Positions 1-64,000 of a DNA stretch of 64,000 nt are shown in pieces (within the stretch, counting starts at the first letter, position 1; every line of letters begins with the position of its first letter). Source of the DNA: Streptomyces sp. SLBN-118 (GTDB lineage: Bacteria > Actinomycetota > Actinomycetes > Streptomycetales > Streptomycetaceae). The translations under genes were made by a program, and so were the position numbers. The stretch lies in NCBI RefSeq assembly GCF_006715635.1, contig NZ_VFNP01000001.1, positions 2,418,001-2,482,000 of the forward strand. Direction: 5' to 3'. The notes beneath the pieces were generated by a model. The model was not told the origin of the DNA, ran no database searches, and saw only the letters and a list, made by a program, of their open reading frames with translations.

Positions 1-1
1 C

Positions 2-787
2 GAGAAGATCGACATCAATGGCGACGGCACCCCGCTGCGCTACATGGACAAGCCGAGCAAGGACGGCGCGTCCAAGGACGCCTGGTACTCGGGTATCGGC
101 GGCATCGACGTCCACTACTCCTCGGGCCCGGCGAACCACTGGTACTACCTGCTCTCCGAGGGCAGCGGACCCAAGACCATCAACGGGGTCAACTACGACT
201 CCCCGACCTCCGACGGTCTGCCCGTGACCGGCATCGGCCGGGACAAGGCGTCGCTGATCTGGTTCAAGGCGCTCACCACGAAGTTCAACTCCACCACGAA
301 CTACGCGGGCGCCCGTACGGGCACCATCGCGGTCGCGACGGAGCTGTACGGAGCCACCAGCGCCGAGGTCAAGTCCGTGACCGACGCGTGGGCCGGCATC
401 AACGTCGGCGCCCGCCCCGGCGGCGGCGACCCCGATCCGGGCACGGTGTTCGAGAACACCACTGACGTGGCCATCCCGGACAACGGCGCCGCGGTGAGCT
501 CGCCGGTCACCGTCACCGGCCGCACCGGCAACGCCCCCAGCACCCTCAAGGTCGGCGTGGACATCATCCACACCTGGCGCGGCGACCTCGTGGTCGACCT
601 GGTCGCACCGGACGGATCGGTCTACAACCTCAAGCCGTTCAGCGGCTCCGACTCCGCCGACAACGTCCAGGCCACGTACACCGTCAACGCCTCCTCCGAG
701 GTCGCCAACGGCACCTGGAAGCTCCGCGTCCAGGACAAGGCCGCCTGGGACACCGGCTACATCAACAGCTTCAAGCTCACCTTCTGA
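2..787 (+). CDS. M4 (thermolysin-like) neutral metalloprotease, C-terminal part with P domain
   Basis: This is the 3' end of a gene that begins before the window; the reading frame is open from base 2. The first ~130 residues match the C-terminal helical half of M4 metalloproteases, including the hallmark HYSSGPANHWYYLLSEG and a following GIGRDKA stretch. The zinc-binding HEXXH must lie upstream of the window. The last ~110 residues, from about base 450, form a proprotein-convertase P (Homo B) domain, with IPDN, DLVVDLVAPDGS and NGTWKLRVQD. This combination is common in secreted Streptomyces proteases. The enzyme would be exported and cleave extracellular protein. The gene ends at TGA 785-787, just before a strong hairpin. 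Confidence 0.93.
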   Translation, partial: EKIDINGDGTPLRYMDKPSKDGASKDAWYSGIGGIDVHYSSGPANHWYYLLSEGSGPKTINGVNYDSPTSDGLPVTGIGRDKASLIWFKALTTKFNSTTNYAGARTGTIAVATELYGATSAEVKSVTDAWAGINVGARPGGGDPDPGTVFENTTDVAIPDNGAAVSSPVTVTGRTGNAPSTLKVGVDIIHTWRGDLVVDLVAPDGSVYNLKPFSGSDSADNVQATYTVNASSEVANGTWKLRVQDKAAWDTGYINSFKLTF

Positions 788-820
788 GGCTTGACGCGAA
801 GTAACGGAAGTAACGCAAGG

Positions 821-851
821 AAGCTGCCCGGGGCGAGTCCCCGGGCAGCTT
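821..851. terminator. Bidirectional stem-loop terminator between protease and glgP
   Basis: A perfect 13-bp inverted repeat (821-833 against 839-851, arm AAGCTGCCCGGGG) with a 5-base loop sits between two convergent genes, 34 bp after the protease stop and 65 bp from the glgP stop. It can serve both strands. Confidence 0.75.
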
Positions 852-915
852 TCGCGTTCGGCGGGCGACGGAAACGGCGAACGGCCTCCGTCCGTGCCGG
901 CAAAACTCCCCCGCC

Positions 916-3591
916 TCAGCGCATCAGCACACCCGCGCCCTCCCCCGTCGCCTCGGTCGGCAGCGCCACCAAACCCAGATCGGCGCTGGTCGCGAGCAGC
1001 GGATGAGCAGGCAGGATGCGCACCGTATAGCCGAACGGGCCCGTGCGGTCCAGCGCGAGCGGGCCCTCGTAGACCCAGCGGCCCTCCAGGTCGGGGCCGC
1101 CTGTCGGCTTGAGCGGGAAGGTCTGGGCGTCGGCGATCGCGTCGTCGGAGTCGACGCGGCCGGCCACCGCCTGCACCTCCACGTCGTCCGGCTGGAGTTC
1201 GCCGAGTGCGACCCGTACTCGCAGCGCCAGCGTGGATCCCAGTTCGGCCGTTCCCCCTGCCGCCGACTGCTCCAGCGCCTCCACATGGTCGACGGCCACG
1301 TGCGGCCAGCTCACCCGCACCCGGCCCTTCCAGGACGCCAGCTCCCGAGCGGTCTCGGCGTTCAGGGACCGGTGGGCCCGGGCGGCCGGGGCGTACAGAC
1401 GCTCGACGTACTCCCGGACCATGCGGCCCGCGAGCACCTTGGGGCCGAGCGTGGTCAGCGTGCGCCGGACCATCTCGATCCAGCGCTGCGGCAGCCCGCC
1501 CGCGCCCCGGTCGTAGAAGCGGGGCGCCACCCGGTTCTCGATCAGCTCGTACAGCGCGCCCGCCTCCAGCTGGTCACGCCGGTCCTCGTCCGTCGCCGAG
1601 CCGTCGGCCGTCGGGATCGCCCAGCCGAAGTCCGGCTCGAACCACTCGTCCCACCAGCCGTCGAGTACGGACAGGTTGAGGCAGCCGTTGAGCGCGGCCT
1701 TCATTCCGCTGGTGCCGCACGCCTCCAGCGGCCGCAGCGGGTTGTTCAGCCAGACGTCGCAGCCCGGGTAGAGCTTCTGCGCCATCGCCATCCCGTAGTC
1801 GGGCAGGAAGACGATCCGGTGACGCACCCGCGGATCGTCGGCGAACCGCACCAGCTCCTGGACGAGCCGCTTGCCGCTGTCGTCCGCCGGATGCGCCTTG
1901 CCCGCGACGACGATCTGCACCGGCCTGGTCGGATGCAGCAGCAGCTCCATCAGCCGGTCGCGGTCGCGCAGCATGAGCGTGAGCCGTTTGTACGAGGGGA
2001 CCCGTCGGGCGAAGCCGATGGTGAGGACGTCGGGGTCGAGCACCCCGTCGATCCAGCCCAGCTCGGCCGCCCCCGCACCCCGCTGTCGCCAGGAGGCCCG
2101 CAGCCGCTCCCGTACCTCCAGGACCAGCTGTTCGCGCAGCTCACGGCGCAGCTCCCAGATGTCGGCGTCCGGGATGTCCGCGACGGCGTCCCAGCGCTGG
2201 GAGCCGCCGACGGACAGGACGTCCTCGGCACGACTGGTGCCGATCTGGCGCGCGCCGAGCCGGAACACCTCGGGCGCCACCCAGGTCGGCGCGTGCACGC
2301 CGTTGGTGACGGAGGTGATGGGCACCTCTTCGGCGTCGAAGCCGGGCCACAGCCCGGCGAACATGCCGCGGCTGACGGCCCCGTGGAGGGTGGACACACC
2401 GTTGGCGCGCTGGGCGAGCCGCAGGCCCATGACCGCCATGTTGAAGAGGTTGGGCTCGCCTCCCGGATAGGTCTCCATGCCGAGCTGGAGCACCTTCTCG
2501 ACCGGGACTCCGGGCAGCTCTCCGCGCTCCCCGAAGTGGCGGGCGACGAGTTCGCGGTCGAAGCGGTCGATCCCGGCGGGCACCGGCGTGTGGGTGGTGA
2601 ACACGGTTCCGGCACGCACCGCTTCGAGCGCGGCGTCGAAGTCGAGCCCCTGGCCGCCGCGTTCCTGGGGCTCTCCCAGTTCGCGGATGCGCTCCAGACC
2701 GAGGAAGCCGGCGTGTCCCTCGTTGGTGTGGAACACCTCGGGCGCGGGATGGCCGGTGAGGCGGCAGTAAGCCCGCACCGCCCGTACGCCCCCGATGCCC
2801 AGCAGCATCTCCTGGAGCAGCCGGTGCTCGCTGCCACCGCCGTAGAGCCGGTCGGTGACATCGCGCTCGCCGGGGCCGTTCTCCTCGACGTCCGAGTCGA
2901 GCATCAGCAGCGGTACGCGGCCGACCTGCGCCATCCAGATGTGCGCGCGCAGCGAGCGCCCGCCGGGCAGCGCGAGGGACACCAGGCAGGGTGTCCCGTC
3001 GGGCTCCCGCAGCAGGCTGACGGGCAGTTCGTTGGGGTCGAGCAGCGGATAGTGCTCCTGCTGCCAGCCGTCTCGGGAGAGGGACTGGCGGAAGTAGCCG
3101 TGGCGGTAGAGCAGCCCGACGCCGATCAGCGGCACACCGAGGTCGCTCGCGGCCTTGAGATGGTCGCCGGCCAGGATGCCCAGGCCGCCGGAGTACTGGG
3201 GCAGTGCCGCGGTGACGCCGAACTCGGGCGAGAAGTAGGCGACCGCTGCGGGGAATTCGGCTTCTTCGGGGGCATGGTCCCCGAGGGAGCGATTGTGTGC
3301 CTGGTACCACCTGCCACCGTGCAGGTAGTCGTCCAGGTCGTCGGCGACGGCGGCGAGCCGGCGCAGAAAGCGCCGGTCCCCGGCCAGTTCCGCCAGCCGG
3401 GCTGCGGACACTGATCCGAGCAGTCGTACGGGATCTCGTCCCGCCGCCTGCCAGCCGTCGGGGTCGACGGCCTGGAAGAGGTCACGGGTCTCGGTGTGCC
3501 AGGACCAGCGCAGATTGCGCGCCAGTTCACTGAGCGGGAGGAGTGGTTCGGGGAGGACGGGGCGGACGGTGAATCGACGAATGGCCTTCAC
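916..3591 (-). CDS. glgP: Alpha-glucan (maltodextrin/glycogen) phosphorylase, GT35
   Basis: The enzyme phosphorolyses alpha-1,4-glucan to glucose-1-phosphate using pyridoxal phosphate. The N-terminus carries the DUF3417 region seen in actinobacterial GlgP ([16 protein letters not shown], then NLRWSWH). The C-terminal half has the PLP-region motif [19 protein letters not shown] and a GWWDEW stretch. I chose the GTG at 3591 (protein VKAIRRF..., ~891 aa) because homologues start there and GGTGG lies a few bases upstream. The frame stays open to 3732, and a GTG at 3600 is the main alternative. It faces the metalloprotease across a terminator and lies 8 kb from the glgE operon, whose product it could degrade. 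Confidence 0.93.
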
Positions 3592-3752
3592 GGGTTCCAC
3601 CTTCGCAGGGGAGGTACGCATCCGAGGGGACGCACGACGGTGTGCGTCCTTTTCCGTCTCGACAGACGGTAGTGGTACCCCGCCCTCCTCAACCACGGCG
3701 CGCGCCGGTCCCATGGGCGGGCGCCGGTGCATTCAGCACGCCGGAGGGGTGT

Positions 3753-5039
3753 TCAGCGCGGCGAGCGAACCGCCAGGTGATAGGGAGAGCCCTGGTTGAC
3801 GGTCCCCGGGTCGAAGGCCCCGGTGGCCGCGTACCGGGCGGCGATCTCGGCGCGTTCCCACTGGGGGATCACCTCGTCGATGTCGGTGAAGCCGCCGGGG
3901 GCGCGCTCGTGGGCGAGGTTGATGACGATCTCGGGGCCGAGGTCGCGGTTCGCCCGCTGGAGTTCGGTCATCGCGGGCCTGCGTTCGGCCTCGTACGCGG
4001 CGAGCGCGTGTGCGGGGTCGCGGTGCAGGGCCATCGCGTGGCCGAGCGCGCGGGCGTCGACGACGGACTGGGTCGCGCCGTTGGATCCGATCGGGTACAT
4101 GGCGTGGGCCGCGTCGCCGATCAGCGTCGTACGGCCGACGGACCAGCGCTCCAGCGGTTCGCGGTCCACCATCGGGTACTCGAAGGCGCCTTCGGCGGCC
4201 CGTAGCACCTCAGGGACGCTGACGCCGTCGAAGTCCCAGCCCTCGTAGTGGTGCAGGAACTTCTCGACAGGGACCCTCCGGTTCCAGTCTCCGCGCGTAG
4301 CGCCGCCTACGGTGTCGGCGGGCATCGCGAGCGCCCAGTTGACCAGCACCTCGCCGCTGTCCTTGTCGGGCTCGGTCATCGGGTAGACCACGGCCTTCTG
4401 GAGGTCGTCGCCCGCGATCAGCATGAAGCTGCCGTCCTGGTGGGCGGGCATCCATGAGACACCGCGCCAGATGAGCATGCCGTTCCAGGGCGGCTCGCCC
4501 TCGCCCGGGTTGAGCGCGGCGCGCACCGTGGAGCGGATGCCGTCGGCGCCGATGAGGACGTCGGGTTCGAGGGAGGCCCTGCCGCGCCGGGCACCGTCGC
4601 GGTGTTCGAGCTGGACTCTGGGGCGGCAGTCGACAAGCGGTTCGAGGCCGGTGACTCTGACGCCGCCGACGATCGCGCCGGGGCCGAGCCGGGCGCGTAC
4701 CGCGTCGGCGAGGGCGCGGTGGAGTTCGCCGCGCTGTATGGAGAGCTGGGGCCAGTGGTAGCCGGCGCCGAGGCCGCGCGGCTCGCGGGAGATGAGGCTG
4801 CCGCTGCGGTGGTAGTAGCGCAGCTCCCGGGTGCGTACGGAGCACTCCTCCAGCCGGTCGAGCAGCCCGAGCGCGTCGAGTTCGCGCACCGCGTTGGGCA
4901 TGATGTTCAGCCCGGCGCCGGCCGGCCGCAGGTCGCGGACCGTCTCGACGACGGTGATCCGTTCGAATCCGGCGGCGTGCAGGGCGAGTGCCGCAGCGAG
5001 TCCGGCGATTCCACCGCCGGCGATCATGATGTGGGGCAT
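3753..5039 (-). CDS. FAD-dependent class A monooxygenase (PhzS/salicylate hydroxylase-like)
   Basis: A 428-aa flavoprotein hydroxylase that would use NAD(P)H and O2 to hydroxylate an aromatic substrate in the cytoplasm. The N-terminal Rossmann motif is GGGIAGLAAALALHAAG. A GADGIRSTVR motif follows at about residue 160-170, and the FAD-ribityl motif LIGDAAHAMYPIGSNGA lies near residue 315. The MYP-GxNGA form of that motif is typical of the PhzS-like branch. The ATG start follows GGAGG closely. It is the last gene of a leftward set, 19 bp after the PrnB-like gene, so the two are probably co-transcribed and act on the same metabolite. The substrate cannot be read from the sequence. Confidence 0.88.
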   Translation of the reverse strand: MPHIMIAGGGIAGLAAALALHAAGFERITVVETVRDLRPAGAGLNIMPNAVRELDALGLLDRLEECSVRTRELRYYHRSGSLISREPRGLGAGYHWPQLSIQRGELHRALADAVRARLGPGAIVGGVRVTGLEPLVDCRPRVQLEHRDGARRGRASLEPDVLIGADGIRSTVRAALNPGEGEPPWNGMLIWRGVSWMPAHQDGSFMLIAGDDLQKAVVYPMTEPDKDSGEVLVNWALAMPADTVGGATRGDWNRRVPVEKFLHHYEGWDFDGVSVPEVLRAAEGAFEYPMVDREPLERWSVGRTTLIGDAAHAMYPIGSNGATQSVVDARALGHAMALHRDPAHALAAYEAERRPAMTELQRANRDLGPEIVINLAHERAPGGFTDIDEVIPQWERAEIAARYAATGAFDPGTVNQGSPYHLAVRSPR

Positions 5040-5058
5040 GGAGGACCTCCAGGGACGG

Positions 5059-6180
5059 TCAGGCGACGGGGGTGCGCGGCCGCTCGGTCGAACGGCGTAC
5101 GAGGGTCTCGTTGTCCCGGGTCAGATCGAGTACCGAGCGGAGCAGCTCGATGGGGGCTCCGCCGCTGCCCACGTCGTACAGCCGCACGTCCTCGCTGTAC
5201 GCCTTGCGGGCGAGGGTGAAGTGGCGGGCCCGGAAGGTCTTGAGGATGCGCAGCACGCGGGCGAGGGAGACGGCGGACGCGGCAAGCTGTGGCGGCAGCC
5301 GGTGGGCCGCCTCCCAGCTGATGGCGGCCGAGAGTTTGGAGACGGCGGAGGTGCCGGCCTTGTGCGCGGCGTAGTGGGCGCGCCAGGAAGGGAGGCTGTA
5401 GCGCACCGAGTCGTCGAGGAAGGCGTCGTAGGCGGGGTTGCTGCGGTCGCACTGCCACAGCGTCAGATCGACCAGCCAGAGCGGCACCTGGGCGGCGGCC
5501 GGGCCGAGGTAGTCGGTGCCCCCGACGTCGATCTCCTCGAAGTAGGAGCGCATCCGGGTGGCGAAGAAGACCGGCGAGACATTGGCGATGGTGAAGTCGA
5601 TGGAGTCGACCATGGACTGCACATGCTGGGCGGTGCGGTCGAGCGCGAGGGCGAAGCCCGGTTCGTAGGGCTCACAGCGGGCGAGTTGGGCGCAGGTGTC
5701 GAGCGCCGCCACCAGGCTGGGGAAGGCCATCCGGACCGCGTCCTGGAGATGGCTCTCCATGATGTCGCCGGTGTACATCCGCTGCCGGGCGCCGAGGGGA
5801 TTCCAAGCCGTGTAGTGGTGCACGGTGTCGCGCGGCACCATGTCGGTGCGCCGGCCCAGCTCTTCGAGCACCGGCAGGACTTCGGGCACCGCCGCAACGG
5901 GCTCGACGCCGTGCCGTTTGAGCGATCCGAGGAGGATGCCGAGGTCGCGCATCGCGGCGAGCGCGTCGGTGATGCCGAGCGCGGCGACCCGTTCGGGCTC
6001 GGGCACCAGGGTGCGCAGGGCGACGGTGAGCGCGGGCACATCGGCGTCGGCGTTCATCGCGGGCAGCGCTGCGAGCAGCGCGTCGGCGCCGAGCGGGTCG
6101 GCCGCCCGTATCTCGGCTATCCGGTAGCGCGGATCGCAGCGCAACAGGAGACCGGGCGCGACTAGGTCGTACAAGGTCAA
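5059..6180 (-). CDS. PrnB-like haem enzyme (monodechloroaminopyrrolnitrin synthase family, indoleamine-dioxygenase fold)
   Basis: It resembles PrnB of pyrrolnitrin biosynthesis, which rearranges the indole ring of 7-chloro-tryptophan and belongs to the IDO/TDO haem superfamily. Blocks shared with PrnB as I recall it are LGSLKRHGVEP, VGGTDYLGPAAAQVPL, TFRARHFTLARKAY (containing the histidine aligned with the PrnB haem ligand, about residue 320 here) and VGSGGAP. Length is 373 aa against ~361 for PrnB. The frame is open to a TTG at 6201, but GAGGGGGG lies 7 bases before the TTG at 6180, so I chose 6180. No halogenase or Rieske enzyme (PrnA/C/D) is nearby. The substrate is therefore probably not chlorotryptophan; tryptophan, tyrosine or a derivative is an inference. 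Confidence 0.82.
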   Translation of the reverse strand: MTLYDLVAPGLLLRCDPRYRIAEIRAADPLGADALLAALPAMNADADVPALTVALRTLVPEPERVAALGITDALAAMRDLGILLGSLKRHGVEPVAAVPEVLPVLEELGRRTDMVPRDTVHHYTAWNPLGARQRMYTGDIMESHLQDAVRMAFPSLVAALDTCAQLARCEPYEPGFALALDRTAQHVQSMVDSIDFTIANVSPVFFATRMRSYFEEIDVGGTDYLGPAAAQVPLWLVDLTLWQCDRSNPAYDAFLDDSVRYSLPSWRAHYAAHKAGTSAVSKLSAAISWEAAHRLPPQLAASAVSLARVLRILKTFRARHFTLARKAYSEDVRLYDVGSGGAPIELLRSVLDLTRDNETLVRRSTERPRTPVA

Positions 6181-6304
6181 CGGAATGCCCCCCTCGGGCA
6201 ACGTCGGTTCAGTGGGTGGGATGCGGCGCGTTTGCTCACGTCACGCCCTCACCGGTCGCTTTCGCCGCCTGCGTACGCCTACCCGCACGCACTCGCCGCA
6301 TTGG

Positions 6305-7720
6305 TCACTCCACGGGGCCGCCCACACGGCCTGGGCGCGGTGGCGCCGGGACGGGTCCGGGCAGGCGCAGTCGTACGCAGAGCAGGACGGCCAGTGCGGC
6401 GAACGCTGCGCCGGCCAGCAGCGCGGAGCGGAAGCCGGAGGTCTGGGCGGCGGCCGAGGAGCCGCCTTGCGCGGTGGCCACCGCCACCAGGACGGCAAGA
6501 CCGAGCACCGAGCCGAACTGCTGGCTGGTGTTGACGAGTCCGGAGGCGAGGCCGGTCTCCTCGGGCGCGGCCTCGGCGGTGGCGGCGACATTGGTGGTGA
6601 CCATGACCAGCGGCAGGGCGGCGCCGAGGACCAGGCTGGGTGCCAGGACCGTCGTGGCGAAGGTTCCGTCGGCGGACAGGGCGAGCGCCAGCCACACCAT
6701 GCCCGCGAGGAGCAGCCCGAAGCCGGCGGTCATGGTCGCTCTGAGCCCGATCCGGACGATGAGACGACCGGTCTGCGGGGCGACGGCGACGACCACCAGC
6801 GACAGTGGCAGCAGTCCGAGTCCGCCGGTCAGCGGGGAACGGTCGAGAACGCTCTGCAGATAGAGGCTGACCAGGAAGAACATCGGAAACAGCGCCATCT
6901 GGGCCAGTGCGCTGAGGATATTGGCGTCCCGCAGCGCTGGCCGCCGCAGCACGGCGGGCGGCACCAGAGGGCCAGGGACCCTCGACTCCAGTACGGCGAA
7001 GGCCGCGAGCAGGACCAGACCCGCACCGCCGGCCAGGAGGGTCCGTGTGCTGGTCCACCCGGACTCGCCCGCGCCGACGAGTGCGTACGCCACCAGCCCG
7101 AGGCCGCCGGTGGCCGTGATTGCTCCGCCGAGGTCGAAGCCGGGCCGTGCGCTGCGCGTCCCCCCGTCGAGAACGCGCAGTGCGAGCAGTCCTATGACCA
7201 GGGCGAGGAGCACATTGAGCCAGAAGGTGGAGCGCCAGCCGAGCAGATCGGTGAGCACTCCGCCGAGCACGGTGCCCAGCACCCCGCCCAGCCCGCCCAT
7301 CGCGGCGAAGGCGCCCAGCGCCTTGTGCCGTCCGGGCCCGTTCGGGAAGAGGTGGAGCAGCAGGGCGAACGCCGCGGCGGCGGCGAAGGCGGCCCCCGCT
7401 CCCTGCACGGAGCGCGCGGCGATCAGGGCGCCCGGTGTCGTGGCGAGAGCGCCGGCCGCGGATGCGGCGGCCAGCAGTCCCAGGCCGGCGAGGTAGAGCC
7501 GGCGGTGGCCGAGGAGATCGGCCAGGCGCCCGCCGAGCAGCAGCAGTCCGCCGAAGGTGATGAGGTAGCCGTTGGCCACCCAGGACAGCCCGGCCGAGCC
7601 GGAGCCGAGGTCGTCGCCGACCGACGGCAGGGCGACGTTGACGATGGCCGTGTCCGTGATCAGCAGCAGCTGGGTGGAGGCGAGCAGCCCGAGCGCGGCG
7701 CCCGGACGGGCCGAGGTCAC
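6305..7720 (-). CDS. MFS drug/metabolite exporter, DHA2 (14-TM) family
   Basis: A 471-aa integral membrane transporter that would export a small molecule by proton antiport. Near the start it has STQLLLITDTAIVNVALPSV, the DHA2 motif in TM1, and then a motif-A-like GGRLADLLGHRR loop. Many hydrophobic segments follow, enough for about 14 helices. The frame is open to 7831, but the GTG at 7720 overlaps the stop of the upstream HpaB-like gene by 4 bp (GTGA), which indicates translational coupling and fixes the start. Its place between two oxygenase genes suggests it exports, or gives resistance to, the pathway product. Confidence 0.88.
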   Translation of the reverse strand: MTSARPGAALGLLASTQLLLITDTAIVNVALPSVGDDLGSGSAGLSWVANGYLITFGGLLLLGGRLADLLGHRRLYLAGLGLLAAASAAGALATTPGALIAARSVQGAGAAFAAAAAFALLLHLFPNGPGRHKALGAFAAMGGLGGVLGTVLGGVLTDLLGWRSTFWLNVLLALVIGLLALRVLDGGTRSARPGFDLGGAITATGGLGLVAYALVGAGESGWTSTRTLLAGGAGLVLLAAFAVLESRVPGPLVPPAVLRRPALRDANILSALAQMALFPMFFLVSLYLQSVLDRSPLTGGLGLLPLSLVVVAVAPQTGRLIVRIGLRATMTAGFGLLLAGMVWLALALSADGTFATTVLAPSLVLGAALPLVMVTTNVAATAEAAPEETGLASGLVNTSQQFGSVLGLAVLVAVATAQGGSSAAAQTSGFRSALLAGAAFAALAVLLCVRLRLPGPVPAPPRPGRVGGPVE

Positions 7721-9183
7721 CGGCCGGTCCCCGGGCCCTGGTCCAGTCCGGGGCCCACGCTCTGGTCCAGTCCGTAACCGTCGAGACAGGCCTGGGCCAG
7801 TTCCTCGCAGCTGTCCGCGCCGCCCGCCCACGTCTGCATGGTCAGATAGACGTGCGGGGCGCCGTGGTAGAAGCGCTCGTACTGCTCGTGGCGTCCGGCG
7901 AATTCCGAACCGAGTGCGTCCCAGACGAGTTTGAGCAGCTTGACCCGGTCCTCGGCCGGGGTGCCGGGAGCGCGCAGATATTTCCTCAGGACCGGCCCGA
8001 GCTGCGGGTGCAGCAGATCCCCGCCGGAGGCCGGGAGCTGGATGACGCCGCCGCCCGCGAGCAGCTTGATCTCCTGGACCGCGCGCGGGTAGAGCTCACC
8101 GGCCATGATGCGCTGGGCGAAGGAGATCTCCCGGCCGGGCATGACGCCGCCGCGGCCGCCGTCGACCTGCTCGTGGCTCGCCTCGGCGGCCAGTACGAAC
8201 GCCTTGGCCTGGGCGACCATGCCGAGCAGGCGCCCGACCGACTGGGTGACGGCGGGCAGGCGGCAGGTGTTGTTGGCGCGTGTCAGCAGGATGGCGAGGC
8301 CGGTGAGGAATTCGAGCTTGGTCCAGAAGCGGGTGGCCGCCTGGTGGCTGAAGTTGAGATAGGCGGGGGTGTCCCACCACATCGCCGCGGTGGCCTCGGC
8401 ACTGCGGTAGGTCAGCACCCGCTCCCACGGTACGAAGACCTCGTCACAGACCAGCAGCGCGTCGTTCTCGTCGAAGCGCGAGGAGAGCGGGTTGTCGAAG
8501 ACGCTGCGGGCCTGTGCCTCGTACGAAGCACGCGAGTGGAGGGTCAGGCCCGGTGTGGCGACGGGTACCGAGAAGCACAGCGCGTGCTCCGTGTCCTCGG
8601 GCGCCAGTGGCTCGATCGTGCCGACGAGCACCTCGTCGGCGAAGACGGCCCCGCTGCCGATCGTCTTGGCGCCGCTCACCACGATCCCGTCGTCCTTCTC
8701 GGCGACGACCCGCACCGCCAGGTCGTCCTCTCCCTCGCCGGACTGCGGGTTGGTGAGGGTGAAGGCCGCGTACAGATCGTCTTCGGCGAGTCTGCGGTGG
8801 TACGCGAGGGCGTTGTCGGCGCCGTCGAAGGAGTCGGTGGTGAAGACCTGGGGCAGGGCGGCGAATCCCGCGGCTCCGCCCGCCATGTAGTCGGGCGTAC
8901 GCCCGAGGAAGCCGAAGCTCGACTCGGTCCACACCTTGTAGGCGTGCCGCCGGGCGACCAGGTCGTCGTAGGAGCGCGGCACGGCGAAGGCGCGGTGGAT
9001 GCCGCCGGAGGTGAGGGCAGGGGTGTGCCCGGAGTCGTGCGCCAGGTCGTAGAGGTGCGCGACCGACGCCGCGGTGTTGCGGAAGGCGGCATGGCGGGTG
9101 ACGTCCTTGACCCGTTCGCCGTCGAGCCACACCTCACGCCCGTCACACAGCGATGCGAGGTATTCCTGGCCGGACCTGGTCAA
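7717..9183 (-). CDS. 4-hydroxyphenylacetate 3-hydroxylase (HpaB) family flavin-dependent oxygenase
   Basis: This 488-aa protein matches the oxygenase component of two-component FADH2 monooxygenases that ortho-hydroxylate phenols such as 4-hydroxyphenylacetate or tyrosine. The N-terminus has the family pattern (GREVWLDGERVKDVT, then FRNTAASVAHLYDL). RTPDYM and DEVFVPWERVLTY are further family blocks. The start is TTG at 9183 with TGAGGAGAG just upstream. It is the first gene of the leftward set and its stop overlaps the MFS start. The partner flavin reductase (HpaC) is not in the window, so reduced FAD must come from elsewhere. Other HpaB-family members hydroxylate tyrosine or tryptophan derivatives in antibiotic pathways. 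Confidence 0.87.
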   Translation of the reverse strand: MTRSGQEYLASLCDGREVWLDGERVKDVTRHAAFRNTAASVAHLYDLAHDSGHTPALTSGGIHRAFAVPRSYDDLVARRHAYKVWTESSFGFLGRTPDYMAGGAAGFAALPQVFTTDSFDGADNALAYHRRLAEDDLYAAFTLTNPQSGEGEDDLAVRVVAEKDDGIVVSGAKTIGSGAVFADEVLVGTIEPLAPEDTEHALCFSVPVATPGLTLHSRASYEAQARSVFDNPLSSRFDENDALLVCDEVFVPWERVLTYRSAEATAAMWWDTPAYLNFSHQAATRFWTKLEFLTGLAILLTRANNTCRLPAVTQSVGRLLGMVAQAKAFVLAAEASHEQVDGGRGGVMPGREISFAQRIMAGELYPRAVQEIKLLAGGGVIQLPASGGDLLHPQLGPVLRKYLRAPGTPAEDRVKLLKLVWDALGSEFAGRHEQYERFYHGAPHVYLTMQTWAGGADSCEELAQACLDGYGLDQSVGPGLDQGPGTGR

Positions 9184-9286
9184 CGTCTCTCCTCAAACGG
9201 AATGTCCCCCGACACAGCCGAGCCTCGCTCCAGCCATGGACAGTGGGCAATGAACGACCGTCCAGCGGTGATTAAGAACCGGCCAG

Positions 9287-10255
9287 TCATGCAGCTGAGG
9301 AGCCTCCCGATCTGTACTCTCCCGGCGTCATGCCGTACCACTTGCGGAAGGCCAGGTGAAAGCCGACCGAGCTCTGGTAGCCGACACGTTCCGGGACGGC
9401 CGACTGGGGCAGCGAAGTCTCGCCAAGCAGCCGGGCGGCCTCTTGCATCCGCCGCCCCGTCAGATGCCGGGCGGGCGCCTCGCCCACCAGCTCGCGGAAG
9501 GCCGCTGTGAACGCCGAGCGGGACATGCCGACCTCCCGGGCGAGCGACTCGATGGTCCAGGGCTCGGCGAAGCGTGTCGCGATGATGACCATGGCCCGGC
9601 TGATACCGGGATGGCGCAGAACCGGCAGTGCGGAGGGATTGCGGGCCAGTTCGCGCAGCAGCGGCCGCAGCGCGAGCACCAGCGCCATTTCGAAGGCGCG
9701 CAGCGTGATCAGCCGGTCGCCGGGGCCGACGGGACGGTCGGTGGCGGCGAGCAGCCGCAGTGTGTCGCGCAGCAGCGGCTCCCTGTCCACCTGGGAGTGG
9801 TCGAGCACCAGCGCCCAGGGCAGCGCCGTGTAGAGGTGGGTGGCCACGGAGGCGTCGTAGTGCAGCCCCGCGCAGAGCAGCCGGCTCTCTGGCCCTTCGC
9901 CCTCGATCCTGATCTCACCGGAGGTGCCGGGTGCCCGCTCGGGCAGCACGGTGCCGAGCGCGACGCCCCGCCGCTCGGGCCGGTCCGCGAGCCGGTGCGC
10001 GGCGCCGGTGGGGAACACGGCGAGGTCGCCCTCGTGCAGCTCGATCGGGGTCTGGCCCTCGGCCGTGACCCAGCAGCCGCCCTCGGTGATGAAGTGCAGT
10101 ACGGCGCAGCTCTGTTCCGCGTCGCCCTCGATGGCCCAGGGGGCGCTGACATGCCAGCGGCTGTCGAAGACCCCGGTCAGACGTAAGGGCTTGAGCAGCT
10201 CGCTGAGGAGGTCGTCCCCTTCGCGCTCCGTCGGTTCCGTCTCCGTCGGTTCCAT
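9287..10255 (-). CDS. AraC-family transcriptional regulator with N-terminal cupin
   Basis: A 322-aa regulator. Residues ~20-190 form a cupin_6-type sensor (FDSRWHVSAPWAI, VLHFITEGGCWV, VFPTGAAHRLADRP). The C-terminal ~100 residues hold the two AraC helix-turn-helix motifs (REVGMSRSAFTAAFREL, then VGYQSSVGFHLAFRKWYGMTPGEYR). The frame is open to 10375. I chose ATG 10255 because GAAGGA lies 7 bases upstream and homologues begin near here. It is 103 bp upstream of the HpaB-like gene on the same strand and divergent from the NmrA-like gene. AraC/cupin_6 regulators commonly control a divergent oxidoreductase, so the NmrA-like gene is the likeliest target, with the oxygenase operon as a second possibility. 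Confidence 0.9.
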   Translation of the reverse strand: MEPTETEPTEREGDDLLSELLKPLRLTGVFDSRWHVSAPWAIEGDAEQSCAVLHFITEGGCWVTAEGQTPIELHEGDLAVFPTGAAHRLADRPERRGVALGTVLPERAPGTSGEIRIEGEGPESRLLCAGLHYDASVATHLYTALPWALVLDHSQVDREPLLRDTLRLLAATDRPVGPGDRLITLRAFEMALVLALRPLLRELARNPSALPVLRHPGISRAMVIIATRFAEPWTIESLAREVGMSRSAFTAAFRELVGEAPARHLTGRRMQEAARLLGETSLPQSAVPERVGYQSSVGFHLAFRKWYGMTPGEYRSGGSSAA

Positions 10256-10373
10256 TGGACGATCCTTCAACCCCCGCCCCGGTTTGTTAATTGATCGGCC
10301 GAAGCTGCCGAAGCGAGCCTGGAAGAGCCGTTCACGGCAGCAGCCACACCCTATCGAAGGGCTCTTCAGACTC
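10256..10373. promoter_or_regulatory. Divergent promoter region between AraC regulator and NmrA-like oxidoreductase
   Basis: These 118 bp separate two outward-facing genes and must hold both promoters. A short AT-rich tract (TTTGTTAATTGAT, about 10284-10296) stands out from the GC-rich surroundings and is the natural place for a promoter or an AraC site. I could not fix -35/-10 boxes. Confidence 0.5.
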
Positions 10374-11303
10374 ATGTCCGATCACATTCCGATGCGTGTA
10401 GCGGTCGTGGGGGCGACCGGGTTCCAAGGAGGTGCGACAGCCCGTCTGCTGGCCGAGCGGAAGCACCGCGTGCGCACACTGAGCCGCAAGCCCGAGGCCG
10501 ATCGCCCGGAGCTTCCGGGAGTTTCCGTCGCGAGCGGCGACCTCGGCCGGTACGAGGACGTACGCCTGCTCTTCGAAGGGGCCACACACGCGGCGGTGGT
10601 GATGCCGCTGGTGTACCAGGCCGAGAAGGTCATGCGGTACGCCCAGCACATAGCGAAGGCGGCACGCGAGGCCGGGGTGGGGCGGCTGGTCTACAACGCC
10701 AACACCCGTGTCCCCGACCGGAGCACGAATGTGGTGGCCTTCGAGACCCGCCGGCTCGCCGAGACGGTGTTGCGCGAGAGTCTCGCCCACAGCGGCGTGG
10801 AGCTGGTGGTCGTGCGCCCGCCGGTCTATCTGGACAACCTCTTCAGCCCGTGGAACGGCCCGGCCCTGGTGAACGAGGGGGTGCTCGCCTACCCGCTGCC
10901 CGCCGACATCCCGGCGGCGTGGATCTCGCACCGGGACCTGGCGGAGGCGGTGTACGCCGCGCTCACGGTGGACGGTGTTGCGGGCCGCACCTTCGACATC
11001 GGCGGCGCGCAGACACTGACGGGCGACGAGCTCGCGACGGCCTTCGGGCAGGGCCTGGGGCGCGCGATCCGCTATGTGCCCCTGGAACCGGGCATCTTCG
11101 AGCAGAGCCTTGCCCAGATCCTGGGCACGGAGTCTGCGGCCGGCGTGTCGGGGATCTACCACTACATGGCCGCGGGCCTGGAGCCCGGACTGATGGCGGG
11201 CGACGAGGGCGAGTCGGCTGCGGCACTGTCGCTGAAGCCGGCGCCGGTGGACGAGTGGGTGACACGGCAGCCGTGGCAGATGTGGTCGGGAGAGCTGTCA
11301 TGA
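10374..11303 (+). CDS. NmrA-like NAD(P)-binding oxidoreductase (atypical SDR)
   Basis: A 309-aa cytoplasmic protein with an N-terminal nucleotide-binding motif (VAVVGATGFQGGATARLL) and the RTLSRKPE segment that commonly selects NADP(H). The body has the NmrA/HSCARG layout: HAAVVMPLVYQ, VVVRPPVYLDNLF, WISHRDLAEAVYAALT and GRTFDIGGAQTLTGDEL. No canonical SDR Tyr-x-x-x-Lys site is evident, so it may be a redox sensor or a reductase. The start is ATG 10374, with AAGGG about 12 bases upstream. The longer open frame to 9924 is antisense to the araC-type gene and is rejected. It is transcribed divergently from the AraC regulator. Confidence 0.88.
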   Translation: MSDHIPMRVAVVGATGFQGGATARLLAERKHRVRTLSRKPEADRPELPGVSVASGDLGRYEDVRLLFEGATHAAVVMPLVYQAEKVMRYAQHIAKAAREAGVGRLVYNANTRVPDRSTNVVAFETRRLAETVLRESLAHSGVELVVVRPPVYLDNLFSPWNGPALVNEGVLAYPLPADIPAAWISHRDLAEAVYAALTVDGVAGRTFDIGGAQTLTGDELATAFGQGLGRAIRYVPLEPGIFEQSLAQILGTESAAGVSGIYHYMAAGLEPGLMAGDEGESAAALSLKPAPVDEWVTRQPWQMWSGELS

Positions 11304-11453
11304 GCGGGCGCGGGCCCGAGCCGAGCTGGGGAGCGTAGCCGGGCCGGGGCTCGGTGCTGTGAGGCGGTACGGGGCGCTGGCCCGGACGCGAGTCGCGTCG
11401 GGGCCCGCGCCCCGATTGCGTACGCCGCACACCCCCAGACCCAGGCCGCGCCC

Positions 11454-11498
11454 GATTGCGTACGCCACGTCCTGTGCAGTCACGTACGTCCGAGTAGT
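11454..11498 (+). repeat. 45-bp direct repeat, copy 1 (upstream of glgE)
   Basis: A 45-bp unit beginning GATTGCGTACGCCACGTCCT and ending GTACGTCCGAGTAGT. It differs from copy 2 (11577-11621) at only three positions. It contains two short palindromes (GCGTACGC-like and ACGTACGT). A partial copy of the first ~12 bases is at 11414. The gap 11304-11736 holds no gene. Besides the repeats it has a C/G-rich tract with a 7-bp hairpin at 11512-11528. Confidence 0.85.
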
Positions 11499-11576
11499 GC
11501 CGCACCCCCCCCCGGGGGCAACCCCCGGACCCCCGGCACGAACCCGACGAGCACACCCCCGACCCGGACCGCGTCC

Positions 11577-11621
11577 GATTGCGTACGCGGCGTCTTGTGC
11601 AGTCACGTACGTCCGAGTAGT
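11577..11621 (+). repeat. 45-bp direct repeat, copy 2 (upstream of glgE)
   Basis: The second copy of the unit at 11454-11498 with 42 of 45 identities, 123 bp downstream of the first and 116 bp before the glgE start. The spacing and position suit a regulatory element or mobile intergenic repeat rather than coding sequence. Confidence 0.85.
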
Positions 11622-11736
11622 TAACTCTCCACCGGATTGCCCACCCGACGACCGGGGGAAGGCTCATCCGGTACGCAGGCCCGCACCCTTCTCGACATCT
11701 TTCCGCCCACCCGAGTGAACGCGGACAGGAGCGGCC

Positions 11737-13848
11737 ATGCCCGCAGCCCGCCAGCCGTCGACTGAGCAGCTACAAAGAACCAGCAAACCTCGCACACGTG
11801 CACAACGCGCTCAATCCGCCCTGCCCGCACAGCCCTCAGGTGATCCCATGATCGGTCGTATCCCCGTCCTGGACGTCCGTCCCCAAGTCGACTGCGGTAG
11901 GAGGCACGCAAAAGCGGTGACCGGTGAGACCTTCCAGGTCACCGCCACCGTCTTCCGGGAGGGTCATGACGCTGTCGCCGCCAATGTCGTCCTGCGCGAC
12001 CCCACCGGACGTCCCGGCCCCTGGACTCCCATGCGTGAGCTCGCCCCCGGCACCGACCGCTGGGGCGCCGACGTCACCCCGGACGCCGAGGGGCGCTGGA
12101 CCTTCGCCGTCGAGGCGTGGAGCGACCCTGTAGCCACCTGGCGGCACACCGCCGGGGTCAAGATTCCCGCCGGTATCGACACCGCGCTGGTGCTGGCCGA
12201 GGGCGCCGAGCTGTACGAGCGGGCCGCCGCCGGGGTTCCCAAGCGCGACGGACGCGAGGCCGTGCTCGCCGCCGTCGACGCCCTGCGTGACGAGGAGCGC
12301 CCCGCCGCCGCCCGGCTCGCCGCCGCCCTCGCCCCCGACGCCACCGCCGCGCTCGATCGCCACCCGCTGCGCGAACTGGTCACCGCCTCCCGGCCGTTGG
12401 CCCTGATCGTCGAGCGGCAGCGCGCCCTGTTCGGCTCCTGGTACGAGCTCTTCCCGCGCTCCGAGGGCGCGATCGTCAAGGAGGGCGCGCCGCCCGTCTC
12501 CGGCACCTTCCGCACCGCCGCCGAGCGGCTTCCGGCCGTCGCCGCGATGGGCTTCGACGTCGTCTATCTGCCGCCCGTCCACCCCATCGGCACCACCTAC
12601 CGCAAGGGCCCGAACAACACCCTCTCCCCCGGTGCCCACGATGTCGGCGTCCCCTGGGCCATCGGCTCCCCCGACGGGGGCCATGACGCGCTCCACCCCG
12701 ACCTCGGCACGTTCGAGGACTTCGACCATTTCGTGCAGACTGCGCGCGACCTGCGCATGGAGGTGGCGCTGGACTTCGCGCTCCAGTGCTCGCCCGACCA
12801 CCCCTGGGTGGAGAAGCACCCCGAGTGGTTCCACCACCGCGCCGACGGCACGATCGCCTACGCCGAGAATCCGCCGAAGAAGTACCAGGACATCTACCCG
12901 ATCGCCTTCGAGGCGGACATGCGCGGTCTGGTCAACGAGACGCTGCGTGTGCTGCGCCTCTGGATGGGCCACGGTGTACGGATCTTCCGCGTGGACAACC
13001 CGCACACCAAGCCCGTCATCTTCTGGGAGAAGGTGATCGCGGACATCAACCGCAGCGACCCCGATGTGATTTTCCTGGCCGAGGCGTTCACCCGTCCGGC
13101 GATGATGCACACCCTCGCCGCGATCGGCTTTCAGCAGTCGTACACGTACTTCACCTGGCGTAACACCAAGCAGGAACTCACCGAGTACCTCACCGAGCTC
13201 TCCGGCGAAGCCGCCTCGTACATGCGTCCCAATTTCTTCGTGAACACCCCCGACATCCTGCACGCCTATCTCCAGCACGGCGGGCGCCCGGCGTTCGAGG
13301 TGCGTGCGGTGCTGGCCGCGACGATGTCGCCGTCCTGGGGCATGTACGCAGGATACGAATGGTGCGAAAACGCCCCCCTGAGGGACGGCAGCGAGGAGTA
13401 TCTGAACTCCGAGAAGTACCAACTGCGGCCGCGGGACTGGGAGTCGGCGGAACGCGAGGGCCGCACCATCACGCCCCTGATCACCGCCCTCAACCGGATC
13501 AGGCGCCGGCACCCCGCCCTGCAGCAGCTGCGGAACATCCACTTCCACCCCACCGACAACGAGGCGGTGATCGCGTACTCGAAAACGGCCGAGGGCGCTT
13601 CGGGTCCGAACACCGTGCTCGTCGTCGCCAACCTCGACCCCCACCACACCCAGGAGGCCACGGTCTCGTTGGACATGCCGCACCTCGGCCTCGACTGGCA
13701 CGAGAGCGCACCGGTGCGCGACGAGCTCACCGGCGAGACCTATCACTGGGGCAGAGCCACCTATGTGCGCCTAGAGCCGGGCGTCACGCCCGCGCACATC
13801 GTCGTTCTGCGACCGTCCCCGCCGATCGGAGGGTCACCCACATCATGA
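11737..13848 (+). CDS. glgE: Alpha-1,4-glucan:maltose-1-phosphate maltosyltransferase
   Basis: GlgE (GH13_3) transfers maltosyl units from maltose-1-phosphate to alpha-glucan. The 703-aa sequence closely follows Streptomyces GlgE. An N-terminal domain ([25 protein letters not shown]) precedes the barrel. The GH13 motifs are [10 protein letters not shown] (nucleophile Asp), [12 protein letters not shown] (acid Glu) and [31 protein letters not shown] and [18 protein letters not shown] are GlgE hallmarks. I chose ATG 11737 with AGGAG five bases upstream; ATG 11848 (MIGRIPV) is a weaker alternative. It is the first gene of an operon; its stop overlaps the treS start (ATGA). Confidence 0.96.
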
Positions 13849-15551
13849 TCGTCAATGAGCCCGTCCACGACCTGTTCGAGGACACGCCGGCCAAGGACCG
13901 AGACCCCGACTGGTTCAAGCGGGCCGTCTTCTACGAAGTCCTGGTGCGTTCCTTCCAGGACAGCAACGGCGACGGCATCGGCGACCTCAAGGGCATCACC
14001 GCCAAACTCGACTATCTGCAGTGGCTGGGGGTCGACTGCCTCTGGCTCCCGCCGTTCTTCAAGTCCCCTCTGCGGGACGGCGGTTACGACGTCTCCGACT
14101 ACACGGCGGTACTCCCCGACTTCGGCGACCTCGCCGACTTCGTGGAGTTCGTCGACGCCGCGCACCAGCGCGGCATGCGCGTCATCATCGACTTCGTCAT
14201 GAACCACACCAGCGACCAGCACCCGTGGTTCCAGGAGTCCCGCAGCGATCCCGAGGGGCCCTACGGCGACTACTACGTCTGGGCCGACGACGACAAGCAG
14301 TTCCAGGACGCCAGGATCATCTTCGTCGACACCGAGACGTCCAACTGGACCTTCGATCCGGTGCGCAAGCAGTACTACTGGCACCGCTTCTTCTCCCACC
14401 AGCCCGATCTCAACTACGAGAACGCTGCGGTGCAGGAGGAGATCATCTCGGCGCTGCGCTTCTGGCTGGACCTGGGCATCGACGGTTTCCGTCTCGACGC
14501 CGTGCCGTATCTGTACCAGCAGGAGGGCACCAACTGCGAGAACCTCCCCGCCACCCATTCCTTCCTCAAGCGGGTGCGCAAGGAGATCGACGCCCATTAC
14601 CCCGACACCGTGCTGCTGGCGGAGGCCAACCAGTGGCCCGAGGATGTCGTCGACTACTTCGGCGACTTCCCGGCCGGCGGCGACGAGTGCCATATGGCCT
14701 TCCACTTCCCGGTGATGCCGCGCATCTTCATGGCGGTACGGCGCGAGTCCCGCTACCCCGTCTCGGAAATCCTGTCCAAGACCCCGGCGATCCCGAAGAA
14801 CTGCCAGTGGGGCATCTTCCTGCGCAACCACGACGAGCTGACCCTCGAAATGGTCACGGACGAAGAGCGCGACTACATGTACGCGGAATACGCCAAGGAT
14901 CCGCGAATGCGCGCCAACATCGGCATCCGGCGCAGGCTCGCTCCCCTGCTCGACAACGACCGCAATCAGATCGAGCTGTTCACGGCGCTGCTGCTCTCGC
15001 TGCCCGGATCGCCGATCCTGTACTACGGCGACGAGATCGGGATGGGCGACAACATCTGGCTGGGCGACCGCGACGCCGTGCGCACCCCGATGCAGTGGAC
15101 CCCCGACCGCAACGCGGGCTTCTCCTCCTGCGACCCCGGCCGGCTGTATCTGCCCACGATCATGGATCCGGTCTACGGCTACCAGGTCACCAATGTCGAG
15201 GCGTCGATGGCCTCGCCGTCCTCGCTGCTGCACTGGACCCGCCGGATGATCGAGATCCGCAAGCAGAACCGCGCCTTCGGCCTCGGCTCGTACACCGAAC
15301 TGCCGTCGTCGAACCCGGCCGTGCTCGCCTTCACCCGGGAGTACAAGGACGATCTCGTGCTCTGCGTGCACAACTTCTCCCGGTTCGCGCAGCCCACCGA
15401 GCTCGATCTTCGGGCGTTCAGCGGCCGGCACCCGGTGGAGCTGATCGGTGGCGTGCGTTTTCCGGCCATCGGTCAGTGGCCCTATCTGCTGACTCTCGCA
15501 GGCCACGGCTTCTACTGGTTCCGGCTGCGCAAGGAAGCGGCCGCCACCTGA
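13845..15551 (+). CDS. treS: Trehalose synthase (maltose glucosylmutase), TreS
   Basis: TreS interconverts trehalose and maltose and feeds maltose to the kinase encoded next. The 568-aa protein is GH13_16: [20 protein letters not shown] at the start, [14 protein letters not shown] (region I), [17 protein letters not shown] (nucleophile Asp), [12 protein letters not shown] (acid Glu) and [12 protein letters not shown] (third Asp). ATG 13845 overlaps the glgE stop by 4 bp and has GGAGGG about 11 bases upstream. No fused maltokinase domain is present; that function is the separate next gene. It acts in the cytoplasm in the GlgE pathway. Confidence 0.96.
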
Positions 15552-15577
15552 CACACAGGTAACGAGAGGTGCCTCCC

Positions 15578-15601
15578 GCGGGGCGGTTTCCCCCGCCCCG
15601 C
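15578..15601 (+). terminator. Hairpin in the treS-mak intergenic space
   Basis: A perfect 9-bp stem (GCGGGGCGG with its complement) and a 6-base loop lie 26 bp after the treS stop. The 164-bp gap is the only real break in an otherwise tight operon. The hairpin may attenuate or end transcripts, so mak may have its own promoter here. Confidence 0.5.
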
Positions 15602-15715
15602 ACCGGGCACTCTCCTCCTCATCCCCGCGCGCCGCCGGACAGCCACAGCTGCAATCCGGGACACTCTGCGCATACAGCGCCATTGGAGTGCATCTCGGGG
15701 AAAGGACGCGATGCC

Positions 15716-17104
15716 ATGTCGGAGGCTGCATCCACCCGGACCCCCGTCGCTCTTCTCCCGTCCCTAGCGCCCCTGCTGCTCGCCTGGCTGCCGAGACAGC
15801 GCTGGTTCGCGGGCAAGGGCCATCCCCTCACCGGCTTCTCGCTCGTCTCCGCGACCGAACTGCTGCCGCTGGACTCCGCGACCGGTCCGGGGCTGCTGCA
15901 TCTGCTCGTACGCGTCCAGCAGACCGGCCTTCCCGCCCCGTCGTCGCAGGACTGCTACCAACTCCTCCTCGGTGTGCGCAGGACGCTGCCACCGCACCTC
16001 GCGCCCGCGTTGATCGGCCATGTGACCGAGGGCCCGCTCACCGGGCGGACGGTGTACGAGGGGCTGCACGACCCGCGCCTGGCCGAGCTGATCCTGGAGC
16101 GGCTGCGCACGCCCGGTGCGCTGGGGCCGCTGCGCTTCGACCGCTTCGAGGCGGCCGGGAGGATCCCCGGCGGGCTCACCGCGCGCCCCCTGGAGGCCGA
16201 GCAGTCCAACTCCTCGCTGGTGTACGGCGACGCGTACATCCTCAAGCTCTTCCGCCGGGTCCACCCCGGCTCCAACCCCGATCTGGAGCTGCCGCTCGCG
16301 CTCGCCCGCGCCGGATGCGGCCGGGTCCCCGCGCCCGTCGCCTGGTTCGAGGCCACCGCGCCCGAGCCGTACACCCTCGGCGTGCTGCAGCCCTTCCTGC
16401 ACGGCTCGCGCGACGGCTGGCTGCTCGCGCTCGAATCGCTGGCCGACGGGGGGACCTTCATTGAGGAGGCCCGCGCGCTCGGCCGGGTCACCGCCGAGGT
16501 GCACACGGCGCTGGCGAAGGAGCTGCCCACCGTGATGCTGCGCCGGCCGCAGGCCGAGCATCTGGCGGAGGCCATGACGGCGCGTCTGGACGCGGCCGCG
16601 CAGGCGGTGCCCGCGCTGCTGCCGTACGTTCCACGGCTGCGTGCCGCCTTCGACGCGATCGCCGCGCTCGGCAGGCGCGGCTGCGCCTGGCGGGCCCAGC
16701 GCGTCCACGGCGACCTCCATCTCGGGCAGACCCTGCGTGGCGGCGGCTCCCACAGCGACACTCACTGGTCGGTCATCGACTTCGAGGGCGAGCCGGCACG
16801 CCCGCTCGGCGAACGCCGCAGGCCACAGCCCACGGTGATAGATGTCGCCGGCATGCTGCGCTCGTTCGACTACGCCGCCCGCACCCACCGCCCGTGGAAC
16901 CCGGCCTGGGCGGAACGCTGCCGTGCGGCCTACTGCGACGGCTATGCCGAGACCGCGGGCGCCGATCCCCGCACCGAACCCGAGCTGTTGCGCGCCTATG
17001 AGACGGACAAGGCCGTGTACGAGGTCGTCTACGAGGCCCGGCACCGCCCCGACTGGCTTCCGGTGCCGATGGCGGCGATCGACCGCCTGGCCGCCACCAA
17101 CTGA
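15716..17104 (+). CDS. mak: Maltokinase (Pep2/Mak)
   Basis: ATP-dependent maltose kinase making maltose-1-phosphate, the GlgE donor. It has 462 aa and an aminoglycoside-phosphotransferase-like fold. The N-terminal cap has LLAWLPRQRWFAGKGHPL. Central blocks are RPLEAEQSNSSLVYGDAYIL and KLFRRVHPGSNPDLEL. The catalytic loop is RVHGDLHLGQTLR and the metal-binding motif is VIDFEGEPARPLGERR. I chose ATG 15716 (MSEAAST...) with AAAGGA upstream; the longer frame to 15569 is not typical of the family. It follows treS after 164 bp and precedes glgB by 21 bp. Confidence 0.94.
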   Translation: MSEAASTRTPVALLPSLAPLLLAWLPRQRWFAGKGHPLTGFSLVSATELLPLDSATGPGLLHLLVRVQQTGLPAPSSQDCYQLLLGVRRTLPPHLAPALIGHVTEGPLTGRTVYEGLHDPRLAELILERLRTPGALGPLRFDRFEAAGRIPGGLTARPLEAEQSNSSLVYGDAYILKLFRRVHPGSNPDLELPLALARAGCGRVPAPVAWFEATAPEPYTLGVLQPFLHGSRDGWLLALESLADGGTFIEEARALGRVTAEVHTALAKELPTVMLRRPQAEHLAEAMTARLDAAAQAVPALLPYVPRLRAAFDAIAALGRRGCAWRAQRVHGDLHLGQTLRGGGSHSDTHWSVIDFEGEPARPLGERRRPQPTVIDVAGMLRSFDYAARTHRPWNPAWAERCRAAYCDGYAETAGADPRTEPELLRAYETDKAVYEVVYEARHRPDWLPVPMAAIDRLAATN

Positions 17105-17125
17105 TCCGCCGAGGAGGCAGACCCC

Positions 17126-19441
17126 GTGACCGCCCGACCCCCGTCCCGTAATTCCTCCGACCCCCAAAGGCCCCGGCAGGCGGCTGACGCCGGGCCCCCC
17201 AAGCAGACGGACGCGCCACAGGCGCGGGCGGACGGCAGTCATGGCGTCCGGGCCGCCCATCCACTCCCGGACGGGGACCGGGAGCGGCTGCTGACCGGCT
17301 CCCACCACGATCCGCACTCCCTGCTGGGGGCGCACTCGGTCCGGGGCGGTGTCGAGCTGCGGGTGCTGCGTCCGTTCGCGCGGTCGGTGACCGTGCTCGC
17401 GAAGGGGCTGCGGGCAAAGCTGCACGAGGACGGTGACGGCTTCTTCTCGGGTGTCCTGCCGCTGCGCACCGTCCCGGAGTACCAGCTTCTCGTCGTCTAC
17501 GACGACGCGACCGGGATCGAGGTGCAGGACCCGTACCGCTTCCTGCCCGCGCTCGGCGAGCTCGATCTGCATCTGATCGGCGAGGGGCGGCACGAGGAGC
17601 TGTGGAAGGCGCTCGGAGCGCACCCCATGGCACACCAGCAGGCGACGGGCACCCGGTTCACCGTGTGGGCGCCCAATGCCCGCGGGGTGCGGGTGGTGGG
17701 TGACTTCAACTACTGGGACGGCACCGGGTATCCGATGCGTTCGCTGGGCTCCTCCGGCGTGTGGGAGCTGTTCCTGCCCGGCGTCGGCGAGGGCGCCCTC
17801 TACAAGTTCGACATCACCCGCCCGGACGGCTCGCACACCCTGCGGGCCGATCCGATGGCACGGCGCAGCGAGGTGCCCCCCGCCACCGCGTCGATCGTCA
17901 CCGAGTCCCACCATGTGTGGCACGACCAGGAGTGGATGGCGCACCGCGCGGACCGGCCGGTGCACGAGGCGCCCTTCTCCGTCTACGAAGTGCATCTCCC
18001 CTCCTGGCGGCCCGGACTCACCTACCGCCAGCTCGCCGCACAACTACCCGCGTACGTCCAGGACTTGGGCTTCACCCACGTGGAGCTGATGCCGGTCGCC
18101 GAGCATCCCTTCGGCGGCTCCTGGGGCTATCAGGTCACCGGCTTCTACGCACCGACCGCCCGGATGGGCACACCTGACGACTTCCGCCATCTGGTGGACG
18201 CCCTGCACCGGGCCGGGATCGGCGTACTGGTCGACTGGGTGCCCGCGCACTTCCCCAAGGACGACTGGGCGCTGGCGGAGTTCGACGGCCGCTCGCTGTA
18301 CGAACACGAGGACCCGGCGCGTGCCGCGCACCCCGACTGGGGCACCCTCGAATTCGACTACGGCCGCAAGGAGGTACGCAACTTCCTGGTCGCCAACGCC
18401 ACGTACTGGTGCGAGGAGTTCCACATCGACGGGCTGCGGGTCGACGCGGTCGCCTCGATGCTCTATCTCGACTACTCCCGCGAGCACAGCGAGTGGACGC
18501 CCAACGTGCACGGCGGCCGGGAGAACCTGGACGCGGTCGCCTTCCTCCAGGAGATGAACGCCACCGTCTACCGGCGCTGCCCCGGTGTCGTCACCATCGC
18601 CGAGGAGTCCACGGCCTGGGACGGCGTCACCCGCGCCACGCACCATGTGGGCCCGGGCGGTTTCGGCGGCCTCGGCTTCGGCCTGAAGTGGAACATGGGC
18701 TGGATGCACGACTCGCTGGGCTATGTCGAGCACGAGCCGGTGCACCGCAAGTTCCACCACAACGAGATGACGTTCTCGATGGTGTACGCGTACAGCGAGA
18801 ACTACGTCCTGCCGATCTCGCACGACGAGGTGGTCCACGGCAAGCAGGCCCTGGTGAGCAAGATGCCCGGCGACTGGTGGCAGCAGCGCGCGAATCACCG
18901 CGCCTATCTGGGCTTCATGTGGGCGCATCCCGGTAAACAACTCCTCTTCATGGGCCAGGAGTTCGCCCAGGGAGCGGAGTGGTCGGAGGGCCACGGCCCC
19001 GACTGGTGGCTGCTGGATCCCTCCTACGCCGCGGAGGCGGACCACCGCGGCGTACGGGACCTCGTGCGCGACCTGAACACGGTCTACGCGGCCACCCCAG
19101 CCCTGTGGCAGCAGGACACGGACCCCGTCGGCTTCGCCTGGGTGGACGGCGACGCCGCCGAGGACAATGTCTTCGCCTTTCTGCGCTTCGACGCCACGGG
19201 CGCGCCGCTGCTCGCCGTCAGCAACTTCTCTCCGGTGGTACGCCACGAGTACCGCATCGGTGTTCCGGAGTCGGTCCAGGCGTGGACGGAGGTCCTCAAC
19301 ACGGACGCGGATCGCTACGGCGGCAGCGATGTGCTCAACCCCGACCCGCTGAAGCCGGAGTCGTTCCCCTGGCACGGCCGGCCGGTGAGCATCCAGCTCA
19401 CGCTGCCGCCACTGGCTACCGTGTGGCTGCGGCCGGTCTGA
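17126..19441 (+). CDS. glgB: 1,4-alpha-glucan branching enzyme
   Basis: GlgB introduces alpha-1,6 branches into the glucan made by GlgE. The 771-aa protein has two N-terminal CBM48-like segments ([10 protein letters not shown]... and [20 protein letters not shown]). The GH13_9 barrel follows: [34 protein letters not shown] (nucleophile Asp), [15 protein letters not shown] (acid Glu) and [15 protein letters not shown]. The first ~55 residues are a low-complexity extension. GTG 17126 has GAGGAGG eight bases upstream. Last gene of the operon; its 3' end overlaps the convergent helD-like gene by 26 bp. Confidence 0.96.
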
Positions 19442-21626
19442 TGATCCCGAGCCGCTGGGTGGCCCGGGTGAGCGCCACATAGAGGTCGTTGGCGCTCATC
19501 CGGTCGGGGTCGACGACGAGGACCGTGTCGAATTCGAGGCCCTTCGCCTGGCGCGGATCGATGAGGACGACGGTCCGGGAAAGGTCCAGCGGCCCGTCGT
19601 TCCCTTCCAGTCCCGCGAGTCCGGCGTGCAGCTCGCGCGGGGCGATCACCGCGAGCCTGCCCTCCTCGGGGGCCTCCTCGGCGGCGATCCGGGCCACCTC
19701 GCCGAGCGGCAGGGTCCGCTCCCAGGGCTCCACACCCGTCGAGCGGATGGAGTGCGGCGGCTCGAAACCGGGGTCGGTGGCCCGCCGCCGCTCGGATGCG
19801 TACTCCATGATCTCGGCGGGCGTACGGTAGTTGACGCCGAGCCGGGCCAGCTGCCAGCGGTCTTGGACGTAAGGGGCGAGGATCTCCTGCCAGGAATCGC
19901 ACCCTGCCAGGTCACCGGTCTGCGCCGGGTCGCCGACCAGCGTCATCGAACGGGTGGGACTGCGCCGCATCAACAGCCGCCAGGCCATCGCCGACAGCTC
20001 CTGCGCCTCGTCGACGATGATGTGCCCGAAGGCCCAGGTGCGGTCTTCGGCGGCGCGCTCGGCGGCGCTGCGGTGGTCGGCCTCCTCCTGCCGCTCGGCC
20101 ATCCGCTCGGCATCGATGATGTCGTGCGCGGCCAGGACTTCGGACGCGTCTTCGTCGATGTCCTGCTTGTCCTCGAACTCGTAGGTGCGGGAGGCGTACG
20201 AGACGTCCAGGACGCCCTGCGCGTAGGCGATCTGCCGGGCCCGCTCGGCCTCGGCGGCGGCCAGGGCCGCGGAGTTGTCCTCGCCCAGCAGTTCGGCGGC
20301 CTCGTCGAGGAGCGGCACGTCGGCCGCGGTCCATCCGCCGCCGTTGCGCCGGATCAACGCGGCGTCGTCATCGGGCAGATGTGTGGGATCCGCGAGATAG
20401 TCCGCGAGGAACTGCTGCGGGGTGAGCGGGGGCCACAGCGACGCGATGGCGGCGTGCACCTCGGGACTTGCGGCGATGCCCTTGCCGAGCAGGGCGATGT
20501 CGTCTGCGCCGAGGAAGTTCGGGCCTCCGTAGGGGTCTGCGCCGATCCGGTCGACGAGCTGGGTGGTCAGGTCGTCGATGAGCCGGAAGACGAAGTGCGG
20601 GCGGGCCAGATTGTGCGGCAGGCCGGTCTCGCGGGCCTTGTGCCGGGCCTCGACGGCGGTGTCCCAGTCGAGCAGCAGGTCCCCGTCGTCGTGCCGGATG
20701 ACGACGGGGGCGTCCTTCTCGGGCACCTGCTGCCGGTCCCGTACGGCCTCGGCCAGGACTCCGGCCATGTCCGCGCGGCCCTTGACGGCCGCTGCGGCGG
20801 GGCTGTCCGTGCCGGTGACGCCGACGCCCGGAAAAAGCTCGCCGACGGTCGCCAGCAGCACGCCCGTCTCCCCGAGCGAGGGCAGCACCTCGCCGATGTA
20901 GCCCAGGAAAGCCGGGTTGGGCCCGACGATCAGCACGGCACGCTTGGCCAGCTGCTCCCGGTTCGCGTACAGGAGATACGCGGCCCGGTGCAGCGCGACC
21001 GCGGTCTTCCCGGTGCCGGGTCCACCCTCGACGACGAGCACTCCGCCGTGCGGGGCGCGGATGATGTGGTCCTGCTCGGCCTGGATGGTCGACACGATGT
21101 CGCCCATCCGTCCGGTACGGGCACTGTTCAGCGCGGCGAGCAGCACCTCGTCGGCGTCGTGCGACTCGTATCCGGTGCGGGTGGTGTCGGCGAGATCCAT
21201 GATCTCGTCGTGCAGCGCTGTGACGGTGCGGCCCCGGGTGGTGATGTGCCTCCTGCGGCGCAGCCCCATCGGCTCATATCCGGTCGCGAGATAAAACGGC
21301 CGCGCGACGGGAGCCCTCCAGTCGATGAGCAGCGGAGTCCGTTCGGCGTCGTCGCGCCGGATTCCCGTACGCCCGATGTGGTACGTGACTGCGTCGCGCC
21401 GGTCGATCCGCCCGAAACAGAGCCCGGTGTCGGCGGCATTCAGCGCGGAGAGCGTGGCGGAGTACTCGGCCACGCCGACATCGCGCTCCACCAGCGCCTG
21501 CCGATCGTTGCTGACCTGCGCGATCGTGGCGTTCATGGCGGCTTCGGCCTCGGCCCTGAGCTGGTCGAGCCGCTCGTGGGCGAGGGAGACGAATTGTTGT
21601 TCCTGCCGCAATTCCTCGCTTGACAA
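19416..21626 (-). CDS. HelD-like ATPase (UvrD-type, RNA polymerase-associated)
   Basis: A 736-aa superfamily-1 NTPase of the HelD group, which binds and recycles stalled RNA polymerase; some actinobacterial members protect against rifamycins. The N-terminal coiled coil ([20 protein letters not shown]) is followed by [20 protein letters not shown]. Walker A is [20 protein letters not shown] and motif II/III is [17 protein letters not shown] with GDPAQTGDL. The C-terminus has [20 protein letters not shown] and [12 protein letters not shown]. The start is TTG 21626 with AGGAG five bases upstream. Transcribed towards glgB, overlapping it by 26 bp. Confidence 0.92.
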
Positions 21627-21673
21627 TTCAGCTCCTGACGCGATACAGTGCGTTTATTGAACTTCTCCACGCT

Positions 21674-21697
21674 TTTCCGTGTGCGTGAACACGGAAA
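21674..21697. promoter_or_regulatory. AT-richer inverted repeat upstream of the helD-like gene
   Basis: A perfect 9-bp inverted repeat (TTTCCGTGT...ACACGGAAA, 6-base loop) about 50 bp upstream of the helD-like TTG start, in the most AT-rich stretch of this part (including TTAATATACG). It may be an operator or a leader hairpin. Confidence 0.45.
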
Positions 21698-21759
21698 CAC
21701 TTAATATACGCAGAGAATAACCCCGGCCGTCAATTCGGTTCCGGGGTATTTTTCTGTCC

Positions 21760-22008
21760 CTGGACTTCTCGGGGAGTACGAGGGAAGCGGTCGCGCTGCT
21801 GCGGGAGCACGGCGCCGAGGGAATGGAGCACCCGGGCGGGACACTGCTCGCCCACCTGGACCGGGTCCGGCAGCGTCTGTCGGAGTGGGGCGCTCGGCCG
21901 GAACTCCAGCCGGCCAGGTGGCGCCCGCTGCTGAGCGAGGCGGCGTGGCAGGACGTGCGCCAAGTGCTGGCGCATGACCGCCAACTCCCGGTGCATGCAA
22001 GAGTATTG
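21760..22008 (+). pseudogene. Remnant of a DUF6817-type gene
   Basis: In one frame this stretch encodes TREAVALLREHGAEGMEHP, then GGTLLAHLDRVRQRLSEWG and ARPELQP. This is the start of the DUF6817 domain as I remember it (HPGGTLLAHL and WGA are its landmarks). The sequence then loses the family pattern (RWRPLLSEAAW...), and the remaining ~100 residues are missing. It has no start codon with a ribosome site. It appears to be a truncated relic between the helD-like gene and the tetR promoter. Confidence 0.5.
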
Positions 22009-22047
22009 ACGGGGGTTCACCGCCGGTTCGAGAATGACACGTCATTC
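22006..22047 (+). promoter_or_regulatory. tetR promoter with overlapping operator palindrome
   Basis: A sigma-70-like promoter, TTGACG (22006-22011), 18-bp spacer, GAGAAT (22030-22035), ends in a 16-bp palindrome GAATGAC-AC-GTCATTC (22032-22047). The palindrome overlaps the -10 box, the place expected for autorepression. The same half-sites occur before the next gene (22725-22744). Confidence 0.75.
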
Positions 22048-22068
22048 CGCCGAGGGAGGGGTTCGACC

Positions 22069-22671
22069 GTGCCCAGGGGTGTTGTCGACAAGCGCGACGC
22101 GATACTGCGCGCGGCGGGAAAGGTGTTCGCCGAGCGCGGCTACCACGCGACCGGTATCTCCGACATCGCCCAGGAACTCGGGGCCGGACACGGCACGTTC
22201 TACCGGTACTTCAAGAACAAGGAGGACATCGCGCGCAGCGTGGTGTCGCGTGCGCTGGGCCAGGTGATGGACGCCCTCTCCGACGAGGATCCCGGCTCCT
22301 CACAGACACTGCCGCAGTACAGGCAACAGGTCGGACGCATCGGCAACAAGCTGTTCGACCTCGTCACCGCTGAACCCGCGCTGTGCCACATCCTGTTCTA
22401 CGACGCGATCGCCATCGACCGGGCCGAGCCGGATCTGGCCGGCCGGGCCATGGACGCAGCGGCCCAGTACACCGCCGCCTTCATCCGCAACGGACAGGAC
22501 CGCGGCTTCCTGCGCCGTGATGTGGACGCGCACGTGGTCGGGCTCGCCGTCAACGGAATCATCGTGACCGGGGCGGTGCGGCTCCTGCACGCACAGGACC
22601 CCGATGCCATGCGCGAGCCGTGGATTCGCACCGTGGAGACACTCATGTTCGACGGCCTCGGCTCCCCCTGA
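22069..22671 (+). CDS. TetR-family repressor
   Basis: A 200-aa regulator. The N-terminal HTH is intact: RDAILRAAGKVFAERGYHAT, then ISDIAQELGAGHGTFYRYFKNKEDI. The rest is an all-alpha ligand-binding and dimerisation domain. I chose GTG 22069 because GGGAGGGG lies 7 bases upstream; the frame runs back to 21823 but that part is the DUF6817 relic. The palindrome over its promoter and the matching perfect palindrome upstream of the next gene imply that it represses both itself and the neighbouring membrane protein. The inducer is unknown. Confidence 0.9.
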   Translation: MPRGVVDKRDAILRAAGKVFAERGYHATGISDIAQELGAGHGTFYRYFKNKEDIARSVVSRALGQVMDALSDEDPGSSQTLPQYRQQVGRIGNKLFDLVTAEPALCHILFYDAIAIDRAEPDLAGRAMDAAAQYTAAFIRNGQDRGFLRRDVDAHVVGLAVNGIIVTGAVRLLHAQDPDAMREPWIRTVETLMFDGLGSP

Positions 22672-22724
22672 GCCGCAGGCCCGCAGGACCGCTCAATTCT
22701 TATGCCCTGCTTCTGCCTTCAGAA

Positions 22725-22744
22725 CGGAATGACATGTCATTCCG
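22725..22744. promoter_or_regulatory. Perfect 20-bp palindromic TetR operator
   Basis: CGGAATGACATGTCATTCCG is fully self-complementary and shares GAATGAC/GTCATTC with the site over the tetR promoter. It lies 15 bp before the ATG of the membrane-protein gene. Confidence 0.75.
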
Positions 22745-22758
22745 GAGAGGAGAGCACG

Positions 22759-23616
22759 ATGGTCCAGGTCGATGTCTTCTGGTCCTACGGAATCGGCGCG
22801 AGCTTCGCGACCGCCGCCACGCATCAGCTCACGAGCAGGACAGGCCCCGCGAGTCGCGTCGGCCGGTGGTCGGACCCGTACTTGATGGCGACCGTCCTCT
22901 ACTGCGCGGTTCTGTTCGCCCCCAGCGGTGCGTGGCTGCTGTGGGGCTTCCCGGACTGGGAAACAATGCAGGCCGCCGGCGGGCACGGTTCGCTGCCCGC
23001 CTGGCTGGTCGCCCTGTTCGCCGCGACGAACGTCAGCCAGGGCGTGCTGGGTTACTGGGTCGCGTCGCGCCTCATCGCGTCCGGGCGCGTCTACGCGGCC
23101 TACCTTCAGGCCGGGATCGGATACACCGGCATGTTCTTCATCCTCGTTCACGGGTGGGACGGCCGCGGGTACCAGCGATTCTTCTCCGCGGATCGCGAGA
23201 CGTTCGCCTCCTGGCCGGCGCAGCCCGGCCCGGGGGAAGCTCTCTCCCGCATGGGCGACTGGCTGACCTCGCCGGTCGCGCTGACGCTCTACGGGATGGG
23301 TGTCGTGCTGGTTCCGGTGATGCTGGCACTGATGATCCGCTGGCTCCGGTCCGGTCAGCGCGAGGCCGCCGCCGCAAAGGTGACGGGACGGCTTCGCATC
23401 CTCGGTGCCGTCCTGGGAGCGGTCTTCGGGCTCGCGCTCGGCACGGCGGTGGGCGCCTCCGTCCTTGTACACCTGCTGGGTTGGTGGCTCGGCGTCCCGT
23501 TCGCCGTCGTCCTCGCCGCGCTGCTGGTGGTACGACGGGGTGCCGCGGCCGACCGTCTCTTCGCGATGCTCGCGCTTCCGGCGAGGGGAACGGCGGGCCT
23601 GGAGCCTGTCCGGTGA
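22759..23616 (+). CDS. Integral membrane protein of unknown function, TetR-controlled
   Basis: A 285-aa protein I cannot assign to a named family. Hydrophobic segments at about residues 5-25, 40-62, 78-100, 112-130, 172-195, 218-245 and 248-265 suggest six or seven membrane spans, with HGWDGRGYQRFF on a loop. The start is ATG 22759 after GGAGAGGAG. The perfect palindrome just upstream ties it to the TetR gene 87 bp before it, so it is probably induced by whatever that repressor senses. A transporter-like or membrane-stress role is only a guess. It overlaps no other gene and is followed by a 99-bp gap. Confidence 0.8.
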   Translation: MVQVDVFWSYGIGASFATAATHQLTSRTGPASRVGRWSDPYLMATVLYCAVLFAPSGAWLLWGFPDWETMQAAGGHGSLPAWLVALFAATNVSQGVLGYWVASRLIASGRVYAAYLQAGIGYTGMFFILVHGWDGRGYQRFFSADRETFASWPAQPGPGEALSRMGDWLTSPVALTLYGMGVVLVPVMLALMIRWLRSGQREAAAAKVTGRLRILGAVLGAVFGLALGTAVGASVLVHLLGWWLGVPFAVVLAALLVVRRGAAADRLFAMLALPARGTAGLEPVR

Positions 23617-23715
23617 GTAGCCCGGCGGCAGACTGGCGGTTACTGCACCCCGTGAGGTGGGCCATCAATGCGCGTTCACAGAACCTAACCGTGATGCTTG
23701 CGGCTCTCAGCCGAT

Positions 23716-25776
23716 CTACTCCACCTCGATGCCGTAGTCCTGAACGAGTTCCTCCAGGCCGCCCGCGTAGCCCTTGCCACCAAGGACGAAGTCCCAGTCC
23801 CCGCTGGACCTTCGGCGGAAGGAACCGAGTACCAAGGCGGTTTCACTTGGCCGGCCGTCGGAGACCTCAAGCCGTCCCTGCTCGGCCATTCCCGGATCGA
23901 GTAGCCGGATGCAGGCTTCAGTGAAGCCGGAGAGATCGGCGTCGGGGTTGACCTCCGGGTCGATAGCAGCCACGAGCACAAATCGATCAGCGCCCTCAGG
24001 CAGCCCGTCGAAGGAGACACAGATCGCTGCCTTGTCCGGCGCTGCGGCGGGAAGAGCACGCACTGAGCCGTCCGGAGTCTGCGGGTTGTTGAAGAAGACG
24101 AAGTGATCGTCGCTGAGGACGCGACTGCCACGGCAGACGAGAGCACAAACGTCCAGGGCGACGCTGCCATTCCAAGACATGCCCAGGACGCTGTAGTCGT
24201 CAGGCAAACGAGTGGGCGGAACCGAAGGTCGCGGCTGCGCAGCAGCTTGTCGACCACCCTCGCCCAGTCGCCCACGCAGCCCATGCCGATGCAGCAGATC
24301 GACCAGCTCAGAGCCCGAGATAAGTTCCAGCGGCTTGCCATTGGCGAAGGTGTGTGAACCAGGGCCAAACCCTGACGTCGTTACGAGGACACCCTTGTTG
24401 GCGCCAGCGTCCTGCACAGTCCCGTACAAGTCACGCACGGCCGTGGGAGGTACCGTGTTCCGGTAGCGCTTCACCTGCACGACGATCTTGCCGCCTCGGA
24501 TCGGTGTCGGATCCAAGGCGTCAACGTCCACACCGCCATCGTTTGAACGTTGAGTCGTCACCGCCTGCATCCCCATGGCACGGAAGAGGTCGGCGACTAG
24601 ATTCTCGAAGGCGATCGGATCCATGGCGTACAGATCCGGTTCCTCATCGTTTCCGTGGGCGACAACGCGGTTCCCGGCATCTTGCGGCCGCCTACTCGGC
24701 CGTACGGGTGTGAGTTGGTCCGGCCTAGCCGAGAGCTGCCCACGCAGGGCGTCAGCCAGACAACTACCTGCGTCCACCTGTGCCAGGTGCAGTTCACGGA
24801 ACGAGGAGCGCGGGGCCATGACAGTTGCGAGGAAGATATGGCCCGGTCGGCCCGTCGTAGGGTCGTGTCCATCGACGAACCCGTTCAAGGCCACCGACTC
24901 AAGCGCACTCAGGTCATCTGCCGCGAAGAGCTGGTGCAATACGAGCAGCATGCACTCCGCGAGCACTTCCCTATATAAAGCTCGGCGCTGGCCTACGGGA
25001 CGGGGGGTCTCCTTGTCCTGATCGACCGCGGACATGTACCGAACAGACTTGACCTCAGGCACGATGCTGTAGCCGGGCAACTCCCAATCCAGCACCAACT
25101 GTCGGGCTGCCGGGTCGTAGGCTGCCGCAATCTGACGCGGGAAACCTTCAGGCCACGCCGTTGAGGCATAGAGAGCGGCGGAGAAGTACTCGACCACTGA
25201 ATCGGGATCCCGGCGCCTTACGCCTTCAGTTACCGCGACGACGCCGGCGTTGTGTGCACGTACCTCAGCCAACTGAGCATCCGCCCACCGCAGGTACTCC
25301 TGCTGGTACGACGCCAGCTGCTGCTGTCGGCGAGCCTCCGCAGCCTGGGCGGTGTGCCAGTCCCGCTCGAAGCGCGCCTGTGCTTCAGCCTGTGCCTGAG
25401 CCCGGCGACTCGCGGTCCAACCGCTCTGCGTTTGGTACTGATTGAAATCCGGCATGGGCACGGGCTGAGCTAACGGTCCCGGGGCGAAGGGCTGGACCTC
25501 CTCATGCCGCATGAGTGAGGAAGCCCTGAAAGCCGGGGCTTGACAACCCGATGCGAGAAGAACTTGCAGTGACGCAACCTGCGCGTCCAGTTCCTCCGTA
25601 CGACGTAGCGCCTCTGCCTGCCTGTACTCGCGGTGGCTCTGGGCGGCTCGTCGCTCGTAGGCTCGCGCTTGCTGAGCTTCTCGTCTCCGCTGTCTGGCTT
25701 CGGCTTCTAGCTGGCGCTGCTGTTGCCTTTGCATCTCAGCCCACACGCCGACGAAACCAGTAGAGCGACGACTCAT
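23716..25776 (-). CDS. Mrr-type restriction endonuclease fused to a TerD domain
   Basis: A 686-aa multidomain protein. Residues ~10-170 are rich in Q, R, A and E and look like interrupted coiled coil. The middle (~180-345) is unrecognised. Residues ~386-500 form an Mrr_cat nuclease: DPIAFENLVADLFRAMGMQA, then GGVDVDALD (Asp417) and IVVQVKRYRN (Gln434-x-Lys436), the PD-(D/E)XK-type core. Residues ~525-686 form a TerD domain (YSVLGMSWNGS, DDHFVFFNNPQTPDGSVR, FDGLPEGADRFVLVAAID), a Ca-binding stress or phage-resistance module. ATG 25776 has GGGAGGG upstream; the frame is open to 26049. Probably a DNA-targeting defence or stress protein; its target is unknown. Confidence 0.85.
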   Translation of the reverse strand: MSRRSTGFVGVWAEMQRQQQRQLEAEARQRRREAQQARAYERRAAQSHREYRQAEALRRTEELDAQVASLQVLLASGCQAPAFRASSLMRHEEVQPFAPGPLAQPVPMPDFNQYQTQSGWTASRRAQAQAEAQARFERDWHTAQAAEARRQQQLASYQQEYLRWADAQLAEVRAHNAGVVAVTEGVRRRDPDSVVEYFSAALYASTAWPEGFPRQIAAAYDPAARQLVLDWELPGYSIVPEVKSVRYMSAVDQDKETPRPVGQRRALYREVLAECMLLVLHQLFAADDLSALESVALNGFVDGHDPTTGRPGHIFLATVMAPRSSFRELHLAQVDAGSCLADALRGQLSARPDQLTPVRPSRRPQDAGNRVVAHGNDEEPDLYAMDPIAFENLVADLFRAMGMQAVTTQRSNDGGVDVDALDPTPIRGGKIVVQVKRYRNTVPPTAVRDLYGTVQDAGANKGVLVTTSGFGPGSHTFANGKPLELISGSELVDLLHRHGLRGRLGEGGRQAAAQPRPSVPPTRLPDDYSVLGMSWNGSVALDVCALVCRGSRVLSDDHFVFFNNPQTPDGSVRALPAAAPDKAAICVSFDGLPEGADRFVLVAAIDPEVNPDADLSGFTEACIRLLDPGMAEQGRLEVSDGRPSETALVLGSFRRRSSGDWDFVLGGKGYAGGLEELVQDYGIEVE

Positions 25777-26052
25777 GTGCTGCAGGCCCTCCCCAGGACG
25801 TTGGCAGCCGAAAGGCGCTTTGGTTGTCCCCACAACCAGTTGTAACGACACGACTCTATCCAGCAACTGCCGTCTCGCATATCCATTCATCGTAGGCAAC
25901 CGGTTCGGGCCATACCCGCAGGTCACCTGTACTGGAGGGTAACCAAGTCCGGGCTGGGCGGCAGTGCCCGAGCGATCGCGCTTGGAACGTTGAGCCCACG
26001 AGTTGCGCCAGCCGCAGAAAGGACTGCGACGAGGCTTGAAGTGGACCATGTC
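25777..26052. other. Upstream region of the Mrr-TerD gene, next to the insertion sequence
   Basis: These 276 bp hold no gene I can support. An open frame continuous with the Mrr-TerD protein lacks a ribosome site at its start. Before the IS arrived, this stretch followed directly on the HD-domain gene, so the Mrr-TerD promoter, or read-through from the HD gene, should lie here. Confidence 0.4.
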
Positions 26053-26067
26053 CTAGTGTCCTGCGCC
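26053..26067. repeat. Left inverted repeat of the IS630 element, with CTAG target
   Basis: CTAGTGTCCTGCGCC is an exact reverse complement of the right end. Confidence 0.9.
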
Positions 26068-27174
26068 GGAGATCCGTCGGCAGAAGCGGGCGAGGGATTC
26101 GAGGATTTCCTCGGCTGTCTTGGTCCAGATGAACGGCTTGGGGTCTTCGTTCCAGTTCCGGACCCACTTGCGGATGTCGGCTTCGAGGGCCTGCACGTTC
26201 TTGTGGGCGCCGCGGCGGATCATCTGGTCGGCCAGGAAGCCGAACCACCGCTCGACCTGGTTGATCCAGGAGGAGCCGGTCGGGGTGAAGTGCATATGAA
26301 AGCGTGGGTGCTTGGCCAGCCACGTCCTGATCGCGGGCGTCTTGTGGGTTCCGTAGTTATCGCAGATCAGGTGGACCGCCAGGTGCGCGGGCACTTCCTT
26401 GTCGATCCGGATCAGGAACTTCTTGAACTCCGCTGCCCGGTGTCGGCGGTGCAGGGCACTGATGACGTCGCCGGTGGCGACGTCGAATGCGGCGAACAAG
26501 GTAGTCAGCCCGTTGCGGACGTAGTCGTGGGTGCGCCGTTCGGGCATGCCCGGCATTATCGGCAGCACCGGCTGAGACCGGTCCAGGGCCTGGATCTGCG
26601 ACTTCTCGTCCACCGAGAGGACCACCGCGCCTTCGGGCGGGTTGAAGTACAGCCCGACGACGTCGTAGACCTTCTCCACGAACAGCGGGTCCGTCGACAG
26701 CTTGAAGGTGTCTGTCAGATGCGGTTTGAGCTGGAACTTCCGCCAGATCCGGCCGACGGTGGACTTCGACAGGCCGCTGTGCTCCGCCATCGACTTCCGC
26801 GACCAGTGGGTGGCGTTCTTCGGGATCTCCTCCAGCGTCGTGACCACGACCGCCTCCACCTGATCAACGCTGATGGTGGGCGGCCGGCCCGGCCGGGGCT
26901 CGTCGACCAGGCCGTCGAGCCGCTCCGCCAGGAACCGGCGCCGCCACTTGCGGACGGTGTCGGCAGCCACCCGCAATTCGCGGGCGACCGCGACGATCGG
27001 CGGTACCTCCGGACCCGCGCACGCCAGCACGATCCGCGCGCGCAGGGCCAGCGCCTGGGCCGACGACGCCCGCCGCGTCCACCGCTCCAACACTGCCCGC
27101 TCGTCATCAGACAGCAGCAACGGTTCCAGCTTCGGGCCCCGACGAGGAACTGACGCACCAGCAGCAGAAGTCAC
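26053..27174 (-). CDS. IS630-family transposase
   Basis: A 373-aa DDE transposase. The N-terminal half carries winged-HTH segments (VARELRVAADTVRKWRRRF and WSRKSMAEHSGLSKSTVGRI). The catalytic half has VVLSVDEKSQIQALDRSQ (first Asp), HLICDNYGTHKT (second Asp) and FTPTGSSWINQVERWFGFL (Glu), the IS630 DDE pattern, all intact. I chose GTG 27174; TTG 27192 is an alternative. The stop codon TAG at 26053-26055 is made of the duplicated target TA plus the flanking G, so the gene ends at the element boundary. It appears complete and possibly active. Confidence 0.93.
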   Translation of the reverse strand: MTSAAGASVPRRGPKLEPLLLSDDERAVLERWTRRASSAQALALRARIVLACAGPEVPPIVAVARELRVAADTVRKWRRRFLAERLDGLVDEPRPGRPPTISVDQVEAVVVTTLEEIPKNATHWSRKSMAEHSGLSKSTVGRIWRKFQLKPHLTDTFKLSTDPLFVEKVYDVVGLYFNPPEGAVVLSVDEKSQIQALDRSQPVLPIMPGMPERRTHDYVRNGLTTLFAAFDVATGDVISALHRRHRAAEFKKFLIRIDKEVPAHLAVHLICDNYGTHKTPAIRTWLAKHPRFHMHFTPTGSSWINQVERWFGFLADQMIRRGAHKNVQALEADIRKWVRNWNEDPKPFIWTKTAEEILESLARFCRRISGAGH

Positions 27175-27209
27175 GCAACTACTAACGATCAACTACTGGC
27201 GCAGGACAC
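26056..27209 (-). mobile_element. Intact IS630-family insertion sequence
   Basis: The element is about 1154 bp. Its 12-bp termini GTGTCCTGCGCC and GGCGCAGGACAC are perfect inverted repeats, and both ends are embedded in CTAG (26053-26056 and 27209-27212). The duplicated TA at 26054-26055 and 27210-27211 is the target duplication typical of IS630 elements, which prefer TA/CTAG. The single transposase gene fills the element. Confidence 0.92.
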
Positions 27210-27212
27210 TAG
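27198..27212. repeat. Right inverted repeat of the IS630 element, with CTAG target
   Basis: GGCGCAGGACACTAG matches the left end exactly in reverse complement. Its TAG-complement CTA at 27209-27211 also provides the stop codon of the HD-domain gene. Confidence 0.9.
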
Positions 27213-27787
27213 CGGAGATACGTCTGTTGCCACTCCACGGACGTCATGTTCAGCGCGGCTTCCGCAAGCGCCTGGGCAGATGCTGTCTTGAGGTTGTTCC
27301 GGCTGGTGTCGATCCAGTTCTGAACGTTCTGGTGCCCTTGCTCTCGGTACTCGACGGCCTGTACCAAGCATTCGAGCTTGTCGGCGTCGTGCGCCACGAT
27401 CACTTCTAGGCTGCTGCTGTTCTCGTACTCCTCGACGATGCGCTGGATCCCCTCCCGCACCGCAGGGTAGGCGGCAGAAACCTGGTCGGCGGTGACCTTC
27501 TCATTGCTCGCCGCGTCCAAATAGCGGCGGCCGATGTGCGGAATGTCGCTGACCCGGGTCTCCTGCGTGTCGTGGAAGGTGCACAGCAGCGCGACCTTCG
27601 CCGGATCCGCGCCCTCCATCAGAGCCAGCACGGCCCCGATGACTGCTGTACGGAACGAATGCTCCGCAATCGTCTCTGGATCCTTGACCCCGGCGATCCA
27701 CCAGCCTGAGCGCTTCGCCCGCTTGAGCATGCCCATCTCCATCAGGAACCCAGCAGTTCCTTTGGCCTGGTCGGTCTCTTCCGCCAT
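27209..27787 (-). CDS. HD-domain hydrolase (YfbR-like / HD_3)
   Basis: A 192-aa protein of the HD metal-dependent phosphohydrolase superfamily, whose YfbR-like members dephosphorylate deoxynucleoside monophosphates. Metal ligands are visible in IAEHSFRTAV (His), LLCTFHDTQETRVSD (His-Asp) and VIVAHDADKLECLVQAVEY (later Asp). ATG 27787 follows GGAGG by 6 bases; the frame is open to 27808. It lies 17 bp after the XRE gene on the same strand and is probably co-transcribed with it. Its TAG stop sits in the CTAG target of the IS630 insertion, yet the reading frame and stop are unchanged. HD hydrolases paired with regulators occur in some defence modules, but no such role is shown here. Confidence 0.88.
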   Translation of the reverse strand: MAEETDQAKGTAGFLMEMGMLKRAKRSGWWIAGVKDPETIAEHSFRTAVIGAVLALMEGADPAKVALLCTFHDTQETRVSDIPHIGRRYLDAASNEKVTADQVSAAYPAVREGIQRIVEEYENSSSLEVIVAHDADKLECLVQAVEYREQGHQNVQNWIDTSRNNLKTASAQALAEAALNMTSVEWQQTYLR

Positions 27788-27804
27788 GTGGTGCCTCCGG
27801 TCTC

Positions 27805-28914
27805 TCATGTGCCGTACTCGCGTAGAACGTAATGCACAGCGCTGAGTTCGCGCCGGGATCTTTGGGAGACGAGATTTCCGTCGAGCAGTCGGCAGGCGCG
27901 GCCATCAAGATCAGAGGCTAGCCCCGGTGACGCCTGGGGCAGCCATGTGTTCGTGGTCAGGAGCGCCCAGATCGAATGGACGTACAAGTCGACATATCCG
28001 GGTGCCTGGTGGAGGCCCTGCGCCAGCCCGCGACGGAGCAAGGTGACAGGGTCCCAGTCGGCCCGGTTCCGGTCGCGCATGAATGCGTCATCGGCTTGGG
28101 GTTGGCTGAATGCCCCAAGCCAGTATGCCCAGTAGTTGAGGTTCGCCGTCTCCCCGTCGTCGTCATCAGCCATGGATCGCTCGATGAAATCGAGGAGAGG
28201 TTGGGGATCGCCCAACCGCGCGAGAGCCGTTGCGGTGGAGCGGGCCTCTGCCCACTGCGGTGACCACCCGCGGACCGAGAGCACGCCTCTGCGGTCGTGG
28301 AGCGCGCGAACCGCCCACGAGGTGGCTTCGGGACTCCGGTCGTACGACGCGAGATAGAGCGCCTGTCGGTGCAGAAGTATCCCGTTGCTTCCCATCCTGG
28401 TTGCGGCCGCGGCAGTGCTACGAAGGTGAGAGAAGAACGCGCTGCGATCCTGCGCGGGCATAAGCGGGGCGGTGGCAACAGGGCCGCGCCGCGCCGGAAC
28501 CGGACTGTTCGCAAGGACGGGCGGAGTCGTTCCATTTACCGCCCAGTCGATCAGGTGCGCGGTGTCGCGCGTGTGCACCCATCCCGCGAGCGGATGGAGT
28601 TCGGTCCGCAGTGAGGGATCAAGAGCGGCACCAACAATCCGATCCGCATCCATCGCCGCATCCAGGAGGCCGACGACTGTCCGATCCGCACCGAGGGCCA
28701 GTAACCGGTGCCGAAGCGCAAGCAGCGCTCCGGCCTTCATGTTGGCGACAGGCCGACGTCCGGATTCCCAGCCCTGCACGGTGGCCAGGTCGACCCCCAG
28801 GTCTTCCGCCATACCGGATTGCGTGCGAGGGACGCTCTCCCTGGCCATACGCAGTACAAACCCGGTGATGGTGCCCGTGACCGCACGTCGCCGTGCAGGC
28901 CGCCTCGCGTCCAT
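27805..28914 (-). CDS. XRE-type HTH regulator with long C-terminal repeat domain
   Basis: A 369-aa protein. Residues ~10-60 form a Cro/C1 helix-turn-helix (FVLRMARESVPRTQSGMAED, then LGVDLATVQGWESGRRPV). The remaining ~300 residues are helical and TPR-like, with no enzyme motif I recognise. The start is ATG 28914 with GGGGAG just upstream; the frame is open to 29052 but lacks a ribosome site there. It precedes the HD hydrolase by 17 bp. Similar XRE-HD pairs recur in Streptomyces in my memory. A sensory or regulatory role over the HD enzyme is inferred. Confidence 0.82.
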   Translation of the reverse strand: MDARRPARRRAVTGTITGFVLRMARESVPRTQSGMAEDLGVDLATVQGWESGRRPVANMKAGALLALRHRLLALGADRTVVGLLDAAMDADRIVGAALDPSLRTELHPLAGWVHTRDTAHLIDWAVNGTTPPVLANSPVPARRGPVATAPLMPAQDRSAFFSHLRSTAAAATRMGSNGILLHRQALYLASYDRSPEATSWAVRALHDRRGVLSVRGWSPQWAEARSTATALARLGDPQPLLDFIERSMADDDDGETANLNYWAYWLGAFSQPQADDAFMRDRNRADWDPVTLLRRGLAQGLHQAPGYVDLYVHSIWALLTTNTWLPQASPGLASDLDGRACRLLDGNLVSQRSRRELSAVHYVLREYGT

Positions 28915-29062
28915 GACGCTCCCCGAATGCGCTCCGTCTCCAAACACGTACCCACAGTCAAATACACAGACCGTATGGCTGGGTGAGCCCTCCGGGCCGT
29001 CGTGGCAGCTCCCCGTCTGATACGCGCGAGAGCTCGACAAGGCTCGCCGCACTCCTGAGACG

Positions 29063-29665
29063 CTAGGAGCGTGTCCCAGTAGCAGGCAACCCGCCTGTCG
29101 GAGCCTGCGTGGGCGGGGCGGCGAGCTGGGCGGCGCGGATGGTGAGGTAGTGCCGTTCCGGGAGGCTGGCCGTACGGTTTGCTGCTGCGCGGTAGCTCTC
29201 GATCGCGGCTTGAAGGTCGCCGGCCATCTCCAGGAGATGGGCCTTGGCGGCGTAGAGGCTATGGTGCTCCGCCAGGCGTCCGTCGGACTCCAGAACCCTC
29301 AGCATGGCGAGGCCTGCAGTCGGGCCGTGCACCATGGCGGCGGCGACGGCGCGGTTGAGCGAGACCAGGGGATTGGGCGACATGTGTTCCAGCACTCCGT
29401 ACAGCGCGAGGATCTGGGGCCAATCGGTCTCCTCGACGGTCGCCGCCTCGTCGTGAACGGCGGCTACAGCCGCCTGGATCTGGTAAGGGCCGACGGGGCC
29501 CGTGGGGCATGGCTTCGGTGATGAGCGCGACTCCCTCGGCGATCGCCTTCTCGTCCCAGAGTGTTCGGTCCTGTTCGACCAGCGGGATGAGCTCGCCGCC
29601 CGGCCCTGTGCGCGCCGGGCTCCGGGCGTCGGTGAGCAGCTCACACTCGTGCGCCCCCTGTCGGG
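29063..29665 (-). pseudogene. Decayed ECF sigma factor (ECF42 type, DUF6596 C-terminal part)
   Basis: The sequence matches the C-terminal half of ECF42-type sigma factors: LLTDARSPARTGPGGELIPL, then VEQDRTLWDEKAIAEGVALI in one frame, and GPYQIQAAVAAVHDEAA, DWPQILALYGVLE, NPLVSLNRAVA and HLLEMAGDLQAAIESYRAAA in the next. The frames are joined at a run of four G (29495-29498, plus strand) that looks one base too long. The sigma-2 and sigma-4 regions, some 230 residues, are absent upstream of ~29665. Two independent lesions make a functional product very unlikely. Confidence 0.8.
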
Positions 29666-29778
29666 CGCTCTCACCGATAGGTAGAAGCGCGCCCGACGAT
29701 TTCGACATCCCCGAGCAAGAATCTGCGAAAGATTCCTGGAAGCAGCTCCGCTTTCCGCCCTACAGCTGACTCACGCTG

Positions 29779-30111
29779 CTAGATCACGTCCTCCAGCTCC
29801 TGGAGCAGCCGTCGCTTGGGACGGGCGCCCACCATCGACATCAGTGGTTCGCCCTCGCGGAACACCATCAGCGTCGGCATCGACAGCACGGCGTACCGCG
29901 TCGTCGTCTCCGGGTTGGTGTCCACATCGAGCTGGACCACCTTGAGCCGGTCGGCCTCCTCGCTCGCCAACGCGCTGAGCACGGGGGCGAGTTGGCGGCA
30001 AGGGCCGCACCAGTCGGCCGTGAACTCGACCAGGACCGGGCGGTCGGACCTGAGCACCTCGTCGTCGAAGTCGGCGTCCGTCACCTCGGCGACGCCTGCT
30101 GCGTGGATCAT
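29779..30111 (-). CDS. Thioredoxin
   Basis: A 110-aa cytoplasmic thiol-disulfide oxidoreductase. The active site WCGPC is in VEFTADWCGPCRQLAPVL, and the cis-proline region is VLSMPTLMVFREGEP. Length and order match classical thioredoxins. ATG 30111 has GGAGGA seven bases upstream and overlaps the stop of the MerR gene by 4 bp (ATGA), so the two are translationally coupled. It is probably induced with, and by, that regulator. No thioredoxin reductase is nearby. Confidence 0.95.
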   Translation of the reverse strand: MIHAAGVAEVTDADFDDEVLRSDRPVLVEFTADWCGPCRQLAPVLSALASEEADRLKVVQLDVDTNPETTTRYAVLSMPTLMVFREGEPLMSMVGARPKRRLLQELEDVI

Positions 30112-30524
30112 GCCTGTTCTCCTCCGTCGGTCACCTGGGTCAGCTCGCACAGCGGCTCGGGACCGCCCGGCAGCTCCGCCTCGGCGCGGGCGAGCTGAGC
30201 GCCCACCTGGGCGCGTACCGACTGAAGCCGGCCGATGAGCGTGTCCAGCTCGCCGAGCTTGGCGCGGTAGACGGCGATCGAGGCGGGACAGGAGTCCCCG
30301 GCCGGATGCCCGGCGCGCAGGCACTCGACGAACGGCCGCGTCTCCTCCAGGCCGAACCCGAAGTCCTGGAGGGTCCGGATCTGCTGGAGCAGTCGCAGGT
30401 CGTCCTCGTTGTACGTGCGGTAGCCGTTCACCGCCCGCCGGGCGGGCAGAAGCCCGCGGGACTCGTAGTAGCGCAGGGTGCGGGTGGTGGTTCCGGCCCG
30501 TTCCGCGAGCTCGCCGATTCGCAT
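30108..30524 (-). CDS. MerR-family regulator coupled to thioredoxin
   Basis: A 138-aa MerR protein. The N-terminal winged helix is standard (MRIGELAERAGTTTRTLRYY, then ESRGLLPARRAVNGYRTY). A dimerisation helix follows, with two cysteines 11 residues apart in CLRAGHPAGDSC, and a third near the C-terminus (PLCELTQ). The paired cysteines suggest sensing of redox state or a metal, as inference; they do not match the SoxR iron-sulfur motif. The start is ATG 30524. The promoter just upstream has the 19-bp spacer and dyad typical of MerR activation. It controls itself and the overlapping thioredoxin gene. Confidence 0.9.
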   Translation of the reverse strand: MRIGELAERAGTTTRTLRYYESRGLLPARRAVNGYRTYNEDDLRLLQQIRTLQDFGFGLEETRPFVECLRAGHPAGDSCPASIAVYRAKLGELDTLIGRLQSVRAQVGAQLARAEAELPGGPEPLCELTQVTDGGEQA

Positions 30525-30531
30525 GTCTTCG

Positions 30532-30562
30532 ACGGTAGTCCTTGACGTCGGCGTCAGGGCAA
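30532..30562 (-). promoter_or_regulatory. MerR-type promoter with 19-bp spacer and dyad
   Basis: On the minus strand, -35 TTGCCC (30562-30557) and -10 TACCGT (30537-30532) are 19 bp apart. The spacer carries an imperfect dyad (CCTGACG...CGTCAAGG, 30540-30559). The expected transcription start falls about at the merR ATG, so the transcript may be leaderless. The site overlaps the 3' end of the next gene upstream. Confidence 0.75.
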
Positions 30563-32122
30563 GAGCGTCGGCGGCAGGTAGACGCGGTAGGTTTCCCGGC
30601 CGCGTACGTGCGGCAGGGCGGTGGTCCGCCAGGTGCGCGCGTACGCCGGTGGAGCGTTGCCGCCGGCCACGACGACGGCCACCGGCATGCGGTGGGTGGC
30701 GGCCACGATGCCGTCGGACGTGATGCTGGCGTCATGGCCTCCGGACTGGCGTGAGGCGCATCCCGCGTAGTACGCGATCGGGACGGCATCGTGGCCGCTG
30801 ACCATGCAGGGCGGGCGGACGCCCAGCCGGTGCAGCCCGGTGGCGATCGCCGAGTAGTGCGCACGCAGGGAGCGGTTGACGTCCAGCATGTGGCGGAGCA
30901 CTCCGTACTGGACCGCGAGGTGGCCGGTGAGTGCCAGGGCGAGGACTCCGGCACCGACCGGCCTGAGTGACGGCCGGACGGCGGTGACCAGGAAGACGGA
31001 CAGGAAGACCAGGCATTCGGCCACGGGCAGCGACAGGAGCGCGTAGGCGGGGAGGAGAAAACGTGGCGCGGCGTATTCGATGAGGAAGAGGTACGGCACC
31101 GAGAGCGCTGCCGCGGTGAAGGTCGCGAGCAAAGCGGCTGCGCCTCGGTGCGTACGGGGGCCCGGGGGTGAGCCGGACCGCCAGGGCTCCCGGGAATCCC
31201 GGTCCGCGCGCAACGCCGCCCAGATGCCCCCGGCCGTGAGCACCGGCAGGGCGAACCACCATGCCGCCGCCACCGGGTGCTTCCAGGGCACGTCGCACGG
31301 GCGGCACAGCGAACGCCCGTCGAGCGCCCGCACCTGGTCGTCCACGGCCAGGTGCCAGCCGAGGCCGCCCTGGATCTCGCTCGCCCGGTGGAGCCGGGCG
31401 CCCAGACCTCCGTAGTGCGCGTACGCCTCGACGACCCATGGCACGGCCCCGAGCAGGAACCCGATGACGACCGCGGCGAACACCGCCGGACGGCGCCGCC
31501 CCGGAACCAGCAGCGCCGCGGCGGCGAGCGGCAGGGCCAGCCACAGCCCGTCGGAAGGGCGCATGAGCACAACGACGGCGACGGCGCACCCGGCGCCGGC
31601 CACGGCCCTGCGCTCCCCCGGACGGGGCACGGCTCGCAGGAACCAGCCGACGGCGGCCAGGGCCCCGAGCGCGCACCACAGATTGGGCATGGCCTGGGGG
31701 CCGTAGAAGACCGTGATCCACAGGCCGGCGAACACCGCGCCCGCGCCGCCGAGCACGGCGACGGGCACCAGTCTGCGCCAGATCCACAGGCAGGCGAACA
31801 GCCCGGCGCCGGACAGCAGCGCCAGGTAGACCCGGATCGCGGTGGTGGAGGCAGTCAGGGAGGCCACTGGAGCGACGAGGTAGGAAATCCCCCGCGCGCG
31901 GGGTGCGCTGAAGTACGCGGGCGGGGCATTCCCCCCGACCTGGCTGACGTAGACGGTCTCGTCCCAGCCGAGCCCGGACCCCGGTACCACCAGGATCAGC
32001 TGAGCGGCGGTGAAGGCCACCGCGACGGTCAGCAGCCACGGCAGCGGCCGGCCCCCTGTCGTCCATGGCGACCGGCCGCGCATGGGGACAGGCACCGGGT
32101 GCAGCGCCAGGCGTTCTTGCAT
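30554..32122 (-). CDS. GT39-like multipass membrane glycosyltransferase or related protein
   Basis: A 522-aa polytopic membrane protein with about ten hydrophobic segments. An early loop has GLGWDETVYVSQVGG, whose Asp-Glu pair after the first span resembles the catalytic acidic motif of GT39/PMT-type polyprenyl-phosphate-dependent enzymes. Later blocks include RPSDGLWLALPL, FLLPAYALLSLPVAE and a soluble C-terminal tail (~100 residues). The start is ATG 32122 with GAGGA eight bases upstream. The frame runs on to 33241 but that part is the pseudogene region. Acceptor and donor are unknown. It would act at the membrane's outer face. Confidence 0.75.
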   Translation of the reverse strand: MQERLALHPVPVPMRGRSPWTTGGRPLPWLLTVAVAFTAAQLILVVPGSGLGWDETVYVSQVGGNAPPAYFSAPRARGISYLVAPVASLTASTTAIRVYLALLSGAGLFACLWIWRRLVPVAVLGGAGAVFAGLWITVFYGPQAMPNLWCALGALAAVGWFLRAVPRPGERRAVAGAGCAVAVVVLMRPSDGLWLALPLAAAALLVPGRRRPAVFAAVVIGFLLGAVPWVVEAYAHYGGLGARLHRASEIQGGLGWHLAVDDQVRALDGRSLCRPCDVPWKHPVAAAWWFALPVLTAGGIWAALRADRDSREPWRSGSPPGPRTHRGAAALLATFTAAALSVPYLFLIEYAAPRFLLPAYALLSLPVAECLVFLSVFLVTAVRPSLRPVGAGVLALALTGHLAVQYGVLRHMLDVNRSLRAHYSAIATGLHRLGVRPPCMVSGHDAVPIAYYAGCASRQSGGHDASITSDGIVAATHRMPVAVVVAGGNAPPAYARTWRTTALPHVRGRETYRVYLPPTLLP

Positions 32123-32250
32123 GGTGAAGTCCTCGCCGAGAGCCCGGGCCGGGAGGGGACGGGTACGCCGGTAACACTGCGGCGGGGGCGGGAAGCGGGC
32201 AACCGGAGAGTCCATTCGGCCCAAGGACCCACAAGGCCCAAGGGCACGGG

Positions 32251-32926
32251 CTACCCGGTGACCGCCTCGTACGTGCTCGCCCAGTCGTCGGGGCCGTGGC
32301 CCTTCGCGATCGCCCGGTCGGCGACCGCCTTGATGGACTCCAGCTGCGAGACGTCGAGCCCGCGGGTGCGGGCGGCATCCAGGATGTGCTCGACGCCCGC
32401 GGCCATCATGCCGAGGTTGGCCTGGGCTCCCGGATGGCTGCCCGCATCGATGTTGGCCGCCGTGTACTCCGCGATCGGCGGCAGGATCTGGACGATGGTG
32501 TTCATGTACGGGGCGAGGTCGGCGGCCTTGACCCCGCCGGCCTTGGCCAGCGCGTACGCGTGGACGAGGCCCGAGATGCCGCCGTAGAAGAAGTCGAGCG
32601 GTGGCAGCTTCGCGGGAGCGCTCGGGCGTGTCCGAGGTGAGGTTGACCAGGACGCGGTCGGCGAGCGGGGCGAGGATCGCGGCGGACGCGTCGTGGTCGA
32701 CGACGCAGACCACGGTCAACTCGCTTGCGCGTACGGCCTCTTCGGCACTCGGCGCCCGGACCGCGCCGCGGGTGACCAGTTCTTCGCCGGTGCCCGGGGA
32801 GCGGTTCCAGACGGTGGTGGGATGGCCTGCGTCGATCAGGGCGCCGGCGAGGGCCCGGCCCATCGCGCCGAGGCCGAGGACGGTGACGGAAGTCAGTGGG
32901 GTGTTGGTGGTTGACATGTCGGCCAT
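32251..32926 (-). pseudogene. Broken imine-reductase / beta-hydroxyacid-dehydrogenase-like gene
   Basis: The N-terminal Rossmann part is clear (TVLGLGAMGRALAGALIDAG, WNRSPGTGEELVTRGA, VLVNLTSDTPERSREAA). The C-terminal helical part is also clear but in another frame (LDFFYGGISGLVHAYALAKA, NTIVQILPPIAEYTAANIDA, VADRAIAKGHGPDDWASTYE). Roughly 80 residues that should link them are missing, and the join near 32610 changes frame. An internal deletion therefore destroyed an NADPH-dependent reductase of the NAD-binding-2/IRED type. Start would be ATG 32926 or 32917. Confidence 0.82.
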
Positions 32927-33042
32927 GCTTGTTCGCCCGCGTACTCCCCGACAAGTACCGACAAATAAGTCAGGTACCAACCAAAGGGTAACCATCCAGC
33001 TACGGCGAGCCTGGCCTCGTCGGGCGGCGCCAACTACCCCGG

Positions 33043-33474
33043 TCAGTCCGCGAAACGGCGAACGTAGCGCCGCTGCCAGGGGGTTTCGACGGCGCGGGGA
33101 TCGTAGTTCCGGCGTACGAAGTCCACCGCCCGGCCGGACGGCACCCCGTCGAGAACGGCGATACACGCCAGTGCTGTCCCGGTGCGCCCGCGCCCGCCGC
33201 CGCAGGCGATCTCGACGCGTTCCTCCGCGGCCCGCTCCCATGCCTCGGTGAGAACCGCACGGGCCTCGGCCGGACTGCTGGGCAGCCGGAAGTCCGGCCA
33301 GCGCAGCCAGCGAGCCTCCCAGACGACGGCGGGCGGCGGCTTCCCCAGCAGATACACGCCGTACGCGGGCACCGGCCCGGCGGGAAGGGGGCGCCGAAGC
33401 CCCCGCCCCCGGACGAGCCGCCCGGAGGGAAGCCGCAGAACACCGGGGTCGGTCGGCTGCCAGGTCTCGGTCAC
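33043..33474 (-). CDS. Small protein-tyrosine / dual-specificity phosphatase-like protein
   Basis: A 143-aa protein with the CX5R phosphatase signature in IACGGGRGRTGTALAC (Cys, then five residues, then Arg), followed by a helix as in the PTP fold. A possible general acid lies upstream in RWPDFRLP. It probably hydrolyses phosphotyrosine or another phosphoester in the cytoplasm. The start is GTG 33474 (VTETWQPTDPG), chosen because the upstream frame is low complexity; the ribosome site is weak. It stands alone, between the broken reductase and a terminator. Confidence 0.78.
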   Translation of the reverse strand: MTETWQPTDPGVLRLPSGRLVRGRGLRRPLPAGPVPAYGVYLLGKPPPAVVWEARWLRWPDFRLPSSPAEARAVLTEAWERAAEERVEIACGGGRGRTGTALACIAVLDGVPSGRAVDFVRRNYDPRAVETPWQRRYVRRFAD

Positions 33475-33520
33475 CTGCTCACCGTATGTGCTGCGGCCCG
33501 GTGTTGGCCGGCCGTACGCA

Positions 33521-33559
33521 GAGCAGGGACCGGCGCCCCGAGCGCGCCGGTCCCTGCTC
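33521..33559. terminator. Strong stem-loop terminator
   Basis: A perfect 15-bp inverted repeat, GAGCAGGGACCGGCG with its complement, and a 9-base loop. It lies 89 bp beyond the stop of the leftward symporter gene and before the phosphatase start. Confidence 0.75.
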
Positions 33560-33647
33560 CTGCCGGACCTGAAGGTGATGCCCACGGAATGTCAGGACCG
33601 CATAAGTGCCAGGCCCTCATGCTCCAGGCCTCATGGATGCCGGGCCT

Positions 33648-35021
33648 TCAGACCTTCGCCGGCACCCCGTCGTCTTCGCGCGGCTCCGGCACACCCGCCT
33701 CCGGTGCCGGCACGGCGCCACGTGCCTCGTCGTCGAGCAGGGTCTTCTCGTCGAACGGGACCCGCCCGGCCAGCACCTGCTCGACCCGCGACGTGTCGAT
33801 CTCCTTGGTCCAGGTCCCGACCAGCATCGTCGCCACCGCGTTGCCCGCGAAGTTGGTCAGGGCCCGCGCCTCGCTCATGAAGCGGTCGATGCCGACGATC
33901 AGGCCGACCCCGTCGACCAGTTCGGGACGGTGCGACTGCAGGCCGCCCGCCAGCGTAGCCAGGCCCGCGCCGGTGACGCCCGCCGCGCCCTTGGAGGCGA
34001 CGAAGAGGAAGAGCAGCAGCGCGATCTGCTCCCCGAGCGACATGGGGTTGCCCATCGCGTCGGCGATGAAGAGCGAGGCCATGGTCATGTAGATCATGGT
34101 GCCGTCGAGGTTGAAGGAGTAGCCGGTCGGAACGGTGATGCCGACCACCGGCTTGCTGACGCCCAGGTGCTCCATCTTCGCGATGAGCCGCGGGAGGGCG
34201 GACTCGGACGAGGAGGTGGACAGGATCAGCAGGAACTCACGGCCCAGGTACCTGAAGAGCGTGAAGATGTTGACGCCCGCGACGATCCGCAGCAGCGCGC
34301 CGAGCACGATGAAGACGAACAGGAAGCAGGTCACGTAGAAGCCGAGCATCAGGACGGCGAGGCTCTTGAGAGCGTCCAGTCCGGCCGACCCGGTGACGGC
34401 GGCGATCGCACCGAAGGCGCCGATCGGCGCGGCCCACATCACCATGGCGAGGATGCGGAAGACGAGGCGCTGGATGTGTTCGACACCGCGCAGCACCGGC
34501 TGCCCGGCCGAGCCCATCGCCTGCAGCGCGAACCCGGCGAGCAGCGCGACCAGCAAGGTCTGCAGAACCTCGCCCTCGGTGAAGGCGGAGACGATCGTGG
34601 TCGGGATGATCCCGAGCAGGAATTCCGTCGTGTCCTTGGCCTCCGCCGAGACCTGGCTGTGGCCCGCGTCCTTGACCGCGTCGGTCAGCGCCAGACCCTC
34701 ACCGGGCTGGAGGATGTTGCCGACGACCAGTCCGATGCCGAGCGCGACCATCGACATGACCAGGAAGTAGCCGAGCGCTATGCCACCGACGGCGCCCACC
34801 TTGGCGGCCTTGCGTACCGAGCCGATGCCCAGCACGATCGTGCAGAAGATGATCGGCGAGATCATCATCTTGATCAGGTTCACAAAGCCGGTGCCCAGCG
34901 GCTTGAGCTCGACGGCGAACTCAGGGGCAGCCAGGCCCACGGCGATGCCCAGCACCACCGCGATGATCACGGCGATATAGAGATAGTGCGTACGGTCCCG
35001 CCTGACGGCTCCTGTAGCCAC
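33648..35021 (-). CDS. Dicarboxylate/amino acid:cation symporter (DctA/SDF family)
   Basis: A 457-aa membrane importer of C4-dicarboxylates or acidic amino acids. Family motifs are LIKMMISPIIFCTIVLGI, the serine-rich hairpin STSSSESALPRLI, and GYSFNLDGTMIYM (NLDGT substrate/cation site). The start is GTG 35021, since AAGGAGG lies five bases upstream; ATG 35045 is less well placed. It is divergent from a CitA/CitB-type sensor kinase and regulator, which in this arrangement usually induce the transporter in response to external dicarboxylate. Confidence 0.92.
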   Translation of the reverse strand: MATGAVRRDRTHYLYIAVIIAVVLGIAVGLAAPEFAVELKPLGTGFVNLIKMMISPIIFCTIVLGIGSVRKAAKVGAVGGIALGYFLVMSMVALGIGLVVGNILQPGEGLALTDAVKDAGHSQVSAEAKDTTEFLLGIIPTTIVSAFTEGEVLQTLLVALLAGFALQAMGSAGQPVLRGVEHIQRLVFRILAMVMWAAPIGAFGAIAAVTGSAGLDALKSLAVLMLGFYVTCFLFVFIVLGALLRIVAGVNIFTLFRYLGREFLLILSTSSSESALPRLIAKMEHLGVSKPVVGITVPTGYSFNLDGTMIYMTMASLFIADAMGNPMSLGEQIALLLFLFVASKGAAGVTGAGLATLAGGLQSHRPELVDGVGLIVGIDRFMSEARALTNFAGNAVATMLVGTWTKEIDTSRVEQVLAGRVPFDEKTLLDDEARGAVPAPEAGVPEPREDDGVPAKV

Positions 35022-35144
35022 GGGGTCCTCCTTGTTCGAATTCATCCATGTCCCTATGGATGCCGTGACTATCGCCCACCCTGTGACCCCGGTCACCCTT
35101 ACGTTCTTTTCGTTCACGCAATTTCGGCCAGGCAGACTGGGTCC

Positions 35145-36752
35145 ATGCGCATACCCCGCCCCCGCAGCCTCGCGGGCCAGCTCTTCGCGATGCAGGTCGT
35201 GCTGGTCGCCGCGATAGTTGCGGGCTGCGCGCTCTTCACGTACATCACCGACCGTTCCCAGGCGGAGGAGACGGCGCGCCGCCAGTCCAGGGCCGCCGCC
35301 ACCGCCGTCGCGCGTTCACCTTCGGTGGTCGCCGCCGCGCGCTCCGCGCATCCGACCCGGCAGCTCCAGCCGTACACGGAGCGGCTGCGCCGTGACGCGG
35401 GCGTCAACTTCGTCGTGATCATGGCTCCGGACGGCACCCGCTGGACACACCCGGAGCCGGGCGAGATCGGGAAGAAGTATCTGGGGAGCATCGACGAGGC
35501 GCTGAAAGGCAAGATCTACAGCGAGAAGCATCTGGGCACGCTCGGTCCTTCGGTACGGACGGTGGCGCCCGTCTACGACCACGGGAAGATCACCGGGCTC
35601 GTCAGCGCGGGCATCACCATCGAGAAGATCAGCGAGCAGGTCAGCAAGCAGGTCGCCGCACTGCTCGGGGTCGCGGGCGCGGCGCTCGCGCTGGGCGGTC
35701 TCGGTACGTACGTGATCAACGCGCGGCTGCGGCGGCACACCCACGGCATGAACGCGGCCGAGCTGAGCCGGTTGCACGACTACCACGAGGCCGCGCTGCA
35801 CGCCGTGCGCGAAGGGCTTGTGATGCTCGACGGCCGGCGGCGGATCGCCCTCGTGAACGACGGGGCCCGGGAACTCCTCGGACTCGACGAGGACGTGGTC
35901 GGCCGGCCGGTGGACAGCCTCGGCCTGCCCGCGCCGCTCACCGGAGCGCTGCTGTCGGCTCAGCCGCGGGTCGACGAGGTCCATCTGACCGCTGACCGCG
36001 TCATCGTCGTGAACACCAGCCCGGTCGTCGGCGGCGAGCAGCGCGGGACGGTGGTCACGCTGCGGGACCACACCGAACTCCAGTCGCTCTCGGGCGAGTT
36101 GGACTCCGAGCGGGGCTTCACGCAGGCGCTGCGCTCGCAGGCGCACGAGGCGGCCAACCGCCTGCATACGGTCGTCTCGCTCATCGAACTCGGCCGCGCG
36201 GACGAGGCGGTCGAGTTCGCCACGGCGGAGCTCGAACTCGCGCAGGCCCTGACCGACCGGGTCGTGGGCTCGGTCGGCGAACCGGTGCTGGCCGCACTGC
36301 TGCTGGGCAAGGCGGCGCAGGCCAACGAGCGGGGCGTGGAGCTGGTGCTCGCGGAGGACAGCCGTATCGACGACGGCCTGCTGCCGCCGTCGCTGTCGGC
36401 GCGCGACCTGGTGACGATCCTGGGCAATCTGATCGACAACGCGGTGGACGCGGCGTCGGAGGCGGCGGCCACGCGCTCGCTGCGCGCCCGGGTCACCGTG
36501 ACGGTCCGCGCGGACCTGGACGAACTGCTGCTGCAGGTCACGGACACGGGCGCGGGAGTCGACCCGGCGGACGCGGACGAGGTCTTCCGCCGCGGCTGGT
36601 CCACGCACGGCGCGGGCCGCGGTCTGGGCCTGGCCCTGGTCAAGCAGGCGGCACACCGCAGCCGCGGGACGGTGGGGTTGGCCGAGGGCCCGGACGGCGG
36701 CGCGGAGTTCACCGTACGACTGCCGCTGCGACCTGCGGAGGTACGCGCATGA
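35145..36752 (+). CDS. CitA/DcuS-type sensor histidine kinase
   Basis: A 535-aa membrane kinase. A TM helix at ~14-34 is followed by a periplasmic-type PAS/Cache sensor (~35-175; LRRDAGVNFVVIMAPDGTRW, YDHGKITGLVSAGITI). A second TM is at ~180-200 and a cytoplasmic PAS at ~215-320. The phospho-acceptor His334 is in SQAHEAANRLHTVVSLIEL, the CitA/DcuS form. ATPase boxes are LGNLIDNAVDAA, VTDTGAGVD and GAGRGLGLALV. The start is ATG 35145, with only a weak ribosome site. It lies 30 bp before its response regulator and is divergent from the dicarboxylate symporter. Confidence 0.93.
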   Translation: MRIPRPRSLAGQLFAMQVVLVAAIVAGCALFTYITDRSQAEETARRQSRAAATAVARSPSVVAAARSAHPTRQLQPYTERLRRDAGVNFVVIMAPDGTRWTHPEPGEIGKKYLGSIDEALKGKIYSEKHLGTLGPSVRTVAPVYDHGKITGLVSAGITIEKISEQVSKQVAALLGVAGAALALGGLGTYVINARLRRHTHGMNAAELSRLHDYHEAALHAVREGLVMLDGRRRIALVNDGARELLGLDEDVVGRPVDSLGLPAPLTGALLSAQPRVDEVHLTADRVIVVNTSPVVGGEQRGTVVTLRDHTELQSLSGELDSERGFTQALRSQAHEAANRLHTVVSLIELGRADEAVEFATAELELAQALTDRVVGSVGEPVLAALLLGKAAQANERGVELVLAEDSRIDDGLLPPSLSARDLVTILGNLIDNAVDAASEAAATRSLRARVTVTVRADLDELLLQVTDTGAGVDPADADEVFRRGWSTHGAGRGLGLALVKQAAHRSRGTVGLAEGPDGGAEFTVRLPLRPAEVRA

Positions 36753-36782
36753 GCCGGAGTGCGCGCCGCGCGAGGTGGCCCG

Positions 36783-37475
36783 ATGACTGACGCCGCCACC
36801 CCCATCCGCGTCCTCGTCGTCGAGGACGACCCCGTCGCCGCCGACGCGCACGCCCTCTACGTCGGCCGTGTCAGAGGCTTCGCCGTCGCCGGGGTGGCGC
36901 ACTCCCGGTCCGAGGCCGTGCGCGTCCTGGAGCGGACCGCGGTCGATCTGCTGCTGCTCGACCTGTATCTGCCCGACGGGCACGGGCTCCATCTCGTACG
37001 GTCCCTGCGCGCGGCAGGCCACTCGGCCGATGTCATCGCCGTCACCTCGGCCCGTGACCTCGCGATCGTGCGCGAAGGAGTGTCCCTCGGGGTCGTCCAG
37101 TACGTCCTGAAGCCCTTCACCTTCGCCACCCTCCGCGACAGGCTCACCCGGTACGCCGAGTTCCGTGCCGCCGCCGGGGAGGCCAGTGGCCAGGACGAGG
37201 TGGACCGGGCGCTCGGCGCGCTGCGCGCGCCCCAGGGCGGCGGGCTCCCCAAGGGCCTCAGCGCGCCCACGCTCGCCGCGGTCACCCGTACGCTGCGCGA
37301 TTGCGCCGCCGGGCTCACCGCCACCGAAGCCGGCAGTGCCGTTGGCATCTCACGGATCACCGCACGCCGCTATCTGGAACACCTGGTCACCGAGGGCCGG
37401 GCGGCGCGCAGCCCGCAGTACGGTCAGATCGGGCGGCCCGAGCTGCAGTACCGATGGATCACTTCCAGCCGCTGA
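36783..37475 (+). CDS. CitB/DcuR-type response regulator
   Basis: A 230-aa regulator. The receiver (1-125) has VLVVEDDPVAA, the phospho-acceptor Asp60 in LLLLDLYLPDG, and the conserved Lys in VQYVLKPF. The C-terminal HTH (~170-225) reads TATEAGSAVGISRITARRYL and LVTEGRAARSPQYGQIGRPE, the CitB-family output domain. I chose ATG 36783 with GAGGTGG four bases upstream over a GTG at 36759. Partner of the preceding kinase. Expected targets are the divergent symporter and possibly the following operon. Confidence 0.93.
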   Translation: MTDAATPIRVLVVEDDPVAADAHALYVGRVRGFAVAGVAHSRSEAVRVLERTAVDLLLLDLYLPDGHGLHLVRSLRAAGHSADVIAVTSARDLAIVREGVSLGVVQYVLKPFTFATLRDRLTRYAEFRAAAGEASGQDEVDRALGALRAPQGGGLPKGLSAPTLAAVTRTLRDCAAGLTATEAGSAVGISRITARRYLEHLVTEGRAARSPQYGQIGRPELQYRWITSSR

Positions 37476-37565
37476 ACCGGTGTGCCCTGCACGGGCATTG
37501 ACCTTGCCGACGGGCCGGACCTACGGTCACCGGGCAGCCCCTGTGGCTTCGAGGAGGTCGTGCCC

Positions 37566-38927
37566 GTGCGCCCCACCGCCCCACTCGTCCTCGTTCCGTT
37601 AGCCGCTGTCGTCGCAGCAGCCGCCCTCACCGCCTGCGGCGGCAGTTCCGGCAGCGACCCGGACACCATCAAGGTCGCCTACAACCGTTCCACCGACAAC
37701 AAGGTCCGTTTCAAGGACGCCTTCCTCGAGTCGGTGAAGAAGCAGTTCGAGAAGGACCACCCGGGCAAGAAGGTCAGACTCGTCCCCATCCAGGCCCCTG
37801 ACAACGACTACGCCACCAAGGCGCAGCAGATGATGCGCTCCCCCAAGACCGCGCCGGATCTGGTCTACGAGGACACCTTCCGCATCAACTCCGACATCAA
37901 GGCCGGGTACCTGAAGCCGCTGGACGACTACCTCCCGAAGTGGAACCAGTGGAGCCGGTTCGTCGGGACGGCGAAGTCCGCGGCCAAGGCGGAGGACGGC
38001 AGGACGTACGGCATCCCGGACGGCACCGACACCCGTGGCCTCTGGTTCAACAAGGAGATCTTCGCCAAGGCCGGCCTGCCCGCCGACTGGCAGCCGAGGA
38101 GCTGGGCGGAGATCCTCACCGCGGCCCGTACCGTCAAGCAGAAGGTCCCGGGCGTCATCCCGCTCAACGTCTACACCGGCAAGGGCCCCGGCGAGGCCGC
38201 GGTGATGCAGGGCTTCGAGATGCTGCTGTACGGCACCGGCGCCGACCCCCTCTACGACCCGTCCGCCAAGAAGTGGGTCACGGGCGGCAAGGGTTTCCGG
38301 GACGCCCTCGGCTTCGTGCGGACGGTGTACGGGGAGAAGCTCGGCCCGGACGTCTCCGACGCCCTCGACCCCAACATCGGTACGCGGGTGGCGACGGAGC
38401 TGCTCCCGGAGGGCAAGCTGGCGATCGACCTGGACGGTTCCTGGATGGGCCAGCACTGGCTCGCATCGGGCGCCAAGCCGTGGCCCCGGTGGAACACGAC
38501 ACTGGGCCAGGCGCCGATGCCGACGCAGAACGGTCAGGCGCCGGGCAAGGTGTCCATGTCGGGCGGCTGGACCTGGGCGATCCCGCAGAAGGCCAAGAAC
38601 CCGGATCTGGCCTGGGAGTTCATCACGGCCATGCAGACGCCGGCCAACGCGGTCCAGTGGACGATCGTCGACGCGCAGATCGCCGTACGCAAGGATGTCG
38701 CCGCCGACGCCCGGTATCTGAAGTCCATGCCGGGCATCGACTTCTTCACCTCTCTCGTGCAGTACACCCACTACCGTCCCGCGCTGCCCGTCTACCCGCA
38801 GGTCTCGACGGCGATCGGCGAGGCGATGGAGAAGGTGACGACGGGTGACGCCTCGGCGGCGGACGCGGCGAAGGAGTACGACGAGCAGCTGAAGACCATC
38901 GTCGACGGCGCGGTCACCACCAAGTGA
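37566..38927 (+). CDS. ABC sugar-binding lipoprotein
   Basis: A 453-aa family 1 solute-binding lipoprotein. It has a short signal peptide ending in the lipobox LTAC (Cys lipidated), then a binding-protein fold (TIKVAYNRSTDNKV, PDLVYEDTFRINSD, GRTYGIPDGTDTRGLWFNKE, MSGGWTWAIPQKAKNPDLAW). The start is GTG 37566, eight bases after GAGGAGG; GTG 37560 is an alternative. It captures a mono- or oligosaccharide outside the membrane for the two permeases encoded next, whose first start overlaps its stop (GTGA). The sugar is not evident. Confidence 0.92.
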   Translation: MRPTAPLVLVPLAAVVAAAALTACGGSSGSDPDTIKVAYNRSTDNKVRFKDAFLESVKKQFEKDHPGKKVRLVPIQAPDNDYATKAQQMMRSPKTAPDLVYEDTFRINSDIKAGYLKPLDDYLPKWNQWSRFVGTAKSAAKAEDGRTYGIPDGTDTRGLWFNKEIFAKAGLPADWQPRSWAEILTAARTVKQKVPGVIPLNVYTGKGPGEAAVMQGFEMLLYGTGADPLYDPSAKKWVTGGKGFRDALGFVRTVYGEKLGPDVSDALDPNIGTRVATELLPEGKLAIDLDGSWMGQHWLASGAKPWPRWNTTLGQAPMPTQNGQAPGKVSMSGGWTWAIPQKAKNPDLAWEFITAMQTPANAVQWTIVDAQIAVRKDVAADARYLKSMPGIDFFTSLVQYTHYRPALPVYPQVSTAIGEAMEKVTTGDASAADAAKEYDEQLKTIVDGAVTTK

Positions 38928-39790
38928 GCAGCACGAGAACGGGGTTGGGGCGGTGGGTGCCGATCGCCCCCGCCACGCTCCTGCTGCTGTTCTTCCTGGC
39001 GGGACCGATCGGCTACTGCGTCTGGATCGCCTTCACCGACACCCAGTTGACGGGGGCGTCGGGGTCCGACTTCGTCGGCCTGGACAACTTCCGCCGGGCC
39101 TTCGCCGACGCCGGCTTCCGCAATGCGGTCCTGCTCACGCTCGTCTTCACCTTTGTCTCGGCGATCGTCGGCCAGAACACGCTGGGGCTCGCTCTCGCGG
39201 GCCTGATGCGTACGGCGTCCCGGCCTGTCCGTACCCTCACAGGCACCCTGGTGATCACCGCCTGGGTGCTGCCGGAGATCGTCGCGGCGTTCTTGCTGTA
39301 CGCCTTCTTCCGCCGCGAGGGGACGCTGAACGCCCTGCTCGACTGGCTCCATCTGCCGTCCCAGAACTGGCTGTTCACGCTGCCGATCCTCGCGGTGTCG
39401 TTCGCGAACGTCTGGCGCGGCACCGCGTTCTCGATGCTGATCTACTCCGCCGCGCTCGCCGAGATCCCCCGCGACATCACGGAGGCGGCAGAGGTCGACG
39501 GGGCGAGCGGCCCGCGCCGCATCTGGCACATCACGCTGCCGATGATCCGCCGCTCGATCGGCACCAATCTGATGCTGAACACCCTCTCCACGCTCTCGGT
39601 GTTCGGGCTGATCTGGGCGATGACGCGCGGCGGCCCGGGCAATCGCAGCCAGACGCTGCCGGTGTTCATGTACGACCAGGCGTTCCAGAAGAGCCTCATC
39701 GGCTACGGCACCGCGGTGGCACTGCTGCTTCTGCTGGTGGGCTCGCTGTTCTCGGTCGTGTACCTGCGGCTGATGCGGGTGGAGGTGTGA
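38924..39790 (+). CDS. ABC sugar permease, MalF-like
   Basis: A 288-aa inner-membrane permease with six predicted spans. The cytoplasmic EAA loop is in ITEAAEVDGASGPRRIWHIT LPMIRR form, near residue 190, and contacts the ATPase. The GTG start overlaps the binding-protein stop by 4 bp, and the stop overlaps the next ATG by one base. No ATPase gene is in the operon; Streptomyces sugar importers of this type commonly share the MsiK ATPase encoded elsewhere. Confidence 0.94.
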   Translation: MSSTRTGLGRWVPIAPATLLLLFFLAGPIGYCVWIAFTDTQLTGASGSDFVGLDNFRRAFADAGFRNAVLLTLVFTFVSAIVGQNTLGLALAGLMRTASRPVRTLTGTLVITAWVLPEIVAAFLLYAFFRREGTLNALLDWLHLPSQNWLFTLPILAVSFANVWRGTAFSMLIYSAALAEIPRDITEAAEVDGASGPRRIWHITLPMIRRSIGTNLMLNTLSTLSVFGLIWAMTRGGPGNRSQTLPVFMYDQAFQKSLIGYGTAVALLLLLVGSLFSVVYLRLMRVEV

Positions 39791-40614
39791 TGCGCCGGGC
39801 CACCCGCGCCCGGCTCGCCGCCGACGGCGCACTGCTGCTGACCGCCGCGGCTTTCGCGCTGCCACTGGTGTGGCTGGCGCTCTCCTCGGTGGACGCCGGG
39901 GCGGACCTGCGTGTGCGGGTTCCCTCGTCGTTCACCGCGGACAACTTCGACGCGGTGCTCACCGACGAGATCACCTTCACGCCGATGCTCAACAGCCTGC
40001 TGCTGTGCGGGGGTGCGACGCTGCTGACGGTGGTGTGCGCCGCGCTCGCCGCGTATCCGCTCTCGCGCCACCGCTCGCGCTTCAGCCGCCCGTATCTGCT
40101 GACGATCCTGTTCACGACATGTCTGCCGATCACGGCGGTCATGGTCCCGGTCTACGGCCTGTTCGTACAGGTCAATCTGATCGACACGACGTACGGGACC
40201 GGACTCTTCCTCGCCACCTCTCAACTCCCCTTCTCCATCTGGCTGATGAAGAATTTCATGGACGGCGTCCCGTTGGTCCTGGAGGAGGCGGCGTGGACGG
40301 ACGGCGCGTCGTACCTGCAGACGCTGACCAGGGTCGTCCTGCCCCTGATGGGCCCGGGCCTGACCGTGGTGACGATCTACACCTTCATCCAGCTCTGGGG
40401 AAACTTCTTCGTACCGTTCATGCTGATCCTTTCCCCCGAGCAGATGCCCGCGTCCGTCTCGATCTTCACCTTCTTCGGCAACTACGGATCGGTGATCTAC
40501 GGCCGGCTCGCGGCCTTCTCGATCCTTTACTCCGCCCCGGTGCTGGTGCTGTACGTACTGATAGCCCGCAGGCTGGGCGGCGGCTTCGCTCTGGGCGGGG
40601 CCGTCAAGGGATGA
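39790..40614 (+). CDS. ABC sugar permease, MalG-like
   Basis: The second membrane subunit, 274 aa with six spans. The EAA loop is EEAAWTDGASYLQTLTRVVL followed by PLMGPG, and the C-terminal span ends GGGFALGGAVKG, as is usual for MalG-type subunits. ATG 39790 shares bases with the stop of the first permease (TGATG) and has GGAGG upstream. It completes a binding protein-permease-permease operon without an ATPase or an adjacent LacI-type regulator. Confidence 0.94.
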   Translation: MRRATRARLAADGALLLTAAAFALPLVWLALSSVDAGADLRVRVPSSFTADNFDAVLTDEITFTPMLNSLLLCGGATLLTVVCAALAAYPLSRHRSRFSRPYLLTILFTTCLPITAVMVPVYGLFVQVNLIDTTYGTGLFLATSQLPFSIWLMKNFMDGVPLVLEEAAWTDGASYLQTLTRVVLPLMGPGLTVVTIYTFIQLWGNFFVPFMLILSPEQMPASVSIFTFFGNYGSVIYGRLAAFSILYSAPVLVLYVLIARRLGGGFALGGAVKG

Positions 40615-40646
40615 GTCCCGTCGTGTACTCGTGGACGGTCACGTGA

Positions 40647-40664
40647 CGTTACCGAGAGGTAACG
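40647..40664. repeat. Short inverted repeat CGTTACC-GAGA-GGTAACG
   Basis: A perfect 7-bp stem with a 4-base centre, 32 bp after the permease stop and 84 bp before the next gene. It is not T-tailed and less GC-rich than local terminators, so an operator is as likely as a terminator. Confidence 0.45.
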
Positions 40665-40747
40665 ATCAGCTCGGACGTTCCTACGATAAGTCGCCCTGGG
40701 TGAACGCACCGTAGTCGCCGCCCCCTCCCGCCCCCTAGCGTGTCGGC

Positions 40748-41425
40748 GTGCACCCCAACCCGTCCCCACCCTTCAACGCTCCCGCCGCACGCCGACTGCG
40801 CGAAGCCCTCGGCATGGCCCCCGGTCATGTCGCCTACGGTCTTCGCGCCCAGTACGGGCTCCATGTCTCACCCGACGTCGTGGTCCAGTGGGAGCGGGGT
40901 CTCGCCACCCCCGGCACACGCGAACTGACCGCGCTCGCCGGGGTGTTGTGGTGCGCGCCGCACGATCTGCTCACCGAGGCGACCACGCTGCGCGAGCACC
41001 GGATGGCGCGCAGCCTCGCACCCGAAGAGCTCGCGCGCCTCGTCGGCATGGACGTGGGCTCGTATCTGCGCATGGAGGAGTCCGGCCGCTGGCGCGGCAA
41101 CGAACGCCAGACCGCGGCGCTGTGCGACGCCCTCGATCTCGGCCCCCGTGAACTCCTGACGGCAACCGGCCGCGACGCGGACCTCGCGGAACTCCTGCGC
41201 GACGCGGTGAAGGCGCGCTGGCAGGCGTATGTACGCCCGGTGGGCAAGATGCTGCCGATGCAGCGGCAGCACCTCGAGGCCGTGCTGGAAGAGCTGCACT
41301 CCGCGTACCAGTCCCGGATGGTGGCGACGCTCGCGTGGGGCGCGACGACGCAGGACACGGGGGAGCCGGGGCGGGACTTCCTGGACAGGATCGTGGACCA
41401 CTTCTGGGACGCGGCGCGGGTTTAG
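40748..41425 (+). CDS. HTH-domain DNA-binding protein, probably leaderless
   Basis: A 225-aa protein with two XRE-like helix-turn-helix stretches: ALGMAPGHVAYGLRAQYGLH with VSPDVVVQWERGLATPGTRE, and SLAPEELARLVGMDVGSYLR with MEESGRWRG. The C-terminal ~80 residues are helical (KMLPMQRQHLEAVLEELHSA). No ribosome site precedes GTG 40748, but a -10-like TAGCGT lies at 40736-40741, so transcription probably starts at the GTG. I recognise it as a conserved actinobacterial DNA-binding protein of unknown role. It may regulate the sugar operon before it; nothing in the sequence proves this. Confidence 0.8.
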   Translation: MHPNPSPPFNAPAARRLREALGMAPGHVAYGLRAQYGLHVSPDVVVQWERGLATPGTRELTALAGVLWCAPHDLLTEATTLREHRMARSLAPEELARLVGMDVGSYLRMEESGRWRGNERQTAALCDALDLGPRELLTATGRDADLAELLRDAVKARWQAYVRPVGKMLPMQRQHLEAVLEELHSAYQSRMVATLAWGATTQDTGEPGRDFLDRIVDHFWDAARV

Positions 41426-41775
41426 GGGTCTGTCGTTCGGATCTTGCCCCGGCGGGGCCGAAGGTGCGGCCGGGCCGGCATGGCAGCCCGTCCGGCGTTT
41501 GAGGGCATGCGGCCGAAGGACGCATGCCGGGGCGTGGGGCGGAGCCCCAGTTCGGGACGGGGGTACGTCCCACGGCCGCCAGGCCGTAGGGGGAGGGCGG
41601 GTGGGGGGAAACGTCCGCGCGGCGGCACCCGGCACCCGCGCCCCGCGCATCCCCGTAAGCAAAAAGCTACTTCTGGGTAGGGGGAATGCCTTCCTCCATC
41701 CACCGCGGTCTGCGACCATGCCGAGGCCCTCGCGCTTCCGCGCGGGGAACCGGACCCTCAGGAGTGAAACCCCCC
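41426..41775. other. Gene-free spacer with dispersed-repeat character
   Basis: There is no supportable gene in these 350 bp. The stretch around 41466-41540 (CAGCCCGTCCGGCGTTTGAG and following CGGCCGAAGG/GCATGCCGGGG) resembles a degenerate intergenic repeat that I recall as common in Streptomyces chromosomes. The last ~90 bp must hold the promoter of the acid phosphatase. Confidence 0.5.
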
Positions 41776-42414
41776 ATGTATGCCCGCAGTTGGACCACCC
41801 GCGCCGCGGTGACGGTCGCCGCGCTGGCCCTCACCTCGTCCGTGACCGCCACAGCGACCGCCGCGACCCCCGCCCCCACCGCGCAGCCGACGAGCACCAG
41901 CCGTCCGTTCCTCCCCGACGTCGACTACGCGACCTGGCAGCGCGACGTCTCGGCGGTAGTCGCCACCGCCCGCCCCTACGTCGAAAAGCGCACGGCAGGC
42001 GCCTCGGGCCGGCGGCTCGCGATGGTCCTGGACATCGACAACACCTCGCTGGAGACGGACTTCCACTACTTCTGGGAGTACCCGACCCCCGCGATCAAGC
42101 CGGTGCTCGACCTGGTCCGTTACGCCGACTCCCGCGGCGTGGACATCTACTTCGTGACGGCCCGCCCCGGCATCATCGCTTCGCTCACCTCGTACAACCT
42201 GGGGAAGGTCGGCTACCCGGTCGACGGTCTGTACGTACGCGACCTGCCCGACCTGTTCGAGCAGGTCAGCGCCTACAAGACCGAGAAGCGGGCGGAGATC
42301 GAGGCCAAGGGCTACACAATCATCGCCAATATCGGCAACAACACGAGCGACCTCGTCGGCGGCCACGCCGAGCGGACCTTCAAGCTGCCGGACTACGACG
42401 GCAAGCTGTCCTGA
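41776..42414 (+). CDS. Secreted HAD-superfamily acid phosphatase (subclass IIIB)
   Basis: A 212-aa exported phosphatase. A Sec-type signal peptide (SWTTRAAVTVAALALTSSVT, then ATATAATPA) covers ~1-32. HAD motif I is MVLDIDNTSLETDF (nucleophile Asp and second Asp), motif II is IYFVTARP, and the later part has IIANIGNNTSDLVGG. The start is ATG 41776 with AGGAG 10 bases upstream; the longer frame lacks a signal peptide. It would release phosphate from organic esters outside the cell. It is convergent with pfkA across a terminator. Confidence 0.9.
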   Translation: MYARSWTTRAAVTVAALALTSSVTATATAATPAPTAQPTSTSRPFLPDVDYATWQRDVSAVVATARPYVEKRTAGASGRRLAMVLDIDNTSLETDFHYFWEYPTPAIKPVLDLVRYADSRGVDIYFVTARPGIIASLTSYNLGKVGYPVDGLYVRDLPDLFEQVSAYKTEKRAEIEAKGYTIIANIGNNTSDLVGGHAERTFKLPDYDGKLS

Positions 42415-42429
42415 CCCGGAACGCCGCAA

Positions 42430-42475
42430 GGGCCCGTCCGCCGGCCGTACTCCAACCGCGGTCGGCGGAGGGCCC
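42430..42475. terminator. Bidirectional terminator between acid phosphatase and pfkA
   Basis: GGGCCCGTCCGCCG (42430-42443) pairs, with small bulges, with CGGCGGAGGGCCC (42463-42475). It lies between convergent stops. Confidence 0.7.
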
Positions 42476-42521
42476 GTTCACCGCTTCGGCAGGCGGATCA
42501 GAAGGCGGCTCTGCAGACGGC

Positions 42522-43547
42522 TCAGAAGACCGACTCCGCCTCGTACATACGGTCAGCGGGCACGGTCTTCAGCTGGGTGACCGCCTCCGCCAGCGGCACC
42601 ATCACCACGTCCGTGCCGCGAAGCGCCGTCATCATGCCGAACTCACCGCGGTGCACGGCCTCCACCGCATGCCAGCCGAAGCGCGTGGCAAGGACCCTGT
42701 CGTACGCGGTGGGCGTGCCGCCGCGCTGCACATGCCCGAGGATGACCGGCTTGGCCTCCTTGCCGAGCCGGCGCTCCAGCTCCGCCGCGAGACGGTTGCC
42801 GATGCCCTGGAAGCGCTCGTGGCCGAACTGGTCGATCTCGCCCTTCTCGTACGCCATCGAGCCCTCGGCCGGGTGCGCGCCCTCCGCGACGCAGATCACC
42901 GCGAACTTCTTGCCGCGCGAAAAACGCTCCTCGACCATCTTCACCACGTCTTCGACCTGGAAGTGCCGCTCCGGCAGACAGATGCCGTGCGCGCCGCCCG
43001 CCATGCCGGACTCCAGAGCGATCCAGCCCGCGTGCCGTCCCATCACCTCGACGACCATCACGCGCTGGTGCGACTCGGCGGTGGTCTTCAGGCGGTCGAT
43101 GGCCTCGGTGGCGACCGTGACGGCGGTGTCGAAGCCGAAGGTGCGGTCGGTGGAGGAGATGTCGTTGTCGATGGTCTTGGGCACTCCGACGACGGGCATC
43201 CCGGCGTCGGCGAGCATCCGGGACGCGGTGAGCGTGCCCTCGCCGCCGATGGGGATGAGCGCGTCGATGCCGTACTGCTTCGCCAACTCCGCGGCGCTCT
43301 CGGCGGCTTCACGCAGCCGGCCGCGCTCCAGGCGGGCAGAGCCGAGGATCGTGCCGCCGCGGGCGAGAATGCCACTGACGGCGTTGAGGCCGAGGGGGCG
43401 GAAGTGACCGTCGAGGAGACCCTTGAACCCGTCCTCGAAACCGATGACTTCATCGCCGTAGCCGGTCAGAGCTCGGTGCACAACCGACCGGATCACTGCG
43501 TTCAGGCCCGGACAGTCGCCGCCTGCGGTGAGTACTCCGATACGCAT
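42522..43547 (-). CDS. pfkA: 6-phosphofructokinase
   Basis: A 341-aa phosphofructokinase committing fructose-6-phosphate to glycolysis. Motifs are GVLTAGGDCPGLNAVIRSVV, IGGEGTLTAS, the catalytic VPKTIDNDISSTDRTFGFDT, EVMGRHAGWIAL and HVQRGGTPTAYDR. The GGEGT form (rather than GGDGS) and GGDCPG place it in the actinobacterial ATP/PPi group; whether ATP or PPi is the donor cannot be decided by eye. The start is ATG 43547 with AGGAG ten bases upstream. It is divergent from pta. The order pfkA/pta-ackA-pyk matches the block I recall in S. coelicolor. Confidence 0.95.
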   Translation of the reverse strand: MRIGVLTAGGDCPGLNAVIRSVVHRALTGYGDEVIGFEDGFKGLLDGHFRPLGLNAVSGILARGGTILGSARLERGRLREAAESAAELAKQYGIDALIPIGGEGTLTASRMLADAGMPVVGVPKTIDNDISSTDRTFGFDTAVTVATEAIDRLKTTAESHQRVMVVEVMGRHAGWIALESGMAGGAHGICLPERHFQVEDVVKMVEERFSRGKKFAVICVAEGAHPAEGSMAYEKGEIDQFGHERFQGIGNRLAAELERRLGKEAKPVILGHVQRGGTPTAYDRVLATRFGWHAVEAVHRGEFGMMTALRGTDVVMVPLAEAVTQLKTVPADRMYEAESVF

Positions 43548-43733
43548 CGTGCTGTGTCTCCTGCTCGTCAGTGATACACGTGAGCCCAGGTTCGATTGTT
43601 CCACGGGCGCCGGGAACCCCACGCTCCAAGCCACTGCGCCTCAGGGCACTCGCGCCCCGCTCGTGGGCTTGTGGAACAGCCCTTGCCCGGCGGGCGCCCT
43701 ACCTACCGCCAGAGGTATTGTCAAGAGGGCAAG

Positions 43734-43754
43734 GCCGCCCCGAGCGGCTTTTTT
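43734..43754 (+). terminator. Hairpin plus T6 in the pta leader (possible attenuator)
   Basis: GCCGC-CCCGA-GCGGC is followed directly by six T. It lies about 55 bp before the pta start inside the pfkA-pta intergenic region, on the pta strand. A T-tailed hairpin is rare in this GC-rich genome and here has no upstream co-directional gene to terminate. Confidence 0.6.
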
Positions 43755-43809
43755 GTCAGTACCGCCTTTTGTATTTCCTGTACGCGACAGCATGGACGGG
43801 AGAGCACGC

Positions 43810-45917
43810 GTGACGCGCAGCGTGTACGTGACCGGGATCGACCGCTCGGACGGCCGGCAGGTCGTGGAGCTGGGAGTCATGGAGCTCCTGACCCGCCAGG
43901 TGGACCGGGTGGGCGTCTTCCGCCCCCTGCTGCACGATCGCCCGGACCGCCTCTTCGATCTCCTGCGCGCCCGCTACCGGCTCTCGCAGGACCCCGCGTC
44001 CGTCTACGGAATGGACTACCACGAGGCCTCCGCGCTGCAGGCCGAGCACGGCACCGACGAGCTGGTGTCCCGGCTCGTCGAGCGCTTCCACGAGGTGGCA
44101 CGCGCGTACAAGGTCGTGCTTGTCCTCGGGACGGACTACGCGGGCACCCAGCTCCCCGACGAGCTGGCGCTCAATGCCCGGCTCGCGAACGAGTTCGGCG
44201 CCTCGGTGATCCCGGTCGTCGGCGGCAGGGGCCAGACCGCCGAGTCGGTACGGGCCGAGACCCGCAATGCCTACCGCGCGTACGAGGCCCTGGGCTGCGA
44301 TGTCCTCGCCATGGTCGTCAACCGGGTCCGGCCGGAGGACCGCGAGTCGATGGCCGAGCGGCTGGCGGCGCGCCTCCCCGTTCCCTGTTACGCCCTTCCC
44401 GAAGAGCCCGCGCTCGCGGCCCCCACGGTCGCCCAGATCGCCCAGGCGCTCGGCGCCACCGTGCTCCGCGGCGACGACGCGGGCCTGGCCAGGGACGCAC
44501 TCGACTTCGTCTTCGGCGGTGCGATGCTGCCGAACTTCCTGAAAGCGCTCACCCCCGGTTGCATGGTGGTCACCCCCGGCGACCGCGCCGATCTGGTGGT
44601 GGGCGCGCTGGCCGCGCACTCCGCAGGCACCCCGCCCATCGCCGGGGTACTCCTGACACTGAACGAGCGGCCGAGCGAGGAGATCCTCACGCTGGCCTCC
44701 CGGCTCGCGCCCGGCACCCCCGTCGTCCTGGTGCCCGGCAACAGCTTCCCGACTGCGACCGAACTCTTCGGCCTCGAAGGCAAGTTGAGCGCGTCCACTC
44801 CACGCAAGACCGAAACCGCGCTCGGCCTCTTCGAACGACATGTCGACACCGGCGACCTCCTGGCCCGGATCTCGGTGGCCCGCAGCAGCCGCGTCACCCC
44901 GATGATGTTCGAGCACGACCTCCTGGAGCAGGCCCGCGCCGACCGCCGCCGGGTCGTCCTGCCCGAGGGCACCGAGGAGCGGGTGCTGCGCGCCGCCGAC
45001 GTGCTGGTGCGCCGCGACGTCTGCGATCTGACCCTGCTCGGCGACACCGAGGTCATCCGCAAGAAGGCCGCCGACCTGGGCATCGACCTGAGCGCCACCC
45101 AGCTGATCGACCCGGCGACCTCCGAGCTGCGCCGGCGCTTCGCCGAGCGGTACGCGCAGCTGAGGGCCCACAAGGGCGTGACGGTGGAACTGGCCTACGA
45201 CGTGGTGGCGGACGTGAACTACTTCGGCACCCTGATGGTCGAGGAAGGTCTGGCCGACGGCATGGTCTCGGGCTCGGTGCACTCCACGGCCGCGACGATC
45301 CGCCCGGCCTTCGAGATCATCAAGACCAAGCCCGGGGGCACCTCCCAGGGCGAAGCCTCTGGGGGAGCCTCGATCGTCTCGTCCGTCTTCTTCATGTGCC
45401 TGGCCGACAGGGTCCTCGTCTACGGCGACTGCGCGGTCAACCCGGACCCGGACGCGGGGCAGCTCGCGGACATCGCCGTCCAGTCGGCGGCGACGGCGGC
45501 CCGCTTCGGCGTGGAGCCGCGGATCGCGATGCTCTCGTACTCCACGGGCACCTCCGGATCGGGCGCGGACGTGGACAAGGTGCGCGAGGCGACCAAGCTG
45601 GTGCGCGAGTCCCGGCCGGATCTGCGGATCGAGGGCCCGATCCAGTACGACGCGGCCGTCGAACCTTCGGTCGCGGCGACAAAGCTGCCCGAGTCCGAGG
45701 TGGCGGGCCGGGCGAGTGTGCTGATCTTCCCGGACCTCAACACGGGCAACAACACCTACAAGGCCGTGCAGCGCTCGGCCGGCGCCGTGGCCGTCGGCCC
45801 TGTGCTCCAGGGCCTGCGCAAGCCGGTGAACGATCTCTCGCGCGGCGCGCTCGTCAGCGACATCGTGAACACAGTGGCCATCACCGCCATCCAGTCCCAG
45901 GGTCAGGAGCTCCCGGC

Positions 45918-45921
<4 letters not shown>
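43810..45921 (+). CDS. pta: Phosphate acetyltransferase
   Basis: Pta converts acetyl-CoA and phosphate to acetyl phosphate. The 703-aa long form has an N-terminal BioD-like P-loop-fold domain (SVYVTGIDRSDGRQVVELGV), a middle DRTGG domain (MLPNFLKALTPGCMVVTPGD) and the catalytic PTA domain (LPEGTEERVLRAADVL, VEEGLADGMVSGSVHSTAAT, SYSTGTSGSGADVDKV, IFPDLNTGNNTYKAVQRS). The start is GTG 43810 with GGGAGAG six bases upstream; ATG 43792 is the alternative. An unusual ~10-residue insertion (GGTSQGEASGGAS) sits in the conserved catalytic domain after IIKTKP. It overlaps ackA by 4 bp. Confidence 0.94.
45334..45369 (+). repeat. ~36-bp in-frame hairpin-like insertion inside pta
   Basis: GGGGGCACCTCCCAGGGCGA with the following AGCCTCTGGGGGAGCC is an imperfect inverted repeat (GGCACCTCCCAG against CTGGGGGAGCC). 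It encodes residues ~509-520 and is absent from the S. coelicolor Pta sequence as I remember it (KPDADIVSSV there). It resembles a short hairpin element dispersed between genes in Streptomyces. Confidence 0.55.
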
Positions 45922-47144
<1,223 letters not shown>

Positions 47145-47218
47145 GCGGGACGCCGCCCATTTGTACATTCCACCAGCCGGAATATTCCGCGTCGAAACAA
47201 ACCGATAGGATCCGCCTT

Positions 47219-48649
47219 ATGCGCCGTTCCAAAATCGTTTGCACACTGGGCCCCGCCGTCGACTCCTACGAGCAGCTCAAAGCGCTCATCGAGGCCGGCA
47301 TGAACGTGGCCCGTTTCAACATGAGCCACGGGACCCACGCTGAGCACGAGGAGCGGTACCACCGCGTCCGCAAGGCGTCCGAGGACACCGGCCACGCGGT
47401 GGGCGTGCTCGCCGACCTCCAGGGCCCCAAGATCCGTCTGGAAACCTTCGCCGAGGGGCCGGTCGAACTGGTCCGCGGCGACGAATTCACGATCACCACC
47501 GAGGATGTCGCAGGCGACAAGTCGATCTGCGGCACCACCTACAAGGGCCTGCCGGGCGATGTGTCCAAGGGCGACCAGATCCTGATCAACGACGGCAACG
47601 TCGAACTGCGGGTCGTCGAGGTCGTGGCCCCCGAGGTCAAGACGATCGTCGTCGAGGGCGGCGTCATCTCCGACCACAAGGGCATCAACCTGCCGGGCGC
47701 GGCCGTCAACGTCCCCGCGCTCTCGGAGAAGGACGTCGAGGACCTGCGCTTCGCGCTCCGTATGGGCTGCGACCTGGTGGCGCTGTCCTTCGTACGGGAC
47801 GCGAGCGACGTCAAGGACGTCCACAAGGTGATGGATGAAGAGGGCCGCCGGGTCCCGGTCATCGCCAAGGTGGAGAAGCCGCAGGCGGTCGCCAACATGC
47901 AGGACGTCGTGATGGCGTTCGACGGCGTGATGGTGGCGCGCGGTGACCTGGCCGTCGAGTACCCGCTCGAGAAGGTCCCGATGGTGCAGAAGCGCCTCAT
48001 CGAACTGTGCCGCCGCAACGCCAAGCCGGTGATCGTGGCGACCCAGATGATGGAGTCGATGATCACCAACTCCCGCCCGACGCGCGCCGAGGCGTCCGAC
48101 GTCGCGAACGCGATCCTGGACGGGGCGGACGCGGTCATGCTGTCCGCCGAGTCCTCGGTGGGCGCGTACCCGATCGAGACCGTCAAGACGATGTCGAAGA
48201 TCGTCGTCGCGGCGGAGGAAGAACTCCTGTCGAAGGGCCTCCAGCCCCTGGTCCCGGGCAAGAAGCCCCGCACACAGGGCGGTTCGGTGGCCCGTGCGGC
48301 CTGCGAGATCGCGGACTTCCTGGACGCCAAGTCCCTGGTGGCCTTCACCAAGTCCGGCGACACGGCCCGCCGGCTGTCCCGCTACCGCGCGGAACAGCAG
48401 ATCCTGGCCTTCACGACGGACGCCTCGACGCGCAACCAGCTGACGCTGAGCTGGGGCGTGGAATCCTTCCTGGCACCGTTCGTGGAGACAACGGACGCGA
48501 TGGTCGACCTGGTGGACGCGGCGCTGCTGAAGCTCCACCGGTACAACGAGGGCGACATCATGATCATCACGGCGGGGTCCCCGCCGGGGGTGCCGGGGAC
48601 GACGAACATGGTGCGGGTGCACCATTTGGGCGGGGTGGACGCGAAGTAG
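47219..48649 (+). CDS. pyk: Pyruvate kinase
   Basis: A 476-aa cytoplasmic enzyme converting phosphoenolpyruvate and ADP to pyruvate and ATP. Motifs are RRSKIVCTLGPAVDS, ARFNMSHGTHAEHEE, LADLQGPKIRLE, IAKVEKPQAVANM, the signature MVARGDLAVEYPLEKVPMVQ, ATQMMESMITNSRPTRAEAS and DAVMLSAESSVGAYP. The C-terminal regulatory domain is present (VAFTKSGDTARRLSRYR). The start is ATG 47219 with AGGA upstream; the frame is open back to 47141. It ends just before a terminator. Confidence 0.97.
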   Translation: MRRSKIVCTLGPAVDSYEQLKALIEAGMNVARFNMSHGTHAEHEERYHRVRKASEDTGHAVGVLADLQGPKIRLETFAEGPVELVRGDEFTITTEDVAGDKSICGTTYKGLPGDVSKGDQILINDGNVELRVVEVVAPEVKTIVVEGGVISDHKGINLPGAAVNVPALSEKDVEDLRFALRMGCDLVALSFVRDASDVKDVHKVMDEEGRRVPVIAKVEKPQAVANMQDVVMAFDGVMVARGDLAVEYPLEKVPMVQKRLIELCRRNAKPVIVATQMMESMITNSRPTRAEASDVANAILDGADAVMLSAESSVGAYPIETVKTMSKIVVAAEEELLSKGLQPLVPGKKPRTQGGSVARAACEIADFLDAKSLVAFTKSGDTARRLSRYRAEQQILAFTTDASTRNQLTLSWGVESFLAPFVETTDAMVDLVDAALLKLHRYNEGDIMIITAGSPPGVPGTTNMVRVHHLGGVDAK

Positions 48650-48671
48650 TCCCGCCCGCTTGCGGAGACGA

Positions 48672-48710
48672 CGAGGGCGGTACCCCCGATTGGCCGGGGC
48701 ACCGCCCTCG
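48672..48710. terminator. Stem-loop terminator after pyk
   Basis: CGAGGGCGGTACCCC pairs with GGGGCACCGCCCTCG (one bulge), starting 23 bp after the pyk stop. It can also end transcripts of the convergent small-gene pair. Confidence 0.75.
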
Positions 48711-48805
48711 CCCTGTTCGTTTCAGGTGGTGACCTCGATGCCCTCCGGCGTGGGCCGTACTCCCTGTCGGAATACGGCCCCACATTGGTTCAGGCGACCT
48801 GCCGC

Positions 48806-49114
48806 TCACACTCTGGCGTCGTCCCCGTCGTCGGGCACCGCCGAGACGATCACAGCGGTGGGCGGCGGTGGCTCCGGCGTATATACGTACGTGACGGTCA
48901 GGCCGGGCAGAGATTCACGCGGTTCGGTCCTCGTCACCCAGATCTCGGTGCCGCCTTTCACGACGCCGACCATGCGTCCGAGGCGCGGAGTCGCTTCCAG
49001 CTCCGCGCGGAGCTCATGGACCACGGCGGCGGCACGCCCACCCATCTGCTCGACGCGTTTGCGGGCCGCGTCGGTGAATTCGGTGATGACGCGCTGCTCT
49101 TCCTCCCCGGTCAA
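48806..49114 (-). CDS. Small conserved protein, possibly ParE/RelE-like
   Basis: A 102-aa protein I cannot name with certainty. It begins with a long helix (EEQRVITEFTDAARKRVEQM, then AAAVVHELRAELEATPRLGR). A run of predicted strands follows (TEIWVTRTEP, GLTVTYVYTPE, TAVIVSAVP), the helix-helix-sheet order of RelE/ParE toxins. The start appears to be TTG 49114, whose bases overlap the stop of the partner gene (TTGA). The pair's tight coupling and sizes resemble a type II toxin-antitoxin module; this is inference, since no family catalytic residues were identified. Confidence 0.65.
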   Translation of the reverse strand: MTGEEEQRVITEFTDAARKRVEQMGGRAAAVVHELRAELEATPRLGRMVGVVKGGTEIWVTRTEPRESLPGLTVTYVYTPEPPPPTAVIVSAVPDDGDDARV

Positions 49115-49416
49115 CGCTCCCCCTGTCCCTTGCTCTCCTTGAGACCGAGCGCGAGCTCAATTCCTTCGGCGAGCGCTTCGTCGAATCCGGGGGAGCAGCG
49201 TGTCAGGACGTGCCCTCGGTAGGAGGCGATGATCTCCGACACCTCATGCAGATCGGTGTACTCGACACGCTCCAAGGTGGCCGCCAGCTCGGCCTCCATA
49301 CGTGCCAGATCGCCCGGAAACCCCAGCCCGGCGGCGAGAGCCGCTCGGACCTCGCCGAGGGTCCGCATGGGGGGAGGCTCGACCGGCGCGGTGGGCAGTA
49401 TGGGCTGCGTGGTCAT
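49111..49416 (-). CDS. Small acidic helical protein paired with the preceding gene
   Basis: A 101-aa acidic, mostly helical protein (MRTLGEVRAALAAGLGFPGD, MEAELAATLERVEYTDLHEV, FDEALAEGIELALGLKES). No DNA-binding motif is obvious. ATG 49416 has a strong AGGAGGA about six bases upstream. It is the first gene of a two-gene unit, overlapping the next start by 4 bp. If the pair is a toxin-antitoxin module, this would be the antitoxin. A housekeeping role is equally possible. Confidence 0.65.
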   Translation of the reverse strand: MTTQPILPTAPVEPPPMRTLGEVRAALAAGLGFPGDLARMEAELAATLERVEYTDLHEVSEIIASYRGHVLTRCSPGFDEALAEGIELALGLKESKGQGER

Positions 49417-49626
49417 ACGGCTTCCTCCTGTACCAGACCGCCGGCGGCTGGTGCCCGCGCGTGCGCGGTGTAATCACCAGCTCATTACCCGCAAAGTACA
49501 CCGAGTCCTGGCCGACATGCGGGCACTGCCGGCACAGGGCACCCGGAAGTGATCACCACCGTCGGCTCGCCATGGCTGGTCCAAGACCATTTGAAGCGGG
49601 CAGGTCCGGATACAGGTAGACGGCGA

Positions 49627-49660
49627 GGCGGTGCCCGGCCCGTGCAGACCGAGCACCGCC
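49627..49660. terminator. Stem-loop after the toxin/immunity operon
   Basis: GGCGGTGC (49627-49634) pairs exactly with GCACCGCC (49653-49660), 14 bp past the stop of the leftward immunity candidate. The rest of the 49417-49673 gap holds no gene. Confidence 0.65.
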
Positions 49661-49673
49661 CTGGGCTACTTCG

Positions 49674-50111
49674 CTAGCCGACCTCACCCCACTGCGCCGG
49701 GTACGCCGGAGGCCACGGCTTGGAGAAGTCGAAGAGCGACTCCCGGTCCATCAAGGCGTACTCCGCTTCACGCCATGACGGTTGCCCGCCAACGACGAAG
49801 CTGCCGTCGTCGGGTGCAAGCATCCACGTCCACTCCGCGTCCTTCTCGGCGAGGCCGTGCCGCTCGCGCAGCTCGGCGAACTCGGCGGCGGTGGCCCTCC
49901 GGACGTGCAGGCCGTCGCGGTAGTAGGGCTTGAGGAACATCAGCTCCACATGGGCGATCCAGACCTCCACCCGTGTGGTCGTCTCGTCGACCGCTAGGGC
50001 CTCGCTCCACAGCATCAGTTGCCGGTGGGACGGCTGGAACTGGACGACCCGGAAGAGCCTTCTCCCGCTGACGTACTCCGTCACTGATTCCGTTCTTCCT
50101 GCAGGCGCCAT
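49674..50111 (-). CDS. Candidate immunity protein for the ALF/Hint polymorphic toxin
   Basis: A 145-aa protein without a signal peptide and with no family I recognise. It has mixed strands and helices (YVSGRRLFRVVQFQPSHRQL, TRVEVWIAHVELMFLKPYY, EWTWMLAPDDGSFVVGG) and an acidic, aromatic-rich C-terminus. ATG 50111 overlaps the stop of the giant toxin gene (TGATG). Immunity genes lie immediately 3' of toxin tips in polymorphic-toxin loci, so position and coupling, not homology, support the call. It should act in the cytoplasm by binding the last ~150 residues of the upstream protein. Confidence 0.72.
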   Translation of the reverse strand: MAPAGRTESVTEYVSGRRLFRVVQFQPSHRQLMLWSEALAVDETTTRVEVWIAHVELMFLKPYYRDGLHVRRATAAEFAELRERHGLAEKDAEWTWMLAPDDGSFVVGGQPSWREAEYALMDRESLFDFSKPWPPAYPAQWGEVG

Positions 50112-53100
50112 CACGGGATCCAATCCGCTGGCGAGTTCTTGAACTCGTACGGAGCATTCTTCCAGTACCACTCGATCGACTCGAAGGTCCGCTTCTCGAG
50201 GAGCACCTTGACCCGGAGCGTGGCCATCTCCCACGCGGTGCCGTAACCCTCCCGGGTGGCCAGTTGCCAGTTGGGGCCGACGACTTCCTGACCTCGTTTG
50301 ACGAGCATGGCCAGGGCCTCTTCGGCAGTGGTCGCGCCGGCCACGCCGTCCAAAGATACCGCCAGCCTGACCGTTTTGTTCTCGATGGCCGCCTCCACTC
50401 CGACCATCCACGCGGGTTTGCCGCCCGCTATCCCCACCGGTTTCGCGAAGGCGCGGCCGTTGAACGTCCGGCCCCCGAGGCTCGCGGCGAGATCATCCAC
50501 CGCCGGGTTGATCCCGAGGAAGATGTGTTCCCCGTCCGCAACAAGGTCCTTGATCAGCGTTTCGAGGCACTCGTTGTGGACGAGGACGGGCGTCGAACCC
50601 GAGTACACGTAATACGTGTTGCTGCTCTCGACCTCGAAGTTGAAGACCCGCGTCTTCCCCTTGACCAGGGACGTGCTGAGCACCCGCTCGCTGGCACCAG
50701 CCTTCGTCTGGAATTCGTCACCGGCCCGCAGGTTGCGGGACTCCACCCAGCCGCGGTCCTGAACCCAGAATCTATGGGTGTCGGTGGCCTCGACCTCTCC
50801 CCCGGCCGTCTTGATCCGCACGAGCTGGTCCACCGTGCGGTCGAACAGCTTGAGGACCCTCTGCAGTGACTTCCGCCCTGTCACCTGATCGGTGGACCAG
50901 ACCCGATCCCCCACCTTGATCTGCTCGATGGGTTTCGGACCGCTCTCTGTCGCGACCTTTGTGCCGGCCGGGAAGCATTTCCCAACGAGCGCCTCACCCG
51001 CCGCCCGCTCAAAGTTGGCGACCGCCGAAGCACTCAGCCCTGAGCCGCGCAGGCCCCAGATGGCTGTGCTCAACCGGGCTCCGTTCACCATCGCCATGCG
51101 CACGACGAATGCCGCCGCGACCGCCCGGAACAGCAGCTCCGGAATGATGATGCTGCCGGCGAGCCACAGGCAGCCGCTCAGCTTGAGGTGCGCGCAGTCA
51201 ACGATGTCCTTGACCGCAGCCCAGGCCAGCGACTTAAGGACGGACTCGGTCAGCTCCAGCCCGTCGACGTGGACCTTGTCCTCGCGGAACGTAACGTCCA
51301 GCGGCGAGCTCGTGAGGTAGTCGCGCTTGATGCTGCTGCCGCAGTTCGGGCGCGAGACCCCCGGCAGCGGGCACGTCTCAAGATAGAAGTCCATCTCGCC
51401 GTAGACGTGGTACTCCAGATCGACCTCGCAGCCGATCTGGCCCCCACTGTGGCTACCGACGCAGTCGCTCTTGGGATTGATGTCGACCTTGGAGTCGTCG
51501 CTGGGGCGCATCACGACGCCGTCGACGCCTGCCGGGCCGCTGCCGGACCGCTCCTGCTCCTGCTGGGCCTCAACCTCAGCCGTCTGTGTGCGGATCGCCG
51601 CTTGCGCAGCCTCCACCGCCAGGTTGCGGGCGTTCGCCGCAGCCGCCTCGGCCGTGGTCGCGTCCCGCTCGGCCTGGTCGGCGACACCGCGTGCCGTGCT
51701 CGCGTCCGTCTCCGCCGCAGTGGCCGCACTGCGGGCAGAGGCGGCATCCCGCTCGGCGTCAGTCGCGGCAGCATCGGCTTGCGAGGCGTAACTGCCCGCT
51801 GAGTCGGCCGCGCCTTGTGCGCCCTCGGCGTCCTCGGTGGCCTGCTGGTTGTACGCGACGGTGTTGGCTTCGGACCTCTTCGCTGCCTTGGCCGAGGCAT
51901 CCGCCGCGCTGGCGGAGGCCTGAGCCTGCTCCGCCGACTTGGCGGCATTCGCCGCAGAGCCCGCGGCACTGGCTGCCGCCTCCGCCGCCGCCTTGGCGTC
52001 CGCGCTCGCCTTTGCGGCCAGCTCCTTCGCCAGGGCCGCAGCCTTCGCGGCCTGCTCGGACTTGGCCTTCGCAACCGCCGCCTGTTGCTCGGCCGCGGTC
52101 TTCGCGGCCTGCCCGGTCAGTACGGCCAGGCCGGCCGAGGAGTCCGTTTCCTTGTACGGCGAGCCCAGCTCGATGGCGTCGTTGGCCGGCTTGACGACCT
52201 GCGCCGCCGAATCACGGGCGGCCGTGGCCGCCTGAGCGGTGGCGTACGCGTAGCCCGCGGTACGGATTGCGTCGGCACCGGCCAGCACGGCCTCCGAACG
52301 GGCCACGACCGCATGCCCCTTGGCCTCAGCTGCCTTCTGCTTGGCGGTCTGGGCCTCCGCCTTCGCTGTGATGGCATTCCACTTCGCCGCGTCCGCCGCG
52401 TCGATGGCGTCGGCGGCCGCCGCGTGTGCCTTCTTCACCGATGCCTCGGTGATGGCTACGTCTCGCTTCGCACCATCGGCCGCCGCCTGGGCACGCTTGG
52501 CTGCGCCATCCGCACGGGTCGCCGCGGCACGGGCGTTGGTCGCCGCCTCGGTCGCGTCGTCGGCCGCGGACCGGGCAGACGTGGCAGCGGCAGTAGCATT
52601 GTTCGCCGCGGTACGTGCCTTGGTGGCGGCCGCACGGGCCTCGATTGCCGCTTCGGTCCCCTCCACGGCTGCAAGGAGTGCCTCCGCGGCTTCGGCCTTC
52701 GCGGTCAGGGTGTCCCGCCTGCGCTCGGCCTCAAGGGCTCCGTTGCGAGCCGTCCTCGCCCTGCCCTCGGCCGCCAGCGCGTCGTCCTTCTTGCTCGCCG
52801 CGGTGGCTCCGGCACTCTGTGCCGCCGCAAGCTGGTCCGCCGCGACCTGCCGCTCGGACTGCGCCTTGGTCTCGGCAGCCGCGGCCTTTCCGCGCTCGGA
52901 CTCCGCCAGTTCCTTCTGGGACTTGGCGTAGTCGCGCTCGGCCTCGGCCTTGGCCCGCTTGGCGGCTGCGTCTGCGGCCGCGGTCTTCGCGGTCTGCTCC
53001 GCTGCCTCGGCCCTGAGCTGGGCAGCCTTCGCCTTGGAAGCGTTCTCGGCGGCCTTGACCGCCTGTGCCGCAGCACCGTCCGCGGCGGCCTTCGCCTGGA

Positions 53101-54589
53101 CGGCGGCCTCCTCGGCGGCCTTGCGGCGGAACTCCGCCTTGGCGGCGTGAGCTTGGGTCATCGCCAGCGCGTTGAGGGTCTTGGCATCGGCCGCGGATGC
53201 GCGCGTCGCGTTCAGCGCGGTCTCGGTGGCCTTGGCCGCGGCCACCGTGGCCGCGGCCGAAGCCTTGGTTATCTGGGCTGCCTGCTGCCCGTACATCAGA
53301 CCGCGGCCGCGCGGCTGGCCCGCGGCGTCGGCGACGGCGTACGCCTCGGCCTGCGACTTGTCGACCTTCGCTTCCTGGGCCTTGGCGTCGACGACGGCGC
53401 GGGAGGTGACGTACAGGCGGCCGGTGGCGCGCGCCTGCGCGTTGAGGATCCGCTTGTTCACCTCGGCGAGCGTGGCCGCCGTCGGGTAGTCGGTGTTCTT
53501 GGCAGGGTCCTGCGTCGTCCAGTACGCCCGCCACTGCGTGAGGCGACTGGCGATCATCGACTGGCCGAGGGCCTCACCCATGGCCTGAGACGCCGTCTGC
53601 AAGGCCTTGTTGGCCTGCGCCTCGGCGGTCATGATCGTCTCACGCTGAGCCTTCTGGCCCGTGAGCTCGTTCTGCCACTCCACGGAAGCGGTGGCCGCCT
53701 CGGCGCCGAGGACCTTGTGCGGGTCGTACGGGTTGTGGCTGGCACAAGAGGCGAAGCGCGCCTTGAGGTTCTCGACATCGATCCGGAACTCCATCGAGTC
53801 CGGGTCGGGCGCCGTCGTCGGAAACCCGCCGTTCTGAAGGAAGATCCGCGCGTCATCGGCGTACATGGGGTGCATGAACGTCATGCCCTCCCACGCCTTG
53901 CGGTCCTCGTACGTCTCGTAAACCGCCGGGTAGTACCGCGTGGTGGCGATGGAGGTGACCGCGTCGACGGACTCCTTGCTCGCCGGAGGCGTCATGTCCT
54001 CGTAGAAATCACCCTCCGAGGTCCAGAACTGGTCTGCGATCCAGCCAGTGAGGCCCGTCTGCCAGAAGATCGTGCCTTGGTCGTCGCCGGGGTTACCCGG
54101 AGGCTCATAGTCGTAGCCCGGGACGTCCCAGAACCCAGGGAAGCTGCTGAGCTGGTCCTGCCATGCCTTCTGGCGCCCGGGGTTGAGCTCGTGCAGCTTG
54201 TCGAGGGCGTGCTGGTGGTCCTTGTCGTACGCAAGGGAGAGCGGGGTGGGGTCCCAGTAATCGGAGGCTGCCGCCGCGTGCAGCTCCTCGTCGGTACCGG
54301 CGAGGCCCCCGCGGGCGATCGCCTTCATCTCTGCGCCGCCCTTGCGCAGGATGTAGTTGAGGCGGCACTGGTCCTGGCGGACCTTGGCCGCCTCTTCCAG
54401 GTTGAAGCCCTCGGGAACGTCCTGGGCGTCGGTCGCCGCGGCATTGAGGAAGTCGGTGTCAGCGGGCGGGGTCTGCAGCCCACTGCCGGAAACGGTGACG
54501 GCCAGCGAGGTGGCCAGGGCTGTGGCGGCCAGAAGTCTCGACCATCTGCCGACTCTGCGGCGTCTGGGCGGATGTGCGTTGCTGCTCAT
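50111..54589 (-). CDS. ALF-type polymorphic toxin with Hint domain and C-terminal toxin tip
   Basis: A 1492-aa exported protein. It has an Arg-rich signal (RRRRVGRWSRLLAATALATS, then LAVTVSGSG) and an N-terminal ~330-residue domain (VRQDQCRLNYILRKGG, then LAGTDEELHAAA). About 700 residues of Ala/Lys/Glu-rich heptad-like coil of the ALF type follow (e.g. PRGRGLMYGQQAAQITKAS). Next are a Cys-bearing segment and a hydrophobic stretch (LKSLAWAAVKDIVDCAHLKL...). A Hint domain spans ~1203-1341 (CFPAGTKVATESG with Cys1205, ATDTHRFWVQD, TPVLVHNEC). The toxin tip is ~1342-1492 (GEHIFLGINPAVDDLA, GTAWEMATLRVKVLLE, FESIEWYWKNAP); I cannot assign its activity. The Hint domain probably releases the tip. 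Operon with an FG-GAP gene upstream and an immunity candidate downstream. Confidence 0.88.
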   Translation of the reverse strand: MSSNAHPPRRRRVGRWSRLLAATALATSLAVTVSGSGLQTPPADTDFLNAAATDAQDVPEGFNLEEAAKVRQDQCRLNYILRKGGAEMKAIARGGLAGTDEELHAAAASDYWDPTPLSLAYDKDHQHALDKLHELNPGRQKAWQDQLSSFPGFWDVPGYDYEPPGNPGDDQGTIFWQTGLTGWIADQFWTSEGDFYEDMTPPASKESVDAVTSIATTRYYPAVYETYEDRKAWEGMTFMHPMYADDARIFLQNGGFPTTAPDPDSMEFRIDVENLKARFASCASHNPYDPHKVLGAEAATASVEWQNELTGQKAQRETIMTAEAQANKALQTASQAMGEALGQSMIASRLTQWRAYWTTQDPAKNTDYPTAATLAEVNKRILNAQARATGRLYVTSRAVVDAKAQEAKVDKSQAEAYAVADAAGQPRGRGLMYGQQAAQITKASAAATVAAAKATETALNATRASAADAKTLNALAMTQAHAAKAEFRRKAAEEAAVQAKAAADGAAAQAVKAAENASKAKAAQLRAEAAEQTAKTAAADAAAKRAKAEAERDYAKSQKELAESERGKAAAAETKAQSERQVAADQLAAAQSAGATAASKKDDALAAEGRARTARNGALEAERRRDTLTAKAEAAEALLAAVEGTEAAIEARAAATKARTAANNATAAATSARSAADDATEAATNARAAATRADGAAKRAQAAADGAKRDVAITEASVKKAHAAAADAIDAADAAKWNAITAKAEAQTAKQKAAEAKGHAVVARSEAVLAGADAIRTAGYAYATAQAATAARDSAAQVVKPANDAIELGSPYKETDSSAGLAVLTGQAAKTAAEQQAAVAKAKSEQAAKAAALAKELAAKASADAKAAAEAAASAAGSAANAAKSAEQAQASASAADASAKAAKRSEANTVAYNQQATEDAEGAQGAADSAGSYASQADAAATDAERDAASARSAATAAETDASTARGVADQAERDATTAEAAAANARNLAVEAAQAAIRTQTAEVEAQQEQERSGSGPAGVDGVVMRPSDDSKVDINPKSDCVGSHSGGQIGCEVDLEYHVYGEMDFYLETCPLPGVSRPNCGSSIKRDYLTSSPLDVTFREDKVHVDGLELTESVLKSLAWAAVKDIVDCAHLKLSGCLWLAGSIIIPELLFRAVAAAFVVRMAMVNGARLSTAIWGLRGSGLSASAVANFERAAGEALVGKCFPAGTKVATESGPKPIEQIKVGDRVWSTDQVTGRKSLQRVLKLFDRTVDQLVRIKTAGGEVEATDTHRFWVQDRGWVESRNLRAGDEFQTKAGASERVLSTSLVKGKTRVFNFEVESSNTYYVYSGSTPVLVHNECLETLIKDLVADGEHIFLGINPAVDDLAASLGGRTFNGRAFAKPVGIAGGKPAWMVGVEAAIENKTVRLAVSLDGVAGATTAEEALAMLVKRGQEVVGPNWQLATREGYGTAWEMATLRVKVLLEKRTFESIEWYWKNAPYEFKNSPADWIP

Positions 54590-54607
54590 GCCAGTTCAGC
54601 CGTCCTG

Positions 54608-55504
54608 TCAGAAGAGCGTGTCGAAGGAGCCCCAACCGGAGGTCCCGATCTGGACCCGGGGGGCGAAGGGAGCGGTCGCGTTGCCGGTGCCCTTGAAGAG
54701 CCACAGCGAGCCGGCGCTGTCGCTGGCGATGAGGTCGGTCTTGCCGTCGCCGTCGTTGTCGCCGCTGGAGACAATCGACTTGTACGCTTCCCAGCCTTTG
54801 CCGACAGTGATCCGGCTGCCAAGTGCCGCGTCCTGTGCGGCGTTTCCGGTGCCGGGGTAGATGTAGAGGGTTCCGTCGGTACCACGAGCGATCAGGTCGG
54901 CCTTACCGTCACCGGTGTAATCGCCGCGTCCGGCCAGGGCGTTCATCCCGTTCCAGCCGGCGGTGCCGATGCGGATCCGCGCCACCAGGGAGCCGTCTGC
55001 CTTGCCCTGGTAGAGCCAGAGCGTGCCGTCGGTATGACGGGCGACGATGTCGGGATCGGTGGCGCCGCCCATATTGCCTACGGACACCAGCAGGCTGTAC
55101 TGGTCCCAGCCGCCGCCGATGACCTTGCTGTCGTTTCCGTGTTCGGCGGTGTAGTAGAGCGTGGTACCCGTGCGGTGGTACAGGTCGTTGCCGGTGCCGT
55201 TCTCAGAAACGTTGGCCTGGACGAAGGCGTTCACCTCGGCCCAGCCGCCGCCCATGTCGACGAGGGGCTTGACCCCACCGGTGCCCTTGGGCTCGTAGTC
55301 GTAGAGACGGCCGGCCTTGCGGCCGAAGAGTGGGAACATCACAGGGCCCGGGGCAGCCTGGGTGGCCTGCGCGGCCGCGTTGTCCGCCCGGTCGTCACGG
55401 AAGGGCGGCGCCGCCCTGGCCACGAGGACGGTGGTTATCGCGATGGCGAAGCCCACCGCATAGATCACCGCCCGGCACACCGGGCGGCTGAGATGTCTGA
55501 ACAT
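54608..55504 (-). CDS. Secreted FG-GAP/VCBS repeat protein
   Basis: A 298-aa protein with an N-terminal signal/anchor (VIYAVGFAIAITTVLVARAA). It then has four or five blades of an FG-GAP beta-propeller; clear calcium-binding-type repeats are GDYTGDGKADLIARGTDGTL and GDNDGDGKTDLIASDSAGSL, each followed by YPGTGN or FKGTGN. Such propellers bind surface or cell-wall partners. It ends 18 bp before the giant toxin gene on the same strand, so the two are probably co-expressed. It could be a surface adaptor for the toxin, as inference. Confidence 0.88.
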   Translation of the reverse strand: MFRHLSRPVCRAVIYAVGFAIAITTVLVARAAPPFRDDRADNAAAQATQAAPGPVMFPLFGRKAGRLYDYEPKGTGGVKPLVDMGGGWAEVNAFVQANVSENGTGNDLYHRTGTTLYYTAEHGNDSKVIGGGWDQYSLLVSVGNMGGATDPDIVARHTDGTLWLYQGKADGSLVARIRIGTAGWNGMNALAGRGDYTGDGKADLIARGTDGTLYIYPGTGNAAQDAALGSRITVGKGWEAYKSIVSSGDNDGDGKTDLIASDSAGSLWLFKGTGNATAPFAPRVQIGTSGWGSFDTLF

Positions 55505-56039
55505 GAATGTGGAGGGTCCTCACAGGAGTTACCTGCGCGGGCACATGGAGGGTCGCTGCACAACGGCCGCCCCCCGACGCCCGCGCGCCGGGTCATGCGA
55601 CCACAGCGTGATCACCCTAGAGCGCAGAGTCCCCGAATAGGAAAGGTTTTTGGAACTGATGTGCGGATGTAGGCACATCTCCTCCATGGCCCACCCGCAC
55701 CTCCCCCGGCTGTCGCACATCGAGCTCGCCCCGGACAGCCTTTCCCGCCATCGGCGCGCGGCATGACAGGCGAACAGGTGGCCAACTGAGAGACGAGGCC
55801 AGCTCGGCGGCGTCGCTCAGGCCGGGCGCCGCCCAGCGGGTCAGGAACGCCTGCAGGATGCGCCGCAGATGCCGCGCGGAGTGTGTACCCACCGTGAAGC
55901 CCGCGCTGCAGCAGTGGTCAGTCGGCGCTGACGAGAAGTCAGTTGCGTGATTTATGTCACCAGAGCGGAGTGGCGCGCTTACGCTCGGCTATGACCGGAA
56001 ACGTACGCCGCGAGGCGTGAGCTTGGGGGTGACCGCCGC
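55505..56039. other. Divergent intergenic region with a decayed gene
   Basis: This gap carries the promoter of the leftward FG-GAP/toxin operon (near 55510-55660) and that of the rightward XRE gene (TTGCGTGATTTATG, 55943-55956, lies in an AT-richer stretch). Between them is a short relic described separately. Confidence 0.5.
55617..55892 (-). pseudogene. Probable remnant of an anti-sigma-type ATP-binding protein
   Basis: The first ~35 codons read GTHSARHLRRILQAFLTRWA and PGLSDAAELASS, which matches the start of the HATPase_c_2 domain (usually continuing SELVTNAVRH). Here the frame runs into unrelated sequence instead. Genes for such proteins often stand divergent from an XRE/DUF397 pair, exactly as here, which supports the identification. 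No N, G1 or G2 ATP-binding box is left. Confidence 0.45.
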
Positions 56040-56888
56040 GTGGTCAACATCCGCGATCTCGATCCCAGCGCATCGCCGCTGGACTACTACGGCTCCGAAC
56101 TGCGTCGCCTGAGAGAGGACGCCGGGCTCAAGCAGGGCGAGCTGGGCGTCAGCGTCTTCTGTACGGCGTCACTGGTCGGCCAGATCGAGACGGCGAGGAA
56201 GGTGCCGACGCGGGACTTCTCGGAACGGGTGGACGCGGCGCTGGGAACGGGCGGGGTGTTCTCCCGGCTGGTGGGGCTGGTGCTGCGGAGCCAGTTGCCG
56301 AGCTGGTTCCAGGCGTACGCGGAGATGGAGGCGAAGGCGGCGTATATCTCCACGTTCCAGGCGCAGTTGGTCTACGGCCTGTTGCAGACGTCTGACTATG
56401 CGCGTGCGGTTCTCGGCGTCCGGACCGAGGGGAACCTCGATGCACGGGTCGCGGCGCGGATGGAGCGGCAGCGGATTCTGGAGCGCGAGAACCCGCCACT
56501 GAGCTGGGTGGTGCTGAGTGAGGCCGTACTTCACCAGGAGGTCGGCGGCCGGGACGTCATGCGGAACCAACTCACCCACTTGTTGGGCCTGCGTGGGCGC
56601 GAGTGGGTACAGGTGCAGATCCTGCCTTTCGAGGCGGGTGCCCATGCGGGGCAGATGGGCTCGTTCAACCTTCTGCGGTTCGAGGACGACCCGGACCTCG
56701 TCTATACCGAGGACTTCGTCCGGGGACATATGACGGCCAATCCGCAAGCTCTCAGGGAAGGTTCGCTCCGTTACGATCACTTGCAGGCCGCCGCGCTCTC
56801 CGTGGAGGATTCGGCGGCACTCATCGCCCGCGTAATGGAGGAGCGCTATGGGGACCAAGCAGAACCTGACGGGCGCACGGTGGCGTAA
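56040..56888 (+). CDS. XRE-family regulator with DUF5753 (Scr1 family)
   Basis: A 282-aa regulator. The HTH at ~15-70 reads ELRRLREDAGLKQGELGVSV and SLVGQIETARKVPTRDF. The rest is the DUF5753 domain (SWFQAYAEMEAKAAYISTFQ, VYGLLQTSDYARAVLG, LSWVVLSEAVLHQEVGG, VQVQILPFEAGAHAGQMGSF). The start is GTG 56040 with GGGGGTG upstream. Such proteins pair with small DUF397 proteins in Streptomyces development and secondary-metabolism control, sometimes viewed as toxin-antitoxin-like. It overlaps the DUF397 gene by 41 bp. Confidence 0.92.
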   Translation: MVNIRDLDPSASPLDYYGSELRRLREDAGLKQGELGVSVFCTASLVGQIETARKVPTRDFSERVDAALGTGGVFSRLVGLVLRSQLPSWFQAYAEMEAKAAYISTFQAQLVYGLLQTSDYARAVLGVRTEGNLDARVAARMERQRILERENPPLSWVVLSEAVLHQEVGGRDVMRNQLTHLLGLRGREWVQVQILPFEAGAHAGQMGSFNLLRFEDDPDLVYTEDFVRGHMTANPQALREGSLRYDHLQAAALSVEDSAALIARVMEERYGDQAEPDGRTVA

Positions 56889-57126
56889 GTCGTCGTACAG
56901 CGGTGACACTGGCGGCCAGTGCATCGAGTGCGCCCCGCTCGGCACCGCCGCCTGGCGCAAGTCGTCCTACAGCGGGGACACCGGCGGCGACTGCATCGAG
57001 GTCGCCGCCCAATCCTGCCGTATCGCCGTCCGCGACTCCAAGAACCCCGACGGCCCCGCCTTCACCGTCACCCCCGCCGCGTTCACGGCCTTCGTCACGG
57101 CCTCCGCCGAGGGCGGTCTCGTCTGA
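56848..57126 (+). CDS. DUF397 protein with duplicated core motif
   Basis: A 92-aa partner of the XRE regulator. The DUF397 signature WRKSSYSGDTGGQCIE occurs twice in tandem (residues ~12 and ~36, the second as WRKSSYSGDTGGDCIEVA), and only the second copy continues into the usual IAVRDSKNPDGPAFTVTPAA. Typical members have one core and ~60-70 aa. The duplicated stretch is also nearly identical in DNA, so it is recent. ATG 56848 lies inside the end of the XRE gene, implying translational coupling. Confidence 0.92.
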   Translation: MGTKQNLTGARWRKSSYSGDTGGQCIECAPLGTAAWRKSSYSGDTGGDCIEVAAQSCRIAVRDSKNPDGPAFTVTPAAFTAFVTASAEGGLV

Positions 57127-57222
57127 TCGTTTCCCGCACAATGAGTCCCGCATGCCGTCTGTCTTCTCGGCCAGGTCGAAGCGCGCGTCGGTGAGCGCTA
57201 CGGACAGCGGATGACGAAGACC

Positions 57223-57262
57223 CGAGGGCGGTACCCGTGGAAGACCGGGATACCGCCCTCGG
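57223..57262. terminator. Bidirectional terminator between DUF397 and immunity genes
   Basis: CGAGGGCGGTA and TACCGCCCTCG are exact complements about 40 bp apart end to end, between convergent genes. Confidence 0.75.
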
Positions 57263-57278
57263 TGGTAGTGCTCAGCAG

Positions 57279-57929
57279 TCAGTCCGCATGAGGCATGACC
57301 TGGAGAGTGCCTTCATCGACAACGAACTCGTTGTACCCGAATCTCTCGCCCAGCTCGCGGTACCGGAGGTGCTGAACCTCGGTGATGTAAATCACGTACG
57401 CCTTGAGGACCCGCAGGAAGAGCCGGAACCCGAGGTCGGGGTCGACCTCGGTGACCAGCCGTTCCAGCGCAGGAACCACTTCCGGCACACTTCGGTAGGG
57501 GTGACCGGCGGTGGCGCGCTCCAGCCCCGGTGCGAGGGTTCGCACCTCGGCGAGGACCGCATCCCTCAGTTCCGGATCGCAGACGGGCGCGGGAGGGAGG
57601 ACATCGAATCGCGATTCGTCCCGGCGGATGCGTTCCTCACAGACGTCCACGATCTGGCCGAGCCAGTCGCGTCCGTCCACCCATCGCTCGTCCGGGGCGA
57701 ACCGCATGCCCACGGCCGCACACCACAGGATGTCGATCTCCCTGGTGAGAAGCGGCGACTGCAGCAGTGTGACGGCGTCGTCCAGGAGGGTGGGTGCGTA
57801 GGCACTTTCCTCCCAGTCGGCGGCCATCACGACGATCTCCAGCGGGGTGTACTCGCCGGCCCAGGGGCTGCCGAACCACTTGGTGAGGCCACTGAAGCCG
57901 AAATCGATCCAAATGTCCTTGCGATCCAT
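57279..57929 (-). CDS. Putative immunity protein (orphan) for the adjacent RNase-A-like toxin relic
   Basis: A 216-aa intact, soluble, acidic protein (MDRKDIWIDFGFSGLTKWFG, YTPLEIVVMAADWEESAYAP, DVCEERIRRDESRFDVLPP, FLRVLKAYVIYITEVQHLRY). I do not recognise a named family. ATG 57929 lies 14 bases after the stop of the decayed toxin tip on the same strand, the position of an immunity gene. Unlike the toxin, its frame is undisturbed over 216 codons, suggesting that protection is still selected, for example against kin carrying the intact toxin. Confidence 0.68.
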   Translation of the reverse strand: MDRKDIWIDFGFSGLTKWFGSPWAGEYTPLEIVVMAADWEESAYAPTLLDDAVTLLQSPLLTREIDILWCAAVGMRFAPDERWVDGRDWLGQIVDVCEERIRRDESRFDVLPPAPVCDPELRDAVLAEVRTLAPGLERATAGHPYRSVPEVVPALERLVTEVDPDLGFRLFLRVLKAYVIYITEVQHLRYRELGERFGYNEFVVDEGTLQVMPHAD

Positions 57930-57942
57930 TACCAGGTCACTC

Positions 57943-58590
57943 TCACTCCGGGTGCGACGTGTAGACCATGTACCCGGGCTTGTGCTTGGACCTTTGAGAG
58001 TGATCGAGACCCAGTTCCCGGCCGGACGGGCGTGCGCGACGCCGGTGGTTGGGTAGAGGGTCCCCAGCGAGCCCGGGGTGTCCCGTTGGATTCTGAACGA
58101 CTTGAGGTGCAGAGGGCTCTCCGAGTCCTTGGGTGTGTTCTTCATCCACGTTTCCAGCTCGGACCGGTGGCTGGCGTACCACTTTGCGAAGCCCGCGTCC
58201 ACGGAGGCCTGGGCCGTTGCGAGGTCCGCCCAGACACCGGTCGCTCCCGGGTGCTTGGGGTTCTTCGCCAGGTCGTCGATCGCTTCTGAACGGCGTCCTG
58301 CGGCCTGATGGTCACATGGTCCCTGATCGTGTGAGCGCCCCGGTCTCCCTCGTGCAGCGTGAGGTTCAAGCAGTTGTGGACCATCACGTCGTCGCGCCGC
58401 TGACCCGAGGTGCGCACGAAGAACGTGTGCAGGTCGTCGACCGTGAGGTCGTAGACGATGCGCGGACAGGCCCGAACGGTCACGGAGGGCGGTCACCGCC
58501 CGGACGGAGCCGTCCGGGGTGCGCAGTCGGTCACCGACGCGCAGCTGCGTCCAGAGCCCATGACGCGAGGCAGTTGCAGGAGTCCTCTCG
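57943..58590 (-). pseudogene. Decayed Hint plus CdiA-CT RNase-A-like toxin tip
   Basis: Three frames must be joined to read it. A Hint tail has LRVGDRLRTPDGSVRAVT, then, one frame over, RIVYDLTVDDLHTFFVRT and VMVHNC. The toxin begins LHEGDRGAHTIRDHV, shifts frame near 58290 to EAIDDLAKNPKHPGATGVW, ADLATAQASVDAGFAKW and FRIQRDTPGSLGTLYP, then shifts again near 58010 to KHKPGYMVYTSHPE and the stop. The HTIxxHV start, central ATGVW-DLATAQ block and GYMVYTSHP end match the bacterial CdiA-CT RNase A domain (PF18431) as I remember it. No export or coiled-coil region remains. Confidence 0.72.
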
Positions 58591-59041
58591 ACCCGGCGTG
58601 CGCAAATCCCGTGGTCACGACGGGGGTTACCTGTGTCACTACTGTGAAGGCGGAGTGGAGGCGACGATGCTTCTCGGCCTGGAAGTTGACTGATAAGCAA
58701 CCCTTGCGCGACGGAGGGATGTCACGAAGACCGCGCCCAGGTCGCTGAGACAGCCGCTGCGACGTGACGGCTCCGGACGTTTCCTCAGCCACGGGCACGC
58801 GCGTCTCACGTCCTCAGGTGGACCACGGCCGAGGCCTCCCCCGCCCTTTTCGGTGCCCGGCCCCTATGGAATGATCAACACGCCTTCGGGGGGAAGGTGG
58901 GGGGAGGGTGTGCCCAAAGAGTGTGCATCCTGGGGTTTTCGCTCTGACCAGAGCACTTTTGATCACCCGTCAGACCACACGGGTTCCCTGTTCTGCGCTT
59001 CCTTCCTGGGCCGACCTTTTGCCGAGAAGACAGGCTGAGAA
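58591..59041. other. Gene-free region upstream of the second ALF toxin
   Basis: I see no gene in these 451 bp. The part nearest 58591 may include further degraded Hint sequence. A purine-rich G-tract lies at 58888-58908. The last ~100 bp (AGCACTTTTGATCA at 58955-58968) are AT-richer and should hold the promoter of the toxin gene. Confidence 0.4.
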
Positions 59042-62000
59042 GTGCGAAGAAGAATTCTGCCGAGAAACAGGCGCGCCAGACGCGCCTGGGCACGGGGGAT
59101 CGCCGGCACCGCCCTTGCCACCGCGTCCTCGATCCTGGTGGGTCTGGTGTCCGCGGTACCCGCCCAGGCGGACGAGCCCGGGGACAACCCGACCAACCCG
59201 TACGAGCGGACGATACGGATCAGTCTGGGCGCGCAGGCCCGCAAGGACCGTTGCCAGGTGTCGCGCGGCGTGCACTACGGCGGTCCGGAGCTGAAGACAG
59301 TCGCGAACAACGCGCTGTCGGGCACGGACGCGGATGTCCACGCCGCCATCAAAGACTGGAACCTCGGGCCGCTCGGGCAGGCCCTGGGCCGGGACAAAGA
59401 GGCGGGCACCACCTACGGCGAGGCATTCAGGGCCCGCCAGGCCAAGCTGAACGAGACCAACAAGCCCTACGCCCACGAGAACTCCGTCGGCGGACGGGAC
59501 TACCACGCGCCGGAGTTCGGTGGGGACATCCTCGCCTTCACCTTCGGCAAGCAGCGCGACCTCTACTACAAGACGTTCGAGGAGGCCAAGCCGCTGCCCG
59601 GCAAGGCTTCCCTGGACAAGGCCAAGGAGGTCTTCGAGGCTTTCGACACCACCGGCGACGACTTCGGCAAGGCCTACAAGCCTTTCGCGGGCGACGAGTT
59701 GTTCGGCGTGGGCGGCAAGGGCACCCCGGGCTCGGCGAACGACATCGCCACGTTCCTGCGGTTCGGCGGATTCCTGAAGAAGGCCCCGGAGCCGGACTCG
59801 CCGGAGTACCGCTCCGAGGTCGAGCAGCTGAAGATCGCGTGGGCGGCCTGTGACAGCGACAACCCGATCGACCACTATCGCGCGCTGACCGGTGTGGTGC
59901 TCGAAGCCCACACCGAGTGGGAGGCGGAGTACGCGGCCCAGGCCAAGCAGCGGACCGAGATCGTCACGGCGGAGATGGAGGCCTCCAAGCAGGCCCGCGC
60001 CGCGACCGAGGCGATGGTCGAGGCGATCCGTCAGGCCTGGCAGGCCGACCAGATTCTGTACTGGCAGAAGTACTGGGCTGCCCAGCCCGGCAGCATCCTC
60101 AAGCCGAAGCCGGCCGTGTTCACGAAGGCGGCGGCCGACCTGACCGCGGCCCGCAAGGCCGCGGCCGCGCAGGTCCCGATCGCCGACAAGGCTGTGGCCG
60201 CGGCGAAGACGGCGGCCGACAAGGCCACCGCGTCGCAGAGCGCGGCCTGGACCATCGCGGACGCGGCCAAGACCCCTCGTGGCCGCGGACTGACGTACGG
60301 CCAGCAGGCGGTGCAGGTCACCAAGGCGTCGTACGCAGCCACGCAGGCGGCCGCGAAGACCGCGCTGACCGCGTCCAACGCGGCCAAGGCGACGGCGGCC
60401 GACAGCGAGGCGCTGCTTGCCCTGGCCAAAACCCAGTCGCACGCGCTGAACACCGCGTTCCGTAAGGCCGCCGCGCAGGAGGCTGCGGCGCAGGCCAAGT
60501 CGGCGGCTGCCGCGGCGGACGCGCAGGCGAAGGAAGCCGCGGCCAACGCGACGAAGGCGAAGAAAGCGCAGGCCACGGCGGAGGCTGCGGAGAAGACCGC
60601 ACAGACCGGCGCGGCCGAGGCGAAGAAGCAGCGCGGGATCGCCGAGGCGGAGAAGGCGAACGCGGCGCGGGAACATGCGGCGGCCACGCGTGAGCGCGAG
60701 AAGGCCGCGGCAGCCGAGCAACGGGCGGGCACGGAGCGCGACGCTGCGGGACGGGCTCGTACGGCGGCGGAATCGGCGGGCGCGACGGCGGCGAGCAAGC
60801 GCGAGGAGGCCGAAGAGGCGGAAGCGGAGGCCTACTTGGCCCGCGATGCCGCCGTGGATGCCGAGCGGGAGAAGAAGGCGACGGCTTCGCGCGCCGCCGC
60901 CCTGGAAGCGGCAGCTGCCAAAGCGAATGGCACATCCGCGGCCGGGGAGGCCCGCGAGGCGGCAACCGAAGCCCGGAGCGCGGCGAATGACGCTGCCGAC
61001 GCGGCCACCCGCGCACGCTCCGCCGCCAACGAGGCATCCACCGCGGCCGTGAACGCGCGTGCGGCTGCCACCCGGGCCGAGGGGGCGGCGTCACGCTCGC
61101 GAGCCGCCGCCGACAGTGCCTGGTCGGCATACATGACCACGCACGCGGCTGCCGCGACCGCACACGCTGCAGCAGCCGAGGCGATCGACGCGGCTGCGGC
61201 TGCCAGGGTGAATGCCAAGAACGCCGAGGCCGAGGCCAAGAAGGCCCAGGCGGCGGCGGTCAATGCGCGCCAGGAAGCAACAGCGGCCAAGGCCGAGGCG
61301 GCCCAGACGGCCGCCTGGGCCGCCAAGACGGCCGGTTTCGCGTTCGCGGCGGGTCAGGCCGCCACCGCTGCGCGTGATGCTGCGACAGCTGTGACCAAGG
61401 CCTCGAACGAGGCCATCTCGCTCGGTGCCCCCTACCAGGAGACCGATTCCTCCGCCGCCTTCGCGGTCCTCGTCGGGCAGACGTCCAAGACGATGGCCGA
61501 GCAGCAGGCTGCCGCCGCAAAGGCCAAGTCGGACGAGGCCGCGAAGGCCGCGGCCGATGCCAAGGCGCTGGCCGACAAGGCCGCCGGAGACGCCAAGATC
61601 GCGGCACAGGCGGCTGCGGCCGCGGCAGCGGACGCGACCAAGGCACTGGCCTCCGTCGCGGCAGCACGAGCCTCGGCCGCGGAGGCGGAGAAGGCTGCCG
61701 CCGCCGCGAAGAAGGCCGACCTCAACGCTCAGAAGTACGACCAGCAGGCCGGTACGGACGCGGTTTACGCCGGATACGCGGCGACGGACGCCGAGTCGGA
61801 GGCCGCAGCGGCGGACCGTGAGGCCACCGACGCCGAACGGGACGCCGCGAGCGCCCGTTCCTCGGCCAGTGCCGCGGAGAAGGACGCTGCGAGCGCCGAT
61901 GCCACCGCCACCAAGGCGGAGACGGATGCCACGGCGGCCGAGACCGCGGCGAAGAACGCGGACGGGGCGGCCAAGGAGGCGGACTCGGCGGCCGACCGGG

Positions 62001-63013
62001 CGGAAGCCGACGAGCGCAAGCGGCTCGAGGAGGCTCGCAAGGCTGCGATGGAGTCCGGCGACACAGGTGCCGGAGGTGCCACCGAGCCCGGGCTGAGCGC
62101 CGAGGACGAAGCAATCCTTCGGGCGCAGTGCGGCCAGCAGTGTGTCGACCAGTTCCGCGAGGCACTGGCAGCCGCCAACAAGACCGTCATCGAGTGGATA
62201 ACGGAGAACGGCGGCGAGATCCTTCTCGAACTCCTTGGCGTCAACAACGTCAAGCGCTGCTTCGCGGAAGGCGACATCGAGAGCTGCCTCTGGTCGCTCG
62301 TCGACGTCGGCAGCCTGGTTCTGATGGTCGGCAAACTCCCTGCCGTCAGCAAGGCCATCGTGGCCGTGGTCAGCGGTGTCGCCAAGTTCTTCGAGAGGGC
62401 CCGCTGGGGCAAGAAGATCCTGAAGGCGCTCAGGGAAATCGTCGAGAAGTACCGCAAGAGCGATCTCGGCGAGTGCGTCCTTGATGCCGCCGATCTGTTC
62501 TCGGATGTCGTGCAGAGCCCCGGTGCCAGGAGCGCCAAGGCCGCTCCCTCGGTCAAGGGCGCCGCAAGCGCCAAGGCGGCTGGGAAGAAGAAGCGCTTCT
62601 GCGGCGTCAAGCACGCCTCACCGGTCGACGACGACTGGTGCAGCAAGAAGGGAGCGCACATCAACCTGCTCAACGGCGCCGAGGTGGGTATCCAAACCAC
62701 GCACCTCAAGGGCGGGATCATGGGCACCGCGATCCGGTCCGCCAACGGCCAGTTCCCGACCGAAGCGGAGATCAAGGCCACCATCCAGGCCATCATCGAC
62801 GACGACGCTCTTCGCGAGGACCTGATCTCGAAGACAACCGACGCGATGCACATCTTCAATCAGGACGAACAGAACAGGAAGTACAACGAAAGCCTGGAGC
62901 CGGGCAAGAAGCGCAAGGCCCTGAAGTTCGGCTGCAAGACGAACTTCGCGCCGAAGCTCGCTCGCCTCGTCCGGGCTCTCAAGGCCATCAGCGAGCAGAA
63001 GGCTGCCGGCTAG
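59042..63013 (+). CDS. Second ALF-type polymorphic toxin, different tip, no Hint domain
   Basis: A 1323-aa exported protein, paralogous to the Hint-bearing toxin at 50.1-54.6 kb. It has a signal peptide (RRAWARGIAGTALATASSIL, ending at AQA) and an N-terminal domain sharing ARKDRCQVSRGVHYGG and LSGTDADVHAA with its paralogue. A ~700-residue Ala-rich coil shares PRGRGLTYGQQAVQVTKAS and GAPYQETDSSAAFAVL. A hydrophobic Cys segment follows (RCFAEGDIESCLWSLVDVGS). The tip, ~1186-1323 (FCGVKHASPVDDDWCSKKGA, NLLNGAEVGIQTTHLKGG, TTDAMHIFNQDEQNRKYNES), is unrelated to the other tip and I cannot assign it. Start GTG 59042, weak ribosome site. Confidence 0.85.
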   Translation: MRRRILPRNRRARRAWARGIAGTALATASSILVGLVSAVPAQADEPGDNPTNPYERTIRISLGAQARKDRCQVSRGVHYGGPELKTVANNALSGTDADVHAAIKDWNLGPLGQALGRDKEAGTTYGEAFRARQAKLNETNKPYAHENSVGGRDYHAPEFGGDILAFTFGKQRDLYYKTFEEAKPLPGKASLDKAKEVFEAFDTTGDDFGKAYKPFAGDELFGVGGKGTPGSANDIATFLRFGGFLKKAPEPDSPEYRSEVEQLKIAWAACDSDNPIDHYRALTGVVLEAHTEWEAEYAAQAKQRTEIVTAEMEASKQARAATEAMVEAIRQAWQADQILYWQKYWAAQPGSILKPKPAVFTKAAADLTAARKAAAAQVPIADKAVAAAKTAADKATASQSAAWTIADAAKTPRGRGLTYGQQAVQVTKASYAATQAAAKTALTASNAAKATAADSEALLALAKTQSHALNTAFRKAAAQEAAAQAKSAAAAADAQAKEAAANATKAKKAQATAEAAEKTAQTGAAEAKKQRGIAEAEKANAAREHAAATREREKAAAAEQRAGTERDAAGRARTAAESAGATAASKREEAEEAEAEAYLARDAAVDAEREKKATASRAAALEAAAAKANGTSAAGEAREAATEARSAANDAADAATRARSAANEASTAAVNARAAATRAEGAASRSRAAADSAWSAYMTTHAAAATAHAAAAEAIDAAAAARVNAKNAEAEAKKAQAAAVNARQEATAAKAEAAQTAAWAAKTAGFAFAAGQAATAARDAATAVTKASNEAISLGAPYQETDSSAAFAVLVGQTSKTMAEQQAAAAKAKSDEAAKAAADAKALADKAAGDAKIAAQAAAAAAADATKALASVAAARASAAEAEKAAAAAKKADLNAQKYDQQAGTDAVYAGYAATDAESEAAAADREATDAERDAASARSSASAAEKDAASADATATKAETDATAAETAAKNADGAAKEADSAADRAEADERKRLEEARKAAMESGDTGAGGATEPGLSAEDEAILRAQCGQQCVDQFREALAAANKTVIEWITENGGEILLELLGVNNVKRCFAEGDIESCLWSLVDVGSLVLMVGKLPAVSKAIVAVVSGVAKFFERARWGKKILKALREIVEKYRKSDLGECVLDAADLFSDVVQSPGARSAKAAPSVKGAASAKAAGKKKRFCGVKHASPVDDDWCSKKGAHINLLNGAEVGIQTTHLKGGIMGTAIRSANGQFPTEAEIKATIQAIIDDDALREDLISKTTDAMHIFNQDEQNRKYNESLEPGKKRKALKFGCKTNFAPKLARLVRALKAISEQKAAG

Positions 63014-63047
63014 ATCTGAAGCGGAAAGCCGGTGCAGGAGCCGGCAG

Positions 63048-63081
63048 AGCGGGCCGGGCCGCTGTGGCGGCCCGGCCCGCT
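63048..63081. terminator. Perfect 15-bp stem-loop terminator
   Basis: AGCGGGCCGGGCCGC and its exact complement with a 4-base loop, 35 bp after the toxin stop and just before the convergent gene's stop. Confidence 0.85.
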
Positions 63082-63097
63082 CCCACATGCCATGTCC

Positions 63098-63604
63098 TCA
63101 GGGACACATGTGGGCGTCGTCGCGGGAGATCGCGCTGTGCAGCGTGGCGCCACTCCTGCCGACCGCAAAGGATCCCGCTTCGCAGTGGAAGGTGAAGCGG
63201 ACCAGCACCGGCTCCCGGTCCACGACGACGGTGAACTGGGTCGCACTGTCCAGCTCCGGATCCAACTCCCAGCCCACGCCCGCCAGGTCGAACGCGTCGC
63301 GCAACTGCGCGAACGTGGTGGTCGGCGAGACGCTTTCCGTCACACCGGCGGACGTCGTGGGGATCTCGACCGATTCCGTCCAGGTGCTGAGGGCGACACG
63401 GTGGATCAGGCGGCAGCGGCAGACCTCCAGCCGTATGTCGCCGTAGCGGAACGTTCGCGGCCAGGACGGCCTGGCCTGAGGAAAGTAGTCCGCCTCGGCC
63501 GCGGGCCCGAGTACGTCGGACACCCCGTCCAGTGAAGCTCCCGGCTTGAGGACGCCCACTCCGCCCGTCTGTGCCATGTCCGTCAGCACATCCATGATGC
63601 TCAT
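63098..63604 (-). CDS. Conserved protein, possible immunity-type protein
   Basis: A 168-aa cytoplasmic protein. It has LKPGASLDGVSDVLGPAAEA, then WPRTFRYGDIRLEVCRCRLI and a second half with VGWELDPELD and VRFTFHCEAG. The pattern 'DVLG..., WPR-F-YGD-ELCVCRCR' is one I recall from small Streptomyces proteins near toxin genes, though not as a named family. ATG 63604 is preferred; ATG 63595 is an alternative. It is convergent with the second toxin rather than downstream on the same strand, which argues against a simple toxin-immunity pair. It could protect against another tip. Confidence 0.65.
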   Translation of the reverse strand: MSIMDVLTDMAQTGGVGVLKPGASLDGVSDVLGPAAEADYFPQARPSWPRTFRYGDIRLEVCRCRLIHRVALSTWTESVEIPTTSAGVTESVSPTTTFAQLRDAFDLAGVGWELDPELDSATQFTVVVDREPVLVRFTFHCEAGSFAVGRSGATLHSAISRDDAHMCP

Positions 63605-63633
63605 GCCTGTGATCATCTCAAAGGACGGAAAAC

Positions 63634-63674
63634 GGCTGTGGGCCGAACCCCGGCAAGGGGTGCGGCCCACAGCC
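63634..63674. terminator. Stem-loop terminator of the leftward gene at the window end
   Basis: GGCTGTGGGCCG pairs exactly with CGGCCCACAGCC. It lies 24 bp after the stop of the partial gene on the minus strand. Confidence 0.8.
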
Positions 63675-63697
63675 TTTGTGCGGCTCCCGGAATGGTC

Positions 63698-64000
63698 CTA
63701 GTTGCTGCCACCGGTGAAGTAGTTGTGCAGGCCCGGCACTGTCAGCGTCCCGCCGAACTGGCCCGCCTGCGTCACCTTCACGTTGGTGAAGAAGGCGAAG
63801 GGAACATTCAGCGGCGGAGGCGTCTCGGGGCTGAACGTGATCGGGATGAGGCCGAAGAGGTTGCCCTTCAGCTCCTCCGTGTACATCGTCACGGTGCCGT
63901 TGGTGATCGTCGACGTGGAGCCCTTGTCCGCCTCGACGTGCGCCGTCGTGCCGTTCGGGCCGACCACCAGCTGGTGGAGGTCCTTGATGTCGACGCCCGA
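63698..64000 (-). CDS. C-terminal part of a secreted-type protein (5' end beyond the window)
   Basis: The frame is open from the window edge to the stop at 63698 and covers ~100 residues (GVDIKDLHQLVVGPNGTTAH, TITNGTVTMYTEELKGNLFG, IPITFSPETPPPLNVPFAFF, QFGGTLTVPGLHNYF). It is strand-rich, Thr/Gly/Asn-rich and Cys-free, as in exported actinobacterial proteins. I do not recognise a domain. The start lies beyond base 64000, so a signal peptide cannot be checked. Confidence 0.75.
   Translation of the reverse strand, partial: SGVDIKDLHQLVVGPNGTTAHVEADKGSTSTITNGTVTMYTEELKGNLFGLIPITFSPETPPPLNVPFAFFTNVKVTQAGQFGGTLTVPGLHNYFTGGSN

Follow-up and report, generated by a model that had tools for sequence, protein, structure and literature searches.

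A conserved prnB-like operon in Streptomyces that may convert unchlorinated tryptophan to an exported aromatic product

Solved structures of PrnB, the haem enzyme of the pyrrolnitrin pathway, bind tryptophan, and PrnB accepts L-tryptophan; according to the accessible text of the same report, the PrnB reaction has never been reproduced with purified enzyme, though known for almost three decades (PMC11791213). Outside pyrrolnitrin pathways, the PrnB homologue PdnC is encoded in paenidepsin peptide-synthetase clusters that include an AraC regulator gene, and the available part of that report notes no HpaB or PhzS partner (PMC13036774). Free 3-(2-aminophenyl)pyrrole, the halogen-free phenylpyrrole expected from PrnB-type chemistry on tryptophan, was reported with marinoquinoline chemistry from Rapidithrix thailandica, in which pyrrolnitrin-related intermediates were not seen; as far as its accessible text goes, this is a compound report that describes no genes (PMC2630848). 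Among the matches listed from titles and abstracts of the open-licence literature, no published cluster with PrnB, HpaB and PhzS was found, in line with the original prediction that a cluster of this composition had not been described.

The locus was examined in a 64,000-nucleotide stretch of Streptomyces sp. SLBN-118 (the window). The PrnB-like protein, HpaB-family oxygenase, PhzS-like monooxygenase, DHA2 exporter and AraC regulator originally proposed were all recovered on the minus strand through Pfam, PDB and NCBIfam matches. The interval first delimited, 5059 to 9183, holds the prnB-like, exporter and hpaB genes and omits the PhzS-like, AraC and conserved NmrA genes. The features were as follows.

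3753 to 5039, minus strand: single-component FAD monooxygenase resembling PhzS, lying 19 bp past the 3' end of prnB (closest PDB chains, 2rgj/3c96; E = 1e-80)
5059 to 6201, minus strand: prnB-like gene, predicted to encode a PrnB/IDO/TDO-group haem enzyme with a His ligand (PF08933, E = 4e-38; PDB 2v7i and 9dfg)
6305 to 7720, minus strand: major facilitator superfamily (MFS) exporter of DHA2 type, LmrA/TcmA/EmrB-like (PF07690, E = 1e-43)
7717 to 9183, minus strand: HpaB-family FADH2-dependent oxygenase (PF11794 and PF03241; aligned to 2yyg)
9248 to 9286, minus strand: operator-like element upstream of hpaB, with half-sites at 9272 to 9286 and 9248 to 9265, about 21 bp apart
9287 to 10255, minus strand: AraC-family regulator with Cupin_6 and HTH_18 domains (PF12852, E = 6e-37; PF12833, E = 4e-20)
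10255 to 10294, plus strand: operator-like element between araC and nmrA, with half-site TGGACGrTCsTTmA
10392 to 11303, plus strand: NAD(P)-binding protein of NmrA type, encoded divergently from araC (PF05368, E = 2e-26)

The prnB-like ORF starts with TTG at either 6201 or 6180, and the exporter gene and hpaB overlap by GTGA, as read in the sequence. The araC ORF extends to 10375, and its second ATG was chosen as the start. Against TIGR00711, the exporter scored 190 bits, under the cut-off of 230. The adjacent genes scanned placed glgP next to the operon. Long plus-strand ORFs across the operon (e.g., 6185 to 7777), in which nothing was recognised by eye, were taken as high-GC shadow frames.

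Closer PrnB relatives (at least 54% identity) were present in 38 of 392 Streptomyces genomes surveyed. In 36 of these 38 genomes, prnB had an HpaB relative (at least 65% identity) no more than 4.2 kb away on its own contig, and in 37 it had a PhzS relative no more than 0.7 kb away; HpaB was found in none of the 354 genomes without a closer PrnB (E ≤ 1e-110, at least 60% identity). PrnB and HpaB co-occurrence was significant (Fisher test, P = 6e-49, with genomes counted as independent despite shared ancestry). The gene set occurred in two genomic contexts: 49 loci were compact and sat at a glgP-glgE site, and 7 formed an extended cluster. Outside the operon, most genes of these loci were assigned by eye. 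All 39 compact loci with over 20 kb of sequence contained araC and nmrA, and nmrA was also present in 7/7 extended loci. The exporter was absent from seven of these 39 loci, two of which also lacked HpaB and one of which (L065) retained only an 89-residue HpaB remnant; another of the 39 (L060) lacked PhzS. Because they are missing from some compact loci, the exporter, HpaB and PhzS may be dispensable. A random set of neighbours is excluded by the co-occurrence, the two contexts and the partial copies at the same site. The operon of the named composition is therefore confirmed as real and conserved, and the PrnB-HpaB linkage that the original prediction wished to see in other genomes recurred dozens of times at a single chromosomal position and also within a longer type of cluster.

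The PrnB-like protein scored 131.5 bits against PF08933 (cut-off, 27), and its only PDB matches with E values below 1e-10 were PrnB proteins, from Pseudomonas (2v7i; E = 4e-62, 37% identity) and a Flavobacteriales bacterium (9dfg; E = 3e-53, 34% identity), which aligned over 342 positions. The predicted haem-ligating histidine, expected near residue 320, was located by alignment at H327, opposite the axial His313 of PfPrnB. The loop serine, S346, aligned with the substrate-loop Ser319 of FbPrnB (PMC11791213). Both residues were kept in 47 of the 48 relatives from compact loci and in all 7 from extended clusters and were invariant across all 37 rows of the PrnB alignment, and Y130, a tyrosine also seen in FbPrnB, was kept in 48/48 and 7/7, respectively. 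The FbPrnB carboxylate contacts Gly210 and Gly211 correspond to Ala236 and Ala237 here, positions at which PfPrnB differs too, and the contact may be made there by the backbone. In the PrnB tree, the window protein fell in a 31-row actinobacterial clade (support, 100/99), and prnB was under purifying selection (dN/dS of about 0.23 to 0.31 in seven pairs). The PrnB of the pyrrolnitrin pathway shares the axial histidine, loop serine and tyrosine with this protein, whereas the halogenases PrnA and PrnC and the Rieske oxygenase PrnD are not encoded next to the gene here, where other operon partners are found.

In the extended clusters, from seven actinobacteria, the same six genes were accompanied by trpC and trpD (7/7 each), trpE and trpG (6/7 each) and a DAHP synthase gene (5/7); the loci in which some of these genes are missing end there. 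Copies of trpD above the cut-off numbered 2, 2, 2 and 3 in four extended genomes and 1 in each of three compact genomes. These tryptophan-supply genes point to unchlorinated tryptophan as the substrate and to synthesis rather than breakdown, so that the aromatic amino acid pathway first proposed is supported and can be narrowed to tryptophan.

The upstream element at 9248 to 9286 was present with at most 8 mismatches in 39 positions in the window and in 35 of 36 other loci, and the best of 740 shuffled controls had 15. The element at 10255 to 10294, which abuts the chosen araC start, had at most 4 mismatches in 40 positions in the window and in 45/45 other loci, by mismatch count. The half-site TGGACGrTCsTTmA is common to both. 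Conservation of the two elements suggests that the AraC protein controls the operon through two putative operator sites.

The best PDB match of the operon flavoprotein was 2rgj/3c96 (275 bits over query residues 4 to 367), listed in the PDB as "Flavin-containing monooxygenase" and presumably PhzS, the FAD monooxygenase of phenazine pathways. It also exceeded the cut-off for NCBIfam PRK07538, named "hypothetical protein." Unlike PhzS, it is paired with prnB, and a scan of its neighbours (glgP, prnB and the other operon genes) detected no phenazine genes. The second flavin enzyme contains both domains of HpaB, the oxygenase component of 4-hydroxyphenylacetate 3-monooxygenase, but scored below the NCBIfam equivalog cut-offs for HpaB-1 (293 versus 885 bits) and HpaB-2 (277 versus 480 bits). 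In the alignment to 2yyg, the Arg100-Tyr104-His142 triad of TtHpaB was represented by R95, Y99 and F141, with phenylalanine in place of the catalytic histidine. F141 was found in 44/44 compact and 7/7 extended relatives, R95 was kept in 51/51 and Y99 was kept in 40/51. A plain 4-hydroxyphenylacetate hydroxylase was unsupported, as the cut-offs were missed and the histidine was absent. No flavin reductase gene, including HpaC, was present in the operon.

From these observations we infer the substrate, every reaction, the export and the regulation of a pathway in which a small AraC-controlled operon would convert unhalogenated L-tryptophan to an exported aromatic product by way of a phenylpyrrole; we give this explanation as a whole a probability of roughly 45%. 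The PrnB-like haem enzyme would bind L-tryptophan in the PrnB manner and rearrange it to 3-(2-aminophenyl)pyrrole, which the PhzS-like and HpaB-like enzymes would hydroxylate. Reducing or isomerising a quinoid or imine form would fall to the NmrA-like protein and exporting the product to the DHA2 carrier, and the AraC protein would act at the two upstream sites. A hydroxylated 3-(2-aminophenyl)pyrrole is the most likely exported product. This reading draws on the linkage in 36/38 genomes, the two contexts, the kept histidine and serine, the tryptophan-supply genes, the upstream elements, the purifying selection, the binding and acceptance of tryptophan by PrnB and the free 3-(2-aminophenyl)pyrrole of Rapidithrix. 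Several results count against it: the failure so far to reproduce the PrnB reaction with purified enzyme; the tryptophan hydroxylation reported instead for the related haem enzyme Luz15 (cited in PMC13036774); the loss of the exporter, HpaB or PhzS from some compact loci; the missing flavin reductase gene; the lack of trp genes in all 49 compact loci, within the locus sequence examined; and halogenase-family matches of 180 to 217 bits in two of four extended genomes tested (G200 and G277). Furthermore, 3-(2-aminophenyl)pyrrole has no phenol, which an HpaB enzyme usually needs, so the order of the steps is not fixed.

That need is accommodated by the main rival, in which the PrnB-like enzyme would hydroxylate the indole of L-tryptophan, HpaB would add a neighbouring hydroxyl to the resulting phenol, PhzS would oxidise or decarboxylate further, and a dihydroxyindole or quinone would be exported. 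HpaB enzymes act on phenols (accessible text of PMC10537072). In the available part of the paenidepsin report, PdnC is proposed to hydroxylate tryptophan and the related haem enzyme Luz15 is cited as a tryptophan 5-hydroxylase, but the two proteins do not group in one clade, and the role of PdnC there is only proposed (PMC13036774). The HpaB-like protein here also lacks the phenol-deprotonating histidine in every relative compared, and we consider this route unlikely.

Improbable to a greater degree is a catabolic or detoxifying operon, in which HpaB, AraC and the MFS carrier would degrade an imported aromatic or indole compound, much as 4-hydroxyphenylacetate pathways do. The combination resembles hpa gene sets, and RclR-like AraC and NmrA proteins often belong to stress genes. 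However, no ring-cleavage family was detected among the window proteins scanned (8 and 10 proteins, plus NmrA), the top profile matches of the carrier were drug exporters of DHA2 type, and the longer clusters add genes for making tryptophan, the opposite of breakdown.

A pyrrolnitrin-type pathway with its halogenase elsewhere in the genome is very improbable: it would account for the exclusively PrnB matches in the PDB and for strong halogenase-family matches in three genomes (G030, G200 and G277), but in none of the three do those share a contig with prnB, the adjacent genes belong to families other than PrnA, PrnC and PrnD, and a genome-wide PF04820 search of the source genome returned no full-length tryptophan halogenase, only two partial matches (25 bits each, spanning 61 and 35 positions out of 458). 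Chlorination by a halogenase encoded elsewhere in the source genome was rejected on the same grounds, and the original claim of no halogenase within reach extends to the whole genome.

An exported, tryptophan-derived metabolite not yet known is likely to be made by about one-tenth of the sampled genomes (38/392 with closer PrnB, 36 of them with HpaB too). The carriers are cultivable Streptomyces, including a record labelled S. venezuelae (P0115), and this large set of natural PrnB relatives, with the same flavin-enzyme neighbours and an upstream element in common, offers a handle on what PrnB needs. PrnB and the PhzS-like flavoprotein could, more speculatively, form a two-enzyme module from unchlorinated tryptophan to a hydroxylated phenylpyrrole, with the flavoprotein supplying an oxidant or removing the product; we regard this as doubtful. 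If it were true, the missing activity partner of PrnB would be the neighbouring PhzS-like gene, and halogen-free phenylpyrroles would be widely made in Streptomyces, with tryptophan-supply genes and a KSQ-like decarboxylase extending the family in some actinobacteria.

The window (C1:2418001-2482000) lies in the 7.79-Mb source genome G000, the close relatives of which are Streptomyces. The operon with the PrnB-like gene is bracketed by glgP and glgE, and its features were located as follows.

10255-9287, minus strand: araC, first in transcription order
9183-7717, minus strand: hpaB, second
7720-6305, minus strand: MFS exporter gene, third
6201-5059, minus strand: prnB-like gene, fourth
5039-3753, minus strand: phzS-like gene, fifth
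10392-11303, divergent from araC: nmrA-like gene
916-3732, minus strand: glgP-type phosphorylase gene, operon flank
11737-13848, plus strand: glgE, other operon flank

hpaB and the exporter gene overlapped by GTGA, and prnB was separated from the phzS-like gene by 19 bp. Elsewhere in the window, glucan-metabolism genes occupied 11737-19441 on the plus strand (glgE, an alpha-amylase-family gene, and glgB), and a 1492-residue protein of polymorphic-toxin type, with PT-HINT and Ntox27 domains, was encoded at 50111-54589 on the minus strand.

The PrnB-like protein scored 131.5 bits against PF08933 (cut-off, 27) and matched two solved PrnB proteins (E values of 4e-62 and 3e-53; 37% and 34% identity). 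H327 aligned with residue 313 of the Pseudomonas enzyme (PfPrnB; PDB 2v7i), the axial haem ligand there. S346 aligned with PfPrnB 332 and the loop Ser of the Flavobacteriales enzyme (FbPrnB; PDB 9dfg), and Y130 aligned with PfPrnB Val117 and FbPrnB Tyr104. All three residues were unchanged in 37/37 aligned homologues, and H327 and S346 were present in 47 of 48 loci with a glgP neighbour and in all 7 loci with longer clusters (extended loci). According to PMC11791213, the substrate carboxylate in FbPrnB is held by Ser319, Gly210, Gly211, and a haem propionate (numbered with an offset of 20, at which these residues and Tyr104 all match the chain letters). The two Gly positions were A236 and A237 in the PrnB-like protein, and PfPrnB also had other residues there. 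In a tree of 39 rows, 31 actinobacterial rows including that of the window formed a single clade (support, 100/99), with five distant Streptomyces rows outside it; PfPrnB and a cyanobacterial protein stood next to it (98/92), the outer order being unsure because the program warned of long branches meeting (PfPrnB with the cyanobacterial row and FbPrnB with the distant rows). A distant PrnB-like clade of Streptomyces (L101-L108; 27-37% identity) included six of eight loci (L101-L106) with a 358-381-residue protein encoded 3' of the prnB-like gene and containing the stretch YPSRINAMALDSSKIVP or similar; HAD- and NUDIX-like genes were seen by eye near some of these eight.

Among 392 genomes of the genus, taken evenly out of a larger group, the PrnB search matched 50 (E <= 1e-10), and 38 had PrnB at at least 54% identity (residues 222-380 only in G218; two pieces in G015). 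HpaB at at least 65% identity was encoded no more than 4.2 kb from prnB, on its contig, in 36 of these 38, the exceptions being G291 (an 89-residue HpaB remnant) and G218 (operon mostly lost), and a PhzS relative was found within 0.7 kb in 37, the exception being G041. Operon-type HpaB was found in none of the 354 other genomes (E <= 1e-110), three of which had a 40-44% relative; PhzS relatives beyond the 38 (E <= 1e-100) were found in G119 (73%) and four more (51-54%). In three of these five genomes (G017, G164, and G238; L097-L099; PrnB at 42-44%), HpaB was missing and 12-79 bp separated prnB from phzS, suggesting a core made up of these two genes. The prnB copy of L097 contained one internal stop. 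No HpaB or PhzS partner was found, at the cuts used, for the nine remaining PrnB matches (27-46%). Genes like prnB also occurred in Actinopolyspora, Streptomyces, Streptoalloteichus, Kitasatospora, Paractinoplanes, and Cylindrospermum (L085, L086, L089-L094, and L096), with no HpaB or PhzS relatives in the locus DNA and, by eye, an adjoining methyltransferase-like gene in L085, L093, and L094.

The 65 fetched loci comprised 49 of the compact type, located at the glgP-glgE site (glgP itself was present in 48, and the DNA of L051 stops short of it), 7 extended loci, and 9 that were neither. Compact loci longer than 20 kb (n = 39) contained araC (39), nmrA (39), phzS (38), hpaB (37, including the L065 remnant), and the exporter gene (32). 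Across seven pairs, dN/dS was 0.23-0.31 for prnB, 0.20-0.27 for hpaB, 0.27-0.35 for phzS, and 0.15-0.20 for glgP; prnB, hpaB, and phzS are under purifying selection. The glgP-glgE gap was compared in 11 other genomes, two of which (G119 and G218) were picked for partial sets. Both kept a PhzS-like gene without HpaB, and G218 also kept the 3' part of prnB; the gap was 0.24-0.63 kb between matched stretches in six genomes and held 1.7-6.1 kb of DNA in three. We infer an old insertion followed by repeated loss.

The region upstream of hpaB was obtained for all but three of the 39 longer compact loci (the three being L046 and L076, without hpaB, and L056, with a far more distant araC). In this region, a 39-bp element (9248-9286) had no more than 8 mismatches in the window and in 35 of the 36 loci, which share descent; the lone exception, L047, had 20 mismatches, and the best of 740 shuffled sequences had 15. 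The element consisted of two half-sites about 21 bp apart, a spacing that fits an AraC protein. A second element, of 40 bp (10255-10294), lay between araC and nmrA and had at most 4 mismatches in 46/46 sequences including the window, again related by descent. The half-site TGGACGrTCsTTmA was common to both elements, and a similar GGAyrATysTTAA adjoined araC, by eye, in 7/7 extended loci. The AraC protein would bind at both elements.

In G000, PF04820 gave nothing beyond two partial 25-bit matches; of six further genomes, three (G030, G200, and G277) gave strong matches, which lay on different contigs from prnB. These results point to an unchlorinated substrate. L-Trp is reported as accepted by PrnB (PMC11791213), and 3-(2-aminophenyl)pyrrole was isolated from Rapidithrix, with pyrrolnitrin-related intermediates not seen (PMC2630848). 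Conversion of Trp to 3-(2-aminophenyl)pyrrole is the expected PrnB-type reaction.

The catalytic site of TtHpaB is Arg100-Tyr104-His142, with the phenol deprotonated by His142 (PMC10537072; cf. PMC8342789), whereas the aligned residues of the window HpaB were R95, Y99, and F141. Arg and Phe were present in 51/51 relatives, and Tyr was present in 40/51 (Cys in 11/51); with Phe throughout at the His142 position, the protein is by sequence an oxygenase of the HpaB type, and hydroxylation of 4-hydroxyphenylacetate is probably not its reaction. Haem-dependent hydroxytryptophan enzymes were reportedly described by Shi in 2023, a study cited in PMC13036774. A route through hydroxytryptophan is a less likely reading of the operon.

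The extended loci (L079-L083, L087, and L088; five Streptomyces, one Kitasatospora, and one Plantactinospora) all contained araC, a second phzS-like gene, hpaB, the exporter gene, nmrA, a stand-alone ketosynthase gene, prnB, phzS, a DsbA-like gene, trpC, trpD, and a mocR-type gene. A berberine-bridge-type oxidase was found in 5/7 (absent from L081 and L087), trpG and trpE in 6/7 (L082 DNA stops ahead of trpG), and DAHP synthase in 5/7 (L079 DNA stops right past trpE). The DAHP synthase and trp genes cover the route via anthranilate to indole-glycerol phosphate and are thereby indicative of tryptophan. Four tested genomes with an extended cluster had 2, 2, 2, and 3 copies of trpD over the cut-off, one of them within 6 kb of prnB in each, and three tested compact-type genomes had a single copy each. 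In Paractinoplanes pyxinae (L091), trpA and an adjoining PALP-family gene, trpB by position, lay about 3-5 kb from prnB. The PKS-type ketosynthase of the extended clusters (L079 8353-9789 and counterparts) had Gln for the active-site Cys (D-x-x-Q-x-S) in 7/7; it is KSQ-like and hence possibly a decarboxylase. A catabolic role for the operon is improbable.

Literature searches gave no published cluster of PrnB/HpaB/PhzS composition among the matches listed, nor was one described in the available portions of PMC6769897 and PMC12633357; a PrnB homologue, PdnC, occurs within a peptide cluster (PMC13036774). The preferred reading, with a probability of roughly three in four, is a tryptophan-using, biosynthetic operon under AraC control. 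More tentatively, 3-(2-aminophenyl)pyrrole would be formed first, hydroxylation would come after it, and the hydroxylated product would be exported.
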